DNA from: Phyllobacteriaceae bacterium
GTDB lineage: Bacteria; Pseudomonadota; Alphaproteobacteria; Rhizobiales; Rhizobiaceae
Length of the DNA: 64,000 nt
NCBI GenBank assembly: GCA_024742765.1
Contig: JANSXT010000005.1
Location: 1 to 64,000, forward strand
Reading direction: 5' to 3'
The position numbers were made by a program, and so were the translations under genes. Of the stretch, positions 1 to 64,000 are shown one piece after another; the stretch's first letter is position 1, and every line of letters begins with the position of its first letter. The notes beneath the pieces are model-generated. The model saw only the letters and a list, made by a program, of their open reading frames with translations, was not told where the DNA came from and ran no database searches.

Positions 1-681
1 GAAAAGGCGGCCGAGTACGGGTTCGAGGTGTCGCTGTTCGAGACGGTCAATGTGCCGATCTCCGAATGGGGCCCGACGCTGGCCAAGCTGCGTGCTGATC
101 CGCCGGCGCTGATCGCGGTGACGCATTTTTATGCGCAGGACCAGGCGCAGTTCATGAACCAGTTCATGAACGAGCCGACCGACAGCCTCGTTTACATGCA
201 ATATGGCGCCTCGCTCGCCGCGTTCCGCGAGATCGCCGGCCAGAATTCGGAGGGCGTGCTCTATGCGACGGTGATCGGCGCGTTGCAGGACGAGATGGGC
301 ACCGCATTTTCCGAAGCCTACACGGCGAAATTCGGCGACAATGCCTCGCCCAATGGCGGCGGCCAGACCTATCTGGCGATGCATGCCTATGCGATTGCGG
401 CCGCGCTCGCCGGCGGGCCGGGCGCGCCCTATGAGGAGGATCAGAACCGGCTGGTCGCCGACCGGCTGCGCAACCTGATCTATCGCGGCCCGGTGGGCAC
501 GATGCGGATCGTGCCCGAAACCCAGTCGGCCTATTGCTATCCCAGCCAGACCAACGATCCGTCGCTGGGCATGCCGCACATCTTCAGCCAGATCCAGGAC
601 ATGGCGTCCGACGGCGTGCTGGTGGCGCCGCCGCCCTATAATGTCGCCAGCTTCAAGCTGCCCTCCTGGATGCAGGGCTGA
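1..681 (+). CDS. ABC transporter substrate-binding protein, branched-chain amino acid/amide type (3' part)
   Basis: The reading frame is open from the first base, so the N-terminus and signal peptide lie outside the window; 226 codons are visible. The product resembles the C-terminal two thirds of type I periplasmic binding proteins of the LivJ/UrtA/FmdD class. Segments such as GGGQTYLAMHAYAIA and a late RGPVGTMRIVPETQ stretch fit the conserved hinge and C-lobe. It is followed at once by two ATPases and two permeases of the same transporter class, so it is the periplasmic receptor of that importer. The ligand cannot be read from the sequence; a hydrolase at the operon end hints at an amide or acetylated amine. 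Confident for family, not for substrate. Confidence 0.85.
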   Translation, partial: EKAAEYGFEVSLFETVNVPISEWGPTLAKLRADPPALIAVTHFYAQDQAQFMNQFMNEPTDSLVYMQYGASLAAFREIAGQNSEGVLYATVIGALQDEMGTAFSEAYTAKFGDNASPNGGGQTYLAMHAYAIAAALAGGPGAPYEEDQNRLVADRLRNLIYRGPVGTMRIVPETQSAYCYPSQTNDPSLGMPHIFSQIQDMASDGVLVAPPPYNVASFKLPSWMQG

Positions 682-686
682 CCTCG

Positions 687-1472
687 TTGCCGGACGCATC
701 GATCGACGAACAGCCCCTCTTGTCATGCAGGGGCGTGACCAGGCGCTTTGGCGCCCTGGTCGCCGTCGATGGTGTCGATTTCGATGTCCGGCGCGGCGAG
801 ACCGTAGGCATTGGCGGGCCGAACGGCGCCGGAAAGACGACCTTCTTCGACCTGATTTCCGGTCTGAACACGATGAGCGAGGGGAGCGTCGCCTTGCGCG
901 GACGGCCGCTGGCCGGCACGCCGCCACACCGCATCTGCCAGATGGGCATGGCGCGCACTTTCCAGCTCAATTCCGGCTTTGACGGGCTGAGCGTTCTGGA
1001 CAATGTGCTCGCCGCCGTTGCCTTCGGGCGGCGTTCGGCGGGCGGCTGGCTTCTGACCGCGCGCGACGACCGGGCCAAGGCCTGGGCGATGCTGGAAAAG
1101 TTCGGCCTGACCGACATTGCCGACGATCTGGTAGAGAATGTGCCGGTTCTGGCGCGCAAGAAGCTGATGGTGGCGACGGCCCTCGTCAACGAGCCCGATC
1201 TTTTGCTGCTGGACGAGCCGGTCGGCGGGCTGACGCCGCCGGAAATCGACGATTTCATCGCGCTGATGCTGGGGCTGAAGGCCGAAGGCGTGACGCTGGT
1301 CTTCATCGAACATGTCATGCGGTTCCTGACCAGCGTCGCCGACCGCGCGCTGATCATGCATCAGGGCCGGATCATCTATGACGGCGCGCCCGCCGGTCTG
1401 TCGGCGGACCGGACAGTGCGCGAGGTCTATCTGGGCACCACCGAACTGGCCGGCATGGCGGAGACGGCATGA
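687..1472 (+). CDS. ABC transporter ATP-binding protein, LivG-type
   Basis: A 261-residue ATPase of the branched-chain amino acid/urea/amide ABC family. Walker A is GPNGAGKT (residues 44-51). Walker B with LLLLDEP lies near residue 173, followed by an H-loop FIEHVM. The ABC signature is unusual: where LivG proteins carry a Gly-containing LSGGQ-like or YGQQR motif, this one reads VLARKKL just before the Walker B region. A TTG start at 687 is used because it lies five bases after the upstream stop and no better ATG exists; its ribosome site is weak. The 3' end overlaps the next ATPase gene, showing translational coupling. Membrane-associated on the cytoplasmic side, pairing with the LivF-type subunit. 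Confidence 0.9.
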   Translation: MPDASIDEQPLLSCRGVTRRFGALVAVDGVDFDVRRGETVGIGGPNGAGKTTFFDLISGLNTMSEGSVALRGRPLAGTPPHRICQMGMARTFQLNSGFDGLSVLDNVLAAVAFGRRSAGGWLLTARDDRAKAWAMLEKFGLTDIADDLVENVPVLARKKLMVATALVNEPDLLLLDEPVGGLTPPEIDDFIALMLGLKAEGVTLVFIEHVMRFLTSVADRALIMHQGRIIYDGAPAGLSADRTVREVYLGTTELAGMAETA

Positions 1473-2182
1473 TGGCAGCGCTTTCGATCAGCGATCTGGT
1501 GGCGGGCTATCACAACCGGCCGGTGCTGCACGGCGTGTCGCTCGACATCGAACCGGGCGCCATGGCGGCGCTGATCGGGCCGAACGGGCACGGCAAGACG
1601 ACATTGCTGAAGACGGTTTCCGGGCTGGTGCCGGCTCGGTCGGGCGCCATCCGCATTTTCGGGCAGGCAATCGAGACGGCGATGGTCCATGAGCGGGTCG
1701 AGGCGGGCCTGGTCCACGTGCCGCAGGGCGACCAGCTTTTCGGCGAGATGAGCGTCGAAGAGAATTTGCGTATGGGCGCCTATCTGCGCGACGGCGCAGA
1801 GGTTCCGCGAGCGCTCGACGAGGTCTATGCGTTCTTTCCGCGGCTTGCCGAGCGGCGCGGCCAGTCGGCCAGCAGCCTGTCGGGCGGCGAACGGCGCATG
1901 GTCGGCATCGGGCGCGGGCTGATGGCCGGCGGCAAGGTGATGATGATCGACGAGCCGTCGCTCGGCCTTGCGCCGCTGATCATCGAACAGATTTATGAAG
2001 GGCTGCGGGGCCTGTCGCGATCTGACCGCGCCTTCCTTGTGGTCGAGGAAAATCCGAGCCGTCTGATCGGCATCGCCGACCGCATTTGCCTGATGGATGC
2101 CGGACGCATCGAATGGTCGGGAACGGTCGCCGAAGTGGCCAGCTCGCGCGACATTCTTGCAACCTATCTGGGCGGGCATTGA
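1469..2182 (+). CDS. ABC transporter ATP-binding protein, LivF-type
   Basis: A 237-residue second ATPase of the importer. Walker A GPNGHGKT is at residues 37-44, a canonical LSGGERRM signature near residue 134, Walker B MMIDEPSLGLAP downstream, and a VVEEN switch region typical of LivF. It starts with ATGATG overlapping the stop of the LivG-type gene, and the permease gene begins two bases after its own stop. In this class LivG and LivF form a heterodimer. Because the partner has a degenerate signature motif, one of the two composite ATP sites is probably impaired, as in other asymmetric ABC dimers (inference). Confidence 0.92.
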   Translation: MMAALSISDLVAGYHNRPVLHGVSLDIEPGAMAALIGPNGHGKTTLLKTVSGLVPARSGAIRIFGQAIETAMVHERVEAGLVHVPQGDQLFGEMSVEENLRMGAYLRDGAEVPRALDEVYAFFPRLAERRGQSASSLSGGERRMVGIGRGLMAGGKVMMIDEPSLGLAPLIIEQIYEGLRGLSRSDRAFLVVEENPSRLIGIADRICLMDAGRIEWSGTVAEVASSRDILATYLGGH

Positions 2183-2184
2183 GC

Positions 2185-3063
2185 ATGGATATTGTCATCC
2201 AGATCCTCGTGACCGGCATGACGCTTGGCGCGATGTATGCGCTCGCGGCGGTCGGCCTGTCGCTGATCTTCGGCACGCTGGGCATGTTCAACATGGCGCA
2301 TGGTCTGTTCATGACGATCGGCGCCTATGCGGCCTATGCCGCCGTGCAATCGCTCGGCCTGCCGCTCGTGGTCGCGGTTGTCGCGGCGATGGCTGCCGGC
2401 GCTGTGATCGGCGTTGCCACGCACCTTTTGATGGTGCGTTTCATGCTGCGCTCCAAGGCATTCGAGACCAATGTCATCGTCGCAACGGCCGGCCTTGCCA
2501 TCCTGTTGCAGGATTTCGTCCTGAAACTGTTCGGCGGCTATCCCTATCCGCAGCCGGTGCGGATCGAGGGCGTGGTGCGGCTGTTTGACGTGGCCGTGGC
2601 GCGCCAGTCGCTGTTGATCATCGCTGTCGCGATGGTCCTGATCGGCGCGGTTGCCTGGCTGCTTCTGAAAACACGGTTCGGCATGGCCATCCGCGCGACG
2701 GCGATCAATCGCGAGGCGGCGCAACTGATGGGCGTGCGCACCAACAGCGTCTATCTGCAGGTGATGGCGCTCGCCGGCGCGCTGGCCGGTGTCGCCGGCG
2801 TGATGATCTCGTCGCTGTCGACGCTATCGCCGTCGATGGGCGGCGATCCGCTGCTCAAGGCGTTCGTCATCTGCGTGGTGGCCGGTCTCGGCAATGCGTG
2901 GGGCGCCGGCGTTGCCGCGTTCGCGATGGGGCTGCTGGAAGCGGCGATCCAATATTATGTCGGCGTGCGGTTCGGCTTTCCGGTCATGCTGGTTCTGGTA
3001 ATCACCATCCTGATCTGGCGTCCCCAGGGCCTGTTCGGCACCGAAAAGGTGGTGCGTCTGTGA
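2185..3063 (+). CDS. ABC transporter permease, LivH-type
   Basis: A 292-residue integral membrane permease. The frame is open further upstream, but the ATG at 2185 is preferred because it follows the livF-type stop by two bases and gives the usual start MDIVIQILVTGMTLGAMYAL. Several hydrophobic segments are evident. Conserved motifs include LSLIFGTLGMFNMAHG near the N-terminus and GMAIRATAINREAAQLMGV in the cytoplasmic loop, both typical of LivH/UrtB proteins. It overlaps the LivM-type gene by one base (TGATG). Forms the inner-membrane channel with the next gene product. Confidence 0.92.
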   Translation: MDIVIQILVTGMTLGAMYALAAVGLSLIFGTLGMFNMAHGLFMTIGAYAAYAAVQSLGLPLVVAVVAAMAAGAVIGVATHLLMVRFMLRSKAFETNVIVATAGLAILLQDFVLKLFGGYPYPQPVRIEGVVRLFDVAVARQSLLIIAVAMVLIGAVAWLLLKTRFGMAIRATAINREAAQLMGVRTNSVYLQVMALAGALAGVAGVMISSLSTLSPSMGGDPLLKAFVICVVAGLGNAWGAGVAAFAMGLLEAAIQYYVGVRFGFPVMLVLVITILIWRPQGLFGTEKVVRL

Positions 3064-4094
3064 TGTTTGCGGGCGAATTGAACAAACATCTGGCGATTGC
3101 GCTGGTGATTGCCGTCGGCTTTGCCGCGGTGCCGCTTTTTGTCGGCGAGCGCTATCTTCTGGGCGAGGTCATCGTCTTCTTCATCTGGGCGATGGTGGCG
3201 ATGAACTGGAACCTTTTGATGGGCCATGCGGGCGTCTTCTCGCTGGCGCAGCTCCTGTTCTTTGCCTGCGGCGCCTATGGCGTGGCGATGGGCACGCAAC
3301 TGGCGGGCCTGTCGATCTGGCTGGCGATCCCGCTGGCCGCGCTGGCCGCGATGGTGCTGGCGCTTCTGATCGGCCTGGCCTGCCTTCGGCTGACCGGCGC
3401 CTATGTCGCGCTGTTGACCTTCGCCATCGCCGAGATGGTGCGCATTCTGATCGTCACCGACACGCACTGCTTCACGCTGATCCAGAACAATTGCCAGCAA
3501 TTGTTCGGCGGATCGACGGGCTTTTCGCGCTTTGCCGATTTCGGGTTCCGGCCGATCCTGCGTGGCGACTGGATCGTCGGCCACTATTATGTCGTCTGGG
3601 GCGTCTTCGTGCTGAGCCTTGTCGCGCTCGTCGTCATCATTCACGGGCGGCTGGGTCTGGCGTTCCGCGCCATCCGCGACAATGTCGGCTATGCGTCGAG
3701 CCGCGGCATCGACCGCCAGCGCTACCAGTTGATCGCCTTTGCCAGTTCGGCGCTGCTGACCGGCCTTGCCGGCGCTGTCTATGCCGGCCATTTCCGCTTC
3801 GCCGGTCCGTCCCTGTTCGAATTTTCGACGCTGATGTTCGTGCTCGCCATGGTGATCGTCGGCGGGCTGGGCTCGACATGGGGGCCGCTGGTCGGCGCCG
3901 GCGTGATGATGATCGTCGTCGAACTTGCCAAGGAACTGGGTGATGCCCGGTCGATCGTCCTGGGCCTGTCGATCGTCCTGTTCGTCGTCTTCCTGCCCAA
4001 GGGCATTGCCGGCGGCGTCGACCGGCTGCGCGCCATCGTCTTCCGGCCGCCGGGCAAACCCCCATCAACCACCGCAACGGACCCCCATCAATGA
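3063..4094 (+). CDS. ABC transporter permease, LivM-type
   Basis: A 343-residue permease with many hydrophobic helices. Recognisable family motifs are NWNLLMGHAGVFSLAQLLFF near residue 50 and GLAFRAIRDNVGYASSRGID in the central cytoplasmic loop, and the C-terminal GGLGSTWGPLVGAG. The start is the ATG at 3063 sharing a base with the upstream stop. The last codons overlap the following hydrolase gene by four bases (ATGA), so the hydrolase is translationally tied to the transporter. Confidence 0.92.
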   Translation: MFAGELNKHLAIALVIAVGFAAVPLFVGERYLLGEVIVFFIWAMVAMNWNLLMGHAGVFSLAQLLFFACGAYGVAMGTQLAGLSIWLAIPLAALAAMVLALLIGLACLRLTGAYVALLTFAIAEMVRILIVTDTHCFTLIQNNCQQLFGGSTGFSRFADFGFRPILRGDWIVGHYYVVWGVFVLSLVALVVIIHGRLGLAFRAIRDNVGYASSRGIDRQRYQLIAFASSALLTGLAGAVYAGHFRFAGPSLFEFSTLMFVLAMVIVGGLGSTWGPLVGAGVMMIVVELAKELGDARSIVLGLSIVLFVVFLPKGIAGGVDRLRAIVFRPPGKPPSTTATDPHQ

Positions 4095-5119
4095 AGTTTG
4101 TCTATACCGAAGAGCACCGCAAACGCAGCGCCAAAACAGAACTTTATGGCGGGCGGCTGGTGCCGCCGTTTGAATGTCCCGAGCGGATCGACTTCATTCT
4201 GGGCGAAGCGAAAAAGCGCGGTTTCGGCGCCATCGTGCCGCCGCGCGCGCATGGCATGGCGCCGGTGCTCGCGGTGCATGATGCGGGCTATGCGGCGTTT
4301 TTGGAAAATGCGTGGGCCAACTGGAGCGCGCTCGGCTATGAGGGCGAGGCGATCGTGACGGTCTGGCCGGCGCGCACCATGCGCTCGGACCGCATCCCGG
4401 CCCATTTCGAGGCGCAGCTCGGCTATTATTGCCTGGCGTCGGAAACCTCGATCTCGGACGGCACCTGGGAGGCGGCGCTTTCATCCAAGGACGTGGCGCT
4501 GACGGCAGCCGACATTGTGATCGGCGGCGCCCGCACAGCGTTTGGCCTCTGCCGGCCTCCGGGCCACCATGCGGCGACCGACCAGTATGGCGGCTATTGC
4601 TTCTTCAACAATGCGGCGATCGCCGCGCAGCATGCGCGCGACAGGGGCATCGAACGGGTCGTGATCCTCGATGTCGACTTTCACCATGGCAACGGCACGC
4701 AGGAGATCTTCTATGATCGCGACGATGTGTTGTTCATCTCGCTGCATGGCGATCCGGACCAGGCGTTTCCGCATTTCCTCGGCTTTGCCGACGAGACGGG
4801 CAGCGGCGCGGGCGAGGGGTTCAATCTCAACCTGCCGATGCCGCCGGGAACCGGCTTCGATGTCTGGCGGGCAGCGCTCGGCAAGGCGATGGAGCGCATC
4901 GCGCGTTTCGATCCCGGCCTCGTCATCATCTCGCTGGGCGTCGATACGTTCGAAAAGGACCCGATCAGCTTCTTCAAGCTGACATCAAATGACTTTTCGA
5001 CGATGGGCGCCGACATTGCCGCGCTGGGCCTGCCGACATTGTTCCTGATGGAAGGCGGTTATGCGGTCGAGGAGGTCGGCATCAACACGATCAACGTGCT
5101 TGAAGGGTTCGGCGGCTGA
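4091..5119 (+). CDS. Histone deacetylase-fold amidohydrolase (acetylpolyamine amidohydrolase-like)
   Basis: A 342-residue zinc hydrolase of the arginase/deacetylase superfamily. Active-site features are RPPGHHA with the tandem His at residues 159-160, the DVDFHHGNGTQEIFY metal-binding block, a second metal Asp in LGVDTFEKDP, and EGGY near the C-terminus (the transition-state region of HDACs). Bacterial members remove acetyl groups from small amines such as acetylpolyamines, or hydrolyse other amides. It is the last gene of the ABC-importer operon, with a four-base overlap, so the likely role is to deacylate whatever the importer brings in. Substrate is not determined by sequence; true histone deacetylation is not expected. 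Confidence 0.88.
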   Translation: MKFVYTEEHRKRSAKTELYGGRLVPPFECPERIDFILGEAKKRGFGAIVPPRAHGMAPVLAVHDAGYAAFLENAWANWSALGYEGEAIVTVWPARTMRSDRIPAHFEAQLGYYCLASETSISDGTWEAALSSKDVALTAADIVIGGARTAFGLCRPPGHHAATDQYGGYCFFNNAAIAAQHARDRGIERVVILDVDFHHGNGTQEIFYDRDDVLFISLHGDPDQAFPHFLGFADETGSGAGEGFNLNLPMPPGTGFDVWRAALGKAMERIARFDPGLVIISLGVDTFEKDPISFFKLTSNDFSTMGADIAALGLPTLFLMEGGYAVEEVGINTINVLEGFGG

Positions 5120-5128
5120 CGGGGCCTT

Positions 5129-6136
5129 TCAGGCCGCCTCTCGCAGACAGGCGAGCAGCGCAGCCTCGCCCCGGCGCAGGCCGTCGCGCCTGTCGTCGCC
5201 CAGAGCATTCAGCCGCATCGCACGTTCATCGTCGGACAGTTCGGCGAGCGCTATGATCGCCGGGTGGATGTAGCTCGTTCGCGCGATGGACGGCGTGTTG
5301 TTCAGCCGTTCGGCCGCCGCTTTGCTCATGATCCGGATCGTCAGCGGTTCAGGTTTCGTAGCGGCCATGAAGGCTGCATGGGTGCCGTGCCAGGTGCGTA
5401 GGCTCTTGGCGGTCGTGCCACCGCCGCATATGCGCGCGAGCACGTCGCCCAGATGCTCGGAGCGGACGATGCGCGGCGTGCCGTCATCGGCGAGCCAAGT
5501 GACAAGTTCGCTGCCCGGCAGGTCGCGGCTGCGCTGCAGGACACGCTGCAATTGCGCGCCGACCACCGTCTGGTGCACGTGCTTGCCGCCCTTGGCCGTG
5601 AAATCGAGGTGCACGCGCGTGCCGTCGAACCGGACATGCCGGTTGCGCAGCGTCGTTGCACCGTAGCTGCCATTGTCGGCGGTGTAGCCGGGATCGCCGA
5701 CACGAAGCGCGCCGCGATCGATCAGCGCCAGGATCGCGGCGACCGCCGTTTCAAGGTCGCCAACCTCGCCGGTCAGCCGGTCGGCGATCCAGCGACGCAG
5801 CGCCGGCAGGGTCTCTCCGAAGGCGGCGAGCTGGTCGTACTTGTCCTCGGAGCGCGCCTTGGTCCAGTCGGGATGATAGCGATATTGTTTGCGGCGGCGC
5901 GCGTCGCGACCGGTCGCCTGCAAATGGCCGTTTGCAACCGGCGACATCCAGACATCCTCATAAGCGGGCGGAACCGCCAGGGCCTTCAGGCGCGTCCGTT
6001 CGCGCGCGCAGTCGATCCGCGTGCCGTCGGCGGCCAGATAGGTGAAGCCGCGCCCGTGCCGCTTGCGGCGGATGCCGGGCCGGCTGTCGGGATAGTAGAC
6101 AAGGCCGGGCGGCGGCGCGTCGTCAGCCGTCGGCAT
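5129..6136 (-). CDS. DNA topoisomerase IB, bacterial/poxvirus type
   Basis: Tyrosine topoisomerase that nicks one strand and relaxes supercoils through a 3'-phosphotyrosine. The 335-residue length suits the compact bacterial family. Visible motifs are GRGFTYLAADG and YRYHPDWTKARSEDKYDQL in the N-terminal domain, DFTAKGGKHVH with the catalytic Lys, LRTWHGTHAAF with a catalytic Arg, and the nucleophile context RTSYIHPAII. The start is taken as the ATG at 6136 (MPTADDAP); another in-frame start at 6175 would add 13 residues. It overlaps the end of the DUF2945-like gene by 14 bases and ends nine bases from the convergent hydrolase gene. Confidence 0.9.
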   Translation of the reverse strand: MPTADDAPPPGLVYYPDSRPGIRRKRHGRGFTYLAADGTRIDCARERTRLKALAVPPAYEDVWMSPVANGHLQATGRDARRRKQYRYHPDWTKARSEDKYDQLAAFGETLPALRRWIADRLTGEVGDLETAVAAILALIDRGALRVGDPGYTADNGSYGATTLRNRHVRFDGTRVHLDFTAKGGKHVHQTVVGAQLQRVLQRSRDLPGSELVTWLADDGTPRIVRSEHLGDVLARICGGGTTAKSLRTWHGTHAAFMAATKPEPLTIRIMSKAAAERLNNTPSIARTSYIHPAIIALAELSDDERAMRLNALGDDRRDGLRRGEAALLACLREAA

Positions 6137-6344
6137 GGTCGAGTTCGCTGCCCGATTTGAGCACCTGGTCGCCATCGTCTTGTTCGATGAGAAATGCCGG
6201 ATCGTCGTCGCTGGCGTTGCGGGTGACCTCGGTGCCTTTGAGTGTCCGCGTCACCTTGTCGGTGAACCGTTCGGTCACGGTGCCGCTGGCCGTGCCGTTG
6301 CCCCAAGACCACTTGACCGTGTCTCCGACCGTGATGTCCGCCAT
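6123..6344 (-). CDS. Small DUF2945-like (hypervirulence-associated TUDOR-type) protein
   Basis: A 73-residue acidic protein starting MADITVGDTVKWSWGNG. The pattern of a hydrated DTVKW...GNGTASGTV...F...TRTLKGTEVTRNASDDDPAFLIEQDDGD matches the short DUF2945 family, an SH3/Tudor-like barrel of uncertain function. The ATG at 6344 is chosen because family members begin with this motif; the frame is open further upstream without resemblance. It sits directly before topoisomerase IB and overlaps it, so the two are probably co-transcribed. Function unknown; association with DNA metabolism or stress is inference from position only. Confidence 0.72.
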   Translation of the reverse strand: MADITVGDTVKWSWGNGTASGTVTERFTDKVTRTLKGTEVTRNASDDDPAFLIEQDDGDQVLKSGSELDHADG

Positions 6345-6504
6345 GGCGCAAGCTCCCAATTGTGTCTCGGGATCAAAACGGCGGAAATGGCGCAGGGTTC
6401 CGGACGCGACGACGCAAATCGTCGATTGATGCTTGAGGGGGTGGTGCAAAAGGGCGGCTGGCGGTCCCTTCAGGGGCGCCGGCCGATGGTGCGATTGGGT
6501 CGGA

Positions 6505-6520
6505 CGCCCCGGAAGGGGCG
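6505..6520 (-). terminator. Stem-loop after the TRAP operon
   Basis: A perfect 6-bp GC stem (CGCCCC/GGGGCG) with a 4-base loop lies about a dozen bases beyond the stop of the TRAP binding-protein gene on the minus strand. There is no clear T-run after it, so it may be an mRNA-stabilising hairpin rather than an intrinsic terminator. Confidence 0.4.
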
Positions 6521-6532
6521 CCCGTTCTCGGG

Positions 6533-7624
6533 TCAGGTCCGGTAGGGATAGCCGGCCTTTTCCATCGTGTCCGAATAGGTCTTGAAGGCCTGCACGACGC
6601 GACCGGCGCGGTCGGACGATGCGGCGATCTCGTCCCAGAACTCGGCAGCGTCGGTGACGACCTGTGCCCATTCCTCCTGCGGAATTGACGTCAGCTCCAT
6701 CTTCTCGCCTTCGACGCGCAGCTTGGCTTCGCCGCCCCAGTACCAGACCGCGCGATAATAGTGCGACTGATCGATGGTGATGCGGAACAGTTCCTGCAGG
6801 TGCGGCGGCACCTTGTTCCAGCTTTCGGTGTTGGCGAAGTAGGAGCCGAACCAGGCGCCGGTCACCGAATTGGTCAGGGCATAGTTGCAGATATCGGCCC
6901 AGCCGACTTCATAGGCTTCGGTGAAGCCGCACCAGGCGACGCCGTCCAGTTCGCCGGTCTGCAAAGCCACTTCGACATCGTCCCATGGCACGGTGACCGG
7001 GATCAGGCCGTAGCGCGACAGGAACCGGCCGGCCGTCGGGACGCCGAAGACGCGCTTGCCGCGCATGTCGGCGAGCGAGCGGATCGGTTCCTTGGTGAAG
7101 ACGTGCAGCGGATCCCAGGCGCCAGCGGAAAGCCAGGTGACGTTCTCGACTTCCGAATAGGCTTCTTCCCAGATTTCCTGCAGGCCGTAATAGCGGAACA
7201 GCGACGGCACATCGAGGCTGTAGCGCGTGGCGAACGGGAAATAGCCGCCGAACACGGAGATATCGACGGGCGAGGCCATGGTTGCTTCGTCGGACTGCAC
7301 CGCGTCGATCGTGCCGTTCTGCATGGCGCGGAACAGTTCGCCGGTCGGCACGAGCTGGTCGGCATAATAGAGTTCGATCTCCATCTCGCCATTGGCGGCA
7401 TTGTTGAAGGCTTCGATCTGCGGCTTGATCACATGGGCACCGAGCGGTGCGCCCGAATAGGTCTGCAGGCGCCACTTGATCGGGCCGTTCTGTGCGAGCA
7501 CGGCCGGTGCGGCGAGTGTCGAGCCGGCGACGGCAGCGCCGCCAAGGCCTGCCTTGCGCAGGAATGTGCGGCGGCTGGCAAGGACCGCCTCGGACGCCGA
7601 TGGCGTCTTCTTTGGTTTGGTCAT
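6533..7624 (-). CDS. TRAP transporter substrate-binding protein, DctP family, Tat-exported
   Basis: Periplasmic receptor of a tripartite ATP-independent transporter, 363 residues. The N-terminus carries a twin-arginine signal (SRRTFLRKAGLGG) and an AAPAVLAQ cleavage region. The mature part has family features: KWRLQTYSGAPLGAHV at the start, an RGKRVFGVPTAGRFLSRYG segment with the Arg expected to bind a carboxylate, and GELDGVAWCGFTEAYEVGW. It resembles the TakP-like branch that binds 2-oxo acids or other organic acids. It is the third gene after dctQ and dctM on the same strand. The DeoR regulator upstream and the divergent glycerol-type genes suggest a polyol-derived or amine-derived organic acid, but the ligand is not proven. 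Confidence 0.9.
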   Translation of the reverse strand: MTKPKKTPSASEAVLASRRTFLRKAGLGGAAVAGSTLAAPAVLAQNGPIKWRLQTYSGAPLGAHVIKPQIEAFNNAANGEMEIELYYADQLVPTGELFRAMQNGTIDAVQSDEATMASPVDISVFGGYFPFATRYSLDVPSLFRYYGLQEIWEEAYSEVENVTWLSAGAWDPLHVFTKEPIRSLADMRGKRVFGVPTAGRFLSRYGLIPVTVPWDDVEVALQTGELDGVAWCGFTEAYEVGWADICNYALTNSVTGAWFGSYFANTESWNKVPPHLQELFRITIDQSHYYRAVWYWGGEAKLRVEGEKMELTSIPQEEWAQVVTDAAEFWDEIAASSDRAGRVVQAFKTYSDTMEKAGYPYRT

Positions 7625-7670
7625 GGTCTTGGTCTCCTCTTGTTGAATTCGGGTGAACCTTTTGAGCGCG

Positions 7671-8990
7671 CTATCCGCGCACCGTCTGCGGCAGCCAAAG
7701 GGCCAGTTGCGGGAAGATCATGACAAGCGCGATGGTGGTCGCCATCATCAGCACGAAGGGCCAGATCGACCGGTAGATGTCGACCAGACTGATTTCAGGC
7801 GGCGCCAGTGATCGCATCAGGAACAGATTATAGCCGAAGGGCGGTGTGATGTAGGCGATCTGGCATGTCATTGTGTAGAGCACGCCGAACCAAACGAGAT
7901 CGAAGCCCAGACTGTCGACCAGCGGAATGTAGAGCGGCGCGACGATCACCAGCATCGCGGTGTCGTCGAGGAACATGCCCATCACGATGAAGCTGAGCTG
8001 CATCATGACGATCACCTGCCACGGTTCCAGTTCCCAGCGGGTGACGAACAGCGATTCGATGGCGTTGACCGCGCCGATGCCGTCGAACACGGCCCCAAAG
8101 GCGAGCGCCGCCAGTATCAGCCACAGGAACATGCAGGAGACAGCCAGCGTCTTGCGCGCGGTTTCATGCAGCACGCGGAACGACAGCCGCCGCTTGAAGA
8201 GCGCGGCCAGGGTCGCCGCCGTCGCCCCGACTGCGGCGCTTTCAACCAGCGACGTATAGCCGGTGACGAACAGGCCGGTCATCGCAAAGAAGATCAGGAA
8301 CGGGATGATGCCGGCGCGCAGCAGTTTCAGCTTCTCGCCGAGCGGCATGTCCAGTTCCTCGTCCGAGACAATCGGTGCCAGTTCGGGATTGAGGCGGCAG
8401 CGCACGGCGATGTAGATGCCGAACATGGTCGCCATTAAAAGGCCGGGAATGATGCCGGCGAGCCACAGCGCGCTCACCGGTTCGCGCGCGATCATGCCGT
8501 AAAGCACCATGACGACGCTGGGCGGCACGAGGATTCCGAGCGACGAGCCGCCCTGGATGACACCTGTGATCAGCACCTTGTCGTATCCGCGCCGGATCAT
8601 CTCCGGCAGGGCGATGGTCGCACCGATCGCCATGCCGGCAACCGACAGGCCGTTCATCGCCGAGATGATGACCATCAGCACGATCGTGCCGATGGCCAGC
8701 CCGCCGCGAAACCGGCCGAACCAGACATGCAGCATCTTGTAGAGGTCTTCGGCGATGCCGGATTCAGCCAGGATGTAGCCCATGTAGATGAACAGGGGCA
8801 GCGTCAGCATCGGGAACCAGTTGAACAGCTTGAACGCCTGGCTGAACGGCATCTCGATGCCACCATTGCCATAAAGCAGCAATGCCGCGCCGGCGGCCAC
8901 GAAACCGATGGCGGCGAACACGCGCTGGCCGGTCAGCAGCAGCACCATCATCGACGAAAACATCAAGATGGCGATCAGTTCATAACTCAT
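7671..8990 (-). CDS. TRAP transporter large permease, DctM family
   Basis: A 439-residue, very hydrophobic protein with about a dozen membrane segments, the sodium-coupled channel of the TRAP system. Typical motifs are IYMGYILAESGIAEDLYKM, ATIALPEMIRRGYDK, GGSSLGILVPPSVVMVLYG and LDDTAMLVIVAPLYIPLV. The ATG at 8990 is chosen over further upstream in-frame starts because it overlaps the dctQ stop (ATGA) and gives the usual DctM N-terminus. Confidence 0.93.
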   Translation of the reverse strand: MSYELIAILMFSSMMVLLLTGQRVFAAIGFVAAGAALLLYGNGGIEMPFSQAFKLFNWFPMLTLPLFIYMGYILAESGIAEDLYKMLHVWFGRFRGGLAIGTIVLMVIISAMNGLSVAGMAIGATIALPEMIRRGYDKVLITGVIQGGSSLGILVPPSVVMVLYGMIAREPVSALWLAGIIPGLLMATMFGIYIAVRCRLNPELAPIVSDEELDMPLGEKLKLLRAGIIPFLIFFAMTGLFVTGYTSLVESAAVGATAATLAALFKRRLSFRVLHETARKTLAVSCMFLWLILAALAFGAVFDGIGAVNAIESLFVTRWELEPWQVIVMMQLSFIVMGMFLDDTAMLVIVAPLYIPLVDSLGFDLVWFGVLYTMTCQIAYITPPFGYNLFLMRSLAPPEISLVDIYRSIWPFVLMMATTIALVMIFPQLALWLPQTVRG

Positions 8991-9499
8991 GACAGGTCGA
9001 CCCGGCGCAGCGTGGCGATGTGTTTGAAGACAAGCGAGATCGTCTGCAGGATCATCAAGACGATGCAGCCGACCATCAGCGCCTTGATCGGTATCATCGA
9101 CGGGTTCCACATGGAGAACCGGCGCTCGCCGGTGTCGATTGCGTATTGCAGGCTCGACATCGAGCCGAACAGCATGACGCCGAGATAGAACAGAAGGCAG
9201 ATCATGGTGATCAGGTTGAGCTTGGCCTTGCCGCGCTCGGAGAGCCGGTCGTAGAAGAGGTCCATGCGGACATGGCTGTCGTTCTTCAGCGTCATCGCGC
9301 CGCCCATGAAATAATAGGCGGCGAGCGTGAACTGGGTCGCCTCGATGCCCCAATGGATCGGGAAGCCGATCACATTGTTCCAGATCGCATCGATCAGCAG
9401 AATGCCGATCATCAGGAAAATCAGATACATGGCGACGATGCCGACAAAGTCGGACAGGCGATCGACCCAATGCACGTAAACTCTTATCGCCTTGGGCAC
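8987..9499 (-). CDS. TRAP transporter small permease, DctQ family
   Basis: A roughly 170-residue membrane protein with four hydrophobic helices, including WVDRLSDFVGIVAMYLIFLM and the middle block IWNNVIGFPIHWGIEATQFTLAAYYFMGGAM. This is the usual DctQ pattern. I prefer the GTG at 9499, which has a GGGAG ribosome site about eight bases upstream, over the TTG at 9553, which has none and would add an unhelpful 18-residue stretch. It overlaps dctM by four bases and lies about 60 bases after the DeoR regulator gene, likely in one transcript. Confidence 0.88.
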   Translation of the reverse strand: MPKAIRVYVHWVDRLSDFVGIVAMYLIFLMIGILLIDAIWNNVIGFPIHWGIEATQFTLAAYYFMGGAMTLKNDSHVRMDLFYDRLSERGKAKLNLITMICLLFYLGVMLFGSMSSLQYAIDTGERRFSMWNPSMIPIKALMVGCIVLMILQTISLVFKHIATLRRVDLS

Positions 9500-9560
9500 G
9501 GTGGCTGCTCCCCTGCTCGCAGCGCCGTCGGCGCCGGCCCGGTCGGTCTCCAAGAGGCGA

Positions 9561-10316
9561 TCATTTCACCTCCACATGCGCGGTGGCAAGCGCTGTTTGA
9601 AAAGCGCCTCCGGGCTCCTGGTCGCTGACGAACATGTCGATCTCGTCGAGCCGGCAGACGCGGAAGGCGGCGCTGCGGCCGATCTTTGCGCCGGTGGCCA
9701 GCACGACCATGTTCCGGGCATGACGGCGCATGGCGCGCGCCACCTGCGCTTCCTCGAAGCTGGCATCCATGGCGCCGGTCTGCGCATTGATCGCCGCGAC
9801 GGTGATCACCGCATGGTCGGCCTGGAAACCGGCAATCTGCTCGATCGCCATGGGGCCGAGCGTCTGGTCGTTGCCGCTGCCGAACTGGCCGCCCAACAGG
9901 AACACGGTCGATCCGTTGCGTGCGGCATCGAAGGTGCGCGCGACGTGCACCGAATTGGTGATGACGGTGAAGGCGCCCCTGGCCAACAAGGCCGGCACGC
10001 AGGCCAGGGTCGTCGACCCGGTGTCGATGAAGAGCGTGTCGCCGGGCTCGACGGCCAGGGTCAGTTTCTCGGCGATTCGCAGCTTGGCCTCGGCCTCTTC
10101 GCCGACGCGCACCTGAAACGATGCTTCGGTCGACAAGCGTGCCCGCTTGGCGCCGCCGTGGATCTTCTGAAGGCGGCCGGCTTCGCTCAGAAGGGTGAGG
10201 TCGCGGCGAATGGTTTCGGCCGACACGTCAAAGCGCCGCGCAAGCTGCTCGACGCTCACACGGCCGAGGCGGTTGACGGCGTCGACAATGTCCCCGTGGC
10301 GCTTCCTGAGCTTCAA
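9561..10316 (-). CDS. DeoR/GlpR-family transcriptional repressor
   Basis: A 251-residue sugar-phosphate-responsive repressor. An N-terminal winged helix reads KLRKRHGDIVDAVNRLGRVSVEQLARRFDVSAETIRRDL, followed by LLSEAGRLQKIHGGA, the family hallmark. The C-terminal effector domain has ETLFIDTGSTT-like (GDTLFIDTGSTTLACV) and NSVHVARTF motifs of the DeoR sensor fold. A TTG at 10316 is chosen: GGGAGAG lies just upstream and the protein then begins LKLRKRH as usual in the family; the open frame extends 18 codons further without family resemblance. It is divergent from glycerol-3-phosphate-dehydrogenase- and glycerol-kinase-like genes and upstream of the TRAP genes, so it probably controls both. 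Confidence 0.88.
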   Translation of the reverse strand: MKLRKRHGDIVDAVNRLGRVSVEQLARRFDVSAETIRRDLTLLSEAGRLQKIHGGAKRARLSTEASFQVRVGEEAEAKLRIAEKLTLAVEPGDTLFIDTGSTTLACVPALLARGAFTVITNSVHVARTFDAARNGSTVFLLGGQFGSGNDQTLGPMAIEQIAGFQADHAVITVAAINAQTGAMDASFEEAQVARAMRRHARNMVVLATGAKIGRSAAFRVCRLDEIDMFVSDQEPGGAFQTALATAHVEVK

Positions 10317-10388
10317 TGGCTGCTCTCCCTCGTGCAAAGTTAAGCGTGCCGAAAATGCCCATGTCAACACATTGCTGCCGATAGATGC

Positions 10389-10436
10389 GAAATTCGGTCA
10401 CGCTCACCGATGGAAAATTGACCGAACGGGCATTTC
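10389..10436. promoter_or_regulatory. Nested inverted repeat, candidate DeoR/GlpR operator in a divergent promoter
   Basis: Between the divergent regulator and the first dehydrogenase gene there are two 8-bp arms, TTCGGTCA (10393-10400) and TGACCGAA (10419-10426), a perfect inverted repeat with an 18-base spacer. Around them GAAAT (10389-10393) and ATTTC (10432-10436) form an outer pair. GlpR-type operators contain TTCG/CGAA half-sites, which agrees. Binding is inferred. Confidence 0.55.
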
Positions 10437-10505
10437 GTGCCACCTCTTGGCGCAAACGGCGATATGAAGCGCCGCGCCGATCGCGGCGAACGAACCGGAG
10501 GAACA

Positions 10506-11963
10506 ATGCCAGACGGCGGTTGCGCCATGTCCGAGACGCTCGATGCCGCCATCATCGGCGGTGGCGTGATCGGATGCGCCATCGCGCGCCGCCTGACGCT
10601 GGAAGGCCGGCGGGTGGCACTTCTGGAAAAGGCGCCCGACATTCTCGATGGCGCGTCCAAGGGCAACAGCGCGATCCTGCACACCGGTTTCGATGCGCCG
10701 CCCGGTTCGCTGGAGGCCGAATGCATCGCGCGGGGATATGCGGAATTTCGTGCAATTCACGCCCGGCTCGGCCTTCCGCTGATCGAGGCGGGGGCGCTTG
10801 TACTGGCCTGGTCAGAGCAGGAGGAGGGCCGGCTTGACACGCTGATGGACAAGGCGCGCGCCAACGGCATCGACAATGTGGAACCCTTGTCGGCGGCGCA
10901 GATCAGGGCGCTTGAGCCGAACCTTGCAGAAAGCGTCCGGGCGGGGTTCCGCGTGCCGGACGAGCATCTGGTCGATCCCTGGTCGACGCCTTATGCCTAT
11001 CTTCTGCAGGCGGTGGAAAATGGCGCTGTCGTCATGCGCGACTGCGCGGTCACGGGCGGCAGCTTCGACGGGCGTCATTGGGAACTGGCAACCGCCCGTG
11101 GCAGGGTCAGGGCGAGGGTCGTCATCAACGCCGCCGGCCTTTACGGCGACCGTGTCGATGCGCTTTTGATCGGCGAAAGCGATTTTTCCATCCGACCGCG
11201 CAAGGGCCAGTTCATCGTCTTCGACAAGCCGGCAGCCGGTCTGGCAAAACACATTTTGTTGCCGGTGCCGACACAAACCACCAAGGGCATCGTCGTCTGC
11301 CGCACGGCGTTCGGCAATCTTCTTGTCGGCCCGACCGCCGAGGAGCAGGACGACCGGCGGGCCGCGACCGTCGACACCGCAACGCTGCAGCGTTTGAAAG
11401 AGGCCGGCGAACGCATCCTTCCGGCGCTTGCGACCCAGGATGTGATCGCAGTCTATGCCGGCCTGCGCCCGGCGACGGAGCAAGCCGATTACCGCATCCG
11501 TGCACGCAACGCGCTCAACTATGTCACCGTCGGCGGCATTCGCTCCACCGGCCTGACATCGGCGCTCGGGACCGCGCACCATGTGCACGAACTGTGCGCG
11601 CAGATGGATGTGGCGGCCGAACCGCTTGCCGACCCGGTCTGGCCGCGCGTCGGCAACATCTCCGAACATGCGGCGCGCGACTGGAGCGAGCCCGGCAATG
11701 GCGGAATCGTTTGCCATTGCGAACTCGTCACGCGTCGCGAGATCGAAGTGGCGCTGGAGGGCCCGCTGGGCGCCAAAAGCCTTGCCGGACTGAAGCGGCG
11801 GACGCGCGTGACCATGGGGCGCTGCCAGGGGTTTTACTGCACCGCGCAACTGGCCGCGATGACCGCCGGACGGTTTGTCGTGCCGATGGCCGCCGGTGAG
11901 GACCAGCCCACGGACCGCCGGCCAACGTCCCGCAAGCAGGCGGACAAGACCGATGCCCGGTGA
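10506..11963 (+). CDS. FAD-dependent glycerol-3-phosphate dehydrogenase-like oxidoreductase with C-terminal BFD [2Fe-2S] domain
   Basis: A 485-residue flavoprotein. GGGVIGCAIARRL near residue 17 is the Rossmann FAD motif of the DAO/GlpA superfamily; GIRSTGLTSALGTA near residue 340 is the C-terminal FAD-contact region. From about residue 395 there is a bacterioferritin-associated-ferredoxin-like (BFD) domain: CHC then C...C in TMGRCQGFYC, four Cys for a 2Fe-2S cluster. This layout is that of GlpA-type dehydrogenases, which oxidise glycerol-3-phosphate or similar 2-hydroxy compounds at the membrane. The ATG at 10506 is preferred, with GGAGG six bases upstream. It overlaps the next flavoprotein gene by 11 bases. 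Confidence 0.85.
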   Translation: MPDGGCAMSETLDAAIIGGGVIGCAIARRLTLEGRRVALLEKAPDILDGASKGNSAILHTGFDAPPGSLEAECIARGYAEFRAIHARLGLPLIEAGALVLAWSEQEEGRLDTLMDKARANGIDNVEPLSAAQIRALEPNLAESVRAGFRVPDEHLVDPWSTPYAYLLQAVENGAVVMRDCAVTGGSFDGRHWELATARGRVRARVVINAAGLYGDRVDALLIGESDFSIRPRKGQFIVFDKPAAGLAKHILLPVPTQTTKGIVVCRTAFGNLLVGPTAEEQDDRRAATVDTATLQRLKEAGERILPALATQDVIAVYAGLRPATEQADYRIRARNALNYVTVGGIRSTGLTSALGTAHHVHELCAQMDVAAEPLADPVWPRVGNISEHAARDWSEPGNGGIVCHCELVTRREIEVALEGPLGAKSLAGLKRRTRVTMGRCQGFYCTAQLAAMTAGRFVVPMAAGEDQPTDRRPTSRKQADKTDAR

Positions 11964-13200
11964 ACCTTGCGACCGGGCCGATGTCGCCATCGTTGGCGGC
12001 GGACCTGCCGGGCTGGCGGCGGCGGTCCGGTTGCGCAGCCGGGGCGTCGACCGTGTGCTGGTCATCGACCGCGAGCCGGAGGCCGGCGGCATTCCGCGCC
12101 ATTGCGGGCATTATCCCTTCGGGGTCAGGGAATTCGGACGGCTGATGAAGGGGCCGGCCTATGCGCGCCGCAATGTCGAGGTGGCGCAGGCGGCCGGCGT
12201 CGGGATAATGACCGGAACGACGGTGACGGCGCTCGGCGAGGGGCCGCAACTCACCGTCTCGTCCGGAGGAGGCGTTCGCTCGATCCGGGCGGATCGCGTT
12301 CTATTGTGCACCGGCGTCCGCGAAACCTCGCGAGCGCAACGCATGATTGGCGGCACCAAGCCGGGCGGCGTGATGTCGACCGGCGCGCTGCAGGGCCTGG
12401 TCTATCTTCAGTCGCTGCGCCCGTTCCGCCGGCCGGTCGTGCTGGGCACCGAACTGGTGTCGTTTTCGGCGCTGATGACGTGCCGGCATCTGGGAATACG
12501 CCCGGTTGCCATGATCGAGCCGAACCGGACGATCACCGCGCGCGCGCCGGCCGGGCTCTACCCCAGGCTTTTCGGCATCCCGCTGTTGCTGGGAACGCAG
12601 ATCATCGAGATTTGCGGCGACCGGAGGGTCGAAGCGGTGATCGTGCGCGAGGATGACGGGCGCGTGCGGACCATCGAGACCGATGGCGTGATCGTTTCCG
12701 GCCAGTTCCGGCCCGAGGCGGCTCTTTTGTCCGGCAGTCACCTGGCCGTCGACCCGCGCACGGGCGGACCCGAAATCGACCAGTTCGGACGCTGTTCGGA
12801 CCCCGCTTTTTTCGCCGCGGGCAATATGCTGCATCCGGTCGAGACCGCCGGCTGGTGCTGGCGTGAGGGCAGGGCCGTTGCCGATGCCATCGCCGACAGT
12901 CTCGAGGCCCGCATTGGCGATCGCGTTAACGCATTGCGGATTGCCGATGTGGCCGATCCGCTGAAATATGTGGTCCCGCAGGTGATCGTGCCCGACCGGC
13001 GCCCCGCGCCGATCGACCGGTTGCAGATGCGGCTGGAAAGGCCTGCCCATGGTCGCCTCGTTTTGCGGAAGACAGACGGTGAGATGACCGTGCTGGGCGC
13101 CGTCGACACCCGTCCGGAGCGCAGGATCACGGTGCCGCTCGAAAAACTGGCGAGCGCCGGTCCCGGCGAAGCGCGGATCGTGTTGGAGGGCGAGGCGTGA
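11953..13200 (+). CDS. FAD/NAD(P)-binding oxidoreductase (GlpB/HcnB-like partner subunit)
   Basis: A 415-residue pyridine nucleotide-disulfide-type flavoprotein. The N-terminal GGGPAGLAAAVRL motif binds FAD, RADRVLLCTGVRE is the middle FAD segment, and FAAGNMLHPVETAGWCWREGR the C-terminal one. Such proteins occur next to GlpA-like dehydrogenases as a second flavin subunit. The last roughly 100 residues form a separate small region I do not recognise. The ATG at 11953 sits within the end of the upstream gene and its own stop overlaps the kinase start, so the three are translated together. Confidence 0.82.
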   Translation: MPGEPCDRADVAIVGGGPAGLAAAVRLRSRGVDRVLVIDREPEAGGIPRHCGHYPFGVREFGRLMKGPAYARRNVEVAQAAGVGIMTGTTVTALGEGPQLTVSSGGGVRSIRADRVLLCTGVRETSRAQRMIGGTKPGGVMSTGALQGLVYLQSLRPFRRPVVLGTELVSFSALMTCRHLGIRPVAMIEPNRTITARAPAGLYPRLFGIPLLLGTQIIEICGDRRVEAVIVREDDGRVRTIETDGVIVSGQFRPEAALLSGSHLAVDPRTGGPEIDQFGRCSDPAFFAAGNMLHPVETAGWCWREGRAVADAIADSLEARIGDRVNALRIADVADPLKYVVPQVIVPDRRPAPIDRLQMRLERPAHGRLVLRKTDGEMTVLGAVDTRPERRITVPLEKLASAGPGEARIVLEGEA

Positions 13201-14657
13201 TGCGCATTCTCGCAGTGGATCAGGGAACGACCAGCACACGCGGTATCGTCTTTGACAAGGACGGCAGAGCGCAGACGGTGTTCAGCCGGGAGCACCGGCA
13301 ATCCTACCCCCGGTCCGGCTGGGTCGAGCATGATGCGGAGGAACTGCTCGACAATGTCCGGGCCTGTTTTGAGGTTGCCCGTGCCTCGGGCGATCTCGAC
13401 GCGGCCGGTATCGCCAACCAGGGCGAAAGCTGCCTTGCCTGGGACGCCGAGCGCGGCGCGCCCGTCGGTCCGGTCATCGTCTGGCAGGATGACCGCACGA
13501 CGCCGGAGACCGAACGCCTGAAGGCCGAGGGTGCGGAGGCGGTGACGCTCGAGCGCGCCGGCCTGCCGCTCGATCCCTATTTTTCAGCCTCAAAGCTGGG
13601 CTGGATCGTGCGCAACAATGCGCAGGCTGCTGCACTGGCAGCCTCCGGCCGGCTGCGGCTGGGCACGACCGATGCCTTCTTTCGTGACCGGCTGGCCGGC
13701 CGTTTCGAAACCGATCTGGCCACCGCGTCGCGCACCTCTCTGCTCAATCTTGACACATGCCAATGGGACGAAGACTTGTGCGCGCTGTTCAGCGTTCCGA
13801 TCGGTGCGCTGCCGGCGATCACGCCGACATCGGGCGCACTTGGCTCGGTTGCGTGCAGCGGCGGCGGCAGCGTGTCGCTGACGGCGAGCATCGTCGATCA
13901 GCAGGCAGCGCTTTACGGCCATGGGTGCCGGCGGCCCGGCGACGTCAAGATCACGTTCGGCACGGGTGCGTTCGCGCTGGCTGTCGGCTCCACCGAACGG
14001 CCCGACGCGCAAGGCGGCCTGCTGCCGACCATCGCTTGGCAGACAGAGGGAGAGGCGCCGGTCTACGCCTTGGATGGAGGCGTCTATACGGTTTCCGCGG
14101 CAATAAACTGGGCGCGGTCGATCGGCCTGTTTGAGGATTTTGACGCGATCATCAGCTTCCCTGGACCAGCCGCCGCCGATCGCGGGCTCTATTTCGTCCC
14201 CGCTCTTGCCGGTCTTGCCTGCCCGCACTGGGACCGCGAGGCGCGCGGAAGCTGGATGGGGCTTTCGCTGGACACGGCCGGGCAGGACATGGTGCGCGCC
14301 GTGCTCGAGGGCATCGCCTTTCGCATGGCCGAGGTTGTCGATGCGATCGCCTCGGTGCAGCCGGTTTCCGCGCCGATCACCATTGATGGGGGGATGAGCG
14401 CCAACCCGTATTTCTCGCAATTCCTGTGCGATACGCTCGCACGACCCGTGTCCGTGTCGGACCAGCCCGAACTGTCCGCCCTTGGGACGGCAATGCTGGC
14501 CGCCGAAGCGGCCGGAGGAAGCGTTGCCCGCCCGCCCCGCGCCATGGCGCTTCGGCCAAATCCGCAACCGGCCGCCTGGCGCTCCGGCTTTGCCGCCGCC
14601 CGCCGGGCGGCGCAGGCATTTGGCGCCGCTGTTACCACCGGCACCGATCCGCAATGA
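13200..14657 (+). CDS. glpK: FGGY-family carbohydrate kinase, glycerol kinase-like
   Basis: A 485-residue kinase. DQGTTSTRGIVFDKDG at the N-terminus is the FGGY phosphate-binding loop; WVEHD, GLPLDPYFSASKLGW, TFGTGAFALA and GGMSANPYFSQ are all close to glycerol kinase. The usual glycerol kinase NQRETT motif reads NQGESC, so the active-site pocket differs and another polyol is possible. The ATG at 13200 overlaps the upstream stop (TGATG); a GTG three bases earlier is an alternative. With the two flavoproteins and the DeoR repressor it forms a phosphorylate-then-oxidise polyol pathway. Confidence 0.82.
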   Translation: MRILAVDQGTTSTRGIVFDKDGRAQTVFSREHRQSYPRSGWVEHDAEELLDNVRACFEVARASGDLDAAGIANQGESCLAWDAERGAPVGPVIVWQDDRTTPETERLKAEGAEAVTLERAGLPLDPYFSASKLGWIVRNNAQAAALAASGRLRLGTTDAFFRDRLAGRFETDLATASRTSLLNLDTCQWDEDLCALFSVPIGALPAITPTSGALGSVACSGGGSVSLTASIVDQQAALYGHGCRRPGDVKITFGTGAFALAVGSTERPDAQGGLLPTIAWQTEGEAPVYALDGGVYTVSAAINWARSIGLFEDFDAIISFPGPAAADRGLYFVPALAGLACPHWDREARGSWMGLSLDTAGQDMVRAVLEGIAFRMAEVVDAIASVQPVSAPITIDGGMSANPYFSQFLCDTLARPVSVSDQPELSALGTAMLAAEAAGGSVARPPRAMALRPNPQPAAWRSGFAAARRAAQAFGAAVTTGTDPQ

Positions 14658-14697
14658 GCCGATTGGCAAACTCGACCGCCTGGGATAAGCCGGCCGA

Positions 14698-15507
14698 ATG
14701 GGGGACCAATTCGTGACGGCCAGCCAACCCGACATGCGCCAGGAGGCATATGGCGCTTCGCCCGTGCACATCCACAATGCGGACGGCGCGTCCGCCGTTG
14801 TGCTGGTCTGCGAGCATGCGTCCAACCACATTCCGGCCGCCTATGGCGGATTGGGCATCGACGCATCGGCCCGCGCAAGCCACGCCGCCTACGATCCGGG
14901 CGCGTTTGAAGTTGCCGCGCATCTGGGCAGGCTCCTTGATGCGCCGTTGGTGGCGGGCACGGTTTCGCGCCTCGTCTATGACTGCAATCGTCCTCCCGAG
15001 GCGCCATCGGCCATGCCGGCGCGCTCCGAACGGTTTGTTATTCCCGGCAACCAGGACCTGTCGGAAAGCGACAGGGCGGCGCGCGTCGAAACGGTTTACC
15101 GGCCGTTTGAGCGCGCGCTTGAAGGCCTGCTCGATGCGCGCGGGTCGGGGCTTCTCATCACGGTCCACAGTTTCACGCCGGTCTTCAACGGCGTGCGCCG
15201 CGACACGGAACTGGGCATTTTGCACGATGCCGACACGCGCCTTGCCGATGCGATGCTTGCGGCCGCACCAGGCCTGGTGTCCATGCGCACCGAGCGCAAT
15301 GTGCCCTATGACGCCTCCGACGGCGTCACGCACACGCTGGTGCGGCACGCGCTGGGCCGGGGCTGGCCCAATGCGATGCTCGAAATCCGCAACGATCTGA
15401 TTGCCAGCCCGGGCCGACAGGCGCAGGTTGCCGAACAATTGCATGCGCTGATCGACCGTGCCGTTGCGCATCTCCAACCCGACAATCAGCAAGGGGGCAG
15501 GCCATGA
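14698..15507 (+). CDS. N-formylglutamate amidohydrolase-family protein
   Basis: A 269-residue metal hydrolase of the FGase family. Markers are LVCEHASNHIP near the N-terminus with the metal His, LVYDCNRPP, ITVHSFTPVFNG, and MRTERNVPYDASDGVTHTLVRHA, and a terminal PNAMLEIRNDLI. True HutG enzymes hydrolyse N-formyl-L-glutamate, but family members near glutamine-synthetase-like ligases may cleave other glutamyl or formyl amides. It overlaps the ligase gene by four bases (ATGA) and follows the kinase by 40 bases. Family is clear; the substrate is not. Confidence 0.82.
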   Translation: MGDQFVTASQPDMRQEAYGASPVHIHNADGASAVVLVCEHASNHIPAAYGGLGIDASARASHAAYDPGAFEVAAHLGRLLDAPLVAGTVSRLVYDCNRPPEAPSAMPARSERFVIPGNQDLSESDRAARVETVYRPFERALEGLLDARGSGLLITVHSFTPVFNGVRRDTELGILHDADTRLADAMLAAAPGLVSMRTERNVPYDASDGVTHTLVRHALGRGWPNAMLEIRNDLIASPGRQAQVAEQLHALIDRAVAHLQPDNQQGGRP

Positions 15508-16880
15508 ATTCGCAGATGAAACCGGCGCTGGGTTTTGAGGCTTTGACGGCGATGGTTGATGCCGGCGAGATTGACACGGTTCTTGTGTGTTTGGTGGACA
15601 TGCAGGGTCGTTTGATGGGCAAGCGGTTCCATGCGCGTCATTTTGTCGACACGGCGCATGACGAAACCCATTGCTGCAATTATCTTCTGGCGACCGATTT
15701 GGAGATGGCGACGCCGGACGGCTATGCGGCGACGAGCTGGCGGCAGGGCTATGGCGATTACATGATGCGTCCGGACCTGACCACGCTGCGCAAGCTGGCC
15801 TGGCTGGACGGCACGGCGATGGTGCTGTGCGACGTGCTGGACCATCATGGCCACGCGCCGGTGCCGCACGATCCGCGGGCCATTCTCAAGGCGCAGATCG
15901 AACGGGCCGAGGCGATGGGCTTTGCGCCGATGATGGCAACCGAACTGGAGTTCTTCCTGTTCGCCGGTAGCCATGAGGAGATCCGCGCATCGGGGTTCCG
16001 CGATCTGGAGCCGATCTCGGGCTATAATGAAGACTATCACATCTTCCAGACCACCAAGGAGGAAGAGGTGATGCGCCCGGTGCGCAACCACCTGTTCGCG
16101 TCGGGCATTCCGGTCGAGAACTCCAAGGGCGAGGCGGAGACCGGGCAGGAGGAATTGAACATCCGCTATGCGGACGCGCTGGCCTGCGCCGACCATCACA
16201 CGATCGCCAAGCACGCGATCAAGGAGATCGCCTGGATGCATGGACGGGCGGCCTCGTTCCTGCCCAAATGGCACCATGACAAGGTGGGCAGCGCCAGCCA
16301 TGTGCACATGTCGCTGTGGCGGGACGGCAAGCCAGCCTTCTTCGATCAGGGGGCGCAATACGGCATGTCCGCGGTGATGCGCCAGTTCGTCGCCGGACAG
16401 ATCAAATATGCCGCCGATTGCACGGTGTTCCTTGCGCCTTATGTCAACAGCTACAAGCGGTTCGTCAAAGGCAGTTTCGCGCCCACAAAGACCGGCTGGT
16501 CGGTGGACAACCGCACCGCCGGCTTCAGGCTTTGCGGCGAAGACACGCCTGCCGTGCGCATCGAGTGCCGCATCGGCGGTTCCGACCTCAATCCCTATCT
16601 GGCCCAGGCGGCGCTGCTGGCGGCGGGCCTGCGCGGCATCGAGGAGGGGCTGGAACTTGGTCCGGCCGCCAAGGGCGATCTCTATGAGGATGGTGACGAT
16701 GATCACGTGCCGCGCACCCTGCGCGATGCGACGGACGCCTTGCGCAGTTCGGAAATGCTGCGCGAGGCAATGGGCGACGATGTCATCGATCACTATACGC
16801 GCTGCGCCGAATGGGAGCAGGAAGAGTTCGACCGGGTAGTGACCGACTGGGAGATCGCCCGCGGCTTCGAGCGCGCCTGA
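15504..16880 (+). CDS. Glutamine synthetase-family ligase (gamma-glutamylamine synthetase-like)
   Basis: A 458-residue member of the glutamine synthetase superfamily. MATELEFFLF gives the metal-binding Glu residues, GQEELNIRYADAL and KWHHDKVGSASHVHMSLW the glutamate and ATP site, SYKRFVKGSFAPT and IECRIGGSDLNPYLAQAALLAAG the C-terminal core. The pattern is closer to PuuA-type gamma-glutamyl ligases than to housekeeping GlnA. The latter would be near 470 residues with a Tyr adenylylation loop, which I do not see. The surrounding FGase, aldehyde dehydrogenase and alcohol dehydrogenase suggest it glutamylates an amine before oxidation. Confidence 0.85.
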   Translation: MNSQMKPALGFEALTAMVDAGEIDTVLVCLVDMQGRLMGKRFHARHFVDTAHDETHCCNYLLATDLEMATPDGYAATSWRQGYGDYMMRPDLTTLRKLAWLDGTAMVLCDVLDHHGHAPVPHDPRAILKAQIERAEAMGFAPMMATELEFFLFAGSHEEIRASGFRDLEPISGYNEDYHIFQTTKEEEVMRPVRNHLFASGIPVENSKGEAETGQEELNIRYADALACADHHTIAKHAIKEIAWMHGRAASFLPKWHHDKVGSASHVHMSLWRDGKPAFFDQGAQYGMSAVMRQFVAGQIKYAADCTVFLAPYVNSYKRFVKGSFAPTKTGWSVDNRTAGFRLCGEDTPAVRIECRIGGSDLNPYLAQAALLAAGLRGIEEGLELGPAAKGDLYEDGDDDHVPRTLRDATDALRSSEMLREAMGDDVIDHYTRCAEWEQEEFDRVVTDWEIARGFERA

Positions 16881-16926
16881 ACGTCCCACGCCGGCCAACC
16901 CCGATATCAAGATCAAAGGACATGAC

Positions 16927-18303
16927 GTGTCAGCGACAGTGAGCCTGATTTCGCCGATCGACGGATCGGTCTATCTCGAACGCCCGGTGATGGCGGCCGA
17001 CGATGCGGCGCAAGCGGCAGCGCGGGCGCGCGCCGCCCAGCCGGCATGGGCCGCCCGGACGCTCGATGAGCGGATCGCGCTTGTCCGAGCCGCCATTGCC
17101 GAGGTGGGCAAGACCACGGACCGCATGGCGGTGGAACTGGCGCACCAGATGGGCCGCCCGGTCCGCTATGGCGGCGAATTTGGCGGTTTTGCCGAGCGCG
17201 CCGAGATGATGGCCGAACTGGCCGAACAAGGGCTGGCGCCGCTTGTGATAGAGGACAGCGATGCGTTCCTACGCCAGATCGTGCGCGAGCCCCAGGGCGT
17301 GGTCTTCGTCGTGGCGCCCTGGAACTACCCCTATATGACGGCGATCAACACGATCGCGCCCGCGCTGATCGCCGGCAACACGGTCGTGCTCAAACATGCC
17401 GCCCAGACGCTTCTGGTCGGCGAGCGGCTGGCCGAGGCGTTCCATGCCGTTGGTGTGCCGGCCGACGTCTTCCAGAACCTTGTCCTTGATCACGAGACGA
17501 CGGCGTCGCTGATCGCGGCACGGGCCTTTGATGTGGTCAACTTCACCGGCTCGGTGGGCGGCGGCCGGGCGATGGAGCGGGCGGCGGCCGGCACGTTCAC
17601 GCAGGTGGCAACGGAACTGGGGGGCAAGGATCCCGGCTATGTGCGGGCCGACGCCGATCTCGATGCGGCGGTGGACACGCTGATCGACGGGGCGATGTTC
17701 AATTCGGGCCAGTGCTGCTGCGGCATCGAGCGCATCTATGTGCATGACAGTCTTTTTGATTCGTTTGTGGAAAAGGCGGTGGCGCTAGTCGAAGGCTACA
17801 GGCTCGGCAACCCGCTCGATCAGGAGACGACGATCGGCCCGATGGCGCATATGCGCTTTGCCGCCGAGGCGCGGGCCCAGATCGAGGAGGCGGTTGCCGC
17901 TGGCGCCACGGCCCATATCGCGCCGTTCGCCGATGATGACGGCGGCGCCTATCTGACCCCGCAGATTCTCACCGGCGTCAACCATGGCATGCGCGTCATG
18001 CGCGACGAGACCTTCGGCCCGGTTGTCGGCATCATGGCGGTCAGGGACGATGCCGAGGCGATCGAACGGATCAATGACAGCGAATTCGGCCTGACGGTGT
18101 CGCTGTGGACGCAGGACCGCCAGGCAGCGCTAGACATCGGCGCCAAGGTGCAGACCGGCACCGTCTTCATGAACCGCTGCGACTATCTCGATCCGGCGCT
18201 GTGCTGGACGGGCTGCAAGAACACAGGCCGCGGCACGGGCCTGTCGGTTCTTGCCTATCATGCGCTGACGCGCCCCAAATCCTACCATCTGAAGAAGGTC
18301 TGA
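16927..18303 (+). CDS. NAD(P)-dependent aldehyde dehydrogenase
   Basis: A 458-residue ALDH-superfamily enzyme. VVAPWNYPYMTAINTIAPALIAGN is the cofactor-binding segment, NFTGSVGGGRA the nucleotide loop, ATELGGKDPGYV carries the catalytic Glu, and NSGQCCCGIERI the catalytic Cys (position 264, the middle of three consecutive Cys). ETFGPVVG follows near the C-terminus. The start is GTG at 16927 behind an AAGGA-like site. It is well placed to oxidise the aldehyde made by the alcohol dehydrogenase gene that begins four bases later. Confidence 0.92.
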   Translation: MSATVSLISPIDGSVYLERPVMAADDAAQAAARARAAQPAWAARTLDERIALVRAAIAEVGKTTDRMAVELAHQMGRPVRYGGEFGGFAERAEMMAELAEQGLAPLVIEDSDAFLRQIVREPQGVVFVVAPWNYPYMTAINTIAPALIAGNTVVLKHAAQTLLVGERLAEAFHAVGVPADVFQNLVLDHETTASLIAARAFDVVNFTGSVGGGRAMERAAAGTFTQVATELGGKDPGYVRADADLDAAVDTLIDGAMFNSGQCCCGIERIYVHDSLFDSFVEKAVALVEGYRLGNPLDQETTIGPMAHMRFAAEARAQIEEAVAAGATAHIAPFADDDGGAYLTPQILTGVNHGMRVMRDETFGPVVGIMAVRDDAEAIERINDSEFGLTVSLWTQDRQAALDIGAKVQTGTVFMNRCDYLDPALCWTGCKNTGRGTGLSVLAYHALTRPKSYHLKKV

Positions 18304-18307
18304 TCCG

Positions 18308-19453
18308 ATGCTGCTGAACGGCAACTGGTCTTATCCCACGGCCATCCGCTTTGGTGCGGGGCGGATCGCCGAACTGGGCGAAGCCTGCCGCGCGGCCGGC
18401 ATGTCGCGGCCGCTTCTGGTCACCGACCGGGGGCTCGCTGATCTCGACATCACCCATGCCGCGCGCCGGAAGATGGCGGATGCCGGGCTTGGCGAGGCGC
18501 TTTATTCCGCCGTCGACCCCAATCCGACCGGCGAGAACCTCGATGAAGCGCTCGATACCTATCGCGCGGGCGGGTTCGACGGCGTGGTGGCCTTTGGCGG
18601 CGGCTCCGGGCTCGATCTGGGCAAGGTGCTCGCCTTCATGGCCGGCCAGAGCCGCCCGGTGTGGGACTTTGAGGATATAGGCGACTGGTGGACGCGGGCC
18701 GATCCTGCCGGCATCCATCCGATCGTGGCGGTCCCGACCACGGCGGGCACGGGCTCGGAAGTGGGGCGCGCCGGCGTTCTGACCAACATGGCCACCCGCG
18801 AAAAGAAGATCATCTTCCATCCCAAAATGCTGCCGGCCGTGGTCATTTGCGATCCCGAACTGACCGTCGGGCTGCCGCCGCATGTGACCGCCGGCACCGG
18901 GCTTGATGCGTTCGCCCATTGCCTTGAGGCCTATTGTTCGCCGCACTATCATCCGATGAGCCAGGGCATTGCGCTCGAAGGCATGCGGCTGGTCAAGGAC
19001 CATCTGCCGCGCGCCTATGCCGATGGCACCGATATCGAGGCGCGAAGCCACATGATGGCCGCAGCCGCGATGGGTGCCACCGCCTTCCAGAAGGGGCTGG
19101 GCGCCATCCATGCGCTGAGCCACCCGATCGGCGCCCACCATCACACCCATCATGGCACGACGAACGCCGTGGTGATGCCGGCGGTGCTGCGCTTCAACCG
19201 CGAAGCGGTGGCCGAACCGCTTGCCCGCGCGGCGGCCTATCTGGGCCTTGAGGGCGGCTATAAGGGCTTTTGCGCGTTCGTCGACGCCCAGAACGCGGCT
19301 CTTGGCATCCCGCGGACGCTCACCGAACTGGGCGTCACCGATCCCGATCTCGATGCGCTGACCGCCGCCGCGCTCGAAGACCCAAGCGTCGGCGGAAACC
19401 CCGTCAAAATGACCGCCGAAAACACACGCAAACTGTTCGAAGAGTGTATGTGA
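18308..19453 (+). CDS. Iron-containing alcohol dehydrogenase
   Basis: A 381-residue group III ADH. An N-terminal NAD domain contains GGGSGLDLGKVLA and TTAGTGSEVG; the metal domain has the ligand cluster GLDAFAHCLEAY and HALSHPIGAHHHTHHG (Asp plus three His). It is the last gene of the run starting at 10506. Such enzymes oxidise primary or secondary alcohols, or reduce aldehydes. Together with the adjacent aldehyde dehydrogenase it can take an alcohol to the acid. Confidence 0.92.
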   Translation: MLLNGNWSYPTAIRFGAGRIAELGEACRAAGMSRPLLVTDRGLADLDITHAARRKMADAGLGEALYSAVDPNPTGENLDEALDTYRAGGFDGVVAFGGGSGLDLGKVLAFMAGQSRPVWDFEDIGDWWTRADPAGIHPIVAVPTTAGTGSEVGRAGVLTNMATREKKIIFHPKMLPAVVICDPELTVGLPPHVTAGTGLDAFAHCLEAYCSPHYHPMSQGIALEGMRLVKDHLPRAYADGTDIEARSHMMAAAAMGATAFQKGLGAIHALSHPIGAHHHTHHGTTNAVVMPAVLRFNREAVAEPLARAAAYLGLEGGYKGFCAFVDAQNAALGIPRTLTELGVTDPDLDALTAAALEDPSVGGNPVKMTAENTRKLFEECM

Positions 19454-19615
19454 GGCCAGATCTCCCCTGATCCGGCGGGGCAGGACGATGCCATATGGCC
19501 TCGATCCCGATCGCATGCATGGGTACATCCGGAGCCGGCTCTGCGGCCCGGGAACGCATCAAGGCAGGGTTTTGGGTGGCATGATTGACTCTGCCGCCAA
19601 GTTGGCCTGTAATGA

Positions 19616-19630
19616 GAACAAAAGATGAAC
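19616..19630 (+). promoter_or_regulatory. LexA (SOS) box, alphaproteobacterial type
   Basis: The sequence GAAC-AAAAGAT-GAAC is a perfect direct repeat with a 7-base spacer, the complement of the alphaproteobacterial LexA motif GTTC-N7-GTTC. It lies 24 bases before the imuA start, where LexA would block transcription of the mutagenesis cassette until DNA damage. Confidence 0.85.
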
Positions 19631-19654
19631 ATTACGATGACCCAATGATTGCCC

Positions 19655-20446
19655 ATGAACCCGACGCTGAACCAATTGCAGCACCGGATCGATGCTCTGG
19701 CTCCCCCTGCGGGACGGGGCGACAAGTCCGAACGCGCCATCCCCCTTGATGCCGGACCGGTCGACCGGAGCCTTGATGGCGCCTTTGCGCGTGGCGCCCT
19801 GCACGAAATGTTTGCGGCGCAAGCGGCCGATGCGGCGGCGCTGACGGGCTTTTGCGCGGGCCTTGCGCACTGCATTTCTGGCGATGCGGGTCGGGTCGTC
19901 TGGATCCGCCAGGGCTTTTCGGAAAGTGAGGCCGGCCCTTTGTTTATGCCGGGGCTCGCGGCTTTGGGGCTCGATCCGACCCATATCATCCATGTGCGGG
20001 TGCGGCGGCCCGAGGACGGGTTGCGCGCCGCGCTGGAAGCGGTGCGCTGCACGGCGCTCGGCGCGGTCCTGATCGAACTTTGGGGCATGCCCGGGAGCCT
20101 CGATCTGACGGCAACACGCCGGCTTGCGCTTGCGGCCGAAACATCGGGCACAGCGCCGCTCCTCATGCGGCTGGCTGCCGAGCCGGGTCCGAGCGTTGCG
20201 CAGACACGCTGGCGGGTTGCGGCGGCGCCGTCCCGTGCGCTGGCCGCCAATGCGCCGGGCAGGCCGGCTTTCGACATCACATTGTTGCGCAACCGCGCCG
20301 GCGTGTCCGGTCAGCGCTGGCATCTGGAGTGGGATCATGAGCGAAAATGTTTCCGGCACGGGGCGGCGCTATCTGGCGGTGTGGCTGCCGTTCCTGACAA
20401 GCGACCGGTTCAGGCGTCAGTCGAACGGCTCGCACGTGCGGGCTGA
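19655..20446 (+). CDS. imuA: ImuA, SOS mutasome RecA/SulA-like protein
   Basis: A 263-residue protein resembling the RecA-like ImuA/SulA2 family: FARGALHEMFA near the N-terminus, GDAGRVVWIRQ for the first beta-strand region and LIELWG in the Walker-B position, ending with a LTATRRLALAAETSGTAPLLMR block. It works with ImuB and DnaE2 in damage-induced mutagenesis. The ATG at 19655 is preferred to a TTG two codons upstream. Its end overlaps imuB by 110 bases in another frame, longer than usual for this cassette, so the C-terminal tail may be poorly conserved. Confidence 0.85.
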   Translation: MNPTLNQLQHRIDALAPPAGRGDKSERAIPLDAGPVDRSLDGAFARGALHEMFAAQAADAAALTGFCAGLAHCISGDAGRVVWIRQGFSESEAGPLFMPGLAALGLDPTHIIHVRVRRPEDGLRAALEAVRCTALGAVLIELWGMPGSLDLTATRRLALAAETSGTAPLLMRLAAEPGPSVAQTRWRVAAAPSRALAANAPGRPAFDITLLRNRAGVSGQRWHLEWDHERKCFRHGAALSGGVAAVPDKRPVQASVERLARAG

Positions 20447-21902
20447 CGCGCCGCTGTGCTTCACCGAAAAGCACAACAATGCACTGCGCGTCGCACAGAT
20501 CGATCCAAAGGCCATGGAGATGGGCCTGACGCCGGGGCTCACCCTTGCAGATGCGCGGGCGCGGGTGCCGCAGCTTGCCGCCGTCGAGATGGATCACGCG
20601 GCCGATGCGGCCTGGCTCGAACGGATCGCCGATTTCTGCGACCGCTACACGCCGATGACGGCGCTCGATGCGCCCGACGGGCTGGTTCTGGACATCACCG
20701 GTTGCGCCCATCTGTTCGGCGGCGAAAAGGGCCTGCTTGACGATCTCGTCGCGCGCCTGTCGCACGGGTCAACCAAGGTGCGCACGGCGCTTGCCGGCAC
20801 GCCGCAGGCGGCGCGTGCGCTGGCGCGCTTCGGCCCGTCCCATGTGATCATCGCGCCGGGCGGGGAGGCTGAAGCCGTCGCGCCCTTGCCTGTTGCCGCC
20901 CTAGAAGCGGGCGCCGAGACGGTCACGGCATTGCTGCGCGCCGGGCTGAAGACGGTCGGCGATCTGGCATGCCGGCCGCACAAGCCGCTGGTCGCCCGTT
21001 TCGGCGCGGCGCTGGTGGCCCGCCTCGTCAGGCTTCAGGGCGGGGAGAACATTGCGATCACGCCGCGCCGGCCGGTGCCGGTCTGCAGCGCCGAGCGCCG
21101 TTTCGCCGAACCGCTGACCCAGACAGACGATGTGCTGGCGACGCTTCAAGCGCTGGCGCGCCACACCGCCGACAGTCTGGAAAAGCGCGGCCATGGCGGG
21201 CGGCGCTTCGATGCGGCGCTGTTTCGCACCGATGGCACCGTCAGCCGGCTTACGATCGAAACGGCGCGGCCGGTCCGCGCGCCGCAAACCGTCATACGGC
21301 TTTTCAGGGAGCGGATCGACACGCTCGGCGACCCGCTCGATCCGGGCTATGGCTATGATCTGATCCGGCTGTCGGTGCCGGTGTCGGCGGCGCTGGAAAC
21401 GGCCCAGCACACGCTGGACGGCCGTCAGGTCGAAGATGAGGACGTAACGGCGCTGGTCGACCGGCTGAGCACCCGGTTTGGCCGGCATGCGGTCACACAG
21501 TTTGTGCCCGCTGAAACCCATATTCCCGAAGCGGCCGTGCGCGCTATGCCCGCCGGGCAGGCGGTTGCCGTCGCCGGGGATTGGCGGGTGACCGCTACCG
21601 ATGCCCGCCCCATGCGCCCGGTGCATCTTTTTGCCCAACCGCAGCCGATCGAGGCACTGGCGGAAATTCCGGACGGGCCGCCGCTCAGGTTCCGCTGGCG
21701 GCGTGTGCTGCACGAGGTCGCGCGCGCCGAAGGGCCCGAGCGGATCGCGCCCGAATGGTGGCGCGGCGACGAAGCCAGCCGGACGCGCGATTATTATTGC
21801 GTCGAGGACAGCCATGGCCGCCGCTTCTGGATCTTCCGTCACGGTCTTTACGAGGAGGGGCCGCACATTCCCCGCTGGTTCATGCACGGGCTGTTCGCAT
21901 GA
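20337..21902 (+). CDS. imuB: ImuB, Y-family-like polymerase accessory protein
   Basis: A 521-residue Y-family-fold protein that in other bacteria bridges DnaE2 to the sliding clamp. It begins RRYLAVWLPFLTSDRF: the metal-binding Asp found at this point in active Y-family polymerases is absent, as expected for the catalytically inactive ImuB. LDAPDGLVLDITGCAHLFGGE and a helix-hairpin region (AGLKTVGDLACRPHKPLVARFG) follow. The ATG at 20337 lies inside imuA; the stop overlaps the dnaE2 start (ATGA). Confidence 0.9.
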   Translation: MSENVSGTGRRYLAVWLPFLTSDRFRRQSNGSHVRADAPLCFTEKHNNALRVAQIDPKAMEMGLTPGLTLADARARVPQLAAVEMDHAADAAWLERIADFCDRYTPMTALDAPDGLVLDITGCAHLFGGEKGLLDDLVARLSHGSTKVRTALAGTPQAARALARFGPSHVIIAPGGEAEAVAPLPVAALEAGAETVTALLRAGLKTVGDLACRPHKPLVARFGAALVARLVRLQGGENIAITPRRPVPVCSAERRFAEPLTQTDDVLATLQALARHTADSLEKRGHGGRRFDAALFRTDGTVSRLTIETARPVRAPQTVIRLFRERIDTLGDPLDPGYGYDLIRLSVPVSAALETAQHTLDGRQVEDEDVTALVDRLSTRFGRHAVTQFVPAETHIPEAAVRAMPAGQAVAVAGDWRVTATDARPMRPVHLFAQPQPIEALAEIPDGPPLRFRWRRVLHEVARAEGPERIAPEWWRGDEASRTRDYYCVEDSHGRRFWIFRHGLYEEGPHIPRWFMHGLFA

Positions 21903-24900
21903 CCCGGTATGCGGAACTGGTGGTGTCGAGCAATTTCTCCTTCCTGCGCGGTGCGTCGCATCCGGGCGATTTTGTCATGCGGGCGCTTGAACTGGGCCTT
22001 GCGGGCATCGGCATCGCCGACCGCAACACAGTGGCCGGCGTGGTGCGCGGCCTGAGCACCTACAGGGACGCCTGCAAGGCGTGGCAGGATGTGCATGGTG
22101 ATGATGCGCAATTGCCGCTGCGCTATGTGGTGGGCGCGCGGCTGGTCTTTGCCGATGATACGCCCGACATCATCGCCTATCCGGAAAACCGTGCGGGATG
22201 GGGGCAATTGTGCCGGCTTCTGACGCTCGGCAAACGCCGCGCCGAAAAGGGCGACTGCCTCATCCATGAAGCCGATCTTCTGCGCCATTGCGGCGATCTT
22301 CTGTTGATCGTCATGCCGCCCGATGAGACCGACGGTCTCGACCAATGGCTTTTGCGGCTTGCCCGGCACGCGCCCGGCGCGGTCTGGCTGGCCGCATCCA
22401 TGGCCTATCGCGGCGACGATCGCAGGCGACTTTTTGGTCTCAAGGCGATTGCCGACCGGGCCGGCATTCCGCTGATCGCGGTGGGCGATGCGCTTTATCA
22501 CGATCCGGGCCAGCGCCCGTTGCAGGATGTCGTCACCTGCATCCGCGAGGGCTGTACGTTGGACAATGCCGGCTATCTTCTGCAGGCCAATGCCGAACGC
22601 CACCTGAAGGCGCCGGACGAGGTGGCCCGGCTGTTCCGCGATGCGCCCGAAGCGGTTGCCGAAACGGGCGATTTTCTGGCGCGGATCGACTTTTCACTCG
22701 ATCAGCTCACTTATCAATATCCCGAAGAGCCGATCCCGCCCGGCAAGTCGCCGCAGGCATGGCTCGAGCAACTGGTCTGGCGGCGTGCGCCCTTTTGCTA
22801 TCCGGACGGCATACCGGACAAGGTTGCCGGCCTGCTCGAACAGGAGCTGGCGCTGATCGCCGAGCTCGACTATGCGCAATATTTCCTGACCATCCACGAC
22901 ATTGTGCGCTTTGCCGACGATCAGGGCATTTTGTGCCAGGGGCGCGGTTCGGCGGCCAATTCGGCGGTCTGCTATGTGCTCGGCATCACGGCGGTCGATC
23001 CGGCCGAGCATGATCTGCTTTTTGCGCGTTTTATCTCGTCCGAGCGCCGGGAGCCGCCCGACATCGATGTCGATTTCGAGCATGAGCGGCGCGAGGAGGT
23101 GATCCAGTACATTTATGAGCGCTATGGCCGCGAGCGGGCGGGTATCGCCGCCACCGTCATCAGCTACCGGCCGCGCAGCGCCATTCGCGAGGTGGGCAAG
23201 GCGCTGGGCCTGACCGAGGATGTGACGGCGCGCCTTGCGAGCACGGTCTGGGGCAGTTGGGGCACCGAAATCGCCAAGAAACATGTGCGCGAAGCCGGCA
23301 TCGATCCTGACAATCCGGTCATCGGGCGCGCCATCGATCTGGCCACGCAACTGCTCGGCTTTCCGCGCCACCTGTCGCAGCATGTGGGCGGGTTCGTCCT
23401 GACACGCGACCGGCTCGACGACATCGTGCCGATCGGCAATGCGGCGATGGATGATCGCACCTTCATCGAATGGGACAAGGACGATATCGACGCGCTCGGC
23501 CTGATGAAGGTCGATGTGCTGGGGCTGGGCATGCTGACCTGCATCCGCAAATGCATCGACCTGATGCGTGAGCATTGCGGCCGGGATTTCGGCCTAGCCG
23601 ACTTCGAGCCCGGTGACCAGGACGTCTACGCCATGCTGCAAAGGGGCGAATCCGTCGGCGTCTTCCAGGTGGAAAGCCGGGCGCAGATCAACATGCTGCC
23701 GCGCCTGAAGCCCAAAGAGTTCTACGATCTGGTCATCCAGGTGGCGATCGTGCGGCCCGGCCCGATCCAGGGCGACATGGTCCACCCGTATCTGCGCCGG
23801 CGCAATGGCGAGGAAGATGTCGTCTATCCCGCGCCGTCTCCGGAGCACGGCCCGCCCGACGAATTGCGCAAGGTGCTCGACCGGACCAAGGGGGTGCCGC
23901 TGTTCCAGGAGCAGGCGATGAAGATCGCCATGGTCGCCGCGCGCTTTTCGCCTGAAGAGGCCAATGGCTTGCGCCGCGCCATGGCCACCTTCCGCCATGT
24001 CGGCACGATCCAGAATTTCGAACACCTGATGGTCGAGCGGATGGTGGAGCGCGGCTATGAGCGCGAATTCGCCGAACGATGCTTCAACCAGATCAAGGGG
24101 TTCGGCGAATATGGCTTTCCCGAAAGCCATGCCGCCTCGTTCGCCAAGCTCGTCTACATCTCGTCCTGGATCAAGCACCACGAACCGGCGGTGTTCGCCT
24201 GCGGCCTGCTCAACGCCCAGCCCATGGGCTTTTATGCGCCGGCCCAGATCGTGCGCGACGCGCAGGAGAACGGCGTCAAGGTGCGCGCCGCCGACATCAA
24301 TCACAGCCAATGGGACAATACGCTTGAGCGCGACGACAAAGGCGCGCTGGCGCTGCGGCTCGGCCTGCGCCAGATCGACGGATTTCACGAGGACTGGGCC
24401 GACCGGATCGTCGCCGCGCGGGGCGAGGGCTTTGACAGCGCCGAAATGGTCTGGCGGCGCGCACGGCTCGAAAAGCGGGCGCTGAAAGTGCTCGCCGATG
24501 CCGATGCGTTCCGTTCGATCGGGCTCGACCGGCGCGAGGCGCTGTGGGCGGTAAGGCGGCTGCCCGACGATGTGCCGCTGCCGTTGTTCGAGGCGGCGCG
24601 GCGCAACGAACTGTCCGCCGAGCCGGACGCGTCCCTGCCCGCGATGAAGCTGGCCGAACATGTGGTGGCGGACTATCAGACCACCCGGCTTTCCCTGAAG
24701 AGCCACCCGATGGCGCTGCTCAGGCCAGTCTTTGCGGCCGACAATATCCTGTCATCGCAAGAGGTCGCCGAGATGGCTGACGGCAAATGGATCAGGACCG
24801 CCGGCGTCGTTCTCATCCGGCAGCGGCCGGGCAAGGGCAATGCGATCTTCATGACGCTTGAGGACGAGACCGGTATCGTCAACGTGCTGGTCTGGGCGCG

Positions 24901-25198
24901 CCGGTTCGAGCGTTTCCGCCGGGCGATCATGGGTGCCAAGCTGGCGGTTGCGTGCGGCCATGTCCAAAAGAGCAAGGAAGGCGTCATCCACCTGATTGCC
25001 ACATCCGTTCTGGATCGCACCTTCGAAATGGACCGGCTGTCGGACGCGCACCGTCCGACCATCGCGCTGTCGCCCGCCGACGAGGTGATCCGCCCGCAAT
25101 TTGCCCGCGGGGACAGCGCGAAAGGCGGGCCGCCGCCCAGCCGTGGTCGCCATCCGCGCGATGTGCGCATCATCCCCAAGAGCCGGGATTTTCATTAG
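21899..25198 (+). CDS. dnaE2: Error-prone DNA polymerase III alpha subunit DnaE2
   Basis: A 1099-residue C-family polymerase, the usual length for DnaE2. The N-terminal PHP domain begins YAELVVSSNFSFLRGASHP. The polymerase core has GRGSAANSAVCYVLGITAVDP and PDIDVDFEHERREEVIQYIYERYG with catalytic Asp residues; FGEYGFPESHAASFAKLVY and the C-terminal OB-fold (GVVLIRQRPGKGNAIFMTLED) follow. It does translesion and mutagenic synthesis together with ImuA and ImuB under LexA control. Confidence 0.95.
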   Translation: MTRYAELVVSSNFSFLRGASHPGDFVMRALELGLAGIGIADRNTVAGVVRGLSTYRDACKAWQDVHGDDAQLPLRYVVGARLVFADDTPDIIAYPENRAGWGQLCRLLTLGKRRAEKGDCLIHEADLLRHCGDLLLIVMPPDETDGLDQWLLRLARHAPGAVWLAASMAYRGDDRRRLFGLKAIADRAGIPLIAVGDALYHDPGQRPLQDVVTCIREGCTLDNAGYLLQANAERHLKAPDEVARLFRDAPEAVAETGDFLARIDFSLDQLTYQYPEEPIPPGKSPQAWLEQLVWRRAPFCYPDGIPDKVAGLLEQELALIAELDYAQYFLTIHDIVRFADDQGILCQGRGSAANSAVCYVLGITAVDPAEHDLLFARFISSERREPPDIDVDFEHERREEVIQYIYERYGRERAGIAATVISYRPRSAIREVGKALGLTEDVTARLASTVWGSWGTEIAKKHVREAGIDPDNPVIGRAIDLATQLLGFPRHLSQHVGGFVLTRDRLDDIVPIGNAAMDDRTFIEWDKDDIDALGLMKVDVLGLGMLTCIRKCIDLMREHCGRDFGLADFEPGDQDVYAMLQRGESVGVFQVESRAQINMLPRLKPKEFYDLVIQVAIVRPGPIQGDMVHPYLRRRNGEEDVVYPAPSPEHGPPDELRKVLDRTKGVPLFQEQAMKIAMVAARFSPEEANGLRRAMATFRHVGTIQNFEHLMVERMVERGYEREFAERCFNQIKGFGEYGFPESHAASFAKLVYISSWIKHHEPAVFACGLLNAQPMGFYAPAQIVRDAQENGVKVRAADINHSQWDNTLERDDKGALALRLGLRQIDGFHEDWADRIVAARGEGFDSAEMVWRRARLEKRALKVLADADAFRSIGLDRREALWAVRRLPDDVPLPLFEAARRNELSAEPDASLPAMKLAEHVVADYQTTRLSLKSHPMALLRPVFAADNILSSQEVAEMADGKWIRTAGVVLIRQRPGKGNAIFMTLEDETGIVNVLVWARRFERFRRAIMGAKLAVACGHVQKSKEGVIHLIATSVLDRTFEMDRLSDAHRPTIALSPADEVIRPQFARGDSAKGGPPPSRGRHPRDVRIIPKSRDFH

Positions 25199-25238
25199 TC
25201 GCGCTTGCCGGGCGCCGCCGCGTCTCCGGGCCAAAGGC

Positions 25239-25440
25239 TCATTGTCGCGCCCGCCGGGCATAGGCCCGATTGAGCGCGTCGTGGCGGTTCCGGATCTCTT
25301 CCGGCCACCGGCTCTTGATTTAGCTGAGAACCGCGATGATTTCGTCATCGGCCAGGATATTCTCGTAGGCGGGCATGGCCGACCGGCGGTCGTCCAGGCC
25401 GGCGGCGCGTGCGCCAGTCGGCGAGCCCGATAGCCGTTCC
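25239..25440 (-). pseudogene. Decayed C-terminus of a c-type cytochrome
   Basis: Reading the minus strand gives LDDRRSAMPAYENILADDEI followed by IAVLS, a stop, then IKSRWPEEIRNRHDALNRAY. This closely fits the C-terminal end of class I cytochromes c (MPAF..VLSDEEI..VLAYIKSRWP.EI), with the expected Tyr/Trp codon changed to TAA at 25320-25322. No haem-binding CXXCH and no start can be traced upstream, where the FkbM gene begins on the other strand. So it is a truncated remnant that fills the 340-base space between dnaE2 and the polysaccharide block. Confidence 0.6.
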
Positions 25441-25538
25441 AGCAGATGGAAGGCCAAGCCGTGCCGGTGTTGCCATATTGAAAGGCTCAAAAATCCGGGA
25501 TAGGCACAACTGCCTGCAACCTGGACTAGAGGGTCGTT

Positions 25539-26621
25539 TTGTCGCTTCCCATAGACAGAGACTTGGCCTTGAATGCGCCCCCGGCTCTCCTCGACTCTGC
25601 TGGACGTATCGCGCTGACCGCTTCATGTCGTGATGCGGACGTGCTGCCGCGTGTCGAAGGCGCCGGCAAGATCGAGACCGATGCCGAGACCGGTGCGCGA
25701 GTGCAGATCATGCACAATGGTTTGCGCGTCCAGGCGGACGGTTACTATGGCGCATGGATGTCGGAACTCATTGAACGCCTGGCGGGTGTCCATGAACCCC
25801 AGGAAGAGGTTGTGTTCGACAGCCTCCTTCGGCGGATGCCCCAACAGGCGACCATGATCGAGATTGGCGCCTATTGGTCCTATTATTCCATCTGGTTTCT
25901 GTTCAAGCATCCCAGTTCCAGACAGGCAATCGGTCTGGAAATGGACCCCGCCCATTTGGACGTGGGGAGACGAAATGCCCGCCTCAACGATCTCGACATG
26001 CGTTTCCTCCACGGTCGGATAGGTGCGGAAGATGCACCGCCGGCGGAGTTTTTGACGGAAAGCTCGAATGTTCAGTCCGTGCCGACATACGGGCTGTCGG
26101 GATTAATGGATACCGCCCATGTCGAGCGTGCCGACTTGCTGCTTTGCGATGCTCAGGGAGGCGAAATCGAATTGCTGGAGGGCATCGGCCCGGTTGTCGC
26201 AAGGCGCGGCATCGGTGTCCTCGTCATGTCGACCCATCATCACATGATCACCGGCGATCCGCTCACGCATCAGCGGGCGATTGCCATGATCCAGGAGGGC
26301 GGTGGCAGAGTGGCCCTTGAACATGATGTCGCGGAGAGTTTTTCGGGCGACGGGCTGATCGTCGCCGACTTCGATGGCTCGCTGGATGGTTGGGAGCCAC
26401 CGTCGATTTCTTACTGCCGAACCAGCAAATCGCTCTTCCGGCACCCGCTTTTCGACCTGGACGAGGCATATGTGCGGCAAAGAGCTCTGGAGGCCGAGAT
26501 CGTCGATGCCACGGCCGGCTTTTCTGAACCGGAACAGCCGCAAACGCCGGCGGCACCCGGACCGGAAGTCCCGGGCCGATGGCCCGCCCTTGCGGGGCTG
26601 CGACGTTGGCTCCAAACGTGA
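25539..26621 (+). CDS. FkbM-family methyltransferase
   Basis: A 360-residue predicted SAM-dependent methyltransferase. MIEIGAYWSYYSIWF near residue 108 is the SAM-binding loop, QAIGLEMDP the acidic strand-2 end, and LLLCDAQGGEIELLEGIG the DxQG(H)E-type motif of the FkbM family. The C-terminal roughly 60 residues are Pro/Glu-rich and low in complexity. A TTG start is used, preceded by AGAGGG at a good distance; no ATG is available. FkbM proteins commonly O-methylate sugars in surface polysaccharides, in agreement with its neighbours. It ends 147 bases before a convergent glycosyltransferase. Confidence 0.78.
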   Translation: MSLPIDRDLALNAPPALLDSAGRIALTASCRDADVLPRVEGAGKIETDAETGARVQIMHNGLRVQADGYYGAWMSELIERLAGVHEPQEEVVFDSLLRRMPQQATMIEIGAYWSYYSIWFLFKHPSSRQAIGLEMDPAHLDVGRRNARLNDLDMRFLHGRIGAEDAPPAEFLTESSNVQSVPTYGLSGLMDTAHVERADLLLCDAQGGEIELLEGIGPVVARRGIGVLVMSTHHHMITGDPLTHQRAIAMIQEGGGRVALEHDVAESFSGDGLIVADFDGSLDGWEPPSISYCRTSKSLFRHPLFDLDEAYVRQRALEAEIVDATAGFSEPEQPQTPAAPGPEVPGRWPALAGLRRWLQT

Positions 26622-26768
26622 GAGTGCGCTGCAAGCTTGCATGCAGAGCCGATCGGACTGTCCGGGCATTTACGGCTGACGGCCTGTCGGGCGCGCCGGC
26701 TTGACCGCGTGTCGGGGCAGGCTCGCCGATTGTGCCGTCGTGCGCGCCAAGGCGGTATGCGCGGTGCG

Positions 26769-28058
26769 TCAACCTGACGGTTCGGGGGTGTCGGAGAGCC
26801 GGGAAATCGCGGCCGCATAGCTTTCCGCGCTGAACGTTTCCTCGACATGGAGCCGGGCCGCGGCGCTGCGCTGCGCGGCGTCTTCGGGATTTGCGCGGAT
26901 ATGGCGCAGATGGGACGCGGCGATGTCGATGTCCGGGTCGGCCCACAGGGCGTCCTTTTGCGTGTAGTTGCCTTGTGGATCATCGACCGGAACGAGCTTG
27001 GCCGGCACCGGAAATCCAGTGGAATCGTCGACGAATTCCGCTGTCGAGGACCAGTCAGTCGAGATGACCGGAATGCCACGCATCATCGCTTCAACGACCA
27101 CCAGACCGAGGCCCTCGGACCGATGCAGCGATACCACCGCGCGTGCGCGGTCGTAGAGCGCGTCGAGCGCTTCGCGTGACAGCGTTTCGCCGATCAGAGT
27201 GATGTTTCTGGCGTCGCCCACCGCTTCGCGCATCAGGCGCTCTCCCTTGGGCCAGGCAAACGCGTTTGAATATTTGACGACCAACTCGACGCTGTCATCG
27301 GCATCGCCAAATGCCTGGCGAAAGGCCTTGATGACGGCACAGGGGTTCTTTCGATAGAAGTTCGAGGACATGTTGAAAACGGTCAGCGCGACGAATTTTC
27401 CGTTGCCGATGGATGTGGCGTCGCCGGTTCGCATCGGCTTCATCGGGTAAGGGACGATGTGAACCGGCAATGGATCGGCGATCTGTCGCACCGCATTGGC
27501 CACAAAGCCGCTGTTGACGCAGATGCCGTGCAAAAAGCCGATCGATCCCCGCCATTGATCGGGGGCTCTGTCCAACTCCCAGAACCAGTGCGCCAACACA
27601 TGCTTGTCGGCGACCATTCGAGCGCCGAGCAGGCCCAGGACCGGCGCAACCCGCCCGCCGCCAATATGCACGATCAGCGTGCCCGGACCGGTCATCGTAC
27701 CGCCGTCCCGGAAGGTGAAGTCGGCCTGTTCCGGCTCGTGGATCGAGTGGCCGGTAACATCGATGCCGTAGACCTCCATGCCGGCATCGTCCAAAGCGGT
27801 GTAGCATGCTCGGGCTGCAGCCCCGAGGCCGGAGGTCTGCGTCAGAAGGCCGACGATGATGTACGGGGGACGCATTGTCGCCGACGCCGAGATTGCCGGA
27901 GGGCGCGGCGCCAGAAATCGTGTGAGCAGCGCCTCTCGAAACGCGTTCGGCATCCAGCGCCATACCGTTTGGCGGATGATGCGTTTTGCAATCGCCAGCG
28001 ATCGCCCCTTGAAGTCAGTCAATGTCCCGGACCCCGGTATTGTGATGCCGTCCGGCAC
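26769..28058 (-). CDS. Glycosyltransferase, GT4-like
   Basis: A 429-residue protein with a GT-B fold pattern. The N-terminal domain has YIIVGLLTQTSGLGAAARA; the C-terminal domain has the GT4 signature HRSEGLGLVVVEAMMRGIPVISTDWSSTAEFV, the EX7E type donor site. The C-terminus ends with an AARLHVEETFSAESYAAAI stretch usual in this family. A GTG start at 28058 has AGGAAA just upstream. It is transcribed away from the export ABC genes. Likely adds a sugar to the O-antigen or capsule; the sugar is unknown. Confidence 0.85.
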   Translation of the reverse strand: MPDGITIPGSGTLTDFKGRSLAIAKRIIRQTVWRWMPNAFREALLTRFLAPRPPAISASATMRPPYIIVGLLTQTSGLGAAARACYTALDDAGMEVYGIDVTGHSIHEPEQADFTFRDGGTMTGPGTLIVHIGGGRVAPVLGLLGARMVADKHVLAHWFWELDRAPDQWRGSIGFLHGICVNSGFVANAVRQIADPLPVHIVPYPMKPMRTGDATSIGNGKFVALTVFNMSSNFYRKNPCAVIKAFRQAFGDADDSVELVVKYSNAFAWPKGERLMREAVGDARNITLIGETLSREALDALYDRARAVVSLHRSEGLGLVVVEAMMRGIPVISTDWSSTAEFVDDSTGFPVPAKLVPVDDPQGNYTQKDALWADPDIDIAASHLRHIRANPEDAAQRSAAARLHVEETFSAESYAAAISRLSDTPEPSG

Positions 28059-28474
28059 GCTTTCCTGTGACGCTGCGCCGGGCCGCCGCCACCTATCAGC
28101 CCTCGGCGGAGATAGACATAGCTTTTGGCCAAACCATCCTCAAAAAATGCCCGTCCCAGCGACCGCGGGACCTGTTTTCACCTGCTTGCAACGGCATTTT
28201 CCGGCTTTTGATTTGCCCGTTATGTTTGCGCAGCCACAAGCTTGGCATCGATCTCCGTGTCGATGGTGTGTGGGTCCGCCGGCCGACTTCTCAGATCGAC
28301 CGGCGTTGACCCGAGGGGTTGACGCACAACACGAGCCAACCGGCCGATTTTGACGTGTTGACGAAATCTGCTTTGCGCTCTATCCGGCTGACACCTCAGC
28401 GTCAGGCAATCGTCTTGCCGGTGCGGATGCGACACTCGACCCTTGGCGTACAGGTGTCGAGGAACTGCACGGCG
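28059..28474. other. Divergent intergenic region without a recognisable gene
   Basis: These 416 bases separate the divergent glycosyltransferase and export-permease genes. Short open frames here resemble nothing I know, and the composition is more AT-rich than in the genes around it. The region holds the promoters for both sides; one candidate is listed separately. Confidence 0.5.
28358..28386 (+). promoter_or_regulatory. Candidate sigma-70 promoter for the polysaccharide export genes
   Basis: TTGACG (28358-28363) and TATCCG (28381-28386) are separated by 17 bases, about 90 bases upstream of the export permease start. Several further TTGAC copies occur just upstream. Based on sequence resemblance only. 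Confidence 0.35.
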
Positions 28475-29362
28475 ATGAGCAAGACAACGGTCGAAGGCCA
28501 ATCGGACGGACCCAACGTGGCAAACAGCTCCCGAGCTTCCGACAGCAATGACAGAACGATCCGGATTTCTGCCGACAATGTTCGGCAAATGGGCGATGCG
28601 GACCTCTGGCTTGGTCTGAAGCGGCACAATCTCTGGTGGTCGTCGGCGGTCCACGAGACCAAACAACGGTTCCGGCGATCGATGATCGGGCCATTTTGGC
28701 TGACGCTTTCGATGGGCATCTTCATCGGTGCGCTGGGTTTCGTCATGACCCGTCTTTTTGGTCAGGATCCTGCCTGGTTCGTTCCCTATCTGGCGACCGG
28801 AATCATCTTCTGGACGTTGCTGACATCGATCATCAACGAGGCGGGCACGGCGTTTGTCTCGGCAGAGGGATACATCCGGAACGTGCCCATGCCGATAAGC
28901 GTGCATTACTACCGGATGATCGCAAGGAACCTGATCATCTGGCTGCACAACATGGTGATCTATGTGCTCGTGTACCTGATCTTCAGCCATGATGTGAACT
29001 GGGCCTATCTGGCATTCATCCCCGGGTTCATCCTGTTTCTGGCCATTGCGGTGGTTGGTGGTCTTTGCGTGGCTGTGCTCTCGACCCGTTATCGTGACAT
29101 ACCGCAGGTCATCGCCAGCGTCCTTCAGGTGATCTTCTTCATCACACCGATTTTCTGGTCTGTGCAGACATTTCCTGACCGCCCGGCCTTTATCTTCTGG
29201 AACCCGGTCTATCACCTGTTGGAGATCGTCCGTGCGCCGCTGCTCGGAGCCTGGCCGGAGCCGCTGTCATGGCTTGTTTCGCTGGGGCTTCTGGCCGTTT
29301 CGATACCGTTGGCACTCTATCTGTATCGCCGCGCCTATCCGCGTATTCCCTATTGGGCCTGA
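28475..29362 (+). CDS. Polysaccharide export ABC transporter permease, Wzm/ABC-2 type
   Basis: A 295-residue ABC-2 permease with six membrane helices. The N-terminal amphipathic part reads LKRHNLWWSSAVHETKQRFRRSMIGPFWLTLS, the hallmark of Wzm/KpsM/TagG proteins; DIPQVIASVLQVIFFITPIFW in the last third is also typical. The ATG at 28475 is chosen; the frame stays open for 52 more codons upstream, but those codons show no family resemblance. The ATPase gene starts nine bases after its stop. It exports a complete polysaccharide chain across the inner membrane. Confidence 0.9.
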   Translation: MSKTTVEGQSDGPNVANSSRASDSNDRTIRISADNVRQMGDADLWLGLKRHNLWWSSAVHETKQRFRRSMIGPFWLTLSMGIFIGALGFVMTRLFGQDPAWFVPYLATGIIFWTLLTSIINEAGTAFVSAEGYIRNVPMPISVHYYRMIARNLIIWLHNMVIYVLVYLIFSHDVNWAYLAFIPGFILFLAIAVVGGLCVAVLSTRYRDIPQVIASVLQVIFFITPIFWSVQTFPDRPAFIFWNPVYHLLEIVRAPLLGAWPEPLSWLVSLGLLAVSIPLALYLYRRAYPRIPYWA

Positions 29363-29370
29363 AGGCAAAT

Positions 29371-30093
29371 ATGGCGCATCTGTCCCTCCAAAACCTGACG
29401 GTTGATTTTCCGATCTACGGGGCCAACTCCCGCTCGCTGAAGCGGCGCCTTGTCTCCCATGCAACCGGCGGGCGTATCGCCGAAGGGACCGACGACGCTG
29501 TCGTCGTCCGGGCGCTGGACGACGTTTCCATCGAGATCAAGGACGGAGACAGGATTGGCCTGGTCGGTCACAATGGCGCCGGAAAATCGACATTCCTGCG
29601 TACCGTGGCGGGGATCTACAAGCCGACAGCGGGGTCGATCACGATCACCGGCGAAGTCGGCACCCTGATCGATCCGGCGGCTGGAATGGACCCGGAAGCC
29701 ACTGGCATCGAGAACATCTATCTGCGGGGTTATGTTCTGGGCATGGACAAGGGCCAGATCGCGGATTTGATCGACGAGATTGCAGACTTCACCGAGCTCG
29801 GCGATTTTCTGGACCTGCCGGTCAAAACCTACTCCGCTGGCATGTTCTCCCGACTGGGATTTGCCGTGTCGACGGCCATCAAGCCCGATATTCTTTTGAT
29901 CGATGAGGGCATCGGCGCGGGCGACGCAGCGTTTCAGGAGCGAGCGGCCGAGCGGATCGAGGAACTCAAGCGCAACGTGCGCATCCTGGTGGTCGCCAGC
30001 CACGACAATTCCCTACTCGAAAGTCTCGGCTGTCGTCCGATCCTGTTCTCCGCCGGCAAGATTGTCGATGACGGGCGTGGAGGCGTGGGATAG
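29371..30093 (+). CDS. Polysaccharide export ABC transporter ATP-binding protein, Wzt type
   Basis: A 240-residue ATPase. Walker A is GHNGAGKST near residue 69; the signature is YSAGMFSRLGFAVSTA, typical of Wzt/KpsT, and Walker B is ILLIDEGIGAGDAAF. The protein stops right after the nucleotide-binding domain, so it lacks the C-terminal carbohydrate-binding domain some Wzt proteins use to recognise capped chains. It pairs with the permease directly upstream. The gene ends 12 bases from the convergent IclR regulator. Confidence 0.92.
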   Translation: MAHLSLQNLTVDFPIYGANSRSLKRRLVSHATGGRIAEGTDDAVVVRALDDVSIEIKDGDRIGLVGHNGAGKSTFLRTVAGIYKPTAGSITITGEVGTLIDPAAGMDPEATGIENIYLRGYVLGMDKGQIADLIDEIADFTELGDFLDLPVKTYSAGMFSRLGFAVSTAIKPDILLIDEGIGAGDAAFQERAAERIEELKRNVRILVVASHDNSLLESLGCRPILFSAGKIVDDGRGGVG

Positions 30094-30105
30094 CGCGGCT
30101 GTCAG

Positions 30106-30912
30106 TCAGCGGGCGGGCTGGGCCAGCGAATGGCCGGCGGCGAATGTCACGAGCCTGCGCACGGCATCGGACTGCGCCTCGGTCAGGCCGGCATCGGTGC
30201 CGATCAGCGTCACCACTGCCTGCGCTTCGTCCTGCCAGTCCAGAACGGGGGCGGCGATGGCGACAAGGCCGGGGATGAACCGGCTATCGACGCTGGCATA
30301 GCCATTGTCCCGCATCGTCTGCTTCAGAGCCGCCAGGCCCCGCGCGCTGGTGTCCAGATCGCGGAAGAGATTGGGATTGCTCCGCGCCTGGCGCAGTTCG
30401 CGGTCCAGCATGGGCTGGATGAGGCGCGGCGGCGCCCATGCGAGAAAGGCGCGGCCCGTGGCCGAATTGAGCAGCGGCAGGGTCGTGCCAAGGCCCATCG
30501 AGGTGATCGTCGGTGAGGCCGTGCGCTCCCATCTGACGACGGTGGCGCCCTGGTCGCCCCAGACGGACAAGAGGCCCGTCAGCCCGGTTTCCGCACACAG
30601 TTCGGGCAGCGCCTCGGCGGTCCGATTGACGAAGTCGTAGCGGGCAATCGCGGCGAGGCCGAGCTTGGCCGCGCCGGGGCCGAGATCATATTTGCCCGAG
30701 CGTCCGGCCTGTTCGACAAGGCCGGCATGGATGAACGAGGCCAGATAGCGATGCGCCTTGGACAGCGGCATGTCGCAGTCGCGCGCAATCTCCGACAGCG
30801 AGACCGCGCGGCCATAGCCGGCCATGGAGCGCAGCAGCCGCAGCGCCGCATCGAGTGACTGGATGCCGCCGGAGGTTTCCGTGCTCCTTGCCTTATTGCC
30901 GGTGGTCGCCAT
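30106..30912 (-). CDS. IclR-family transcriptional regulator
   Basis: A 268-residue regulator. Helix-turn-helix: SLDAALRLLRSMAGYGRAVSLSEIARDCDMPLSKAHRYLASF; the C-terminal effector domain carries the family's SATGRAFLAW, YASVDSRFIPGLVAIAAPV segments. IclR proteins often sense aromatic acids or their CoA esters. Here the gene overlaps the thioesterase gene by 20 bases and is divergent from the ligase-hydroxylase gene, so it most likely controls the gentisate pathway of this block. Confidence 0.9.
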   Translation of the reverse strand: MATTGNKARSTETSGGIQSLDAALRLLRSMAGYGRAVSLSEIARDCDMPLSKAHRYLASFIHAGLVEQAGRSGKYDLGPGAAKLGLAAIARYDFVNRTAEALPELCAETGLTGLLSVWGDQGATVVRWERTASPTITSMGLGTTLPLLNSATGRAFLAWAPPRLIQPMLDRELRQARSNPNLFRDLDTSARGLAALKQTMRDNGYASVDSRFIPGLVAIAAPVLDWQDEAQAVVTLIGTDAGLTEAQSDAVRRLVTFAAGHSLAQPAR

Positions 30913-31318
30913 CCGGTTCCAGAATCGCCCGCAGGGTTTGCATGTCGGCGGCGATCATACCGGCTTTGGCCTTGGCGAACAGTCCCCTGGTTTCCCGGCC
31001 GGTCGCCATGAGCCGGTCGCCTGCGCGGATCTCGTAGGCGAGCACAAGCGCTTTTGCCTGCCAGCGTTCGATCGTCAGCGTGACGGTCAGATCATCGCCA
31101 TTGCGGATCGGCCGGACGAATTTGGCCGAGACATCCATCAGCCCGATGCCGACAGCATCGAGCTTGTGGCACAGCGCATCGTGGCCGCTGAAACCCCACA
31201 GCCAGTCGTGAAAGGCGCGATCGAGCCAGGACAGGATGTTGGGATAGTAGGCGATGCCCGCCGGGTCGCAATCGCCGAAGCTGACACGGACGGGAAAACG
31301 GTGGATGGGCTCTGTCAT
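30893..31318 (-). CDS. Hot-dog acyl-CoA thioesterase, 4-hydroxybenzoyl-CoA thioesterase family
   Basis: A 141-residue hot-dog fold thioesterase. The active-site motif SFGDCDPAGIAYYPNILSWLDRAFHDWL contains the catalytic Asp of the 4HBT family, and AKFVRPIRNGDDL follows. Divergent by 84 bases from the aryl-CoA ligase/hydroxylase fusion, it is the obvious candidate for releasing gentisate from gentisyl-CoA. Substrate is inferred from context; the family assignment is clear. Confidence 0.88.
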   Translation of the reverse strand: MTEPIHRFPVRVSFGDCDPAGIAYYPNILSWLDRAFHDWLWGFSGHDALCHKLDAVGIGLMDVSAKFVRPIRNGDDLTVTLTIERWQAKALVLAYEIRAGDRLMATGRETRGLFAKAKAGMIAADMQTLRAILEPDGDHRQ

Positions 31319-31319
31319 G

Positions 31320-31367
31320 ATTTCATAATAAGAAAGCTATTGCATGATATGGAAATCTCTGTATCTT
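31320..31367. promoter_or_regulatory. Divergent promoter with candidate IclR operator
   Basis: This 84-base gap is conspicuously AT-rich. TTGCAT (31340-31345) and TATCTT (31362-31367), 16 bases apart, form a candidate plus-strand promoter 35 bases before the fusion gene start. ATTTCATA (31320-31327) and TATGGAAAT (31348-31356) form an imperfect inverted repeat overlapping it, a plausible regulator site. Confidence 0.4.
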
Positions 31368-31402
31368 CCCGCCTCACGCTTGTCGAGAGGGAAGGGAGGA
31401 TC

Positions 31403-34135
31403 ATGGGCGGTTTGTCGAAGGTCGAGATTCTGGGCGGGGGACCGGCCGGGCTTTACACGGCGATCCTGATGCGGCGCCTGATGCCCAATGTCCGGGTGCG
31501 CGTGACCGAGCAGAACCCGGTGGGCGCGACGTTCGGCTTTGGCGTCGTCTTTTCCGACCAGGCGCTCGATTTCCTGAAGGCCGACGATCCCGACATTCAC
31601 GATCTGGTCACGCCGCACATGGAGCGGTGGGAGAACATGACGCTGAACCTGCCCGGCGGCCGGGTGGTGCTGGACGGGGTCGGCTTTGCGGCGGTCGGGC
31701 GGCTCGAACTCAACGAGATCCTGCGCAAGCATGCCGATGCGCTCGGCGTCGAGATGCGCTTTTCGCATCATGTGGCCGCATTGGACGAACTGGACGCCGA
31801 CCTGATCGTCGGCGCGGACGGGCTCAACTCGCTGGTGCGGCAGTCGCTCGAGACCGCGTTCCAGCCGACGATCGAATATTTCGACAATCACTTCGCCTGG
31901 TTTGGAACCAACCAGCCGTTCGACACACTGACGCAGAGCTTCGTCAAAACCGATCGCGGCGCCTTCAACGCCCACCATTACCGGTTTGCGCCCGACCGCA
32001 GCACCTTCATCGTCGAGTGCGACGCGCCCACCTTCAAGGCCCATGGGTTCGATTCCATGGGCGAGGATGAGAGCGCCGCACTTTGCGGCGACATCTTCGC
32101 AGACGTGCTGGACGGCGCGCCGCTGGTGACCAACAAGTCGATGTGGCGCTGGTTCCCGCGCCTGTGGTGCAAGAACTGGGTGGCGGGGCGCCATGTGCTG
32201 CTGGGCGATGCGGTGCACACGGCGCATTTCTCGATCGGCTCGGGCACGCGGCTTGCCATGGAAGATGCGATCGCGCTCGTCCGGTCGCTGGCCGCCAACA
32301 AGGACATCGACGAGGCGCTGGCGGTCTACCAGAAGGAGCGCCAGCCGATCGCCCGCAAGATCGTCGATGCGGCCAACACCTCGGCCACATGGTATGACGG
32401 CTTTGCCGGCAAGATGGACATGGCGCCGCTCGATTTCGCCTTCGACTATATGACCCGGTCGGGCCGCGTCGACATGGACCGGCTGCGCACCATCGCGCCG
32501 CAATTCATGGCGCGCTATGAGGCGGAAAAGGCAGCGTCTCCGGACGCCATCGTCGACCCGGTCGGCGACGAGACGCCCGGCGCGGCGGAGATCGGCTTCG
32601 ACAAGGCCGCGCACCCCAATTGTTCGGCGATCCTGTGGGACAATCTGGACCGCAATCCCGACAAGCCGGCGGTGATCGGGCCCGGCGGAACGATGAGCTA
32701 TCGCGAGCTGGCGGCAGAAGCTGCGCGCTGGGGCCATGCCTTTGCCGGTGCCGGCCTTGAGCGTGGCGACCGCATTCCGATGTTCCTCGATGACACGCCG
32801 GTCTATCCGGCCGCGTTTTTCGGCGCGGTGCGTGCCGGCTTCGTGCCGGTCCTGCTGAACATCCAGACACCGCCGGACGTGCTGAACTTCTTCCTCAAGG
32901 ACACCGGCGCGCGGATCGCGGTCTGCGAAGCGGCGCTGGCCGACCGGTTTGCCGGCGAAACGCTGGAAGGCACGGCGCTTGAAACGCTCGTCATCGCCAA
33001 TGGCGCGGCCGGCGGGGGCGGCCAGATCGCGGCCGAAACGTTTGTCTCGGGACAGCCCGAAACGCTCGATTGCGCCGACACCGGCCCGGACGACATGGCC
33101 TTCTGGATGTATTCGTCCGGCTCGACCGGGAGGCCAAAGGGCGTCGTCCATCTGCATCACGACATGGCCTACACCCAGGCCTCGTTCGGCGACCATGTGC
33201 TGAAGCTGCGCGCGGACGATATCTGCTTTTCGGTGCCCAAGCTCTATTTCGCATACGGCTTCGGCAACGCGATCACCTTCCCGTTTTCGGTGGGCGCGAC
33301 ATCGCTTCTGATGCCCGGCCAGCCGCAGGCCGACCGCGTGCTCGACATGATCGAACAATGGCGCCCGACGGTCCTGTTCGGATTGCCGACGCTTTACACC
33401 GCGCTGGCGCGGGCAGAAGCGCTGAACGAGCGCGACCTGTCATCGCTGCGCCAGTCCATGTCGGCGGCCGAAGTGCTGTCCGAAGATGTCTACAACGCCT
33501 GGAAGGCGCGCACCGGCCATGGCCCGACCGAGGGGCTCGGCTCGACGGAGATGCTGCACATCTATTTGTCCAACGCGCTCGACGATCATCGCCTGGGCGC
33601 GGCGGGCAAGCGCGTGCCGGGCTATGAGGTGCGGCTCGATACGGTCGATGGCAAGCCGGCCGGCCCGGGCGAAGAGGGCGTGATGCTGGTGCGCGGCCAT
33701 TCGTCTGCGCCGAGCTATTGGCGCCGGCCCGACAAGACTCGCGACACGATGCGCGGCGACTGGCTCTATACGGGCGACCGCTTCATCGAAAGGGACGGGT
33801 TTTTCTACTTCCAGGGGCGGGCCGACGATCTGATCAAGGTGTCGGGCCAGTGGGTCTGGCCGCTGGAGGTCGAGCGCTGCCTGAACGAGCATCCGGATGT
33901 GCATGAATGCGCTGTGCTGGCGCAGGAACTTCCCGACAGGCGCATGACGCTCAGAGCCGTCGTCCGGCTCCGCGATGCGGGCAACCAGTCCGAGACCCAG
34001 AGCGACCGGCTGCGCGACTTCGTCAAGGCGCGCCTGCAGCCTTACAAATATCCGCGCATCATCGACTACACCGACGAATTGCCGAAAACCGGGACGGGCA
34101 AGATCGACCGTCACGCGCTTCGCGAAGCGCGATGA
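31403..34135 (+). CDS. Fusion of aryl-CoA (salicyl-CoA) 5-hydroxylase and benzoate/salicylate-CoA ligase
   Basis: A 910-residue two-enzyme protein. Residues 1 to about 390 are a flavin monooxygenase: GGGPAGLYTA (11-20) for FAD, LIVGADGLNSLVRQ (about 133-146), LLGDAVHTAHFSIGSGTRLAMED (GD motif). They resemble salicyl-CoA 5-hydroxylase and the N-half of anthraniloyl-CoA monooxygenase. From about residue 402 (HPNCSAILWDNLDRNPDKPAVI) to the end it is an adenylate-forming ligase of the benzoate-CoA ligase group: YSSGSTGRPKG near 570, LGSTEMLHIYLSN, YTGDRF and KTGTGKIDRHALRE with the catalytic Lys. The ATG at 31403 has GGGAGGA just upstream; the long open frame before it is non-coding. Gentisate dioxygenase downstream points to salicylate as substrate; 2-aminobenzoate or another benzoate remains possible. 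Confidence 0.85.
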   Translation: MGGLSKVEILGGGPAGLYTAILMRRLMPNVRVRVTEQNPVGATFGFGVVFSDQALDFLKADDPDIHDLVTPHMERWENMTLNLPGGRVVLDGVGFAAVGRLELNEILRKHADALGVEMRFSHHVAALDELDADLIVGADGLNSLVRQSLETAFQPTIEYFDNHFAWFGTNQPFDTLTQSFVKTDRGAFNAHHYRFAPDRSTFIVECDAPTFKAHGFDSMGEDESAALCGDIFADVLDGAPLVTNKSMWRWFPRLWCKNWVAGRHVLLGDAVHTAHFSIGSGTRLAMEDAIALVRSLAANKDIDEALAVYQKERQPIARKIVDAANTSATWYDGFAGKMDMAPLDFAFDYMTRSGRVDMDRLRTIAPQFMARYEAEKAASPDAIVDPVGDETPGAAEIGFDKAAHPNCSAILWDNLDRNPDKPAVIGPGGTMSYRELAAEAARWGHAFAGAGLERGDRIPMFLDDTPVYPAAFFGAVRAGFVPVLLNIQTPPDVLNFFLKDTGARIAVCEAALADRFAGETLEGTALETLVIANGAAGGGGQIAAETFVSGQPETLDCADTGPDDMAFWMYSSGSTGRPKGVVHLHHDMAYTQASFGDHVLKLRADDICFSVPKLYFAYGFGNAITFPFSVGATSLLMPGQPQADRVLDMIEQWRPTVLFGLPTLYTALARAEALNERDLSSLRQSMSAAEVLSEDVYNAWKARTGHGPTEGLGSTEMLHIYLSNALDDHRLGAAGKRVPGYEVRLDTVDGKPAGPGEEGVMLVRGHSSAPSYWRRPDKTRDTMRGDWLYTGDRFIERDGFFYFQGRADDLIKVSGQWVWPLEVERCLNEHPDVHECAVLAQELPDRRMTLRAVVRLRDAGNQSETQSDRLRDFVKARLQPYKYPRIIDYTDELPKTGTGKIDRHALREAR

Positions 34136-34231
34136 GCGGCGGGCCGGGCATGCCGGCGGCAAGGGCGCGTTGCAACAGAACGCCCTGCCGCGGCGCAGAA
34201 CTTCAACGCAGTCTTCATTGGGAGGAATGAC

Positions 34232-35197
34232 ATGCAACTAGCAAGAAACGTGATGGCGGCGCTCGTGTCGCTGGGTCTGACGGGCGCTGCGGCCGCGCAG
34301 GTCAGTTCGATCTCGACACCGCCGCAGGGCTCGGTCTGGAACACGATGGGCTCGGTGATCGCCGGCCAGGTGCGCGAGAGCGCCAACATGGCGATGGTCG
34401 TGCAACCCTATGGCGGCAATGCGCAGATGATGCAGTCGGTCAATGAGGGGTTGGCCGAGTTCTCGCTCAACGACGTCAACGATGTGATCACCGCCGTCGA
34501 AGGCAGCGGCGAATATTCGACCGCGATGCCCAATCTGCGCGTCATCGCGCGCATCAATCCGTTCCCGGTCGGGCTCTATGTCAAGGAAAGCGCGGGGATC
34601 ACATCGGTCGCCGAGCTTGCGGGAAAAAGCGTTCCGTCGGGCTGGGACGCATTTCCCATCGCCCGCTCGCACATCACCGCCATTCTGGCGGCCGGCGGGC
34701 TGACCTGGGACGATGTCCGTCAGGTGCCGGTGCCCGAACTGATCCGCGGATCGGACGATATGGCGTCGGGCCGGGTCGACAGCGCTTTCTTCGCCGTGGG
34801 TGGGCCGAAGGTGGCCGAAGTGGACGCGTCGGTGGGCGGCGTGCGGTTCCTGACGGTCGAGGCCAATGACGAGACGCTGGCGAAGATCCAGGAGGTTCGC
34901 CCGGCCTTCTATTTCCTCGAAGTGGCGCCTGCGCCGCCGCGTGTCGGCGTCAAGGAGCCGATGATGTTCGTCACATGGGACAATGTCATGGTGGCGGGCA
35001 CGCACGTCACCGACGAGCAGGTCACGACCCTTTTGACCGTGCTGTTCGATGAGGCCGAAGCGATCGGCAACGCCTATCCGCCGCTGCGCGCGCTCAATCT
35101 TGAGACGGCTTACAAGGACTATCCGGGGCTCGAATACCACCCCGCCGCGATCGCCTTCTTCGAAGGACGCGGCGTGGCGCAGGCTCCCGCGGACTGA
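34232..35197 (+). CDS. TAXI-type TRAP transporter solute receptor
   Basis: A 321-residue periplasmic binding protein of the TAXI family (TRAP-associated extracytoplasmic immunogenic). A Sec signal (MAALVSLGLTGAAAAQ) precedes the mature part; SISTPPQGSVWNTMGSVIAGQV, LAEFSLNDVNDV and LAGKSVPSGWDAF are in the conserved TAXI positions. A strong GGGAGGA ribosome site is present. It lies between the ligase-hydroxylase fusion and the matching membrane protein, so it should bind the aromatic acid that the operon degrades. Confidence 0.88.
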   Translation: MQLARNVMAALVSLGLTGAAAAQVSSISTPPQGSVWNTMGSVIAGQVRESANMAMVVQPYGGNAQMMQSVNEGLAEFSLNDVNDVITAVEGSGEYSTAMPNLRVIARINPFPVGLYVKESAGITSVAELAGKSVPSGWDAFPIARSHITAILAAGGLTWDDVRQVPVPELIRGSDDMASGRVDSAFFAVGGPKVAEVDASVGGVRFLTVEANDETLAKIQEVRPAFYFLEVAPAPPRVGVKEPMMFVTWDNVMVAGTHVTDEQVTTLLTVLFDEAEAIGNAYPPLRALNLETAYKDYPGLEYHPAAIAFFEGRGVAQAPAD

Positions 35198-35214
35198 TCA
35201 CGGCCTTTGCCGGA

Positions 35215-35230
35215 CGGCGCGAAAGCGCCG
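35215..35230 (+). other. Intergenic stem-loop between TRAP receptor and permease genes
   Basis: CGGCGC-GAAA-GCGCCG, a perfect 6-bp stem with a GNRA tetraloop. Such hairpins after binding-protein genes often stabilise the upstream mRNA, giving more receptor than permease. No T-run follows, so it is not a full terminator. Confidence 0.45.
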
Positions 35231-35257
35231 CCCGGCCCTTTGGTTCAGGACATCAGC

Positions 35258-37216
35258 ATGGCGACCGATGACATATCGCAGACGTCCGGCAATGTGGTGC
35301 CGGGCGGCCCAAGGCGGCTGACCGCGCTGACGGCCGCGCTTGGCGGCGCGCTGACGCTGGTGTCGCTCGGGCAGGCCGCCGATGTCGGCTCGCGGCTGGG
35401 CTATTCCTACTACACCGAGCAGTTCCTCGCCGTGGTGCTGGGGCTGAGCCTCGGGCTCGTCTTTTTCGGCGAGCGCGGCGCGCGCGGCAAGGCCGGCAGC
35501 TTTGCCCGGGTTCTCGATCTGGTTCTCGGGACGGCCGGGCTGGCATTGTCGTTTTACGTGGCGTGGGCCTATCCCTCGCTGGTCGGGCGGGCGATGATGC
35601 TGCCGTGGGACGCGCTGATTGCGGGCAGCGTGCTGTTCGTCCTCGTCCTTGAAGCGCTCCGGCGCTGTGTCGGCTGGGTGCTGGTCATCGTGGTCCTGGT
35701 GATCTGCGGCTACGGGCTGATCGGCCATCTGGTGCCCGGCGCTCTGCAGACGCGCGAGGTCGCGCCGCCGCGCATGGCGGTCTATCTGGCGTTCGATCCC
35801 AACGGCCTTCTCGGCCTGACGCTAAATGTCGCCGCGACCGTGGTCGTCGCCTTCGTCTTCTTTGGTCAGGTGCTTTTGCATTCGGGCGGCGCCAGTTTCT
35901 TCAACGATATCGCCACCGCGACCATGGGCCGGCAGCGCGGCGGCGCGGCCAAGATCTCGATCGTCGCCTCGGGCCTGTTCGGTTCGATCTCCGGGGTTGT
36001 CGTCTCCAACATCGTGGCGACCGGCATCGTCACGATCCGGCTGATGATCGCTTCGGGTTTCCGCCGTGTCAGTGCGGCGGCCGTCGAAGCCGTCGCCTCC
36101 ACCGGCGGCCAGATCGCGCCGCCCGTCATGGGCGCGGTCGCCTTCCTGATGGCCGATATTCTGCAAAAGCCCTATTCGGAGATCGTGGTCGCCGCGATCG
36201 TTCCGGCGCTGCTATATTATGTGTCGCTGTTCGCACAGACCGACCTTCTGGCCGCCAAGCAGGACATCAAGCCGGTGGACGCCGACCAGGTGCCGAAAGC
36301 ATCGACCGTCATGTCGCGGGGATGGATTTTCATCCTGCCGTTCGCCGCCATCATCATCGCCCTGTTCTGGTTCAACCAGCGGGCGGAAACGGCGGCCCTT
36401 TGGGGCGGTGCGGCGGCGCTTCTGGTCGGCCTGTTCATCGGCTATGGCGACGAGAAGATGCGGCTGCGTCACCTTTGGGAATGCGCGGTCGAGACCGGCA
36501 CGGCGATCACCGACATCATCCTGATCTCCGCGGCGGCCGGCTTCATCATCGGTGTTCTCAACGTCACGGGCCTTGGCTTTGCCGTCACCCATGCGCTGGT
36601 CGATCTGGGCCAGGGCAATCTGTTCGTCCTCTTGCTGATCTCCGCTGCCGTCTGCCTGGTGCTCGGCATGGGCATGCCGACGGTGGGTGTCTATCTGCTG
36701 TTGGCCGTTCTGGTGGCGCCGTCGCTGGTGGAGTCCGGTGTGGAACCGATCGCCGCGCATCTGTTCATCTTCTATCTGGGCATGATGTCGATGGTCACGC
36801 CGCCGGTCGGCATCGGCGCGTTCTTTGCCGCCTCCATCGCCAAGGCGCCGCCCATGGCAACGGCTTTCGAATCCATGCGCTTTGGCTGGACCGCCTATAT
36901 CGTGCCGTTCCTGTTCGTCTTCTCGCCGGCGCTGTTGCTGATCGGCAATCCGCTGGAGATCGTGATCGCGGTGTCGACGGCGATCCTGGGCGTCTATGCC
37001 ATCTCGGCGGCGTTCGTCGGCTGGCTGCACGGCCCGGCGGGCAGCGCGCGGCGGATCGCGATCGCCGCGGCCGGCGCCGCGCTGTTGCTGCCGCCCGGTG
37101 TTGGCGGCGATGCGACGCTCTGGATCAACGGCGCCGGACTGGCCGCGCTCGCGCTGCTGTGGAGCACCGGACGCGCCGCCGCCCGGCGCGCCATGGCCGG
37201 GGAGATCGGGCAATGA
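35258..37216 (+). CDS. TRAP transporter fused permease (4TM/12TM, DctQM fusion)
   Basis: A 652-residue membrane protein with about 16 or more hydrophobic segments, the fused small and large subunits typical of TAXI-TRAP systems. FGSISGVVVSNIVATGIVTIRLM, AVEAVASTGGQIAPPVMGAVAFLMAD and VLGMGMPTVGVYLLLAVLVAPSL are hallmark DctM-like motifs, and MSMVTPPVGIGAFFAASIA follows. The ATG at 35258 is chosen with AGGA eight bases upstream. It couples uptake of the TAXI ligand to an ion gradient. Confidence 0.92.
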   Translation: MATDDISQTSGNVVPGGPRRLTALTAALGGALTLVSLGQAADVGSRLGYSYYTEQFLAVVLGLSLGLVFFGERGARGKAGSFARVLDLVLGTAGLALSFYVAWAYPSLVGRAMMLPWDALIAGSVLFVLVLEALRRCVGWVLVIVVLVICGYGLIGHLVPGALQTREVAPPRMAVYLAFDPNGLLGLTLNVAATVVVAFVFFGQVLLHSGGASFFNDIATATMGRQRGGAAKISIVASGLFGSISGVVVSNIVATGIVTIRLMIASGFRRVSAAAVEAVASTGGQIAPPVMGAVAFLMADILQKPYSEIVVAAIVPALLYYVSLFAQTDLLAAKQDIKPVDADQVPKASTVMSRGWIFILPFAAIIIALFWFNQRAETAALWGGAAALLVGLFIGYGDEKMRLRHLWECAVETGTAITDIILISAAAGFIIGVLNVTGLGFAVTHALVDLGQGNLFVLLLISAAVCLVLGMGMPTVGVYLLLAVLVAPSLVESGVEPIAAHLFIFYLGMMSMVTPPVGIGAFFAASIAKAPPMATAFESMRFGWTAYIVPFLFVFSPALLLIGNPLEIVIAVSTAILGVYAISAAFVGWLHGPAGSARRIAIAAAGAALLLPPGVGGDATLWINGAGLAALALLWSTGRAAARRAMAGEIGQ

Positions 37217-37271
37217 TAAGCGTCGGCCAACGCCAGCCGGCAAAGACCCCATTCACACGAAGGAAGCATGC

Positions 37272-37967
37272 ATGTCCCATATCTTCGAACCGGCTCCTGT
37301 CCCCACGATCGCGGTGGCCGACAGCGACGATCTTGTGCCGGTGCGCCGCATCTTCTGCGTCGGCCGCAACTATGCCGCCCACGCACGCGAGATGGGGCGC
37401 GATCCCGATCGCGAGCCGCCCTTCTTCTTCACCAAGCCGGCCGATGCGGTCGTCATGGATGGCGAGACCGTGGCCTATCCGCCGGAGACGGAGAATTTCC
37501 ACTATGAAGCCGAACTGGTGGTCGTCATAGGCAAGGGCGGACGGAACATCGCCGAAGCCGATGCCCCGTCCTATGTCTGGGGCTATGCGGTGGGCAACGA
37601 TCTGACGCGCCGCGACCTGCAACTGGCCGCGCGGGAACTCGGCCGGCCCTGGGACATGGGCAAGGCGTTCGACCGGTCGGCGGTGATCGGGCCGGCCCAC
37701 CCGGCATCCGATGTCGGCCATCCGGACAAGGGTTCCATCCGGCTGACGGTCAATGGCGAGACGCGGCAGGATGCCGATCTGTCGGAGCTGATCTGGTCGG
37801 TGCCGGAGGTCGTCTCCATCCTGTCGCACTCGATCGCGCTCAAGCCCGGCGACCTGATCATGACGGGGACGCCGGCCGGTGTCGGCCCGCTAATGGAAGG
37901 CGATGTCTGCGTGGTCACCATCGAAGGACTTGGCGAAATCACCACCACGATCGGACCGCGCGGATAG
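37272..37967 (+). CDS. Fumarylacetoacetate hydrolase-family protein, fumarylpyruvate hydrolase
   Basis: A 231-residue FAH-fold hydrolase. RRIFCVGRNYAAHAREMG is the start of the catalytic domain; PETENFHYEAELVVVIGKGGRNI holds the metal Glu ligands; WGYAVGNDLTRRDLQ and LIMTGTPAGVGPL complete the family pattern. In gentisate pathways this enzyme splits 3-fumarylpyruvate into fumarate and pyruvate. The ATG at 37272 is taken, leaving a 55-base gap after the TRAP gene; an open frame upstream has no resemblance. Cytoplasmic. Confidence 0.88.
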   Translation: MSHIFEPAPVPTIAVADSDDLVPVRRIFCVGRNYAAHAREMGRDPDREPPFFFTKPADAVVMDGETVAYPPETENFHYEAELVVVIGKGGRNIAEADAPSYVWGYAVGNDLTRRDLQLAARELGRPWDMGKAFDRSAVIGPAHPASDVGHPDKGSIRLTVNGETRQDADLSELIWSVPEVVSILSHSIALKPGDLIMTGTPAGVGPLMEGDVCVVTIEGLGEITTTIGPRG

Positions 37968-37971
37968 GCCG

Positions 37972-38619
37972 ATGACCCTCAAGCTGCACAATTATTTTCG
38001 CTCGTCCACGTCGGTCCGGTTGCGCGTTGCGCTCAATCTCAAGGGCGTGGACTACGATTACGTTTCCTATGCGCTGCGCACGCAGGAGAACCGTTCACCG
38101 GGCTTTCTGGCGCTCAATCCGCAAGGGCTTGTCCCGGCGCTTGAACTTGAGGACGGCACCGTGCTGACCCAGTCGCTGGCGATCATCGAATGGCTCGACG
38201 AAACCCGGCCGGAGCCGGCGCTGCTGCCATCCGATCCGGAAGGCCGGGCCCGCGTGCGCGCGCTCTCCTACATGATCGCCTGCGAGGTGCATCCGCTCAA
38301 CAATCTGCGCGTCCTCAACCATTTGGCCGGGCGTTTCGGCACCGACGCGGCCGGGCAGAAAGAATGGTTCACCCATTGGGTGACGACCACGTTCGACCCG
38401 CTGGAAGCCATGCTCGCCGGCGATCCCGCAACCGGTCCGTTCTGCCATGGCGAGACGCCGAGCATGGCGGACATCTGCCTTTACGCGCAGGTCTGGAACA
38501 ACAAGCGCTTTGCGATCGACACCGCGCAATGGCCGACGATCGCGGCGATCTTCGAGCGGCTCGATGCGATCGATGCTTTCCGCAAGGCCGCCCCGCCCAA
38601 CCAGCCCGACGCGACCTGA
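37972..38619 (+). CDS. Maleylpyruvate isomerase, GST zeta class (glutathione-dependent)
   Basis: A 215-residue glutathione transferase-fold protein: LHNYFRSSTSVRLRVALNLKGVDYDYV at the N-terminus with the SSxSxRVR-type glutathione and catalytic motif of zeta GSTs, then LNPQGLVPALELEDGTVLTQSLAIIEWLDE. It resembles maleylacetoacetate/maleylpyruvate isomerases (NagL type) that turn maleylpyruvate into fumarylpyruvate using glutathione. It starts four bases after the hydrolase gene, as expected for consecutive steps. Confidence 0.85.
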   Translation: MTLKLHNYFRSSTSVRLRVALNLKGVDYDYVSYALRTQENRSPGFLALNPQGLVPALELEDGTVLTQSLAIIEWLDETRPEPALLPSDPEGRARVRALSYMIACEVHPLNNLRVLNHLAGRFGTDAAGQKEWFTHWVTTTFDPLEAMLAGDPATGPFCHGETPSMADICLYAQVWNNKRFAIDTAQWPTIAAIFERLDAIDAFRKAAPPNQPDAT

Positions 38620-38650
38620 CCGCAAACGAAGACCCGAACGGAGGAATGCC

Positions 38651-39757
38651 ATGAGCCAGCCCGCAACGCACGAAACCGTCGAGCATGCCATGCAGCCCGA
38701 GGACACGCCGGAACTGCGGGCGCTCTATCGCGGTTTCGAAGACAATCATCTGATCCCGCTATGGACGCAGATCGGCGATCTGATGCCGATCCACCCCAAG
38801 CCGCGCGCCGTCGCCCATGTCTGGAAATGGTCATCGCTTCTGCCGCTGGCGGAAAAATCGGGCGAACTGGTGCCTGTCGGCCGCGGCGGCGAGCGCCGGG
38901 CCATCGGGCTCGCCAACCCGGGCCTTGGCGGCCATGCCTATGTCAGCCCGACCCTGTGGGCGGCGATCCAGTATCTGGGTCCGCGCGAAACGGCGCCCGA
39001 ACACCGCCATTCGCAGAACGCCTTCCGTTTCATCGTCGAGGGCGAGGGCGTCTGGACCGTCGTCAATGGCGATCCGGTGCGGATGAGCCGCGGCGATCTG
39101 CTCCTGACGCCGGGCTGGTATTTCCACGGCCATCACAATGACACCGACAAGCCGATGGCCTGGATCGACGGGCTCGACATCCCGTTCTCGCAGCAAAACG
39201 ATGTGGGCTTTTTCGAGTTCGGTTCGGACCGCGTCACTGACTATGCAACGCCGCGCTTTTCGCGGGGCGAGCGGCTCTGGTGCCATCCGGGCCTGCGGCC
39301 GCTGTCGGGCCTGAAGGACACGGTCAGCACACCCATCGGTGCCTATCGCTGGGAGCATACCGACCGGGCACTGACCGAGCAGTTGCTCCTGGAAGAAGAG
39401 GGTCAGCCGGCCACCGTCGAGCAGGGGCATGCGGCGGTGCGCTATGTCAATCCGACGACCGGCGGCGATGTGATGCCGACGATCCGCTGCGAGTTCCATC
39501 GCCTGCGCGAAGGCACCAAGACACCGGCGCGCCGGGAGGTCGGCTCGACGGTCTTCCAGGTGTTCGACGGGCGCGGGTCGGTTGTCATGGACGGCGTCGA
39601 GCACAGGATCGACATTGGCGACATGTTCGTCATCCCGTCCTGGATCGAATGGTCGCTGCAGGCCGAGACGCGGTTCGACCTGTTCCGCTTTTCCGATGCG
39701 CCGATCATGGAGCGCCTGCATTTCGCGCGAACCCATGTGGACGAAGGCGACCGGTGA
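38651..39757 (+). CDS. Gentisate 1,2-dioxygenase
   Basis: A 368-residue bicupin. YRGFEDNHLIPLWTQIGDLMP near the N-terminus is typical of gentisate dioxygenases; the first cupin has EHRHSQNAFRFIVEGEGVWTVVNGDPVRMSRGDLLLTPGWYFHGHHN with the iron His residues; a second cupin (VFQVFDGRGSVVMDG.EHRIDIGDMFVIPSW) lies at the C-terminus. It opens the ring of gentisate between C1 and C2 to give maleylpyruvate. The ATG at 38651 follows a good GGAGG. This is the gene that fixes the pathway as gentisate-based. Confidence 0.93.
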   Translation: MSQPATHETVEHAMQPEDTPELRALYRGFEDNHLIPLWTQIGDLMPIHPKPRAVAHVWKWSSLLPLAEKSGELVPVGRGGERRAIGLANPGLGGHAYVSPTLWAAIQYLGPRETAPEHRHSQNAFRFIVEGEGVWTVVNGDPVRMSRGDLLLTPGWYFHGHHNDTDKPMAWIDGLDIPFSQQNDVGFFEFGSDRVTDYATPRFSRGERLWCHPGLRPLSGLKDTVSTPIGAYRWEHTDRALTEQLLLEEEGQPATVEQGHAAVRYVNPTTGGDVMPTIRCEFHRLREGTKTPARREVGSTVFQVFDGRGSVVMDGVEHRIDIGDMFVIPSWIEWSLQAETRFDLFRFSDAPIMERLHFARTHVDEGDR

Positions 39758-40413
39758 GCGACACGCTTGATAAGGCGCGCGCCGCGCTGCGGCAAAGGCA
39801 GGGCGCAGGCGCCCGCTATGACGCGGAGCGCGCCCCGGCGGTTGAGCTTGACTGGGCGCGGCGCGGGACGGCCTATTTCGCGCGGTTGCTCAACGGGTTG
39901 AGCGATGCGGATCTGGATGCGCCGTCCCGGCTTGACGGGGTTTCCCGGCGCCATGTGGTCGCCCATGTCGGCTATCACGCCCGCAAAATGTCGGACATCG
40001 TCTCCTGGGCCCGGCAAGGGAAGGGCGACCCCATGCCGGACGCCTTGCTGCTCGATGGGGATGATGTGGCCGCGCGTGCGACCCAGCCGGCCCGGGCGCT
40101 GCGCAACCTCTTTGCCCATGCTGGCGTCCATCTGAATGTCGAATGGCGCGATCTCGGCGATGCGGAATGGGACGTCACCGTCACCGATGTCGAGGGCCGC
40201 AGCCTTGCAGTGCGCGAAACGCCATGGCTGCGCGCCCGGACGATCTGGCTGTCTGCCCTCGACCTCGATGCCGGCGGACGGCTGGCCGACGCACCGCCGG
40301 AGTTCGTCGAACGGCTGGCGCAAACGGGCGACCTTGATCGGGCCACTGGGCAGGAAGGCCTGGCGCACGCGGAGATGGGCGCCAGCGGCCACGAGCGTTT
40401 TGCGGCGTTGTGA
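39754..40413 (+). CDS. DinB-like maleylpyruvate isomerase-family protein
   Basis: A 219-residue DinB/YfiT-type four-helix protein of the mycothiol-dependent maleylpyruvate isomerase family: LSDADLDAPSRLDGVSRRHVVAHVGYHARKM contains the metal-site His residues, and WLRARTIWLSALDLDAG the later part. A GTG start overlaps the stop of the dioxygenase gene (GTGA). Actinobacterial relatives use mycothiol, which this organism is not expected to make, so the thiol or function may differ. It duplicates the reaction assigned to the GST-type enzyme two genes upstream. Confidence 0.78.
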   Translation: MSDTLDKARAALRQRQGAGARYDAERAPAVELDWARRGTAYFARLLNGLSDADLDAPSRLDGVSRRHVVAHVGYHARKMSDIVSWARQGKGDPMPDALLLDGDDVAARATQPARALRNLFAHAGVHLNVEWRDLGDAEWDVTVTDVEGRSLAVRETPWLRARTIWLSALDLDAGGRLADAPPEFVERLAQTGDLDRATGQEGLAHAEMGASGHERFAAL

Positions 40414-40461
40414 TCGTCTTTTTCGTTGCTGGTGATTGATGGCAGATAGGCGAAGCGATGC

Positions 40462-41682
40462 CTAAGATACGCCCGAACCGGTCTCCGAGAGCACGGTTGA
40501 CAGCTTTGCCATCAAATTGCCGCCCTCGAAAAGAAAGCCGGGAATGCCCGCAGCCGAAGCCGCGTCCAAGTCTTTTTGGCGATCTCCGATCAGAAACGAT
40601 CTTTGCCGGTCGACAGGCCAACGCTCGAGCAAATCCCTGATCATGCCCGGTTCTGGCTTTCTGTCCTTGCAAGCCACTTTGTACTCTGACCGGGCAGCAT
40701 CGGGGTGATGCGGGCAATATCGAAAATCGTCAATGTGCGCGCCTTGTGCTCCAAGCTCCAAATTGAACCATTCGTGAAGCGCGCGAACATCACTTTCCTC
40801 ATAATACCCATGCGCAACGCCGGCCTGATTGGTCACCACGAACACGTAGTAGCCAAGGCCGTTGAGCGTCTTCACGGCCTCGACCGCGCCATCGATCCAG
40901 CGGATCTGATCCGGCTGGTTGGCGTAACCGATATCCACGTTCAAAACGCCGTCGCGATCCAGAAAAGCAGCCGGTCTCCGGCGTATGTCGGGCAACAGCG
41001 ATTGTGCCCGCTGAAGGTCTTCCGGCACGCCGATGTCGATGAACGGAGCATCATACGCCCGACCGCCGAGGAGCTGGTTGTCAATCAATGCGGGAAAGAC
41101 TTGTTCTTCAAGCGATGAACGGCCCGCCGGCAGAAACTCGAGCACTCTTTTCGAAAGCAGGTACGTACCGGCATTTATTAGACCACTTCGTGCCGTAGAC
41201 GACCGGCTTATCTCAGTCACCAGTCCGTCGTTGTCCAAGTGCACCAGGCCGTACCGGCTGGCGTTCGATGTTTCGCGCAAAGCCATCCGCCCAACCAGAT
41301 CTCCTGGCAGGGTTTGCAGATCAAGCATGTTGATCGGGAAGTAGGTGTCGCCGTTGGCAAGAAAAAAGCTCGAAGCCAACTCGTCTTTGGCATCTTGCAG
41401 GGCTCCGCCGGTGCCCATCGCGCTGGGCTCGACATGAACCCTGACAATCGCCCTGCCGAACGTGTGGCCGTGATAGCGGCGATAGATCTGATCGCCGTGG
41501 TAACCGGCCAGAATGAGGATGTCGGTGAAGCCGAACCGTGCCACCTCCTCCATCTGCCACTCCAGATAGGGGCGTCCAGCAACCGGCATCAGCGGTTTGG
41601 GCGTGTCCGTGGTGAGATCACCGAGACGGGTCCCGCGGCCGCCCGCAAGTATCACATATTGTGAGGCCGGTCGGACGGGCAT
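40462..41682 (-). CDS. Fused D-glycero-D-manno-heptose-1-phosphate nucleotidyltransferase / heptose bisphosphate phosphatase (HddC-GmhB type)
   Basis: A 406-residue bifunctional protein. Residues 1 to about 225 are a sugar nucleotidyltransferase ([29 protein letters not shown], then [11 protein letters not shown] and NAGTYLLSK). The second half is a GmhB-type HAD phosphatase: [32 protein letters not shown], and [14 protein letters not shown] with [11 protein letters not shown]. The zinc-binding loop reads CPHHP then CKD where GmhB normally has CxC, so one of the four ligands is Asp. The start at 41682 overlaps the gmhA stop (TGATG). It makes GDP-heptose after dephosphorylation of the 1,7-bisphosphate. 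Confidence 0.85.
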
Positions 41683-42260
41683 CAGGAGCCAATCAGCTCC
41701 TGTTCGATACGCGCGCACATGAAGTGGTAGAGGCAAAGATGGATCTGTTGAATGGCGGGCGTCGACGAACTGTCGACTGCGAGCAGATGATCACACAGTT
41801 CGGCCATCTTTCCGCCGCCGCGTCCGGTCAGGCCGATTGTCGTCATGCCGTTCGCCTTGGCGGCAGAAAATGCCGCAACGACATTTTTGGAGTTGCCGGA
41901 TGTCGAAAGGCCGATCACGACACCTGCCATCTGTCGATAGGCTTCGATCTGGCGCGCGAAGACGGTATCGAAGCTGTAGTCATTGCTCCAAGAGGTCAGT
42001 ACAGCAGGATTGGAGGAAAGGCAGACGGCGGGAATGGCTTCTCGCTCTTTGAGAAAGCGGCCGACCAATTCTCCAACGATGTGCTGGGCATCCGCTGCAG
42101 AGCCGCCATTGCCACAGACAAGGATCAGCTTTCCGGATCGCACGACCGTGCATACCGCGTCGACGGCTCTTTCCATCGTATCGGCCATATTCTGATCGTC
42201 AGTGATGGCCAAAAGTGACCGCGCGTCCTCCAACCAACTGGTGAGTTGCAGACGTTCCAT
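41682..42260 (-). CDS. gmhA: Sedoheptulose-7-phosphate isomerase
   Basis: A 192-residue SIS-domain isomerase that converts sedoheptulose 7-phosphate to D-glycero-D-manno-heptose 7-phosphate, the first step of heptose synthesis. [23 protein letters not shown] is the GmhA signature, and [20 protein letters not shown] and [23 protein letters not shown] follow. The ATG at 42260 gives the usual length. It is coupled to the nucleotidyltransferase-phosphatase fusion downstream. Confidence 0.92.
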
Positions 42261-42336
42261 GTGATAGATTCCCCCGGATTGAATTGGCCGACGGCCGTTG
42301 TCGTGCGATTGCATGAAGAAGGTGCAATCGCTCCGA

Positions 42337-43800
42337 CTATTTGCGGCGCTTGAGAAGGGCGGACAATTCGCGACGAATTCTGCCGCGTGCCCTGTCGAAA
42401 AATGTGGTCGGTCGAATTGTGATTGATGTGATCATGCACACCACATGCGACCGGGCGGTGAGCTTGATCTCCACGCCAGGGGCACTACTGAGAAATACGG
42501 TCCTGGTTCTAATCGTCGTACCCAAAGCCGTTTCTTGAAGGGATGCGGACCGCGTTTGGTGCACGACAGCGCCGTTGGCCGACGTGATCTCCATCAGAAG
42601 CTGCCCCGTTGCCGGTTGCCCGCCGGCAACGTTCACCTCAAAAATGTAGTCGCCTGCCGTCAGATTGACCCGCGGCCCCTGCAGCACCATGTCGCCATCG
42701 TTGGCATCGACCACAATCGTCGTGCCGATCTTGGTGCTCCTGCCCGCCGTTAATCGCTCATACCAGGCGGGGATGACGCCAAGCGGCATCGCTTCTACGT
42801 TCCGGGGATCATCGCTGTTGGGATTCTGCGATGACATGTCCGGCTGTGCCTTTCGCGTGTTGCCAGCCAGTACCTCCACAGAAGACGCATTGTCAGCCGC
42901 GATCACATCGAGCAATTGCTCTGACGGTGCTGCCCAAGCATTTGAGCCGCCGACATAGTCCCGGGGTTTGTACAGGGCAAGATGAACGGACCCGAACGCG
43001 TAGCCTTCGTGCGACAGAACAAGGTTCGGGTAGGCCTCCGACCGAACAATCGCCCCTTCTTTCCGATCCACTTTCCCGAGAAACTCCACCAATGGTTGGG
43101 AGAGCTTGGCGGTTTCGTCCGATATTTCATAAGTTGCGTCACCCAGAAGGCTGAGCCCCGATGCTTCGATGATGTGTTTGTTGAGCAGGTCGGGATCGAA
43201 CAGGATCACAAACGGATCCCACCCGATTCCATCATGGGGGCCGGACAGCTTGAACTCTGTCGCAACGGTCAGCACGCCACCCTTTTTGATGACCCGGCCC
43301 ATCTCGTGAGCACAGTTGGCGACATATTCGAGACTGCCCAGATGTTCGATGCTGCCGGAACTGTAGATGCCGTCGAAGCTTTCGTCAGGAAACCGCAATC
43401 GCCGCGCATCCATATGCATAGGCAGCAGTCGGTCCTCTTCATAGTCGGCGCTCTGATAGCGCGACGGATCGAGCAGCATCCCCACCGGGGCGCCGTAAGA
43501 CCAAACTCCGGCATTGGCATAGATGTCCGTTGCAAACACGCGCCCGACACGCTTGGTCAGGAAATAGGATGTCGTCTCAAGTCCGGCGCCGACGCCAAGG
43601 ACGTCCGCTGTTCGTTGCAGTACGTCATGGTCTTCAAGCGTTCGGACCGCCATTGCGATCTCCCAGCGCTTGGAGTCGGCGACGGTTTCGTCGTCTTCCA
43701 GCGCCGGGTCGAACTCATGGCCAAATATCTGCGTGATCAGGCGACGTAGTTCTTCGGTTTGAAAGTCTTCAATTTCACAGAGTTTCGTATAGGGAAGCAT
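42337..43800 (-). CDS. SAM-dependent methyltransferase with an extra C-terminal domain
   Basis: A 487-residue protein. Residues about 60 to 210 are a class I methyltransferase: VLGVGAGLETTSYFLTKR as the SAM loop, VFATDIY, FPDESFDGIYSSGSIEHLGSLEYV and KKGGVLTVATEF. The last 150 residues are a beta-rich region (VNLTAGDYIFEVNVAGGQPATGQLLMEI) resembling carbohydrate-module folds I cannot name. The start ATG overlaps the stop of the large glycosyltransferase (TAATG). Probably methylates a glycan or modifies its end; exact role unknown. Confidence 0.72.
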   Translation of the reverse strand: MLPYTKLCEIEDFQTEELRRLITQIFGHEFDPALEDDETVADSKRWEIAMAVRTLEDHDVLQRTADVLGVGAGLETTSYFLTKRVGRVFATDIYANAGVWSYGAPVGMLLDPSRYQSADYEEDRLLPMHMDARRLRFPDESFDGIYSSGSIEHLGSLEYVANCAHEMGRVIKKGGVLTVATEFKLSGPHDGIGWDPFVILFDPDLLNKHIIEASGLSLLGDATYEISDETAKLSQPLVEFLGKVDRKEGAIVRSEAYPNLVLSHEGYAFGSVHLALYKPRDYVGGSNAWAAPSEQLLDVIAADNASSVEVLAGNTRKAQPDMSSQNPNSDDPRNVEAMPLGVIPAWYERLTAGRSTKIGTTIVVDANDGDMVLQGPRVNLTAGDYIFEVNVAGGQPATGQLLMEITSANGAVVHQTRSASLQETALGTTIRTRTVFLSSAPGVEIKLTARSHVVCMITSITIRPTTFFDRARGRIRRELSALLKRRK

Positions 43801-46229
43801 TATGCATCCTTCTGGGATCTGTAGTGCGGGACCAGTTTATCGATCGTCAGTGACGACCTGTATCGTTCGTAGGCTGATTTGCGCAGGGCCTCGATCCGCG
43901 GCAATATTCTGTCAAGCGCATCGGCAATCTGCAGCTCGGTGTCGCCGTTGCTGCAAATCACCTCTTCACCTGTCTCCGGACCGAAAGCCGACCACATGGC
44001 TTCTTGTGACACGATCACTGGCACGCCTGCCGAGATCGCCTGCACGCCCGGGCCGGTCATGCCGATGTTGGGCGGATAACGCAGATTGAGAACGACATCA
44101 CAACTGTAAAGCAGCCGATCGAATTCGTCGTCGCTGACCCAGTCCTTCAGGGTAACCTGCTCGCTCATACCGTGGTCGTCCACAAGCTGCTTGATCTCCT
44201 GATAGTAGCCATCGTCGACCGGGTTGCCGACTATCAGCACATGCAGCGCGTATCTGTCTTTGAGGCTCGCTATGGCCGCAAGGCCCTCACGTACAAGCTT
44301 GTTGGGCACGATGTTGCCGAACATTCCGATGACGAACGCGCCAGAGGCATCAAACGTGGCCTCGCGCAACGCTGTCCGGTTTAGGTTCCTCATTTTGAAG
44401 CGAATATCGCGCTTGGCGAGCGGAACGGCTTCGATCTTTTCGGCAATGGCCGCATCATCGGCGTCTTCCACCAGCATCCGCCGAAACTGCTCGTCGTGAA
44501 CGAGTGCCCGCTTTGACGTCTTCAGGGCAAAAGCGTTGAGCCGGCCACCGAGTGCAGACCTAATCGCGGACGTCCAAGCCTCTTGGTCGTTTTTGCCGGC
44601 CAGTTCCACAGCAAGCGACTTTGTTCGGCTTGCCGGTTCTGCCTCAAAGAGACGGTCAAAAACCGCCCGCTTGTCGTGGGCATCGCTGAGGAGGAAAACA
44701 CCTTCACCCATTGTCAAATCATGGAAGACCGATGTTCCATTCAGGCGCTGCATCATCCGCCACATGAAGTACTGCCATGACGACCCGCCCAGCTGATAGA
44801 AAATTCTGGTATCGGGCCAACGTTTGATCAGAAGTTCCGCAGCCTTCTCGGTGCAAACCACATAGTGTTTACCCAGTGATATCAGTGGTTCCATGCCTGA
44901 GCGCACGATCACAAACGTCGGACACTCGGCCGATAACCTGCTGGCGATGTTGTCGACATAGTCGACGATGCCGCACTTGTCGGGATAGTAGGAGCTAGCA
45001 ATTGCCGTCGCGGTCGTTTCACTTCGGCTGTGAAAGCGGGAGGCGGCTTGGTTCTTTACCTGTTGTATGTGATCCGACGTGATTTCAAGATCTCGCAAGA
45101 GTTGGCGGCGGCCCGCATCCGTTCTTAGTCGGAGTTTGTCGACCCAGTCGTCGTCTTCGATTGCTCTTCGAAGACTCATTCCAAATTCTTCCACGTTGTT
45201 TGAATCAACGTAGTGCGGCAGACCCTTTCCTACTTCCTTGAATATTCTGGTATTATTTGCGATCGTCGGAACGCCCAGCGCAACGGATTCAACGACCGGG
45301 TATCCAAATCCCTCATAATTTGATGGTTGAACGCAAAAGCGGGCGTTCCGGTAAAGCGATACCAGTTCCTGTTCGGAAACGTCGATCAGTAGTTCTATTC
45401 CGTTGCGTCTGCCGACATCGTCGATCAGTGACTGTCGAAAAGTTTCGCTGGCAAGCACAATTTTCAAAGTGACATTGCGGTCGCAACCGGCAAGCGCTTT
45501 GTCCCATGCCATGCACAGTTGCGGCAGGTTTTTTGTGTGGTGGTGGCTCGAAACGCAGATTGCGTGACGGTTCTCTTGTGGCCCAGTATTGGGATGGGAC
45601 TGCGGCGTCTCTTCTGCGGCTGCTTCTCGAAACCTCGGTCCCAATAGAGGATAGATCGTTGTGATCTTCGACGGATCAACGCCGAAATGCATGGCAAAAT
45701 CCTGCCGGGTCGTGTTCGAGATAGAGATTAGAGCATCACACTCCTTCGCGAAGGCGACCTGCTCGATGTAGTACTGTGCCCATTTGTTGTCCGGCAGATA
45801 GTGCTTTTGGTACAGAAACGGAATTGCGTCATAGAGTATGGCGACGGTTGGAAGGTCCAGAATCGGAACGAAGGAATCGCCGATAAACGGGGTCAGGTTC
45901 CAATATTGGGCGGCACCGATTTCTCTGAGTTTATCGGCAAGGCGCAGTGTGTTTGCCTCGCGTCGCAAGAATCGGTCGTCTAGATCGTATGGAATGGACT
46001 CGTAGATATCGGAGATGTCCAGCCTTTTCAGGTTCTGCACACTCTTGAACAACCAGTCATCGCCGACCTTGGCTCCCACGTCTTGGTCGAAGTGGCGCTC
46101 GTAGGTCAGGCCATAGTGTGTTTCGTTTGGTTCTGCGGCACAAACGTGGCTGATGATCTCGCGCGCCACACGCCCCATGCCACGCTCGGAAGCGGACGTT
46201 GAAAACGCCCTGAGATCAAATGCAATCAT
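43800..46229 (-). CDS. Large two-domain glycosyltransferase (tandem GT4)
   Basis: An 809-residue protein with two GT-B modules. The first begins MIAFDLRAFSTSASERGMGRVAREI and has ICVSSHHHTKNLPQLCMAWDKAL and the GT4 donor motif NYEGFGYPVVESVALGVPTIANNT. The second (from about 440) has YYPDKCGIVDYV at its start, then FGNIVPNKLVREGLAAI, VTLKDWVSDDEFDRLLYSCDVVLNLRYPPNIGMTGPGVQAISAGVPVIVS. Two linked activities could add two sugars in sequence, as in other polymer-building transferases. The ATG at 46229 lies four bases after the upstream dehydratase stop. The region is noticeably less GC-rich than most of the window. Confidence 0.85.
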   Translation of the reverse strand: MIAFDLRAFSTSASERGMGRVAREIISHVCAAEPNETHYGLTYERHFDQDVGAKVGDDWLFKSVQNLKRLDISDIYESIPYDLDDRFLRREANTLRLADKLREIGAAQYWNLTPFIGDSFVPILDLPTVAILYDAIPFLYQKHYLPDNKWAQYYIEQVAFAKECDALISISNTTRQDFAMHFGVDPSKITTIYPLLGPRFREAAAEETPQSHPNTGPQENRHAICVSSHHHTKNLPQLCMAWDKALAGCDRNVTLKIVLASETFRQSLIDDVGRRNGIELLIDVSEQELVSLYRNARFCVQPSNYEGFGYPVVESVALGVPTIANNTRIFKEVGKGLPHYVDSNNVEEFGMSLRRAIEDDDWVDKLRLRTDAGRRQLLRDLEITSDHIQQVKNQAASRFHSRSETTATAIASSYYPDKCGIVDYVDNIASRLSAECPTFVIVRSGMEPLISLGKHYVVCTEKAAELLIKRWPDTRIFYQLGGSSWQYFMWRMMQRLNGTSVFHDLTMGEGVFLLSDAHDKRAVFDRLFEAEPASRTKSLAVELAGKNDQEAWTSAIRSALGGRLNAFALKTSKRALVHDEQFRRMLVEDADDAAIAEKIEAVPLAKRDIRFKMRNLNRTALREATFDASGAFVIGMFGNIVPNKLVREGLAAIASLKDRYALHVLIVGNPVDDGYYQEIKQLVDDHGMSEQVTLKDWVSDDEFDRLLYSCDVVLNLRYPPNIGMTGPGVQAISAGVPVIVSQEAMWSAFGPETGEEVICSNGDTELQIADALDRILPRIEALRKSAYERYRSSLTIDKLVPHYRSQKDA

Positions 46230-46233
46230 GACT

Positions 46234-47244
46234 TCACCGAGCCAAGAAAACGGTTCCGTCGGCGACCTTGCTTCGCCAATAATCCAACAGGTCCGCCATC
46301 GTTTGTTCGAAACCGATCTCAGGTTTCCAGCCTGTGTGCTGGGAGAACTTTCGGGTGTCGGGAATCTGCAGGTCTGCATCAATCGGGCGCAGCCTGGCCG
46401 GATCGGTCTCAACCCTGATGTCCTTGACGCGCGACGATGCAAGCAAGCTGTCGAGCATGTCGCCCACCGTACAACTGTAGGTGCCGCCGATATTGTAGTA
46501 CGCGCCCGGTGTGGGATTCACCGTGACAAGGAGATAATAGGCTCGAACCGCATCGCGGACGTCAGCCCATGTGCGCATCGATTTCAGGTTACCGGTGCGC
46601 AAAACCGGCGGGATGGCGTTGGCCTCAATGAGCGCGATCTGCTTTGCAAACGAGGACTCCGCAAAGACGTCACCACGTCGCGGCCCGGTATGGGTGAACA
46701 TACGCGTCGACATCACGCACATGTCGTAGGCCTCGGCATAGTAGCGCGCGACAAGATCGGTCCCGACCTTCGAGATCGCATATGGCGAGGCAGGATGAAA
46801 ACCGCACTCTTCGTCGATCGGCAGCTTTTCCTTCGGCACACGTCCAAAGACCTCGGAAGATGCACAAATGTGCGTCACCGCGTCCGGCCTGACCTCTCGA
46901 ATGGCGCCCAAGAGCCGCTCGGTGCCCAGTATGTTGGTGTCCATCGTGTCGAGCGGCGCTGTGAAGCTGGTCTGGGGATAGCTCTGCGCGGCAAGGTGGA
47001 ACACCAAGTCGGGCTCGACGTCCTGAACGACATTCCGGATGGACATGGTGTCACGAAGGTCGCCATAGTGCAGGAAAACGCGGTCGGCGCCATTTATTCT
47101 TGGAATGAGGTGGGAAATGTTGTCCATCGGGCTTCGCCATCGGCTAAGACCGTGAATCTCCCAATCGGTTTCGCTCAGCAGGTAGTCGGCCAGATGCGAT
47201 CCCACCATACCGGTGATGCCGGTGATCAATACCTTTTTGCTCAT
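46234..47244 (-). CDS. GDP-mannose 4,6-dehydratase-like SDR (possible GDP-heptose 4,6-dehydratase)
   Basis: A 336-residue extended SDR. TGITGMVGSHLADYLL binds the nucleotide, HICASSEVFG and YAISKVGTDLVARYYAEAY give the catalytic Ser and YxxxK pair; a GMD-like EVFG motif supports dehydratase activity. It is distinct from the second, canonical GMD homologue at 50565. Being next to the GDP-heptose kinase, isomerase and nucleotidyltransferase genes, it may act on GDP-D-glycero-D-manno-heptose, as DmhA/WcbK enzymes do, making a 6-deoxy-4-keto-heptose (inference). Confidence 0.8.
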   Translation of the reverse strand: MSKKVLITGITGMVGSHLADYLLSETDWEIHGLSRWRSPMDNISHLIPRINGADRVFLHYGDLRDTMSIRNVVQDVEPDLVFHLAAQSYPQTSFTAPLDTMDTNILGTERLLGAIREVRPDAVTHICASSEVFGRVPKEKLPIDEECGFHPASPYAISKVGTDLVARYYAEAYDMCVMSTRMFTHTGPRRGDVFAESSFAKQIALIEANAIPPVLRTGNLKSMRTWADVRDAVRAYYLLVTVNPTPGAYYNIGGTYSCTVGDMLDSLLASSRVKDIRVETDPARLRPIDADLQIPDTRKFSQHTGWKPEIGFEQTMADLLDYWRSKVADGTVFLAR

Positions 47245-47260
47245 CAGTCACGTCTTTCAG

Positions 47261-48256
47261 CTAGAGGCCGCGCCTTGTCCGCGCTCCTTGTTCATCGATT
47301 GCAACTTTCAGGACGTTGCCGGTGCCGAACGCCTCATCGAACCGCGCCTTGAGGCGCGAAGGAGCGAGCACGAGCATGAAGCCGCCACCCCCAGCACCGC
47401 ACAATTTTGCCCCGTGAGCGCCAAGAGCCAGCGCCTTTTCATGAATTGCGTCAATTCGGTCCGTAGAAACGGCCGTCGAAAGCGACCGTTTGGTGTACCA
47501 AGCCTCGTTCAGCATCCGGCCGATTTCATCGATCATCGACTCGGAGTTCTCATTTTCAAATGTCGACACGGCCTGGTCAACCAGAAGTTTCAGGTGACCC
47601 AGCTCCTTAACGATAGCCTTTTTTTTCGTCTTCTCCATTTGCTCACCGGCGACGGTCGATGCCCTTCGCTGCGAGCCGGTATAGACAAGAAACAGCGAGT
47701 CATTGAGCCTACTGTAGTTGGCATGGGGCATGTTTACCGGACTGACCGAGAGCCGGTTTTCTCCAAAGTCGTACCTGGAAAACCCTCCAAACGCAGAATG
47801 CAGCTGGTCCTGAATGCCGCCGTTTTCGGCAAGGATGTTTCGCTCCATATCGATGGCCGCCATCGCCAGGCCATAGCGACTGATCTCTTCATTCTTGAGG
47901 GACTTGATCAATGCAATGAAGCCGACGGTGAATGCCGATGAACTTCCCAATCCCGTCCCGCCCGGCACGTCGGAGAAGATAGATATGTTGAGCGGCACAT
48001 CATAGTTCTCCTTGCGCAGGACCTCGCGGACTACGGGGTGCGCAATGTCTTGGGCCGACGAAACATTCTCGATTTCCCGGTAGAGGATCCTGTACCTTTG
48101 GTCGGCAAAGCCGGCCATCGGAATGGCCGTCGTGTACACATACAGCGAAACCGCCATGCCGATCACGGCGCCCGGATACAGGTGATAATACTCGGGATAG
48201 TCCGTACCGCCTCCGAAGAGGCTGATCCGAACCGGAGACTTGGAAATCGTCAACAT
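47261..48256 (-). CDS. hddA: D-glycero-D-manno-heptose-7-phosphate kinase (HddA type)
   Basis: A 331-residue GHMP kinase. SKSPVRISLFGGGTDYPEYY is the start of the HddA family, SDVPGGTGLGSSSAFTVGFIALIK the ATP-binding GHMP motif, and GAHGAKLCGAGGGGFMLV the third motif. It phosphorylates the 1-position of heptose 7-phosphate, giving the 1,7-bisphosphate used by the GmhB half of the downstream fusion. Its start lies 257 bases after the FkbM gene, so a promoter may sit there. Confidence 0.9.
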   Translation of the reverse strand: MLTISKSPVRISLFGGGTDYPEYYHLYPGAVIGMAVSLYVYTTAIPMAGFADQRYRILYREIENVSSAQDIAHPVVREVLRKENYDVPLNISIFSDVPGGTGLGSSSAFTVGFIALIKSLKNEEISRYGLAMAAIDMERNILAENGGIQDQLHSAFGGFSRYDFGENRLSVSPVNMPHANYSRLNDSLFLVYTGSQRRASTVAGEQMEKTKKKAIVKELGHLKLLVDQAVSTFENENSESMIDEIGRMLNEAWYTKRSLSTAVSTDRIDAIHEKALALGAHGAKLCGAGGGGFMLVLAPSRLKARFDEAFGTGNVLKVAIDEQGARTRRGL

Positions 48257-48513
48257 CTACATAGGCTCCAAATCGACGGAATCGGGGCGTTCTCGATAAA
48301 AAAAGCAGTTCTTGAGCCGTGTCGAAAAACCGCCATCACCCACCGCTGCAAGTGCGGTCCTCGGCCGGCCGGCACAATATGGCGCCGGCGTTCGGGGCAG
48401 TCGTCCGAGCGGCCCCGGTGGTCCGCTGGCAAAAGCCCGATGGCAGATGACGGGGACCCACAACTTGCATTGCGGACTTTTGTCCCCCGTTTCGGTTCAG
48501 CCGTGCATTCCAT

Positions 48514-49563
48514 CTAGCGCCGCCCCTTCAGGAACCGTCGGACCGAACGAAGCGGACGCGTCAGGCGCCAGGACCGTGACGACAAGATCGCTTCACGCTC
48601 GTGCCGGAGCCTGTCTACCAAGTCTTGGGCGCTGAGCAATCTTTCAGTCTCGGCCGACAATGCCAGGTTCGCGTCGCGGCATTGTTCATCCAGCCGCCCA
48701 ACTTCGGCCGACAATGCCAGGTTCGTACTGCGGTATTGTTCGTCCAGCCGCCTGACTTCGGCCGATAGATCGTCGACCTGGGCCGTCAGCTTCGTGATTT
48801 CGTCGGCCGCTCCATCGGCACGCGAACGCTCCTCGGCCAACGTTTTCCAAGCATCGCGCAGGGCCGGCGAGTTTCCCGACAGGCTCAGGATGAAGTCATC
48901 GAAAACTCCGGGCCCATGATCAAACAGGGCGGCCAAACTCCGATGCTCCTCATGCACGTAGAACCGGTTCAAGCCGTCGCCATAAGCGAAAACATAGTCC
49001 ATCGCGACCAAATCCGGTTCCCATTCCCGATAGCTGGCCTCTTGCGAGAACGGCTTTGTGCTTTCCACAACGACAATCCATGGTCGAGCATCGGAGCCCT
49101 TCCAACTTGCGATCACATCGGCTTCCATGCCTTCGACGTCAATTTTCAGCCAGTGGATCGTCTGATCGGGATGCTTGTCAAAAACTTGCTTCAGGCTGAT
49201 GACATCCACACAAACCTCTTCCAAGGTCGTTTCGTCGTCACTCAGGTTTTCGGCGATGGTCCGATGTCCCGTCAGCATCGACGTTCCCGGCATAAGAAAC
49301 ATCGTCAACTTGGATTCGGCCGTTGCCACTGCGGCCTGGATCACCACATCTCGTGGGCGCTGTCGAAGCAACTCTTCGATACGGCTCGGAGACGGTTCAA
49401 TGCTAACGCCGCTCCATCCATTGTCATAAAACGCCTTGCTGACCGAACCGGCACTCGGGTCTTCGGCTCCCACATCAATGTAGAATCCATTTTCGACGTG
49501 TTTGAGCGCGCGCCACAGCATCACGTCCTCAAAGTTCTGGGCATAACTCACAAATGGCTTCAT
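48514..49563 (-). CDS. FkbM-family methyltransferase with C-terminal coiled coil
   Basis: A 349-residue protein. It starts with the common FkbM N-terminus SYAQNFEDVMLWRAL, then GFYIDVGAEDPSAGSVSKAFYDNGWSGVSIEPSP for SAM binding and IHWLKIDVEGMEADVI. From about residue 240 the tail contains heptad-rich repeats (LSAEVRRLDEQ, LSAEVGRLDEQ, LSAETERL), a predicted coiled coil. The C-terminal SSRSWRLTRPLRSVRRFLKG motif is common in proteins of polysaccharide clusters. The ATG overlaps the reductase stop (ATGA). Likely a sugar O-methyltransferase whose tail could set oligomer length or chain length (inference). Confidence 0.8.
   Translation of the reverse strand: MKPFVSYAQNFEDVMLWRALKHVENGFYIDVGAEDPSAGSVSKAFYDNGWSGVSIEPSPSRIEELLRQRPRDVVIQAAVATAESKLTMFLMPGTSMLTGHRTIAENLSDDETTLEEVCVDVISLKQVFDKHPDQTIHWLKIDVEGMEADVIASWKGSDARPWIVVVESTKPFSQEASYREWEPDLVAMDYVFAYGDGLNRFYVHEEHRSLAALFDHGPGVFDDFILSLSGNSPALRDAWKTLAEERSRADGAADEITKLTAQVDDLSAEVRRLDEQYRSTNLALSAEVGRLDEQCRDANLALSAETERLLSAQDLVDRLRHEREAILSSRSWRLTRPLRSVRRFLKGRR
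48651..48770 (-). repeat. 54-bp tandem direct repeat inside an FkbM gene
   Basis: Units starting with CGGCCGACAA occur at 48651 and 48705, and a diverged one (CGGCCGATAG) at 48759, exactly 54 bases apart. Each unit encodes 18 residues with the pattern LSAEV.RLDEQ....NLA. The repeat stays in frame, so it is a coding coiled-coil expansion. Confidence 0.85.
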
Positions 49564-50537
49564 GCGCGCCCGCTTTGCGATTCGGCCGCGATCTTGTTGC
49601 GCCAGTCCTCCAACAGATCTCCGAGCGTTTCCTCAAAGCGATAGCGAGGCCACCAGGAAAGTTGCTGACGAATTCGCGCAGGATCGCCGGATGCGCGTTC
49701 GATCTCGTTTGGCCGTAATCGGGTCGGCTCGACCTCGACGGAAATGTCGGCGTCCGAAGCGGCGATCAACGTGTCGAGCAACCGCCGGATCGACCAGGGC
49801 GATCCCGTGCTCAAATTGAATGCCGTGCCGGGCGCGACGTCGATGTCTTCCAGCGCCGCGGCCACATAGGCCTCGGCCACATCACGCACGTCCAGAAAGT
49901 CGCGTTCCGCCGACAGGTTTCCGACCCGGACCACCGGTTCCTGCGCCCCCGTCTCTATCCGCGCCACCTGTCGGGCAAAATCGGACGCGACATAGCTCGG
50001 CACCTGCCCGGGCCCGGTATGATTGAATGGCCTGAACCGGACGGCGCGCAGTCCCTGCCGCGCCATCTGGCCAAGCATAAGGTCCGCCGCGGCCTTGCTG
50101 GCCCCGTAGGCGTTCACCGGTTCAAGCGGCATGTCTTCCTGAACGGGTCCGTGGGATTGGTTGACGCTCGTTCCATAGGCCTCGGCGCTGCCGGCGAAGA
50201 CGAACCGGGCGTGAGGGGCATGTTCGAGCACGGCGTGCGCCAGCTTCAGCGTGCCCATGACGTTGATGTCCCAGGCCGCAACCGGGTCGCTGCGCGCTTC
50301 GGCCGGCGCTGCGATCGCCGCCAGGTGAATGACAGCGGTGGGTTGGGCGGCAATGACGGCCTCTGTCACCGCCTGCGCGTTGCGGATATCGGCATGCGAA
50401 GCTTCGGCGCGATCAAGCAGGGGAATGATTCGGATCGGCCTGTTCTTGGCGGCCGCTTCAAGCTGCCGAACGACCCAGCCTCCAACAAAGCCCGACGCGC
50501 CGGTTATCGCGATCGTCGAGACGCGCTGGTCACTCAT
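49560..50537 (-). CDS. GDP-4-keto-6-deoxysugar reductase-like SDR (RMD type)
   Basis: A 325-residue extended SDR. TGASGFVGGWVVRQLE is the nucleotide loop, VFAGSAEAYG and YGASKAAADLMLGQMA the catalytic centre. It resembles GDP-6-deoxy-D-lyxo-4-hexulose reductase (RMD) and the GDP-talose dehydrogenase group. Start at 50537 has GGAGAG upstream; a TTG eight codons earlier is the alternative. It sits directly after the canonical GMD gene, the normal order for GDP-D-rhamnose synthesis, and could also reduce the heptose intermediate. Confidence 0.82.
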   Translation of the reverse strand: MSDQRVSTIAITGASGFVGGWVVRQLEAAAKNRPIRIIPLLDRAEASHADIRNAQAVTEAVIAAQPTAVIHLAAIAAPAEARSDPVAAWDINVMGTLKLAHAVLEHAPHARFVFAGSAEAYGTSVNQSHGPVQEDMPLEPVNAYGASKAAADLMLGQMARQGLRAVRFRPFNHTGPGQVPSYVASDFARQVARIETGAQEPVVRVGNLSAERDFLDVRDVAEAYVAAALEDIDVAPGTAFNLSTGSPWSIRRLLDTLIAASDADISVEVEPTRLRPNEIERASGDPARIRQQLSWWPRYRFEETLGDLLEDWRNKIAAESQSGRA

Positions 50538-50564
50538 GCCGTCACTCTCCACATCGGGCAAGGG

Positions 50565-51882
<1,318 letters not shown>

Positions 51883-53100
51883 TCAGGCCGCTTCCTGACG
51901 CCGCCAGGAGGGGAACGGGTCGGGCAGGTTTGCCAGGCCGGCAAGGTCGTCTGGCGATGACGCAAGTTTCTCGGAACAGAGCGCTGCGTCCAGCCGTGCC
52001 TTGAGCCATGGCCAGTCGATGCCGGCGCCGATGAAGACGATCTCCTGGCGGCGGTCGCCCCAGGGCTCCTGCCAGTTCGACTGCATGTAGCGGGTCATGA
52101 TGTCCTGGTCGGGCCATTTGTCCTTGGGGACCGACGCCCACCACAGGCCGAGCGGCGCGACCGACGACAGGGCGCCGGCGAGCGAGAATTCAGCGACGAA
52201 ATCGGGGCGCGTGGCGATCCAGAAATGGCCCTTGGCGCGGATCACGCCGGGCATGTCACCGTTCAGAAGGGCGTAGATGGCCTGCGGGTCGAACGGCCGG
52301 CGCGCGCGGTAGACATAGGATGTGACGCCATATTCCTCGGTCTCGGGCACATGATCGGCAAAGCCGTAAAGCTCCTTGGCCCACATGGGATGTTCATGCG
52401 CCTTGTCGAAATCGAAGAGGCCCGTGTCGAGGATCGCATCGGCGCCGACATCGGAGTAGCTCGTCTCGATGATGTGCGCATCGGCGTTGAGGCTGCGGAT
52501 GATCTTGCGCGCCGCATCGACCTGATGGGGCTCGGCATCATCGACCTTGTTGAGGATGATGACATCGGCGAACTCGATCTGGTCGGTCAGGAGATGGACG
52601 AGCGTCCGCTCATCCTCCTCGCCCATCACCTCGCCGCGGTCGTGCAGGAAATCGTGGCTCGAATAGTCGCGCAAAAGGTTCACGGCATCGACGACGGTGA
52701 CCATCGTGTCGAGCCGGGCAACGTCCGACAGGCTGTGTCCGTCTTCGTCCCGGAAATCGAAGGTCGTGGCGACGGGCAGCGGTTCGGAAATGCCGGTCGA
52801 CTCGATCAGAAGGTAATCGAACCGCCCTTCGCCGGCCAGACGCCGCACCTCGGCGAGCAGATCGTCTCGCAGCGTGCAGCAGATGCAGCCGTTCGACATT
52901 TCGACCAGCGTCTCGTCCGTGCGGCTGAGTTCGGTGTCGGCGCGCACGAGATCGGCATCAATGTTGACCTCGGACATGTCGTTGACGATGACCGCCACCC
53001 GGCGCCCCTCGCGATTGTTCAGGACGCGGTTGAGCAACGTCGTTTTACCGGCGCCGAGAAAGCCGGAGAGGACGGTGACGGGAAGGCGGGGGTCGGACAT
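51883..53100 (-). CDS. COG0523 GTPase, candidate zinc chaperone/insertase
   Basis: A 405-residue G3E GTPase of the CobW/YeiR group. [14 protein letters not shown] is the P-loop, [14 protein letters not shown] the CxCC metal-binding motif, ESTGISEP and NKVDD the other G-motifs; a CobW C-terminal domain follows from about residue 250. It lies just after znuA and has a Zur-like box at its start codon, so it belongs to the zinc-limitation branch of the family rather than to cobalamin synthesis. The ATG at 53100 has no ribosome site. Confidence 0.85.
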
Positions 53101-53117
53101 ATGTTATCACATCACAT
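53101..53117 (-). promoter_or_regulatory. Zur-like box directly before the COG0523 start codon
   Basis: ATGTTATCACATCACAT is an imperfect 17-bp palindrome immediately upstream of the start codon. It matches the box between znuA and znuC at 12 of 17 positions. With the terminator behind it, it marks a separate Zur-controlled transcription start. Confidence 0.6.
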
Positions 53118-53128
53118 CTGAAGACCGG

Positions 53129-53154
53129 AAAAACGGGCGGCTCCTGCCGCCCGT
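53129..53154 (-). terminator. Intrinsic terminator of znuA
   Basis: On the minus strand ACGGGCGG and CCGCCCGT pair in a perfect 8-bp stem with a 6-base loop, followed by a run of T. It lies 22 bases after the znuA stop. Confidence 0.85.
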
Positions 53155-53176
53155 CGGTGATGGAAGCCGATGATCG

Positions 53177-54274
53177 TCAGCTTGCCGGTGTCAGGCAATC
53201 CTTGAACGACGTCGTCATGTTGCGGATCAGCTCGAAATAAAGGTCCGGGCCGTTTTCCAGTTCCGCGCCGAGCGGGTCGAGCACGCCGGATTTGGCCGAT
53301 GTTCCCTCGATCACCGTCGACACCAGTTGCGGCTCGAATTGCGGTTCGGAGAAGACGCAAGTGGCGCCGGCGTTCTGGACGGTCTCGCGCAGTTCGCCGA
53401 TGCGTTCGGCGCCCGGCATCACCTCGGGCGACACGGTGATCGAGCCGGCAGCTTCAAGACCGAAACGGTCCTCGAAATAGTGGTAGGCGTCGTGGAAGAC
53501 GACGAAGCCCTGATCGGAAAGTCCGGCCAGTTCGGTCTCCACCTCGGCGATCAGCGCATCGAGCCTGGCTTCCAGCGCCTCGGCATTGGCCTCATAGGTT
53601 GCGGCATTGGCCGGATCGGCCTCGACGAGCGCCTCCTCGATCTCGTGGACGAGCGCCTTGGCGTTCATCGGGTCGAGCCAGATATGGGGATCGGCGCCGT
53701 CATGGCTGTGCCCATGACCGTCGTCATGTCCGGCTTCCGCCATTTCCTCTTTTTCGTGATCATGGTCATGTCCGGCTTCGGTTGTTTCATGCGAGTGGTC
53801 ATGGTCGTGATCGTGATCATGCCCGGCTTCGGCGGTCTCTTCACCGTGATCATGGTCGTGCCCATGATCATCGTGTGCATGCTCATCATCGTCGCCGTGA
53901 TCATGCGCTTCAAAGGCGCCGCCCTCGCGGAAACCGAGCTTGACCAGATCGTGCGCGTCCATCAGTTCGACGGTCTTTGCATCGGCCGCGATGTTTTCCA
54001 GCGCGCCTTCCAGGAAGGCTTCCAGTTCATGGCCGACCCAGAAAACGACATCGGCGGACTGCAGCATCGTCGCTTCGGAGGGGCGCATTGCATATGTGTG
54101 CGGAGAGCCGGCACCCTGAACGATCAGGCTGGGCTCGCCGACGCCTTCCATGACCCCGGCGACAAGCGAATGGATCGGCTTGATCGAGGCGACCACATTG
54201 ATCTCGGCCTGGGCGGCGCCGGCCGATGCGGCCAGCAATGTCGACGCCAGAAGGGTTGATTTCGCAAGGCGCAT
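53177..54274 (-). CDS. znuA: Zinc ABC transporter periplasmic zinc-binding protein ZnuA
   Basis: A 365-residue metal-binding protein. The signal peptide (LLASTLLAASAGAAQA) is followed by NVVASIKPIHSLVAGVM and GSPHTYAMRPS with the first His ligand. An inserted His/Asp/Glu-rich loop at about residues 125-195 contains three imperfect AEAGHDHDH-type repeats. DPHIWLDPMNAK, VFHDAYHYFEDRFGL and CVFSEPQFEPQLV complete the ZnuA pattern, with Cys near the C-terminus. The ATG at 54274 has GGGAG upstream. Divergent from znuC. Confidence 0.93.
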   Translation of the reverse strand: MRLAKSTLLASTLLAASAGAAQAEINVVASIKPIHSLVAGVMEGVGEPSLIVQGAGSPHTYAMRPSEATMLQSADVVFWVGHELEAFLEGALENIAADAKTVELMDAHDLVKLGFREGGAFEAHDHGDDDEHAHDDHGHDHDHGEETAEAGHDHDHDHDHSHETTEAGHDHDHEKEEMAEAGHDDGHGHSHDGADPHIWLDPMNAKALVHEIEEALVEADPANAATYEANAEALEARLDALIAEVETELAGLSDQGFVVFHDAYHYFEDRFGLEAAGSITVSPEVMPGAERIGELRETVQNAGATCVFSEPQFEPQLVSTVIEGTSAKSGVLDPLGAELENGPDLYFELIRNMTTSFKDCLTPAS

Positions 54275-54327
54275 ATTGTTCTCCCTGTTGCACCGGTGTG
54301 GCGAGGGCGATCCCTCACAACGAGATT

Positions 54328-54344
54328 GTGTAATGGTATAACGT
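54328..54344. promoter_or_regulatory. Zur-like box between divergent znuA and znuC
   Basis: Its complement, ACGTTATACCATTACAC, matches the box at 53101 at 12 of 17 positions. The left arm of an ATGGTAT-N10-ATACCAT inverted repeat (54333-54356) overlaps it. The position suits simultaneous repression of both directions. Confidence 0.6.
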
Positions 54345-54411
54345 GTGCGATACCATCGCAACCGGTTTTGCACCGATTGCCGCGACCATGCGAGCTTGAT
54401 ATCTCGAACCG

Positions 54412-55251
54412 ATGTTGAAACGACCGGACCCACTTGTGACGCTCGATGGCGCGGGCATTTTCCGCGATGGCCGATGGCTGGTGCGCGGGGTGAGCTGCAC
54501 GGTCGACCCCGGCGAGATCGTCACGCTGATTGGCCCGAACGGGTCGGGGAAATCGACCACCGCGAAAATGGCGCTCGGCATATTGAAGCCCGACGAGGGC
54601 TCGGCGAAACGCCGCGACGGTCTGCGGATCGCCTATGTGCCGCAGTCGCTGGCGATCGACTGGACGCTGCCCCTGGCCGTTGACCGCTTTCTGCGCCTGA
54701 CGGGACCGATCAGCAAGGCAGAGGCAGCGGACGCGCTGGCCGCCACCGGCGTTGGCCATCTGGCCCGTGCCGAAGTGCGCACCCTGTCCGGCGGCGAGTT
54801 CCAGCGCGTGCTTTTGGCGCGGGCCATTGCGCGCAAGCCCGATCTTCTGGTCTTGGACGAACCGGTGCAGGGCGTCGACTTCACCGGCGAGATCGCGCTT
54901 TACGAGCTGATCAAGTCCATCCGGGACCGGCTCAATTGCGGCGTTTTGCTGATCTCCCATGATCTGCATGTCGTCATGGCGGCGACCGATCGCGTGATCT
55001 GTCTCAACGGTCATGTGTGCTGTTCGGGGACGCCGACCGCCGTCGCATCGAGCGCCGAATATAAGGCGCTGTTCGGCGCCCGTGCGGCCTCGACCCTGGC
55101 CGTTTACGAACACAGCCACGACCATACCCATCTGCCGGACGGGCGCGTGCAGCATGCCGACGGCACGATCACGGACCATTGCCATCCCGGCGACGGGCAC
55201 CATCCCGGTTCCGATGTGCTGAACGAGCCGGGAGATGGCGATGCTCGATGA
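54412..55251 (+). CDS. znuC: Zinc ABC transporter ATP-binding protein ZnuC
   Basis: A 279-residue ATPase. GPNGSGKSTTAKM is Walker A, RTLSGGEFQRVLLARA the signature, LLVLDEPVQGVDF Walker B and LLISHDLHVVMAA the H-loop. The C-terminal tail (YEHSHDHTHLPDG...DHCHPGDGHH) is rich in His, which may bind zinc on the cytoplasmic side. It overlaps znuB by 11 bases. Confidence 0.93.
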   Translation: MLKRPDPLVTLDGAGIFRDGRWLVRGVSCTVDPGEIVTLIGPNGSGKSTTAKMALGILKPDEGSAKRRDGLRIAYVPQSLAIDWTLPLAVDRFLRLTGPISKAEAADALAATGVGHLARAEVRTLSGGEFQRVLLARAIARKPDLLVLDEPVQGVDFTGEIALYELIKSIRDRLNCGVLLISHDLHVVMAATDRVICLNGHVCCSGTPTAVASSAEYKALFGARAASTLAVYEHSHDHTHLPDGRVQHADGTITDHCHPGDGHHPGSDVLNEPGDGDAR

Positions 55252-56083
55252 TTTCTTCACCCGCGCGCTGATCGCCGGCATCGGCGTCGCCCTGGTTGCC
55301 GGCCCCTTGGGGTGCTTCATCGTCTGGCGTCGGCTGGCCTATTTCGGCGACACGCTGTCCCACGCGGCGCTTTTGGGGGTCGCGCTTGCCTTCCTGTTCG
55401 AGGTCAACATCACGGTGGCTGTCTTTGCCGTGTCGGCCTGCGTATCGATCGCTCTTCTGCTGCTTCAGCGCGGCGCGACATTGTCGGCGGACGCACTGCT
55501 CGGCCTTCTGGCGCACGCCTCGCTGGCGCTCGGCATGGTCGTCCTGGCCTTCATGACCTGGGTGCGTTTCGATCTGATGGGGCTGTTGTTCGGCGACATT
55601 CTGGCCGTCTCGAGATCGGATCTGGCCACCATCTGGCTCGGTGGCGCCGTGGTGCTTGCTATCCTCGCGGCGATCTGGCGTCCGCTGTTTGCGGCGACCG
55701 TCAACCGCGAACTGGCGGAAGCCGAGGGCATGAACCCGGCCCGCGCCAACATCATCTTCATGCTGCTGATGGCCGCGGTGATCGCGATCGCCATGAAGAT
55801 CGTCGGCGTGCTTCTGATCACGGCCATGCTGATCATCCCGGCCGCGACCGCTCGCCGGTTCGCCACCGGGCCCGAGCAGATGGCTATTCTCGCCGCGCTC
55901 ATCGGCGCGGCATCGGTCGTCGCCGGGCTGTTCGGATCGCTGGAATGGGACACGCCGTCGGGCCCGAGCATCGTCGTTGCGGCATTGCTGTTTTTCCTGA
56001 TGTCGCTCGTTCCGATCGGGCGGCGTTTGACCCGTCCGGGCGTTCATCCGGCGACCGAGCCCCGCCAAGGCGCGAAAGGATAA
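55241..56083 (+). CDS. znuB: Zinc ABC transporter permease ZnuB
   Basis: A 280-residue ABC-3 permease with about eight membrane segments. CFIVWRRLAYFGDTLSHAALLGVALAFL is the family start; EAEGMNPARANIIFMLLMAAVIAIAMKIVGVLLITAMLIIPAATAR is the conserved coupling and helix region. The ATG at 55241 is chosen because GGGAG is six bases upstream; the ATG at 55235 is too close to it. Confidence 0.93.
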   Translation: MLDDFFTRALIAGIGVALVAGPLGCFIVWRRLAYFGDTLSHAALLGVALAFLFEVNITVAVFAVSACVSIALLLLQRGATLSADALLGLLAHASLALGMVVLAFMTWVRFDLMGLLFGDILAVSRSDLATIWLGGAVVLAILAAIWRPLFAATVNRELAEAEGMNPARANIIFMLLMAAVIAIAMKIVGVLLITAMLIIPAATARRFATGPEQMAILAALIGAASVVAGLFGSLEWDTPSGPSIVVAALLFFLMSLVPIGRRLTRPGVHPATEPRQGAKG

Positions 56084-56088
56084 TCGGG

Positions 56089-56496
56089 ATGCAACATCAC
56101 CATGCCTCCGAGGCGCTGACCAAGAACCAGGCTCTGGTGATGGGTGCCCTGTCCGATGCGGATGGTCCGCTGAGCGCCTACACGATCCTGGACCGGTTGC
56201 GCGATGACGGTCTTCGCGCGCCGCTTCAGGTCTATCGCGCGCTGGACAAGCTGGTCGAGTTCGGTCTGGTTCATCGTCTCGAAAGCCTTAATGCGTTCGT
56301 GGCGTGTCGACATCCGGGATGTGACGGTCATCAATTCACGGCCTTCATGATCTGCGATGAGTGCGGAAGCGTGATCGAGATTGCCGACACGGCGCTGGCG
56401 CGGCGCCTGACCGGATTGGCACAGGACGCCAGCTTCATTCTGGAGAAGTCGACGGTCGAACTGCGCGGCTTGTGCGCAGCGTGTAGCGCGGCCTGA
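56089..56496 (+). CDS. zur: Zinc uptake regulator Zur (Fur family)
   Basis: A 135-residue Fur-family protein. It begins with MQHHHASEALTKNQALVMGAL, then LSAYTILDRLRDDGLRAPLQVYRALDKLVEFGLVHRLESLNAFVAC is the winged helix with the Zur-type linker. Structural zinc Cys pairs are CDEC and CAAC. Last gene of the znuCB-zur run, five bases after znuB; it should repress its own operon when zinc is sufficient. Confidence 0.92.
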   Translation: MQHHHASEALTKNQALVMGALSDADGPLSAYTILDRLRDDGLRAPLQVYRALDKLVEFGLVHRLESLNAFVACRHPGCDGHQFTAFMICDECGSVIEIADTALARRLTGLAQDASFILEKSTVELRGLCAACSAA

Positions 56497-56527
56497 CCTG
56501 CACGTAACCGCTGCCGGACGCTGACGG

Positions 56528-57532
56528 CTAAAGCCGCTGCAGCAGCCCCAGAACGAAGACCGAGCCCACAGCGGTCGTAACGATGCCGATCGGCAGTTCC
56601 TGCGGCATCAGAAGGGTGCGCGCGGCGATATCGCTGGCCAGGAGCAGGCAGGCACCGATGATCGCCGACATGATGATCAGCCCCTTGTGCATCGGCCCGA
56701 CGAGCCCGCGCGCAAGGTGTGGGACCATCAGCCCGACAAAGCCGATCACCCCGGTGATCGAGACAAAGGCGGCCGTGGCGAAGGCACAGACAAGGAAGGT
56801 GAGCCGGCGCATGGCGTCGACATTGACGCCCAACGTCCTGGCGGTGTCGTCACCGGCGAGCAGCGCATCGAACCGGCGGTAGCTCACTTGGGCGAAGACG
56901 AAGATGACCACCGCGCCGACAAGCGCGATCGGCAGCAGATCCCAGCGCGCCAGCCCCAGACCGCCGAGCGTCCAAAACAGGACCGAGTGGGCCGCGCGCT
57001 GGTCGCCGGCAAAGACGAGATAGTTCGTCACCGCCATGAAAAGGAACGACACGGCGAGACCGGCAAGAACCAGCCGAGCCGGCCCCTGATCGCGCAGGCG
57101 CGAGACCAGAACAAGCACGATGGCCGAGGCAAGCATGCCGCCGACAAAGGCCGCCAGCGGCAGCGTCCAGACGCCGAGCACATCGCCCGTCACGGTGATG
57201 ACCAGAACCGCGCCGGCTGCCGCGCCCGACGACAGGCCGAACAGGAACGGATCGGCCAGATCGTTGCGCGTGACGGTCTGGAGCAGGCAACCGACCACGC
57301 CGAGCCCGGCGCCGACCATCACGGCAAGCAGCGCGCGCGGCAGTCTGAGATCGACGACGATCCGGTCGATCGGCGAAGGGCCGGCCTCGCCATGGGCTCC
57401 GGTCAGCGCGTTCGACAGCGCCTCGATGACGACGCCGACCGGGATCGGCGTGGAGCCGACCGCGATGGCGACCACCAAAAGGGCTGCGAGCAGCCCCAGT
57501 CCAGGCAGGAGCCACGCCGACGTTCGTTGCAT
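56528..57532 (-). CDS. FecCD/BtuC-family ABC transporter permease
   Basis: A 334-residue permease with about ten hydrophobic helices. LRLPRALLAVMVGAGLGVVGCLLQTVTRNDLADPFLFGLSSGAAAGA is the FecCD signature, and FVGLMVPHLARGLVG and PIGIVTTAVGSVFVLGLL are in place. It is the last gene of a run controlled by a cobalamin riboswitch, so cobalamin or a corrinoid is the probable cargo, rather than a siderophore. It ends 31 bases from zur, convergent. Confidence 0.9.
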   Translation of the reverse strand: MQRTSAWLLPGLGLLAALLVVAIAVGSTPIPVGVVIEALSNALTGAHGEAGPSPIDRIVVDLRLPRALLAVMVGAGLGVVGCLLQTVTRNDLADPFLFGLSSGAAAGAVLVITVTGDVLGVWTLPLAAFVGGMLASAIVLVLVSRLRDQGPARLVLAGLAVSFLFMAVTNYLVFAGDQRAAHSVLFWTLGGLGLARWDLLPIALVGAVVIFVFAQVSYRRFDALLAGDDTARTLGVNVDAMRRLTFLVCAFATAAFVSITGVIGFVGLMVPHLARGLVGPMHKGLIIMSAIIGACLLLASDIAARTLLMPQELPIGIVTTAVGSVFVLGLLQRL

Positions 57533-57544
57533 GCCGGGGACGCG

Positions 57545-58492
57545 CTAGGACGCGCCGCCCTGAATGGCCGTTGCGATCTTCTCGATCGCGTCGATGTTGG
57601 CCGGCCCCGGCGTGAGTTCCTCATAGCGCAGGGGCACGTAGCGCTCGTTCTTCACTGCGTCCGTCTGCGACATGACGGGATGCGCCTTCAGGAACGCCAG
57701 AAGACCTTCGGCGCCATCGCCGCCCTGATAGTCAAGAAGGATGAGAAATTCGGGATTGGCGGCGGCCACGGCCTCCCACGATGTCCGGCCCCAGCTCGTT
57801 TCCATGTCGCCGGTGACGTTGGTGCCGCCGGCGGCCTCGATCATCGCGGTGGTGATGGCGTATTTGCCGGCCGTGAAGGGCTGGTCTTCGCCCGAATCGT
57901 AGAGGAAGACGCGGGTGGCTTCGCCTTCGGGCACCGATTGGCGGATGGTTTCGAGCTTGGACGTCCAGCCATTGACAAGGGCCTGCGCCTCGGCCTGTTT
58001 GCCGAAGACGGCGCCAAGGCGCAGCGTGTCGTCGAACAGAAGGTCCATCGAGGCCGCCGGTCGGTTCTGGTCGAGATGGATGCAGCTTTCCGTCAGAACC
58101 AGCGTCTGGATGTCCTGCGCGTCCAGCGTTTCCGGCGTCACTTCGCCGCCCGGGCGCATGCCGTAATACCAGCCGGCAAAGAAGAGGTCGGGTTCGGCGG
58201 CGACCAGGTTCTCCATGGTCGGGTATTTCGGCGCCAGTTCGGGAATGTCGCCCCGCCGCTCGTCGAATTCGGGGCTGGTCTTGTACCAGCCCGTGATGCC
58301 GGTCACGCCGACCATGCGGTCCTGCAGGCCCAGCGCGAACGCCATGTCGGCCATGTTGATGTCGTGAACGACCATGCGCTCGGGCGCGGCCTCGAAGGTG
58401 ACGGGCGTGCCGCAACTGTCCACGGTGACCGGGAACGCCATGGCGGGCGACGCCAGCGCGGCAAGCAACAGTGTGGTGAGCAGTCGTTTCAT
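57545..58492 (-). CDS. Periplasmic binding protein of a corrinoid-type ABC transporter (BtuF-like)
   Basis: A 315-residue class III binding protein. A Sec signal (MKRLLTTLLLAALASPAMA) precedes VTVDSCGTPVTFEAAPERMVVHDINMADMAFALGLQDRMVG, the usual beginning of BtuF/FepB-type receptors. TMENLVAAEPDLFFAGW and MIEAAGGTNV complete the fold. It lies between the ATPase and permease genes. The riboswitch upstream supports a corrinoid ligand, but the family also binds siderophores. Confidence 0.88.
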   Translation of the reverse strand: MKRLLTTLLLAALASPAMAFPVTVDSCGTPVTFEAAPERMVVHDINMADMAFALGLQDRMVGVTGITGWYKTSPEFDERRGDIPELAPKYPTMENLVAAEPDLFFAGWYYGMRPGGEVTPETLDAQDIQTLVLTESCIHLDQNRPAASMDLLFDDTLRLGAVFGKQAEAQALVNGWTSKLETIRQSVPEGEATRVFLYDSGEDQPFTAGKYAITTAMIEAAGGTNVTGDMETSWGRTSWEAVAAANPEFLILLDYQGGDGAEGLLAFLKAHPVMSQTDAVKNERYVPLRYEELTPGPANIDAIEKIATAIQGGAS

Positions 58493-58509
58493 CAATAGGT
58501 CTCCATCTT

Positions 58510-59327
<818 letters not shown>

Positions 59328-59331
<4 letters not shown>

Positions 59332-59744
59332 TGGACCGATACGCCCGTTTCGGACACCAGCAGCGCGGCGGGAACACGCGCCAGCGTCTTGCCCGACAGC
59401 CCCGGCGGCCGCGTCGTGGACGAGCACCAGCCATCGTCGAGCGATGCATATTGCCGAGCAAACGCGACCAGATCGTCAATGTTCGCATCGGCATCGATGT
59501 CGCCGAACAGATAGGTGGCCTTGTGCGAGCCGAAATAGGCCACCGTGCACGGCCTATCGCAGCCGGCCATGCAGACCGTGCCGGAGATTTCGAAGTCCGT
59601 GCCGATGGCATCGCCCGCAAGGGCCATTGCGTCGCGCAGGCGTGCGATCAGCGCAAGGCCGGGCCGGCACTGGTCGTCCGGTTCACCGCTCTTGTGACGG
59701 CACGAGACGCATACGGTTATCTTGTGGTTGGATTGATCGCCCAT
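59328..59744 (-). CDS. DUF1636-family Cys-rich protein
   Basis: A 138-residue protein. ITVCVSCRHKSGE, then GTVCMAGCDRPCTVAYFGSHKATYLFGDID, gives at least five Cys in ferredoxin-like spacing. DUF1636 proteins occur mostly near cobalamin genes and their task is not settled; a metal or cofactor relay is possible. The ATG at 59744 has GGAG six bases before. First conserved gene after the riboswitch; translationally coupled to the ATPase gene. Confidence 0.82.
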
Positions 59745-59812
59745 TGCCTGCTCCGCGGGACGGAGGGCAAAGACCGTGATGGGCGGCGCAAGGCGCCAGA
59801 TCGTCTCATCAT
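59717..59812 (-). CDS. Possible 31-residue leader ORF after the cobalamin riboswitch
   Basis: An ATG at 59812 follows a strong AGGAGA site and opens a 31-codon Arg-rich frame (MMRRSGALRRPSRS...). It ends at TAA 59717-59719, about 28 bases inside the DUF1636 gene but in another frame. It may couple translation of the DUF1636 gene to the riboswitch. No similarity to known peptides; it may be chance. Confidence 0.35.
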   Translation of the reverse strand: MMRRSGALRRPSRSLPSVPRSRQWAINPTTR

Positions 59813-59823
59813 GCGTCTCTCCT

Positions 59824-59841
59824 CCGGACATCCCCGTCCGG
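59824..59841 (-). promoter_or_regulatory. Hairpin next to the ribosome site of the B12 operon (candidate expression platform)
   Basis: CCGGAC and GTCCGG pair in a perfect 6-bp stem; its 3' arm is directly followed by the AGGAGA ribosome site. It lies between the riboswitch and the first ATG, where a switchable structure would be expected. Confidence 0.45.
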
Positions 59842-59856
59842 TTCGAGTGAAACCAT

Positions 59857-60050
59857 GATGGCAGGTCTCCTGACTTGCGGTTCGTCGCTTCCCCGCGCCT
59901 TCCCGGACGGTCGATGCCGGCCAGTGGCATTGGTGGGGGTCGCTCTCCGCTCACAGTTGCGGGGGCAGTCACGGATTTGGCGCCCTTGCGGCTCCTCCTC
60001 ACCGTGTTCCCTTTTCATCCCGCGGACGCGCTCGGCCCGCAAGAACCATC
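59857..60050 (-). ncRNA. Cobalamin (B12) riboswitch
   Basis: On the minus strand the leader shows the known order of cobalamin elements: AAAGGGAACACGGTG, then AGCCGCAAGGGC, the GACTGCCCCCGCAACTGT core, GCCACTG, CCGGGAAGG, and the B12 box AAGTCAGGAGACCTGCC at the 3' end. The outer helix is formed by GATGG (60046-60050) and CCATC (59857-59861). It precedes the DUF1636-ATPase-receptor-permease genes and should lower their expression when adenosylcobalamin is abundant. Confidence 0.93.
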
Positions 60051-60266
60051 GCGGCCACGCTAGTCTTCTTGCCGGCCCGCATCAACATCGAAAATGCGCG
60101 AACCGCGACCGGACACCTGCGCAAGATGTCTGGGCTCCTGACCCTCGGTCCCTGTTTGGCGAGCGTGTGGCCGATGCGCGCGCCAATCATAAGACTGCGC
60201 TCCAGACGACGCCCGACATTGCCGTAGGCAGTGCGCGACCGGCAAAAGTCGGGAGGCGCCCATGAA

Positions 60267-60284
60267 AATACAAACGTTTGTATT
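60267..60284. promoter_or_regulatory. Perfect 18-bp palindrome, LacI-type operator
   Basis: AATACAAACGTTTGTATT with a central CG is typical of LacI/GalR-family operators. It overlaps a TTGACC hexamer (60283-60288) about 65-85 bases before the sugar-binding protein gene, so a repressor bound here would block that promoter. No LacI gene is visible in the window. Confidence 0.7.
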
Positions 60285-60352
60285 GACCTTGCCGCCCATA
60301 TCTGCTGACCTGTCGCCATCTCGATGGATCGCCGCTTTGGGAGGAGCCGCCA

Positions 60353-61393
60353 ATGACCCGCACCATCCGTTCACATCGCAACACAGCGGTGGCCGTCGCC
60401 TTGGCCCTGTCGGCAAGCATCGCATTGTCAGGCACCGCCCAGGCCCAGGACGCATGCCTTGCGACCGCCGAGGACTTGCACCTGACCGACGAGCAAAAGG
60501 CTGACATTTCCGGCCGTGAATTACGGTTCGGCTTTCTGACCAACAACAATTCCGACGATTTCAGCCGGACGCTGATCTCGGGCGGGGAAAGCTATGCGGC
60601 GGAAGTGGGCGTTGAACTGATCGTCAACTCGGCCGACTTCGACGCCAACACGCAGTTGTCCCAGTTCGACGCGCTCGTCCAGCAGCAGGTCGACGGCATC
60701 TTCCTGACGGCGGTCGATGCCGGCTCGATCGGCCAGGCCGTGCGCCGGGCCAATGATGCGGACATTCCGGTCTTCATCGTCGGCGGCGCACCGGCGCGCG
60801 GCGACGTCATTTCGGTCATGAACGCTTCGTCCTATCAGGGGTCCTACGATGCTGGCGTCGCGCTGATGGAAGAGATCGGCGAACCCAACGCCAAGATCGC
60901 CGTTCTGGGCATTCCATTCGCGCTGCAGACCATCCGCGACCGGGAAAAGGGCATTCTCGATGCAATCGGTGCCAATGGCGGGCAGATGATTTCCATGCAG
61001 TCCGACTTCAGCCAGGAGACATTGTTGCAGCTTGCGACCAATGTCATCCAGGCCAATGAAGACCTTGGCGGCATCTTTGCCACATGGTCGCTGGCGGTGA
61101 ATGCGGCCACCGAGGCGGTCAAGCAGTCGGGTCGCGACATTCCTATCGCAGGCTATGATTCCGAGGCGCCCGGCTATGCCGAACTGGCCAGCGGCGACAC
61201 CAACATCGTTGCCTTGTCCGGCCAGCAGGCCGCGCTTCAGGGCCGGGCGGCGATCGAAGGTCTGGCACAGGCGATCCTCGGCGCCGAGCTTTGCGAAGAG
61301 ATCATCACGCCCAACCTGCTGGTGACCGCCGAAAACCATGAAGAGATGTGGGACATCCAGTATCCCGGTGCGACACCGCCCTGGCAGCAATGA
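60353..61393 (+). CDS. Sugar ABC transporter substrate-binding protein (RbsB-type)
   Basis: A 346-residue type I periplasmic receptor. Signal peptide VALALSASIALSGTAQAQ, then LRFGFLTNNNSDDFSRTLISGGESYAAEVGVEL and QFDALVQQQVDGIFLTAVDAGSIGQAVRRANDADIPVFIVG, typical of the ribose/galactose class; ATWSLAVNAATEAVKQSGRDIPIAGYDS follows. A long N-terminal extension with CLATAEDLHLTDEQ before the core is unusual. First gene of the last operon; the sugar is unknown. Confidence 0.9.
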   Translation: MTRTIRSHRNTAVAVALALSASIALSGTAQAQDACLATAEDLHLTDEQKADISGRELRFGFLTNNNSDDFSRTLISGGESYAAEVGVELIVNSADFDANTQLSQFDALVQQQVDGIFLTAVDAGSIGQAVRRANDADIPVFIVGGAPARGDVISVMNASSYQGSYDAGVALMEEIGEPNAKIAVLGIPFALQTIRDREKGILDAIGANGGQMISMQSDFSQETLLQLATNVIQANEDLGGIFATWSLAVNAATEAVKQSGRDIPIAGYDSEAPGYAELASGDTNIVALSGQQAALQGRAAIEGLAQAILGAELCEEIITPNLLVTAENHEEMWDIQYPGATPPWQQ

Positions 61394-61459
61394 CGCTTTC
61401 TCCCTGACGCGGTCGGGGCGGGCCGGAGCTTCCGGCCTGCTCCGCCGTGTTTGATCCGC

Positions 61460-62968
61460 ATGGCCGGCATCCTTTCCCTTAACGGTATCTCCAAGCGCTT
61501 CCCCGGCGTTCTGGCGCTTGATGACGTGCCGTTCGAGGCCCGCGACGGCGAAGTCCATGCGGTGATGGGCGAAAACGGGGCGGGCAAATCGACGCTCATG
61601 AAGATCGTCGCGGGCATTCACCGGCCCGATGCGGGCACGGTCAAGCTGGGCGGGCGGACCGTCGCCTTCCGTTCACCGCAGGAAGCGTCCGCCGCTGGCA
61701 TCCGCACCGTCTTCCAGGAGCTGACTGTGCTGCCGAACCGGGATGTGGCGCACAACATCATGATCGGCCGCGAACCGGCCGCATTGGGCGGCATGTCCGT
61801 GGATCGGCGGGCGCTCTACGCCGAGGCCAAAGCGGTACTCGAGCGTCTGGGCATCGCCATCGATCCGCGCGCCCAGGCGGGACATTTGTCCGCCGGCCAA
61901 CGGCAGATGGTGGAGATTGCGCGCGCCTGTCTTGAAACGCCCAAGGTGCTGATCCTCGACGAGCCGACATCGTCGCTCGGCCGCGAGGAAGAATTGCTGC
62001 TGTTCCGCCTGGTCCGGCAATTGCGCGATGAGGGCGTGGCGATCGTCTACATCACCCACCGCATGTCCGAGGTCTTCGAACTGAGCGACCGGATCACGGT
62101 GTTGCGCGACGGCCGGTTCGTTGTGTCGGGACCCGTCGGCGAGTTCACGCGGGAAAGCCTGATCCGGGCAATGGTGGGCCGCGATGTGGCCGAGCGCCGC
62201 CATGGCGCCGATCTTTCCGACTTGCCGGTCGCGATGACGGTTCGGGACCTGCAGCGGCAGCCCGTAGTGCGCGGGGTCGACCTGACACTGCGGAGCGGCG
62301 AGGTCTTGGGCGTGGCCGGCCTGATGGGCTCGGGCCGCACGGAACTGGCGCGCCTGATGGCGGGCATCGACATGCCGGATAGCGGGCAGATCACGCTGAA
62401 CGGTGCGCCGTTCGCCCCGCGCCATGTGGGTGAGGCGATCGATGCGGGCGTCGCCTATGTCTCCGAGGACCGCAAGGCGCTTGGCCTTTTGCTGCCGCTG
62501 ACGGTTGCCGACAATATCGCGCTGCCATCGCTGGGCGCCCTGTCGGGACCGCTTGGCCTTGTCCGTCGCGGCCGCCTGCGTGCCCTGGCGGCGCAATGGA
62601 TGACCGCGCTCAACGTCAAGGCGCCTTCGCCCGACACCGTTATCAACATGCTGTCGGGCGGCAACCAGCAAAAGGTCGTGCTGGCCAAATGGCTGTCGAC
62701 CCAACCGCGTATCATCCTGCTCGACGAGCCGACCCGCGGCGTCGATGTCGGCGCCAAGGCGGAGATCTATGACAAGATCCGGTCGCTTGCCGCCGATGGG
62801 GTCGCGGTCATGGTGATCTCCTCGGAACTGTCGGAGATCATCGCCCTGTCCGACCGGATCGCGGTGATGGCGCAGGGCCGGATCGCCGGCATCGTCGACG
62901 GATCGTCGGCCACCGAGGAAGCCCTGCTGGAGCTGGCCTTCCAGGAAACCGGGGATCAAGCGGCATGA
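61460..62968 (+). CDS. Sugar ABC transporter ATP-binding protein, RbsA/XylG-type (two ATPase domains)
   Basis: A 502-residue protein with two nucleotide-binding domains. The first has GENGAGKSTLMKIVAG, LSAGQRQMVEIARA and ILDEPTSSLG. The second has the weaker GLMGSGRTELARLMAG loop usual for RbsA, MLSGGNQQKVVLAKWL and LLDEPTRGVDVGAK. The ATG at 61460 is chosen over a TTG three codons earlier. It overlaps the permease gene by four bases. Confidence 0.92.
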   Translation: MAGILSLNGISKRFPGVLALDDVPFEARDGEVHAVMGENGAGKSTLMKIVAGIHRPDAGTVKLGGRTVAFRSPQEASAAGIRTVFQELTVLPNRDVAHNIMIGREPAALGGMSVDRRALYAEAKAVLERLGIAIDPRAQAGHLSAGQRQMVEIARACLETPKVLILDEPTSSLGREEELLLFRLVRQLRDEGVAIVYITHRMSEVFELSDRITVLRDGRFVVSGPVGEFTRESLIRAMVGRDVAERRHGADLSDLPVAMTVRDLQRQPVVRGVDLTLRSGEVLGVAGLMGSGRTELARLMAGIDMPDSGQITLNGAPFAPRHVGEAIDAGVAYVSEDRKALGLLLPLTVADNIALPSLGALSGPLGLVRRGRLRALAAQWMTALNVKAPSPDTVINMLSGGNQQKVVLAKWLSTQPRIILLDEPTRGVDVGAKAEIYDKIRSLAADGVAVMVISSELSEIIALSDRIAVMAQGRIAGIVDGSSATEEALLELAFQETGDQAA

Positions 62969-63942
62969 GCGCGTCGGCCCCCACCGCGGTTCCGTCCGGC
63001 GCGTCGCGACTGTTCGCCGTGGTTCGCGACGTTCTGCCCTATGCCGGGCTGATCGTGCTGATCGTCTACTTCTCGTTTGCCAGCGACTTTTTCCTCAACA
63101 CGCGCAATTTCGAGCGCATGGCAACCGATTCGGCGACGCTCATTCTCGTCGCGCTCGGCATGACGCTGGTCATTCTTGTCGCGGAAATCGACCTGTCGGT
63201 GGGCGCGGTGGTGGCGCTTCTGGCGGTGATCGCGGCGCAGGTGATGGCCGCCGGAATGCCCTGGTATGCCGCCGTGATGGTGGCGGTGACGATCGGGATG
63301 GCGATCGGGCTGGTCAATGGCGCCATCACCGTGATCGGCGAAATCCCGTCCTTCATCGTCACGCTTGGCATGATGGCGATTGCCAACGGGCTGGCCTATG
63401 TCTTCACCGGATCGATCTCGGTCGCCATCATGGACGACGTTTTTCTCGATCTCTTCTACTCCGATCAGGTCTTCGGCCTGCCGGTGCCGTTGCTGATCGT
63501 CGTCATCGCCTTTGCGCTGTGCGTGATCCTTCTGGGCGGCACCGCATTCGGGCGCGAACTGTTCGCCATCGGCACCAACATGGAAGCGGCGCGCCTTTCG
63601 GGCATCGCGGTAAGACGGCGCAAGATCGCGGTGTTCGTGATCATGGGTCTTCTCGTCGGCATCGGCGCGGTGCTGAGTGCGTCCCGACTGGGCAGCGGCG
63701 CGCCCGGTTCCAGCCCGGCGCTGACGCTCGATGCCATCGCCGCAGTCATCATTGGCGGGGCGAGCCTGTTTGGTGGCAAGGCGTCGATGGTTCGCACACT
63801 GCTCGGCGCGCTGCTGATCGCCGTACTGAACAACGGCATGGTGCTGCTCAACGTCAATGTGGATTCGCAGTACATCATCAAGGGTCTGATCATCCTGCTG
63901 GCCGTGGTGCTGGAGCGGCTGGCCGCGCGGGGGCGGCCATGA
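62965..63942 (+). CDS. Sugar ABC transporter permease, RbsC-type
   Basis: A 325-residue permease with about nine to ten membrane segments. GMTLVILVAEIDLSVGAVVALLAV and VNGAITVIGEIPSFIVTLGMMAIANGLAYVFTG are the RbsC signature; IGGASLFGGKASMVRTLLGALLIAVLNNGMVLLNV follows. Its stop overlaps another gene's start (ATGA). Confidence 0.92.
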   Translation: MSASAPTAVPSGASRLFAVVRDVLPYAGLIVLIVYFSFASDFFLNTRNFERMATDSATLILVALGMTLVILVAEIDLSVGAVVALLAVIAAQVMAAGMPWYAAVMVAVTIGMAIGLVNGAITVIGEIPSFIVTLGMMAIANGLAYVFTGSISVAIMDDVFLDLFYSDQVFGLPVPLLIVVIAFALCVILLGGTAFGRELFAIGTNMEAARLSGIAVRRRKIAVFVIMGLLVGIGAVLSASRLGSGAPGSSPALTLDAIAAVIIGGASLFGGKASMVRTLLGALLIAVLNNGMVLLNVNVDSQYIIKGLIILLAVVLERLAARGRP

Positions 63943-64000
63943 GCGGTTCGGCGCCAGACGCAGCCAACAAGGCCGCCATGCGCCGCGCGCTGGTTGCCAC
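63939..64000 (+). CDS. Start of a further operon gene, cut by the window end
   Basis: An ATG overlaps the permease stop, and 20 codons (MSGSAPDAANKAAMRRALVA...) are visible. Coupling and the polar, basic start resemble a second permease of the same transporter, but too little is seen to be sure. Confidence 0.55.
   Translation, partial: MSGSAPDAANKAAMRRALVA

Follow-up and report, generated by a model that had tools for sequence, protein, structure and literature searches.

The window, a 64,000-nucleotide stretch of Phyllobacteriaceae DNA (contig JANSXT010000005.1), carries on its forward strand a single open frame at positions 31403-34135, which translates to 910 residues with one terminal stop. 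Upstream and divergent from it lie the genes for a hotdog acyl-CoA thioesterase, probably a CehI-like gentisyl-CoA thioesterase (30893-31318, reverse strand; 4HBT_2, E 2.3e-11), and an IclR-family regulator (30106-30912, reverse strand; Pfam HTH_IclR and IclR_C), which overlap. On the forward strand downstream are a TAXI-family TRAP solute-binding protein (34232-35197; TIGR02122, 119.7 bits, cut-off 84.35), a TRAP transporter fused permease (35207-37216; TIGR02123, 532.1 bits, cut-off 320.65), a probable fumarylpyruvate hydrolase of the FAA-hydrolase family (37272-37967; FAA_hydrolase, E 5.8e-65), a maiA-type isomerase with the GST fold that is probably a maleylpyruvate isomerase (37972-38619; TIGR01262, 256.9 bits, cut-off 171.05), a gentisate 1,2-dioxygenase-like cupin (38669-39757; homology begins at 38669, the true start lying slightly upstream) and a DinB-like (MDMPI_N) putative maleylpyruvate isomerase (39754-40413; E 1e-17).

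A corresponding series is found on an Agrobacterium tumefaciens plasmid (NZ_CP048525), where it runs IclR, cehI, cehH, cehG, FAH, maiA, cupin and MDMPI; in that gene order, the identities to the window are 59, 48, 70, 73, 79, 69, 83 and 49%. The plasmid record describes cehI as a gentisyl-CoA thioesterase, cehH as a salicylyl-CoA hydroxylase and cehG as a salicylyl-CoA ligase, the names being those of the NCBI annotation. The gene set of the CehH/CehG pathway is thus present in the window, with homologues of the hydroxylase, the ligase and the gentisyl-CoA thioesterase alongside gentisate cleavage genes, but hydroxylase and ligase are not separate polypeptides: both lie in the one 910-residue frame.

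Residue 1 of Agrobacterium CehH and that of an annotated fused protein from Nitratireductor both align at 31403. As homologue alignments begin there, a start at 30824, which would give a longer open frame of 1103 residues, was ruled out. The sequence GGAGGA ends two bases 5' of the ATG at 31403, a tighter spacing than is usual for a ribosome-binding site. In the divergent spacer, a promoter-like site (TTGCAT - 16 nt - TATCTT; 31340-31367, forward strand) was spotted by eye; TTGCA is kept in 11 of 11 aligned spacers, and the -10-like part in some only.

The N-terminal part of the protein (residues ~1-379) is predicted to be a CehH-like flavin aryl-CoA 5-hydroxylase, aligning with CehH residues 1-379, and the C-terminal part (residues ~405-910) a CehG-like aryl-CoA ligase, aligning with CehG residues 6-530. 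Residues 6-379 match the NCBIfam profile PRK08255 (whole-protein E 2.8e-114), at a score below that required for membership (382.8 bits, cut-off 1078) and over profile positions 2-387 of 768 only. Residues 416-909 belong to TIGR02262 (benzoate-CoA ligase), scoring 482.9 bits (cut-off 375.25) and covering profile positions 15-508 of 508. Pfam domains are FAD_binding_3 (6-323), AMP-binding (413-773) and AMP-binding_C (822-900). Among solved proteins, the C-terminal part is closest in sequence to benzoate-CoA ligases and the N-terminal part to VioD. Four motifs, YSSG.T..PKG, GLGSTE, PKTGTGK and GDA.HTAH, are invariant in 36 aligned fused proteins; we take them to be ligase and flavin motifs. The first-pass annotation had described an uninterrupted gene with these two domains, and the reading frame and the NCBIfam and Pfam profiles agree with it on both counts; the domain limits that it gave were correct to within about 15 residues. 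A congener (G001) carries this open fusion too, 94% identical, and 51 of 88 classified loci are fused. A sequencing frameshift or chimera was ruled out on this ground, open fusions being conserved across many genomes. Against the congener, dN/dS (NG86) was about 0.08 in each domain and 0.18 in the junction, where the 30 codons are too few to weigh. Both domains are under purifying selection.

The junction (residues 376-404; 32528-32614, forward strand), spanning the interval of about 380-404 between the domains, begins with a few residues of the hydroxylase end and continues into the N-terminal arm of the ligase. This arm (DPV...IGFDK) is also present in split ligases, and the linker is best read as the N-terminal arm of the ligase itself. 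The window gene carries an ATG at residue 369. No start codon with a Shine-Dalgarno-like 4-mer was found at the junction in any of the 51 fused loci (starts lacking such a 4-mer lie outside this test), and a single polypeptide, with an estimated mass of about 98 kDa, is therefore the expected product. An AlphaFold model of the fused protein, built from 36 sequences, had a mean pLDDT of 82.2 and a pTM of 0.58, with stretches below 50 in the ligase motif loops. The domain folds are therefore usable and their relative placement is not, so the arrangement of the domains in the model was disregarded. A Foldseek search with the model agreed with the sequence comparison on both kinds of fold; the anthranilate-CoA ligase AuaEII (4wv3) ranked first, followed by benzoate-CoA ligases.

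The same domain order, which the first-pass annotation had proposed seeking in other genomes, proved to be common. The 88 classified loci comprised 51 fused genes, 35 split and adjacent pairs and 2 loci without an adjacent hydroxylase, with 2 of the split rows duplicating a genome. Among the best 79 of 170 matching loci in a scan of genome contigs, 49 were fused, 28 were adjacent separate genes and 2 lacked an adjacent hydroxylase; as loci were kept by the strength of their match to a fused query, the shares are biased towards fusion. Within the same best 79 of 170, all but 2 of the 49 fused relatives came from Rhodobacterales or Hyphomicrobiales (Roseobacteraceae 13, Paracoccaceae 12, Rhizobiaceae 9, Phyllobacteriaceae 4, Stappiaceae 2, others 9), and the split pairs had the hydroxylase before the ligase, as in the fusion.

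In a set of 61 genomes, made up of that of the window and 60 relatives, the fusion was present in one piece in 5 and as a hydroxylase beside a ligase in 6. Wider genome samples were searched at E <= 1e-140. Matches were found in 26 of 394 genomes of the family sample: 14 in one piece, 10 in two, 1 with the hydroxylase only and 1 (G775) with both parts in a 972-residue frame with a longer joint. The class sample gave 14 of 385, with the one-piece form only in the window's own genome, and the phylum sample 14 of 398, with 2 in one piece. In a plasmid collection (E <= 1e-60), 57 of 193 matching records had a single site that covered 80% or more of the query, a figure that pools fused and adjacent forms. 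No relative was found in a scan of viral contigs. By the genome, sample and plasmid counts, the pathway has a patchy distribution and the fusion is a frequent form of it.

The split relatives also bear on how the fusion arose. In 11 of the 28 split loci the genes overlap, an ATGA joining the ligase start to the hydroxylase stop. The remaining 17 are of a gapped type, the annotated ceh type; in 15 of these, 9-110 nt separate the stop from the earliest possible ligase start, and in 2 such a start lies at or before the stop. The fusion would have arisen when a hydroxylase gene lost its stop ahead of a neighbouring ligase gene, and as the junction corresponds to the split ligase's own N-terminal arm, little beyond that loss would have been needed. 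The first-pass annotation had remarked that the product-forming domain stands first and the activating domain second. That order was confirmed; a functional reason for it is not needed, as the split relatives share it and the domain order appears simply to mirror that of the genes in the operon.

Quick trees were made from the joined domains and from each domain, and a careful one from the hydroxylase alone; each was rooted on one split row, several inner forks were unsettled, and the bootstrap of the hydroxylase tree had yet to settle. As far as they were used, 10 of the 11 overlap-type splits were basal. The eleventh, from Vannielia (L105), fell inside the fused group, and a fused locus from Amorphus (L073) grouped with the basal splits, two placements that call for additional events; the changes required numbered four in all in the joined-domain trees and six in the ligase tree. 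The gap-type splits fell within the fused group. In the hydroxylase tree, which used 16 of the 17, they grouped with the fused locus L043 at 99/92, within a 99/94 clade of 52 rows; in the ligase tree they grouped with the fused loci L040, L043, L059 and L093 (21 rows, SH-aLRT 99). A constraint that kept the fused rows together, on the same side of a branch, was rejected (p-AU 9e-61; 1e-4 without Amorphus and Vannielia). Loci L059 and L093 have an additional, stand-alone hydroxylase ahead of the fused gene; in L059 the stand-alone copy rather than the fused one belongs with the cehH clade and the ligase falls with cehG, so domains have been exchanged there.

These trees suggest that overlapping genes fused and that at least one later split of the fused gene gave the gapped cehH/cehG pair. 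The fused state is probably ancestral to the two-gene pair, which would then be a secondary split, and if that is so the fusion is dispensable. A fuller account, in which the fused state is ancestral and salicyl-CoA is also handed from ligase to hydroxylase within the molecule, in line with the direct transfer of the CoA ester suggested by the first-pass annotation, is rather unlikely as a whole; its ancestral-fusion part is better supported than the hand-over.

The gene probably encodes a bifunctional salicylate enzyme, a natural fusion of CehH and CehG. The C-terminal ligase would adenylate salicylate with ATP and form salicyl-CoA, which the N-terminal flavin domain would convert to gentisyl-CoA by hydroxylation at C5 at the expense of NAD(P)H and O2. 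Gentisate would then be freed by the divergent thioesterase and converted to fumarate and pyruvate by the downstream cupin, isomerase and hydrolase. The TRAP system would import the substrate, presumably an aromatic acid, and the IclR protein would control the divergent promoter. Because of the synteny with the annotated ceh operon, salicylate is the best guess for the substrate, which we infer, as we do the catalytic activities, the regulation and any benefit of the fusion. The CoA-dependent salicylate route that the first-pass annotation had named, here leading to gentisate, is supported, and is strengthened by the synteny with the annotated cehI-cehH-cehG operon.

The window cupin scores 261.2 bits against TIGR02272 (gentisate 1,2-dioxygenase), below the cut-off of 442.1, and is 82% identical to a protein of Pseudaminobacter salicylatoxidans DSM 6986 (locus L083). 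The latter agrees in 367 of 368 residues with the solved structure 2phd, titled gentisate 1,2-dioxygenase, and its gene follows a split cehH-cehG pair within an operon of the ceh type. Position 106 is Gly in the Pseudaminobacter enzyme and Ala in the window cupin; going by the title of a cited study, this residue reportedly has an effect in the Pseudaminobacter dioxygenase. The window cupin retains the iron ligands His119, His121 and His160 as well as Arg83, Arg127, Trp104 and Asp174 (Pseudaminobacter numbering), residues whose roles are described in two accounts of that dioxygenase (PMC11264262, PMC10306065). The Pseudaminobacter enzyme is described as acting on salicylate in PMC11264262, but direct cleavage of salicylate by the window cupin, which would make the fusion needless, is less likely, given Ala and not Gly at position 106. 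Among the fused relatives, 43 offered 16 kb or more of DNA, and in 18 of these 43 no gentisate-dioxygenase-like gene lies nearby. In 17 of these 18 genomes such a cupin gene lies elsewhere, one at 81% identity to the window's and the others at 29-37%. Not all fused enzymes therefore need make gentisate. At two loci (L063 and L070) the fused gene neighbours branched-chain-type ABC transporter genes.

The same chemistry could serve another substrate, either 3-hydroxybenzoate by 6-hydroxylation or 4-hydroxybenzoate by 1-hydroxylation with a side-chain shift, to give gentisyl-CoA or a hydroxylated aryl-CoA. Haloarchaea have a 4-hydroxybenzoate route via gentisyl-CoA, the gentisate cleavage genes are compatible with any of these substrates, and family profiles cannot separate 2-, 3- and 4-hydroxybenzoate. 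The ligase half does match the profile of the 3-hydroxybenzoate-CoA ligase HbdA (NF053567), though at 372.9 bits it is far below the cut-off of 1000. Against these substrates, the operon as a whole matches one whose genes carry salicylyl-CoA annotations, and P. salicylatoxidans, whose dioxygenase is described as acting on salicylate, has the same operon with split genes; this reading is accordingly unlikely. Anthranilate is a less probable substrate still. A 2-aminobenzoyl-CoA 5-hydroxylase/ligase forming 5-hydroxyanthranilate would fit the first place of AuaEII in the structural search and the grouping of the hydroxylase with the 2-aminobenzoyl-CoA monooxygenase/reductase type, which we take to be the PRK08255 type. 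By sequence, however, benzoate-CoA ligases outscore AuaEII, if narrowly (353.0 against 343.4 bits), and the genes downstream of the fusion are of the gentisate type. Moreover, another locus of this genome, on contig 41, encodes a PRK08255 hydroxylase-reductase that scores 1314.4 bits, above the cut-off of 1078, together with a CoA ligase, an enoyl-CoA hydratase, an acyl-CoA-dehydrogenase-like protein and a kynureninase, a set that fits the 2-aminobenzoyl-CoA pathway as presented in PMC4539516. Anthranilate is apparently handled there, and this separate locus makes it a less likely substrate of the fused enzyme; of the substrates that the first-pass annotation had listed, salicylate is thus favoured by the ceh synteny and anthranilate disfavoured.

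It is similarly improbable that the fused protein is cut, or its ligase started internally, so that two separate enzymes result and the fusion is merely genetic. The junction is short and corresponds to the ligase's own N-terminal arm, as such a reading would allow, but none of the 51 fused loci has a junction start codon with a Shine-Dalgarno-like 4-mer, within the reach of that test. A bifunctional salicylate enzyme is accordingly the preferred reading. The fused and unfused set, whose domains mostly share 58-94% identity with those of the window, offers natural versions of two consecutive enzymes in which the value of fusion and the passing of the CoA ester would be directly measurable. In the matching plasmid records listed, the one-gene forms are mostly named 'benzoate-CoA ligase family protein' only, a name that hides the hydroxylase half, and salicylate degradation by the CoA route may be under-recorded in these bacteria.

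No description of a fused aryl-CoA hydroxylase-ligase was found in the open-access literature, to which the search was confined, with fusion wording in part of the queries. Among known systems, Agrobacterium CehH and CehG come closest, with the same order, the same surrounding operon and domains 70 and 73% identical. They are encoded by separate genes whose annotated ends lie 116 nt apart, whereas the window has one polypeptide and a TRAP transporter. The first-pass statement that the named counterparts are separate genes is borne out by the separate annotation of cehH and cehG. Salipiger abyssi (NZ_CP015090), where CehH and CehG are named, is 68.6% identical over the whole, and Nitratireductor sp. 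OM-1 has the fused gene and TRAP genes in the window's order and layout, although its record calls the fused protein only a 'benzoate-CoA ligase family protein'. The sdg pathway of Streptomyces sp. WA46 likewise leads from salicylate to gentisate through CoA esters, reportedly with separate proteins, unlike the fusion in the window. SdgC converts salicylyl-CoA to gentisyl-CoA, according to PMC13215587, and a gentisyl-CoA thioesterase within a gentisate cluster is described for Bacillus halodurans in PMC516016. The salicylyl-CoA 5-hydroxylase/oxidoreductase of PRK08255 belongs to the same hydroxylase family and is likewise a fusion protein, but its C-terminal partner is an old-yellow-enzyme-type reductase rather than a ligase. 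The solved TIGR02262 enzymes 4eat, 4rlf and 4zjz are 38-39% identical to the window ligase in Foldseek alignments and are chains of about 520 residues, whereas the window ligase is fused behind a hydroxylase. Set against these systems, the fusion does not amount to a new pathway; it is a known one in a conserved form with two of its enzymes joined.

The window's own genome carries a second hydroxylase fusion, on contig 41 (22000-41000), in which the hydroxylase is joined to a reductase. It is accompanied by genes for a CoA ligase, an enoyl-CoA hydratase, an acyl-CoA-dehydrogenase-like protein, a kynureninase and an ABC transporter of the urea/branched-chain type, and the locus is probably one for anthranilate. 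Taken with the hydroxylase-ligase of the window, this fusion means that one hydroxylase family occurs joined to two different partners within a single genome. In Sulfitobacter sp. M05 (L059) and Lutimaribacter pacificus (L093) the hydroxylase-ligase fusion is preceded by an additional stand-alone hydroxylase, at 7001-8125 and 7001-8122, with 60% and 59% identity to the fused one, respectively.

A fused gene was also seen in a metagenome bin titled Gammaproteobacteria (L060), which may reflect either transfer or mis-binning. An open frame of 673 codons runs antisense to the fused gene of the window (31337-33358, minus strand); no evidence that this frame is a gene was found, and it probably arises incidentally from codon usage at high G+C. 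The catabolic cluster is adjoined, at 26769-30093 and 40462-41736, by what are apparently surface polysaccharide genes. They comprise a frame resembling glycosyltransferases, an export ATPase of the galactan type that scores below its profile cut-off, and a nucleotidyltransferase linked to a HAD-type hydrolase.

The operon cupins were compared at position 106 using those of Pseudaminobacter (L083), a further locus (L107), the window and 36 other operons. Ala106 is present in 38 of these 39 proteins of at least 74% identity, one of them 99.2% identical. Gly106 is found in the Pseudaminobacter 'salicylate 1,2-dioxygenase', which matches the solved structure 2phd at 367 of 368 residues and whose gene is preceded by a split cehH-cehG pair; glycine also occupies this position in four distant cupins (35-37%), two of them from one genome. 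The direct cleavage of salicylate by the Pseudaminobacter enzyme may have arisen recently, through one change in a gentisate dioxygenase.
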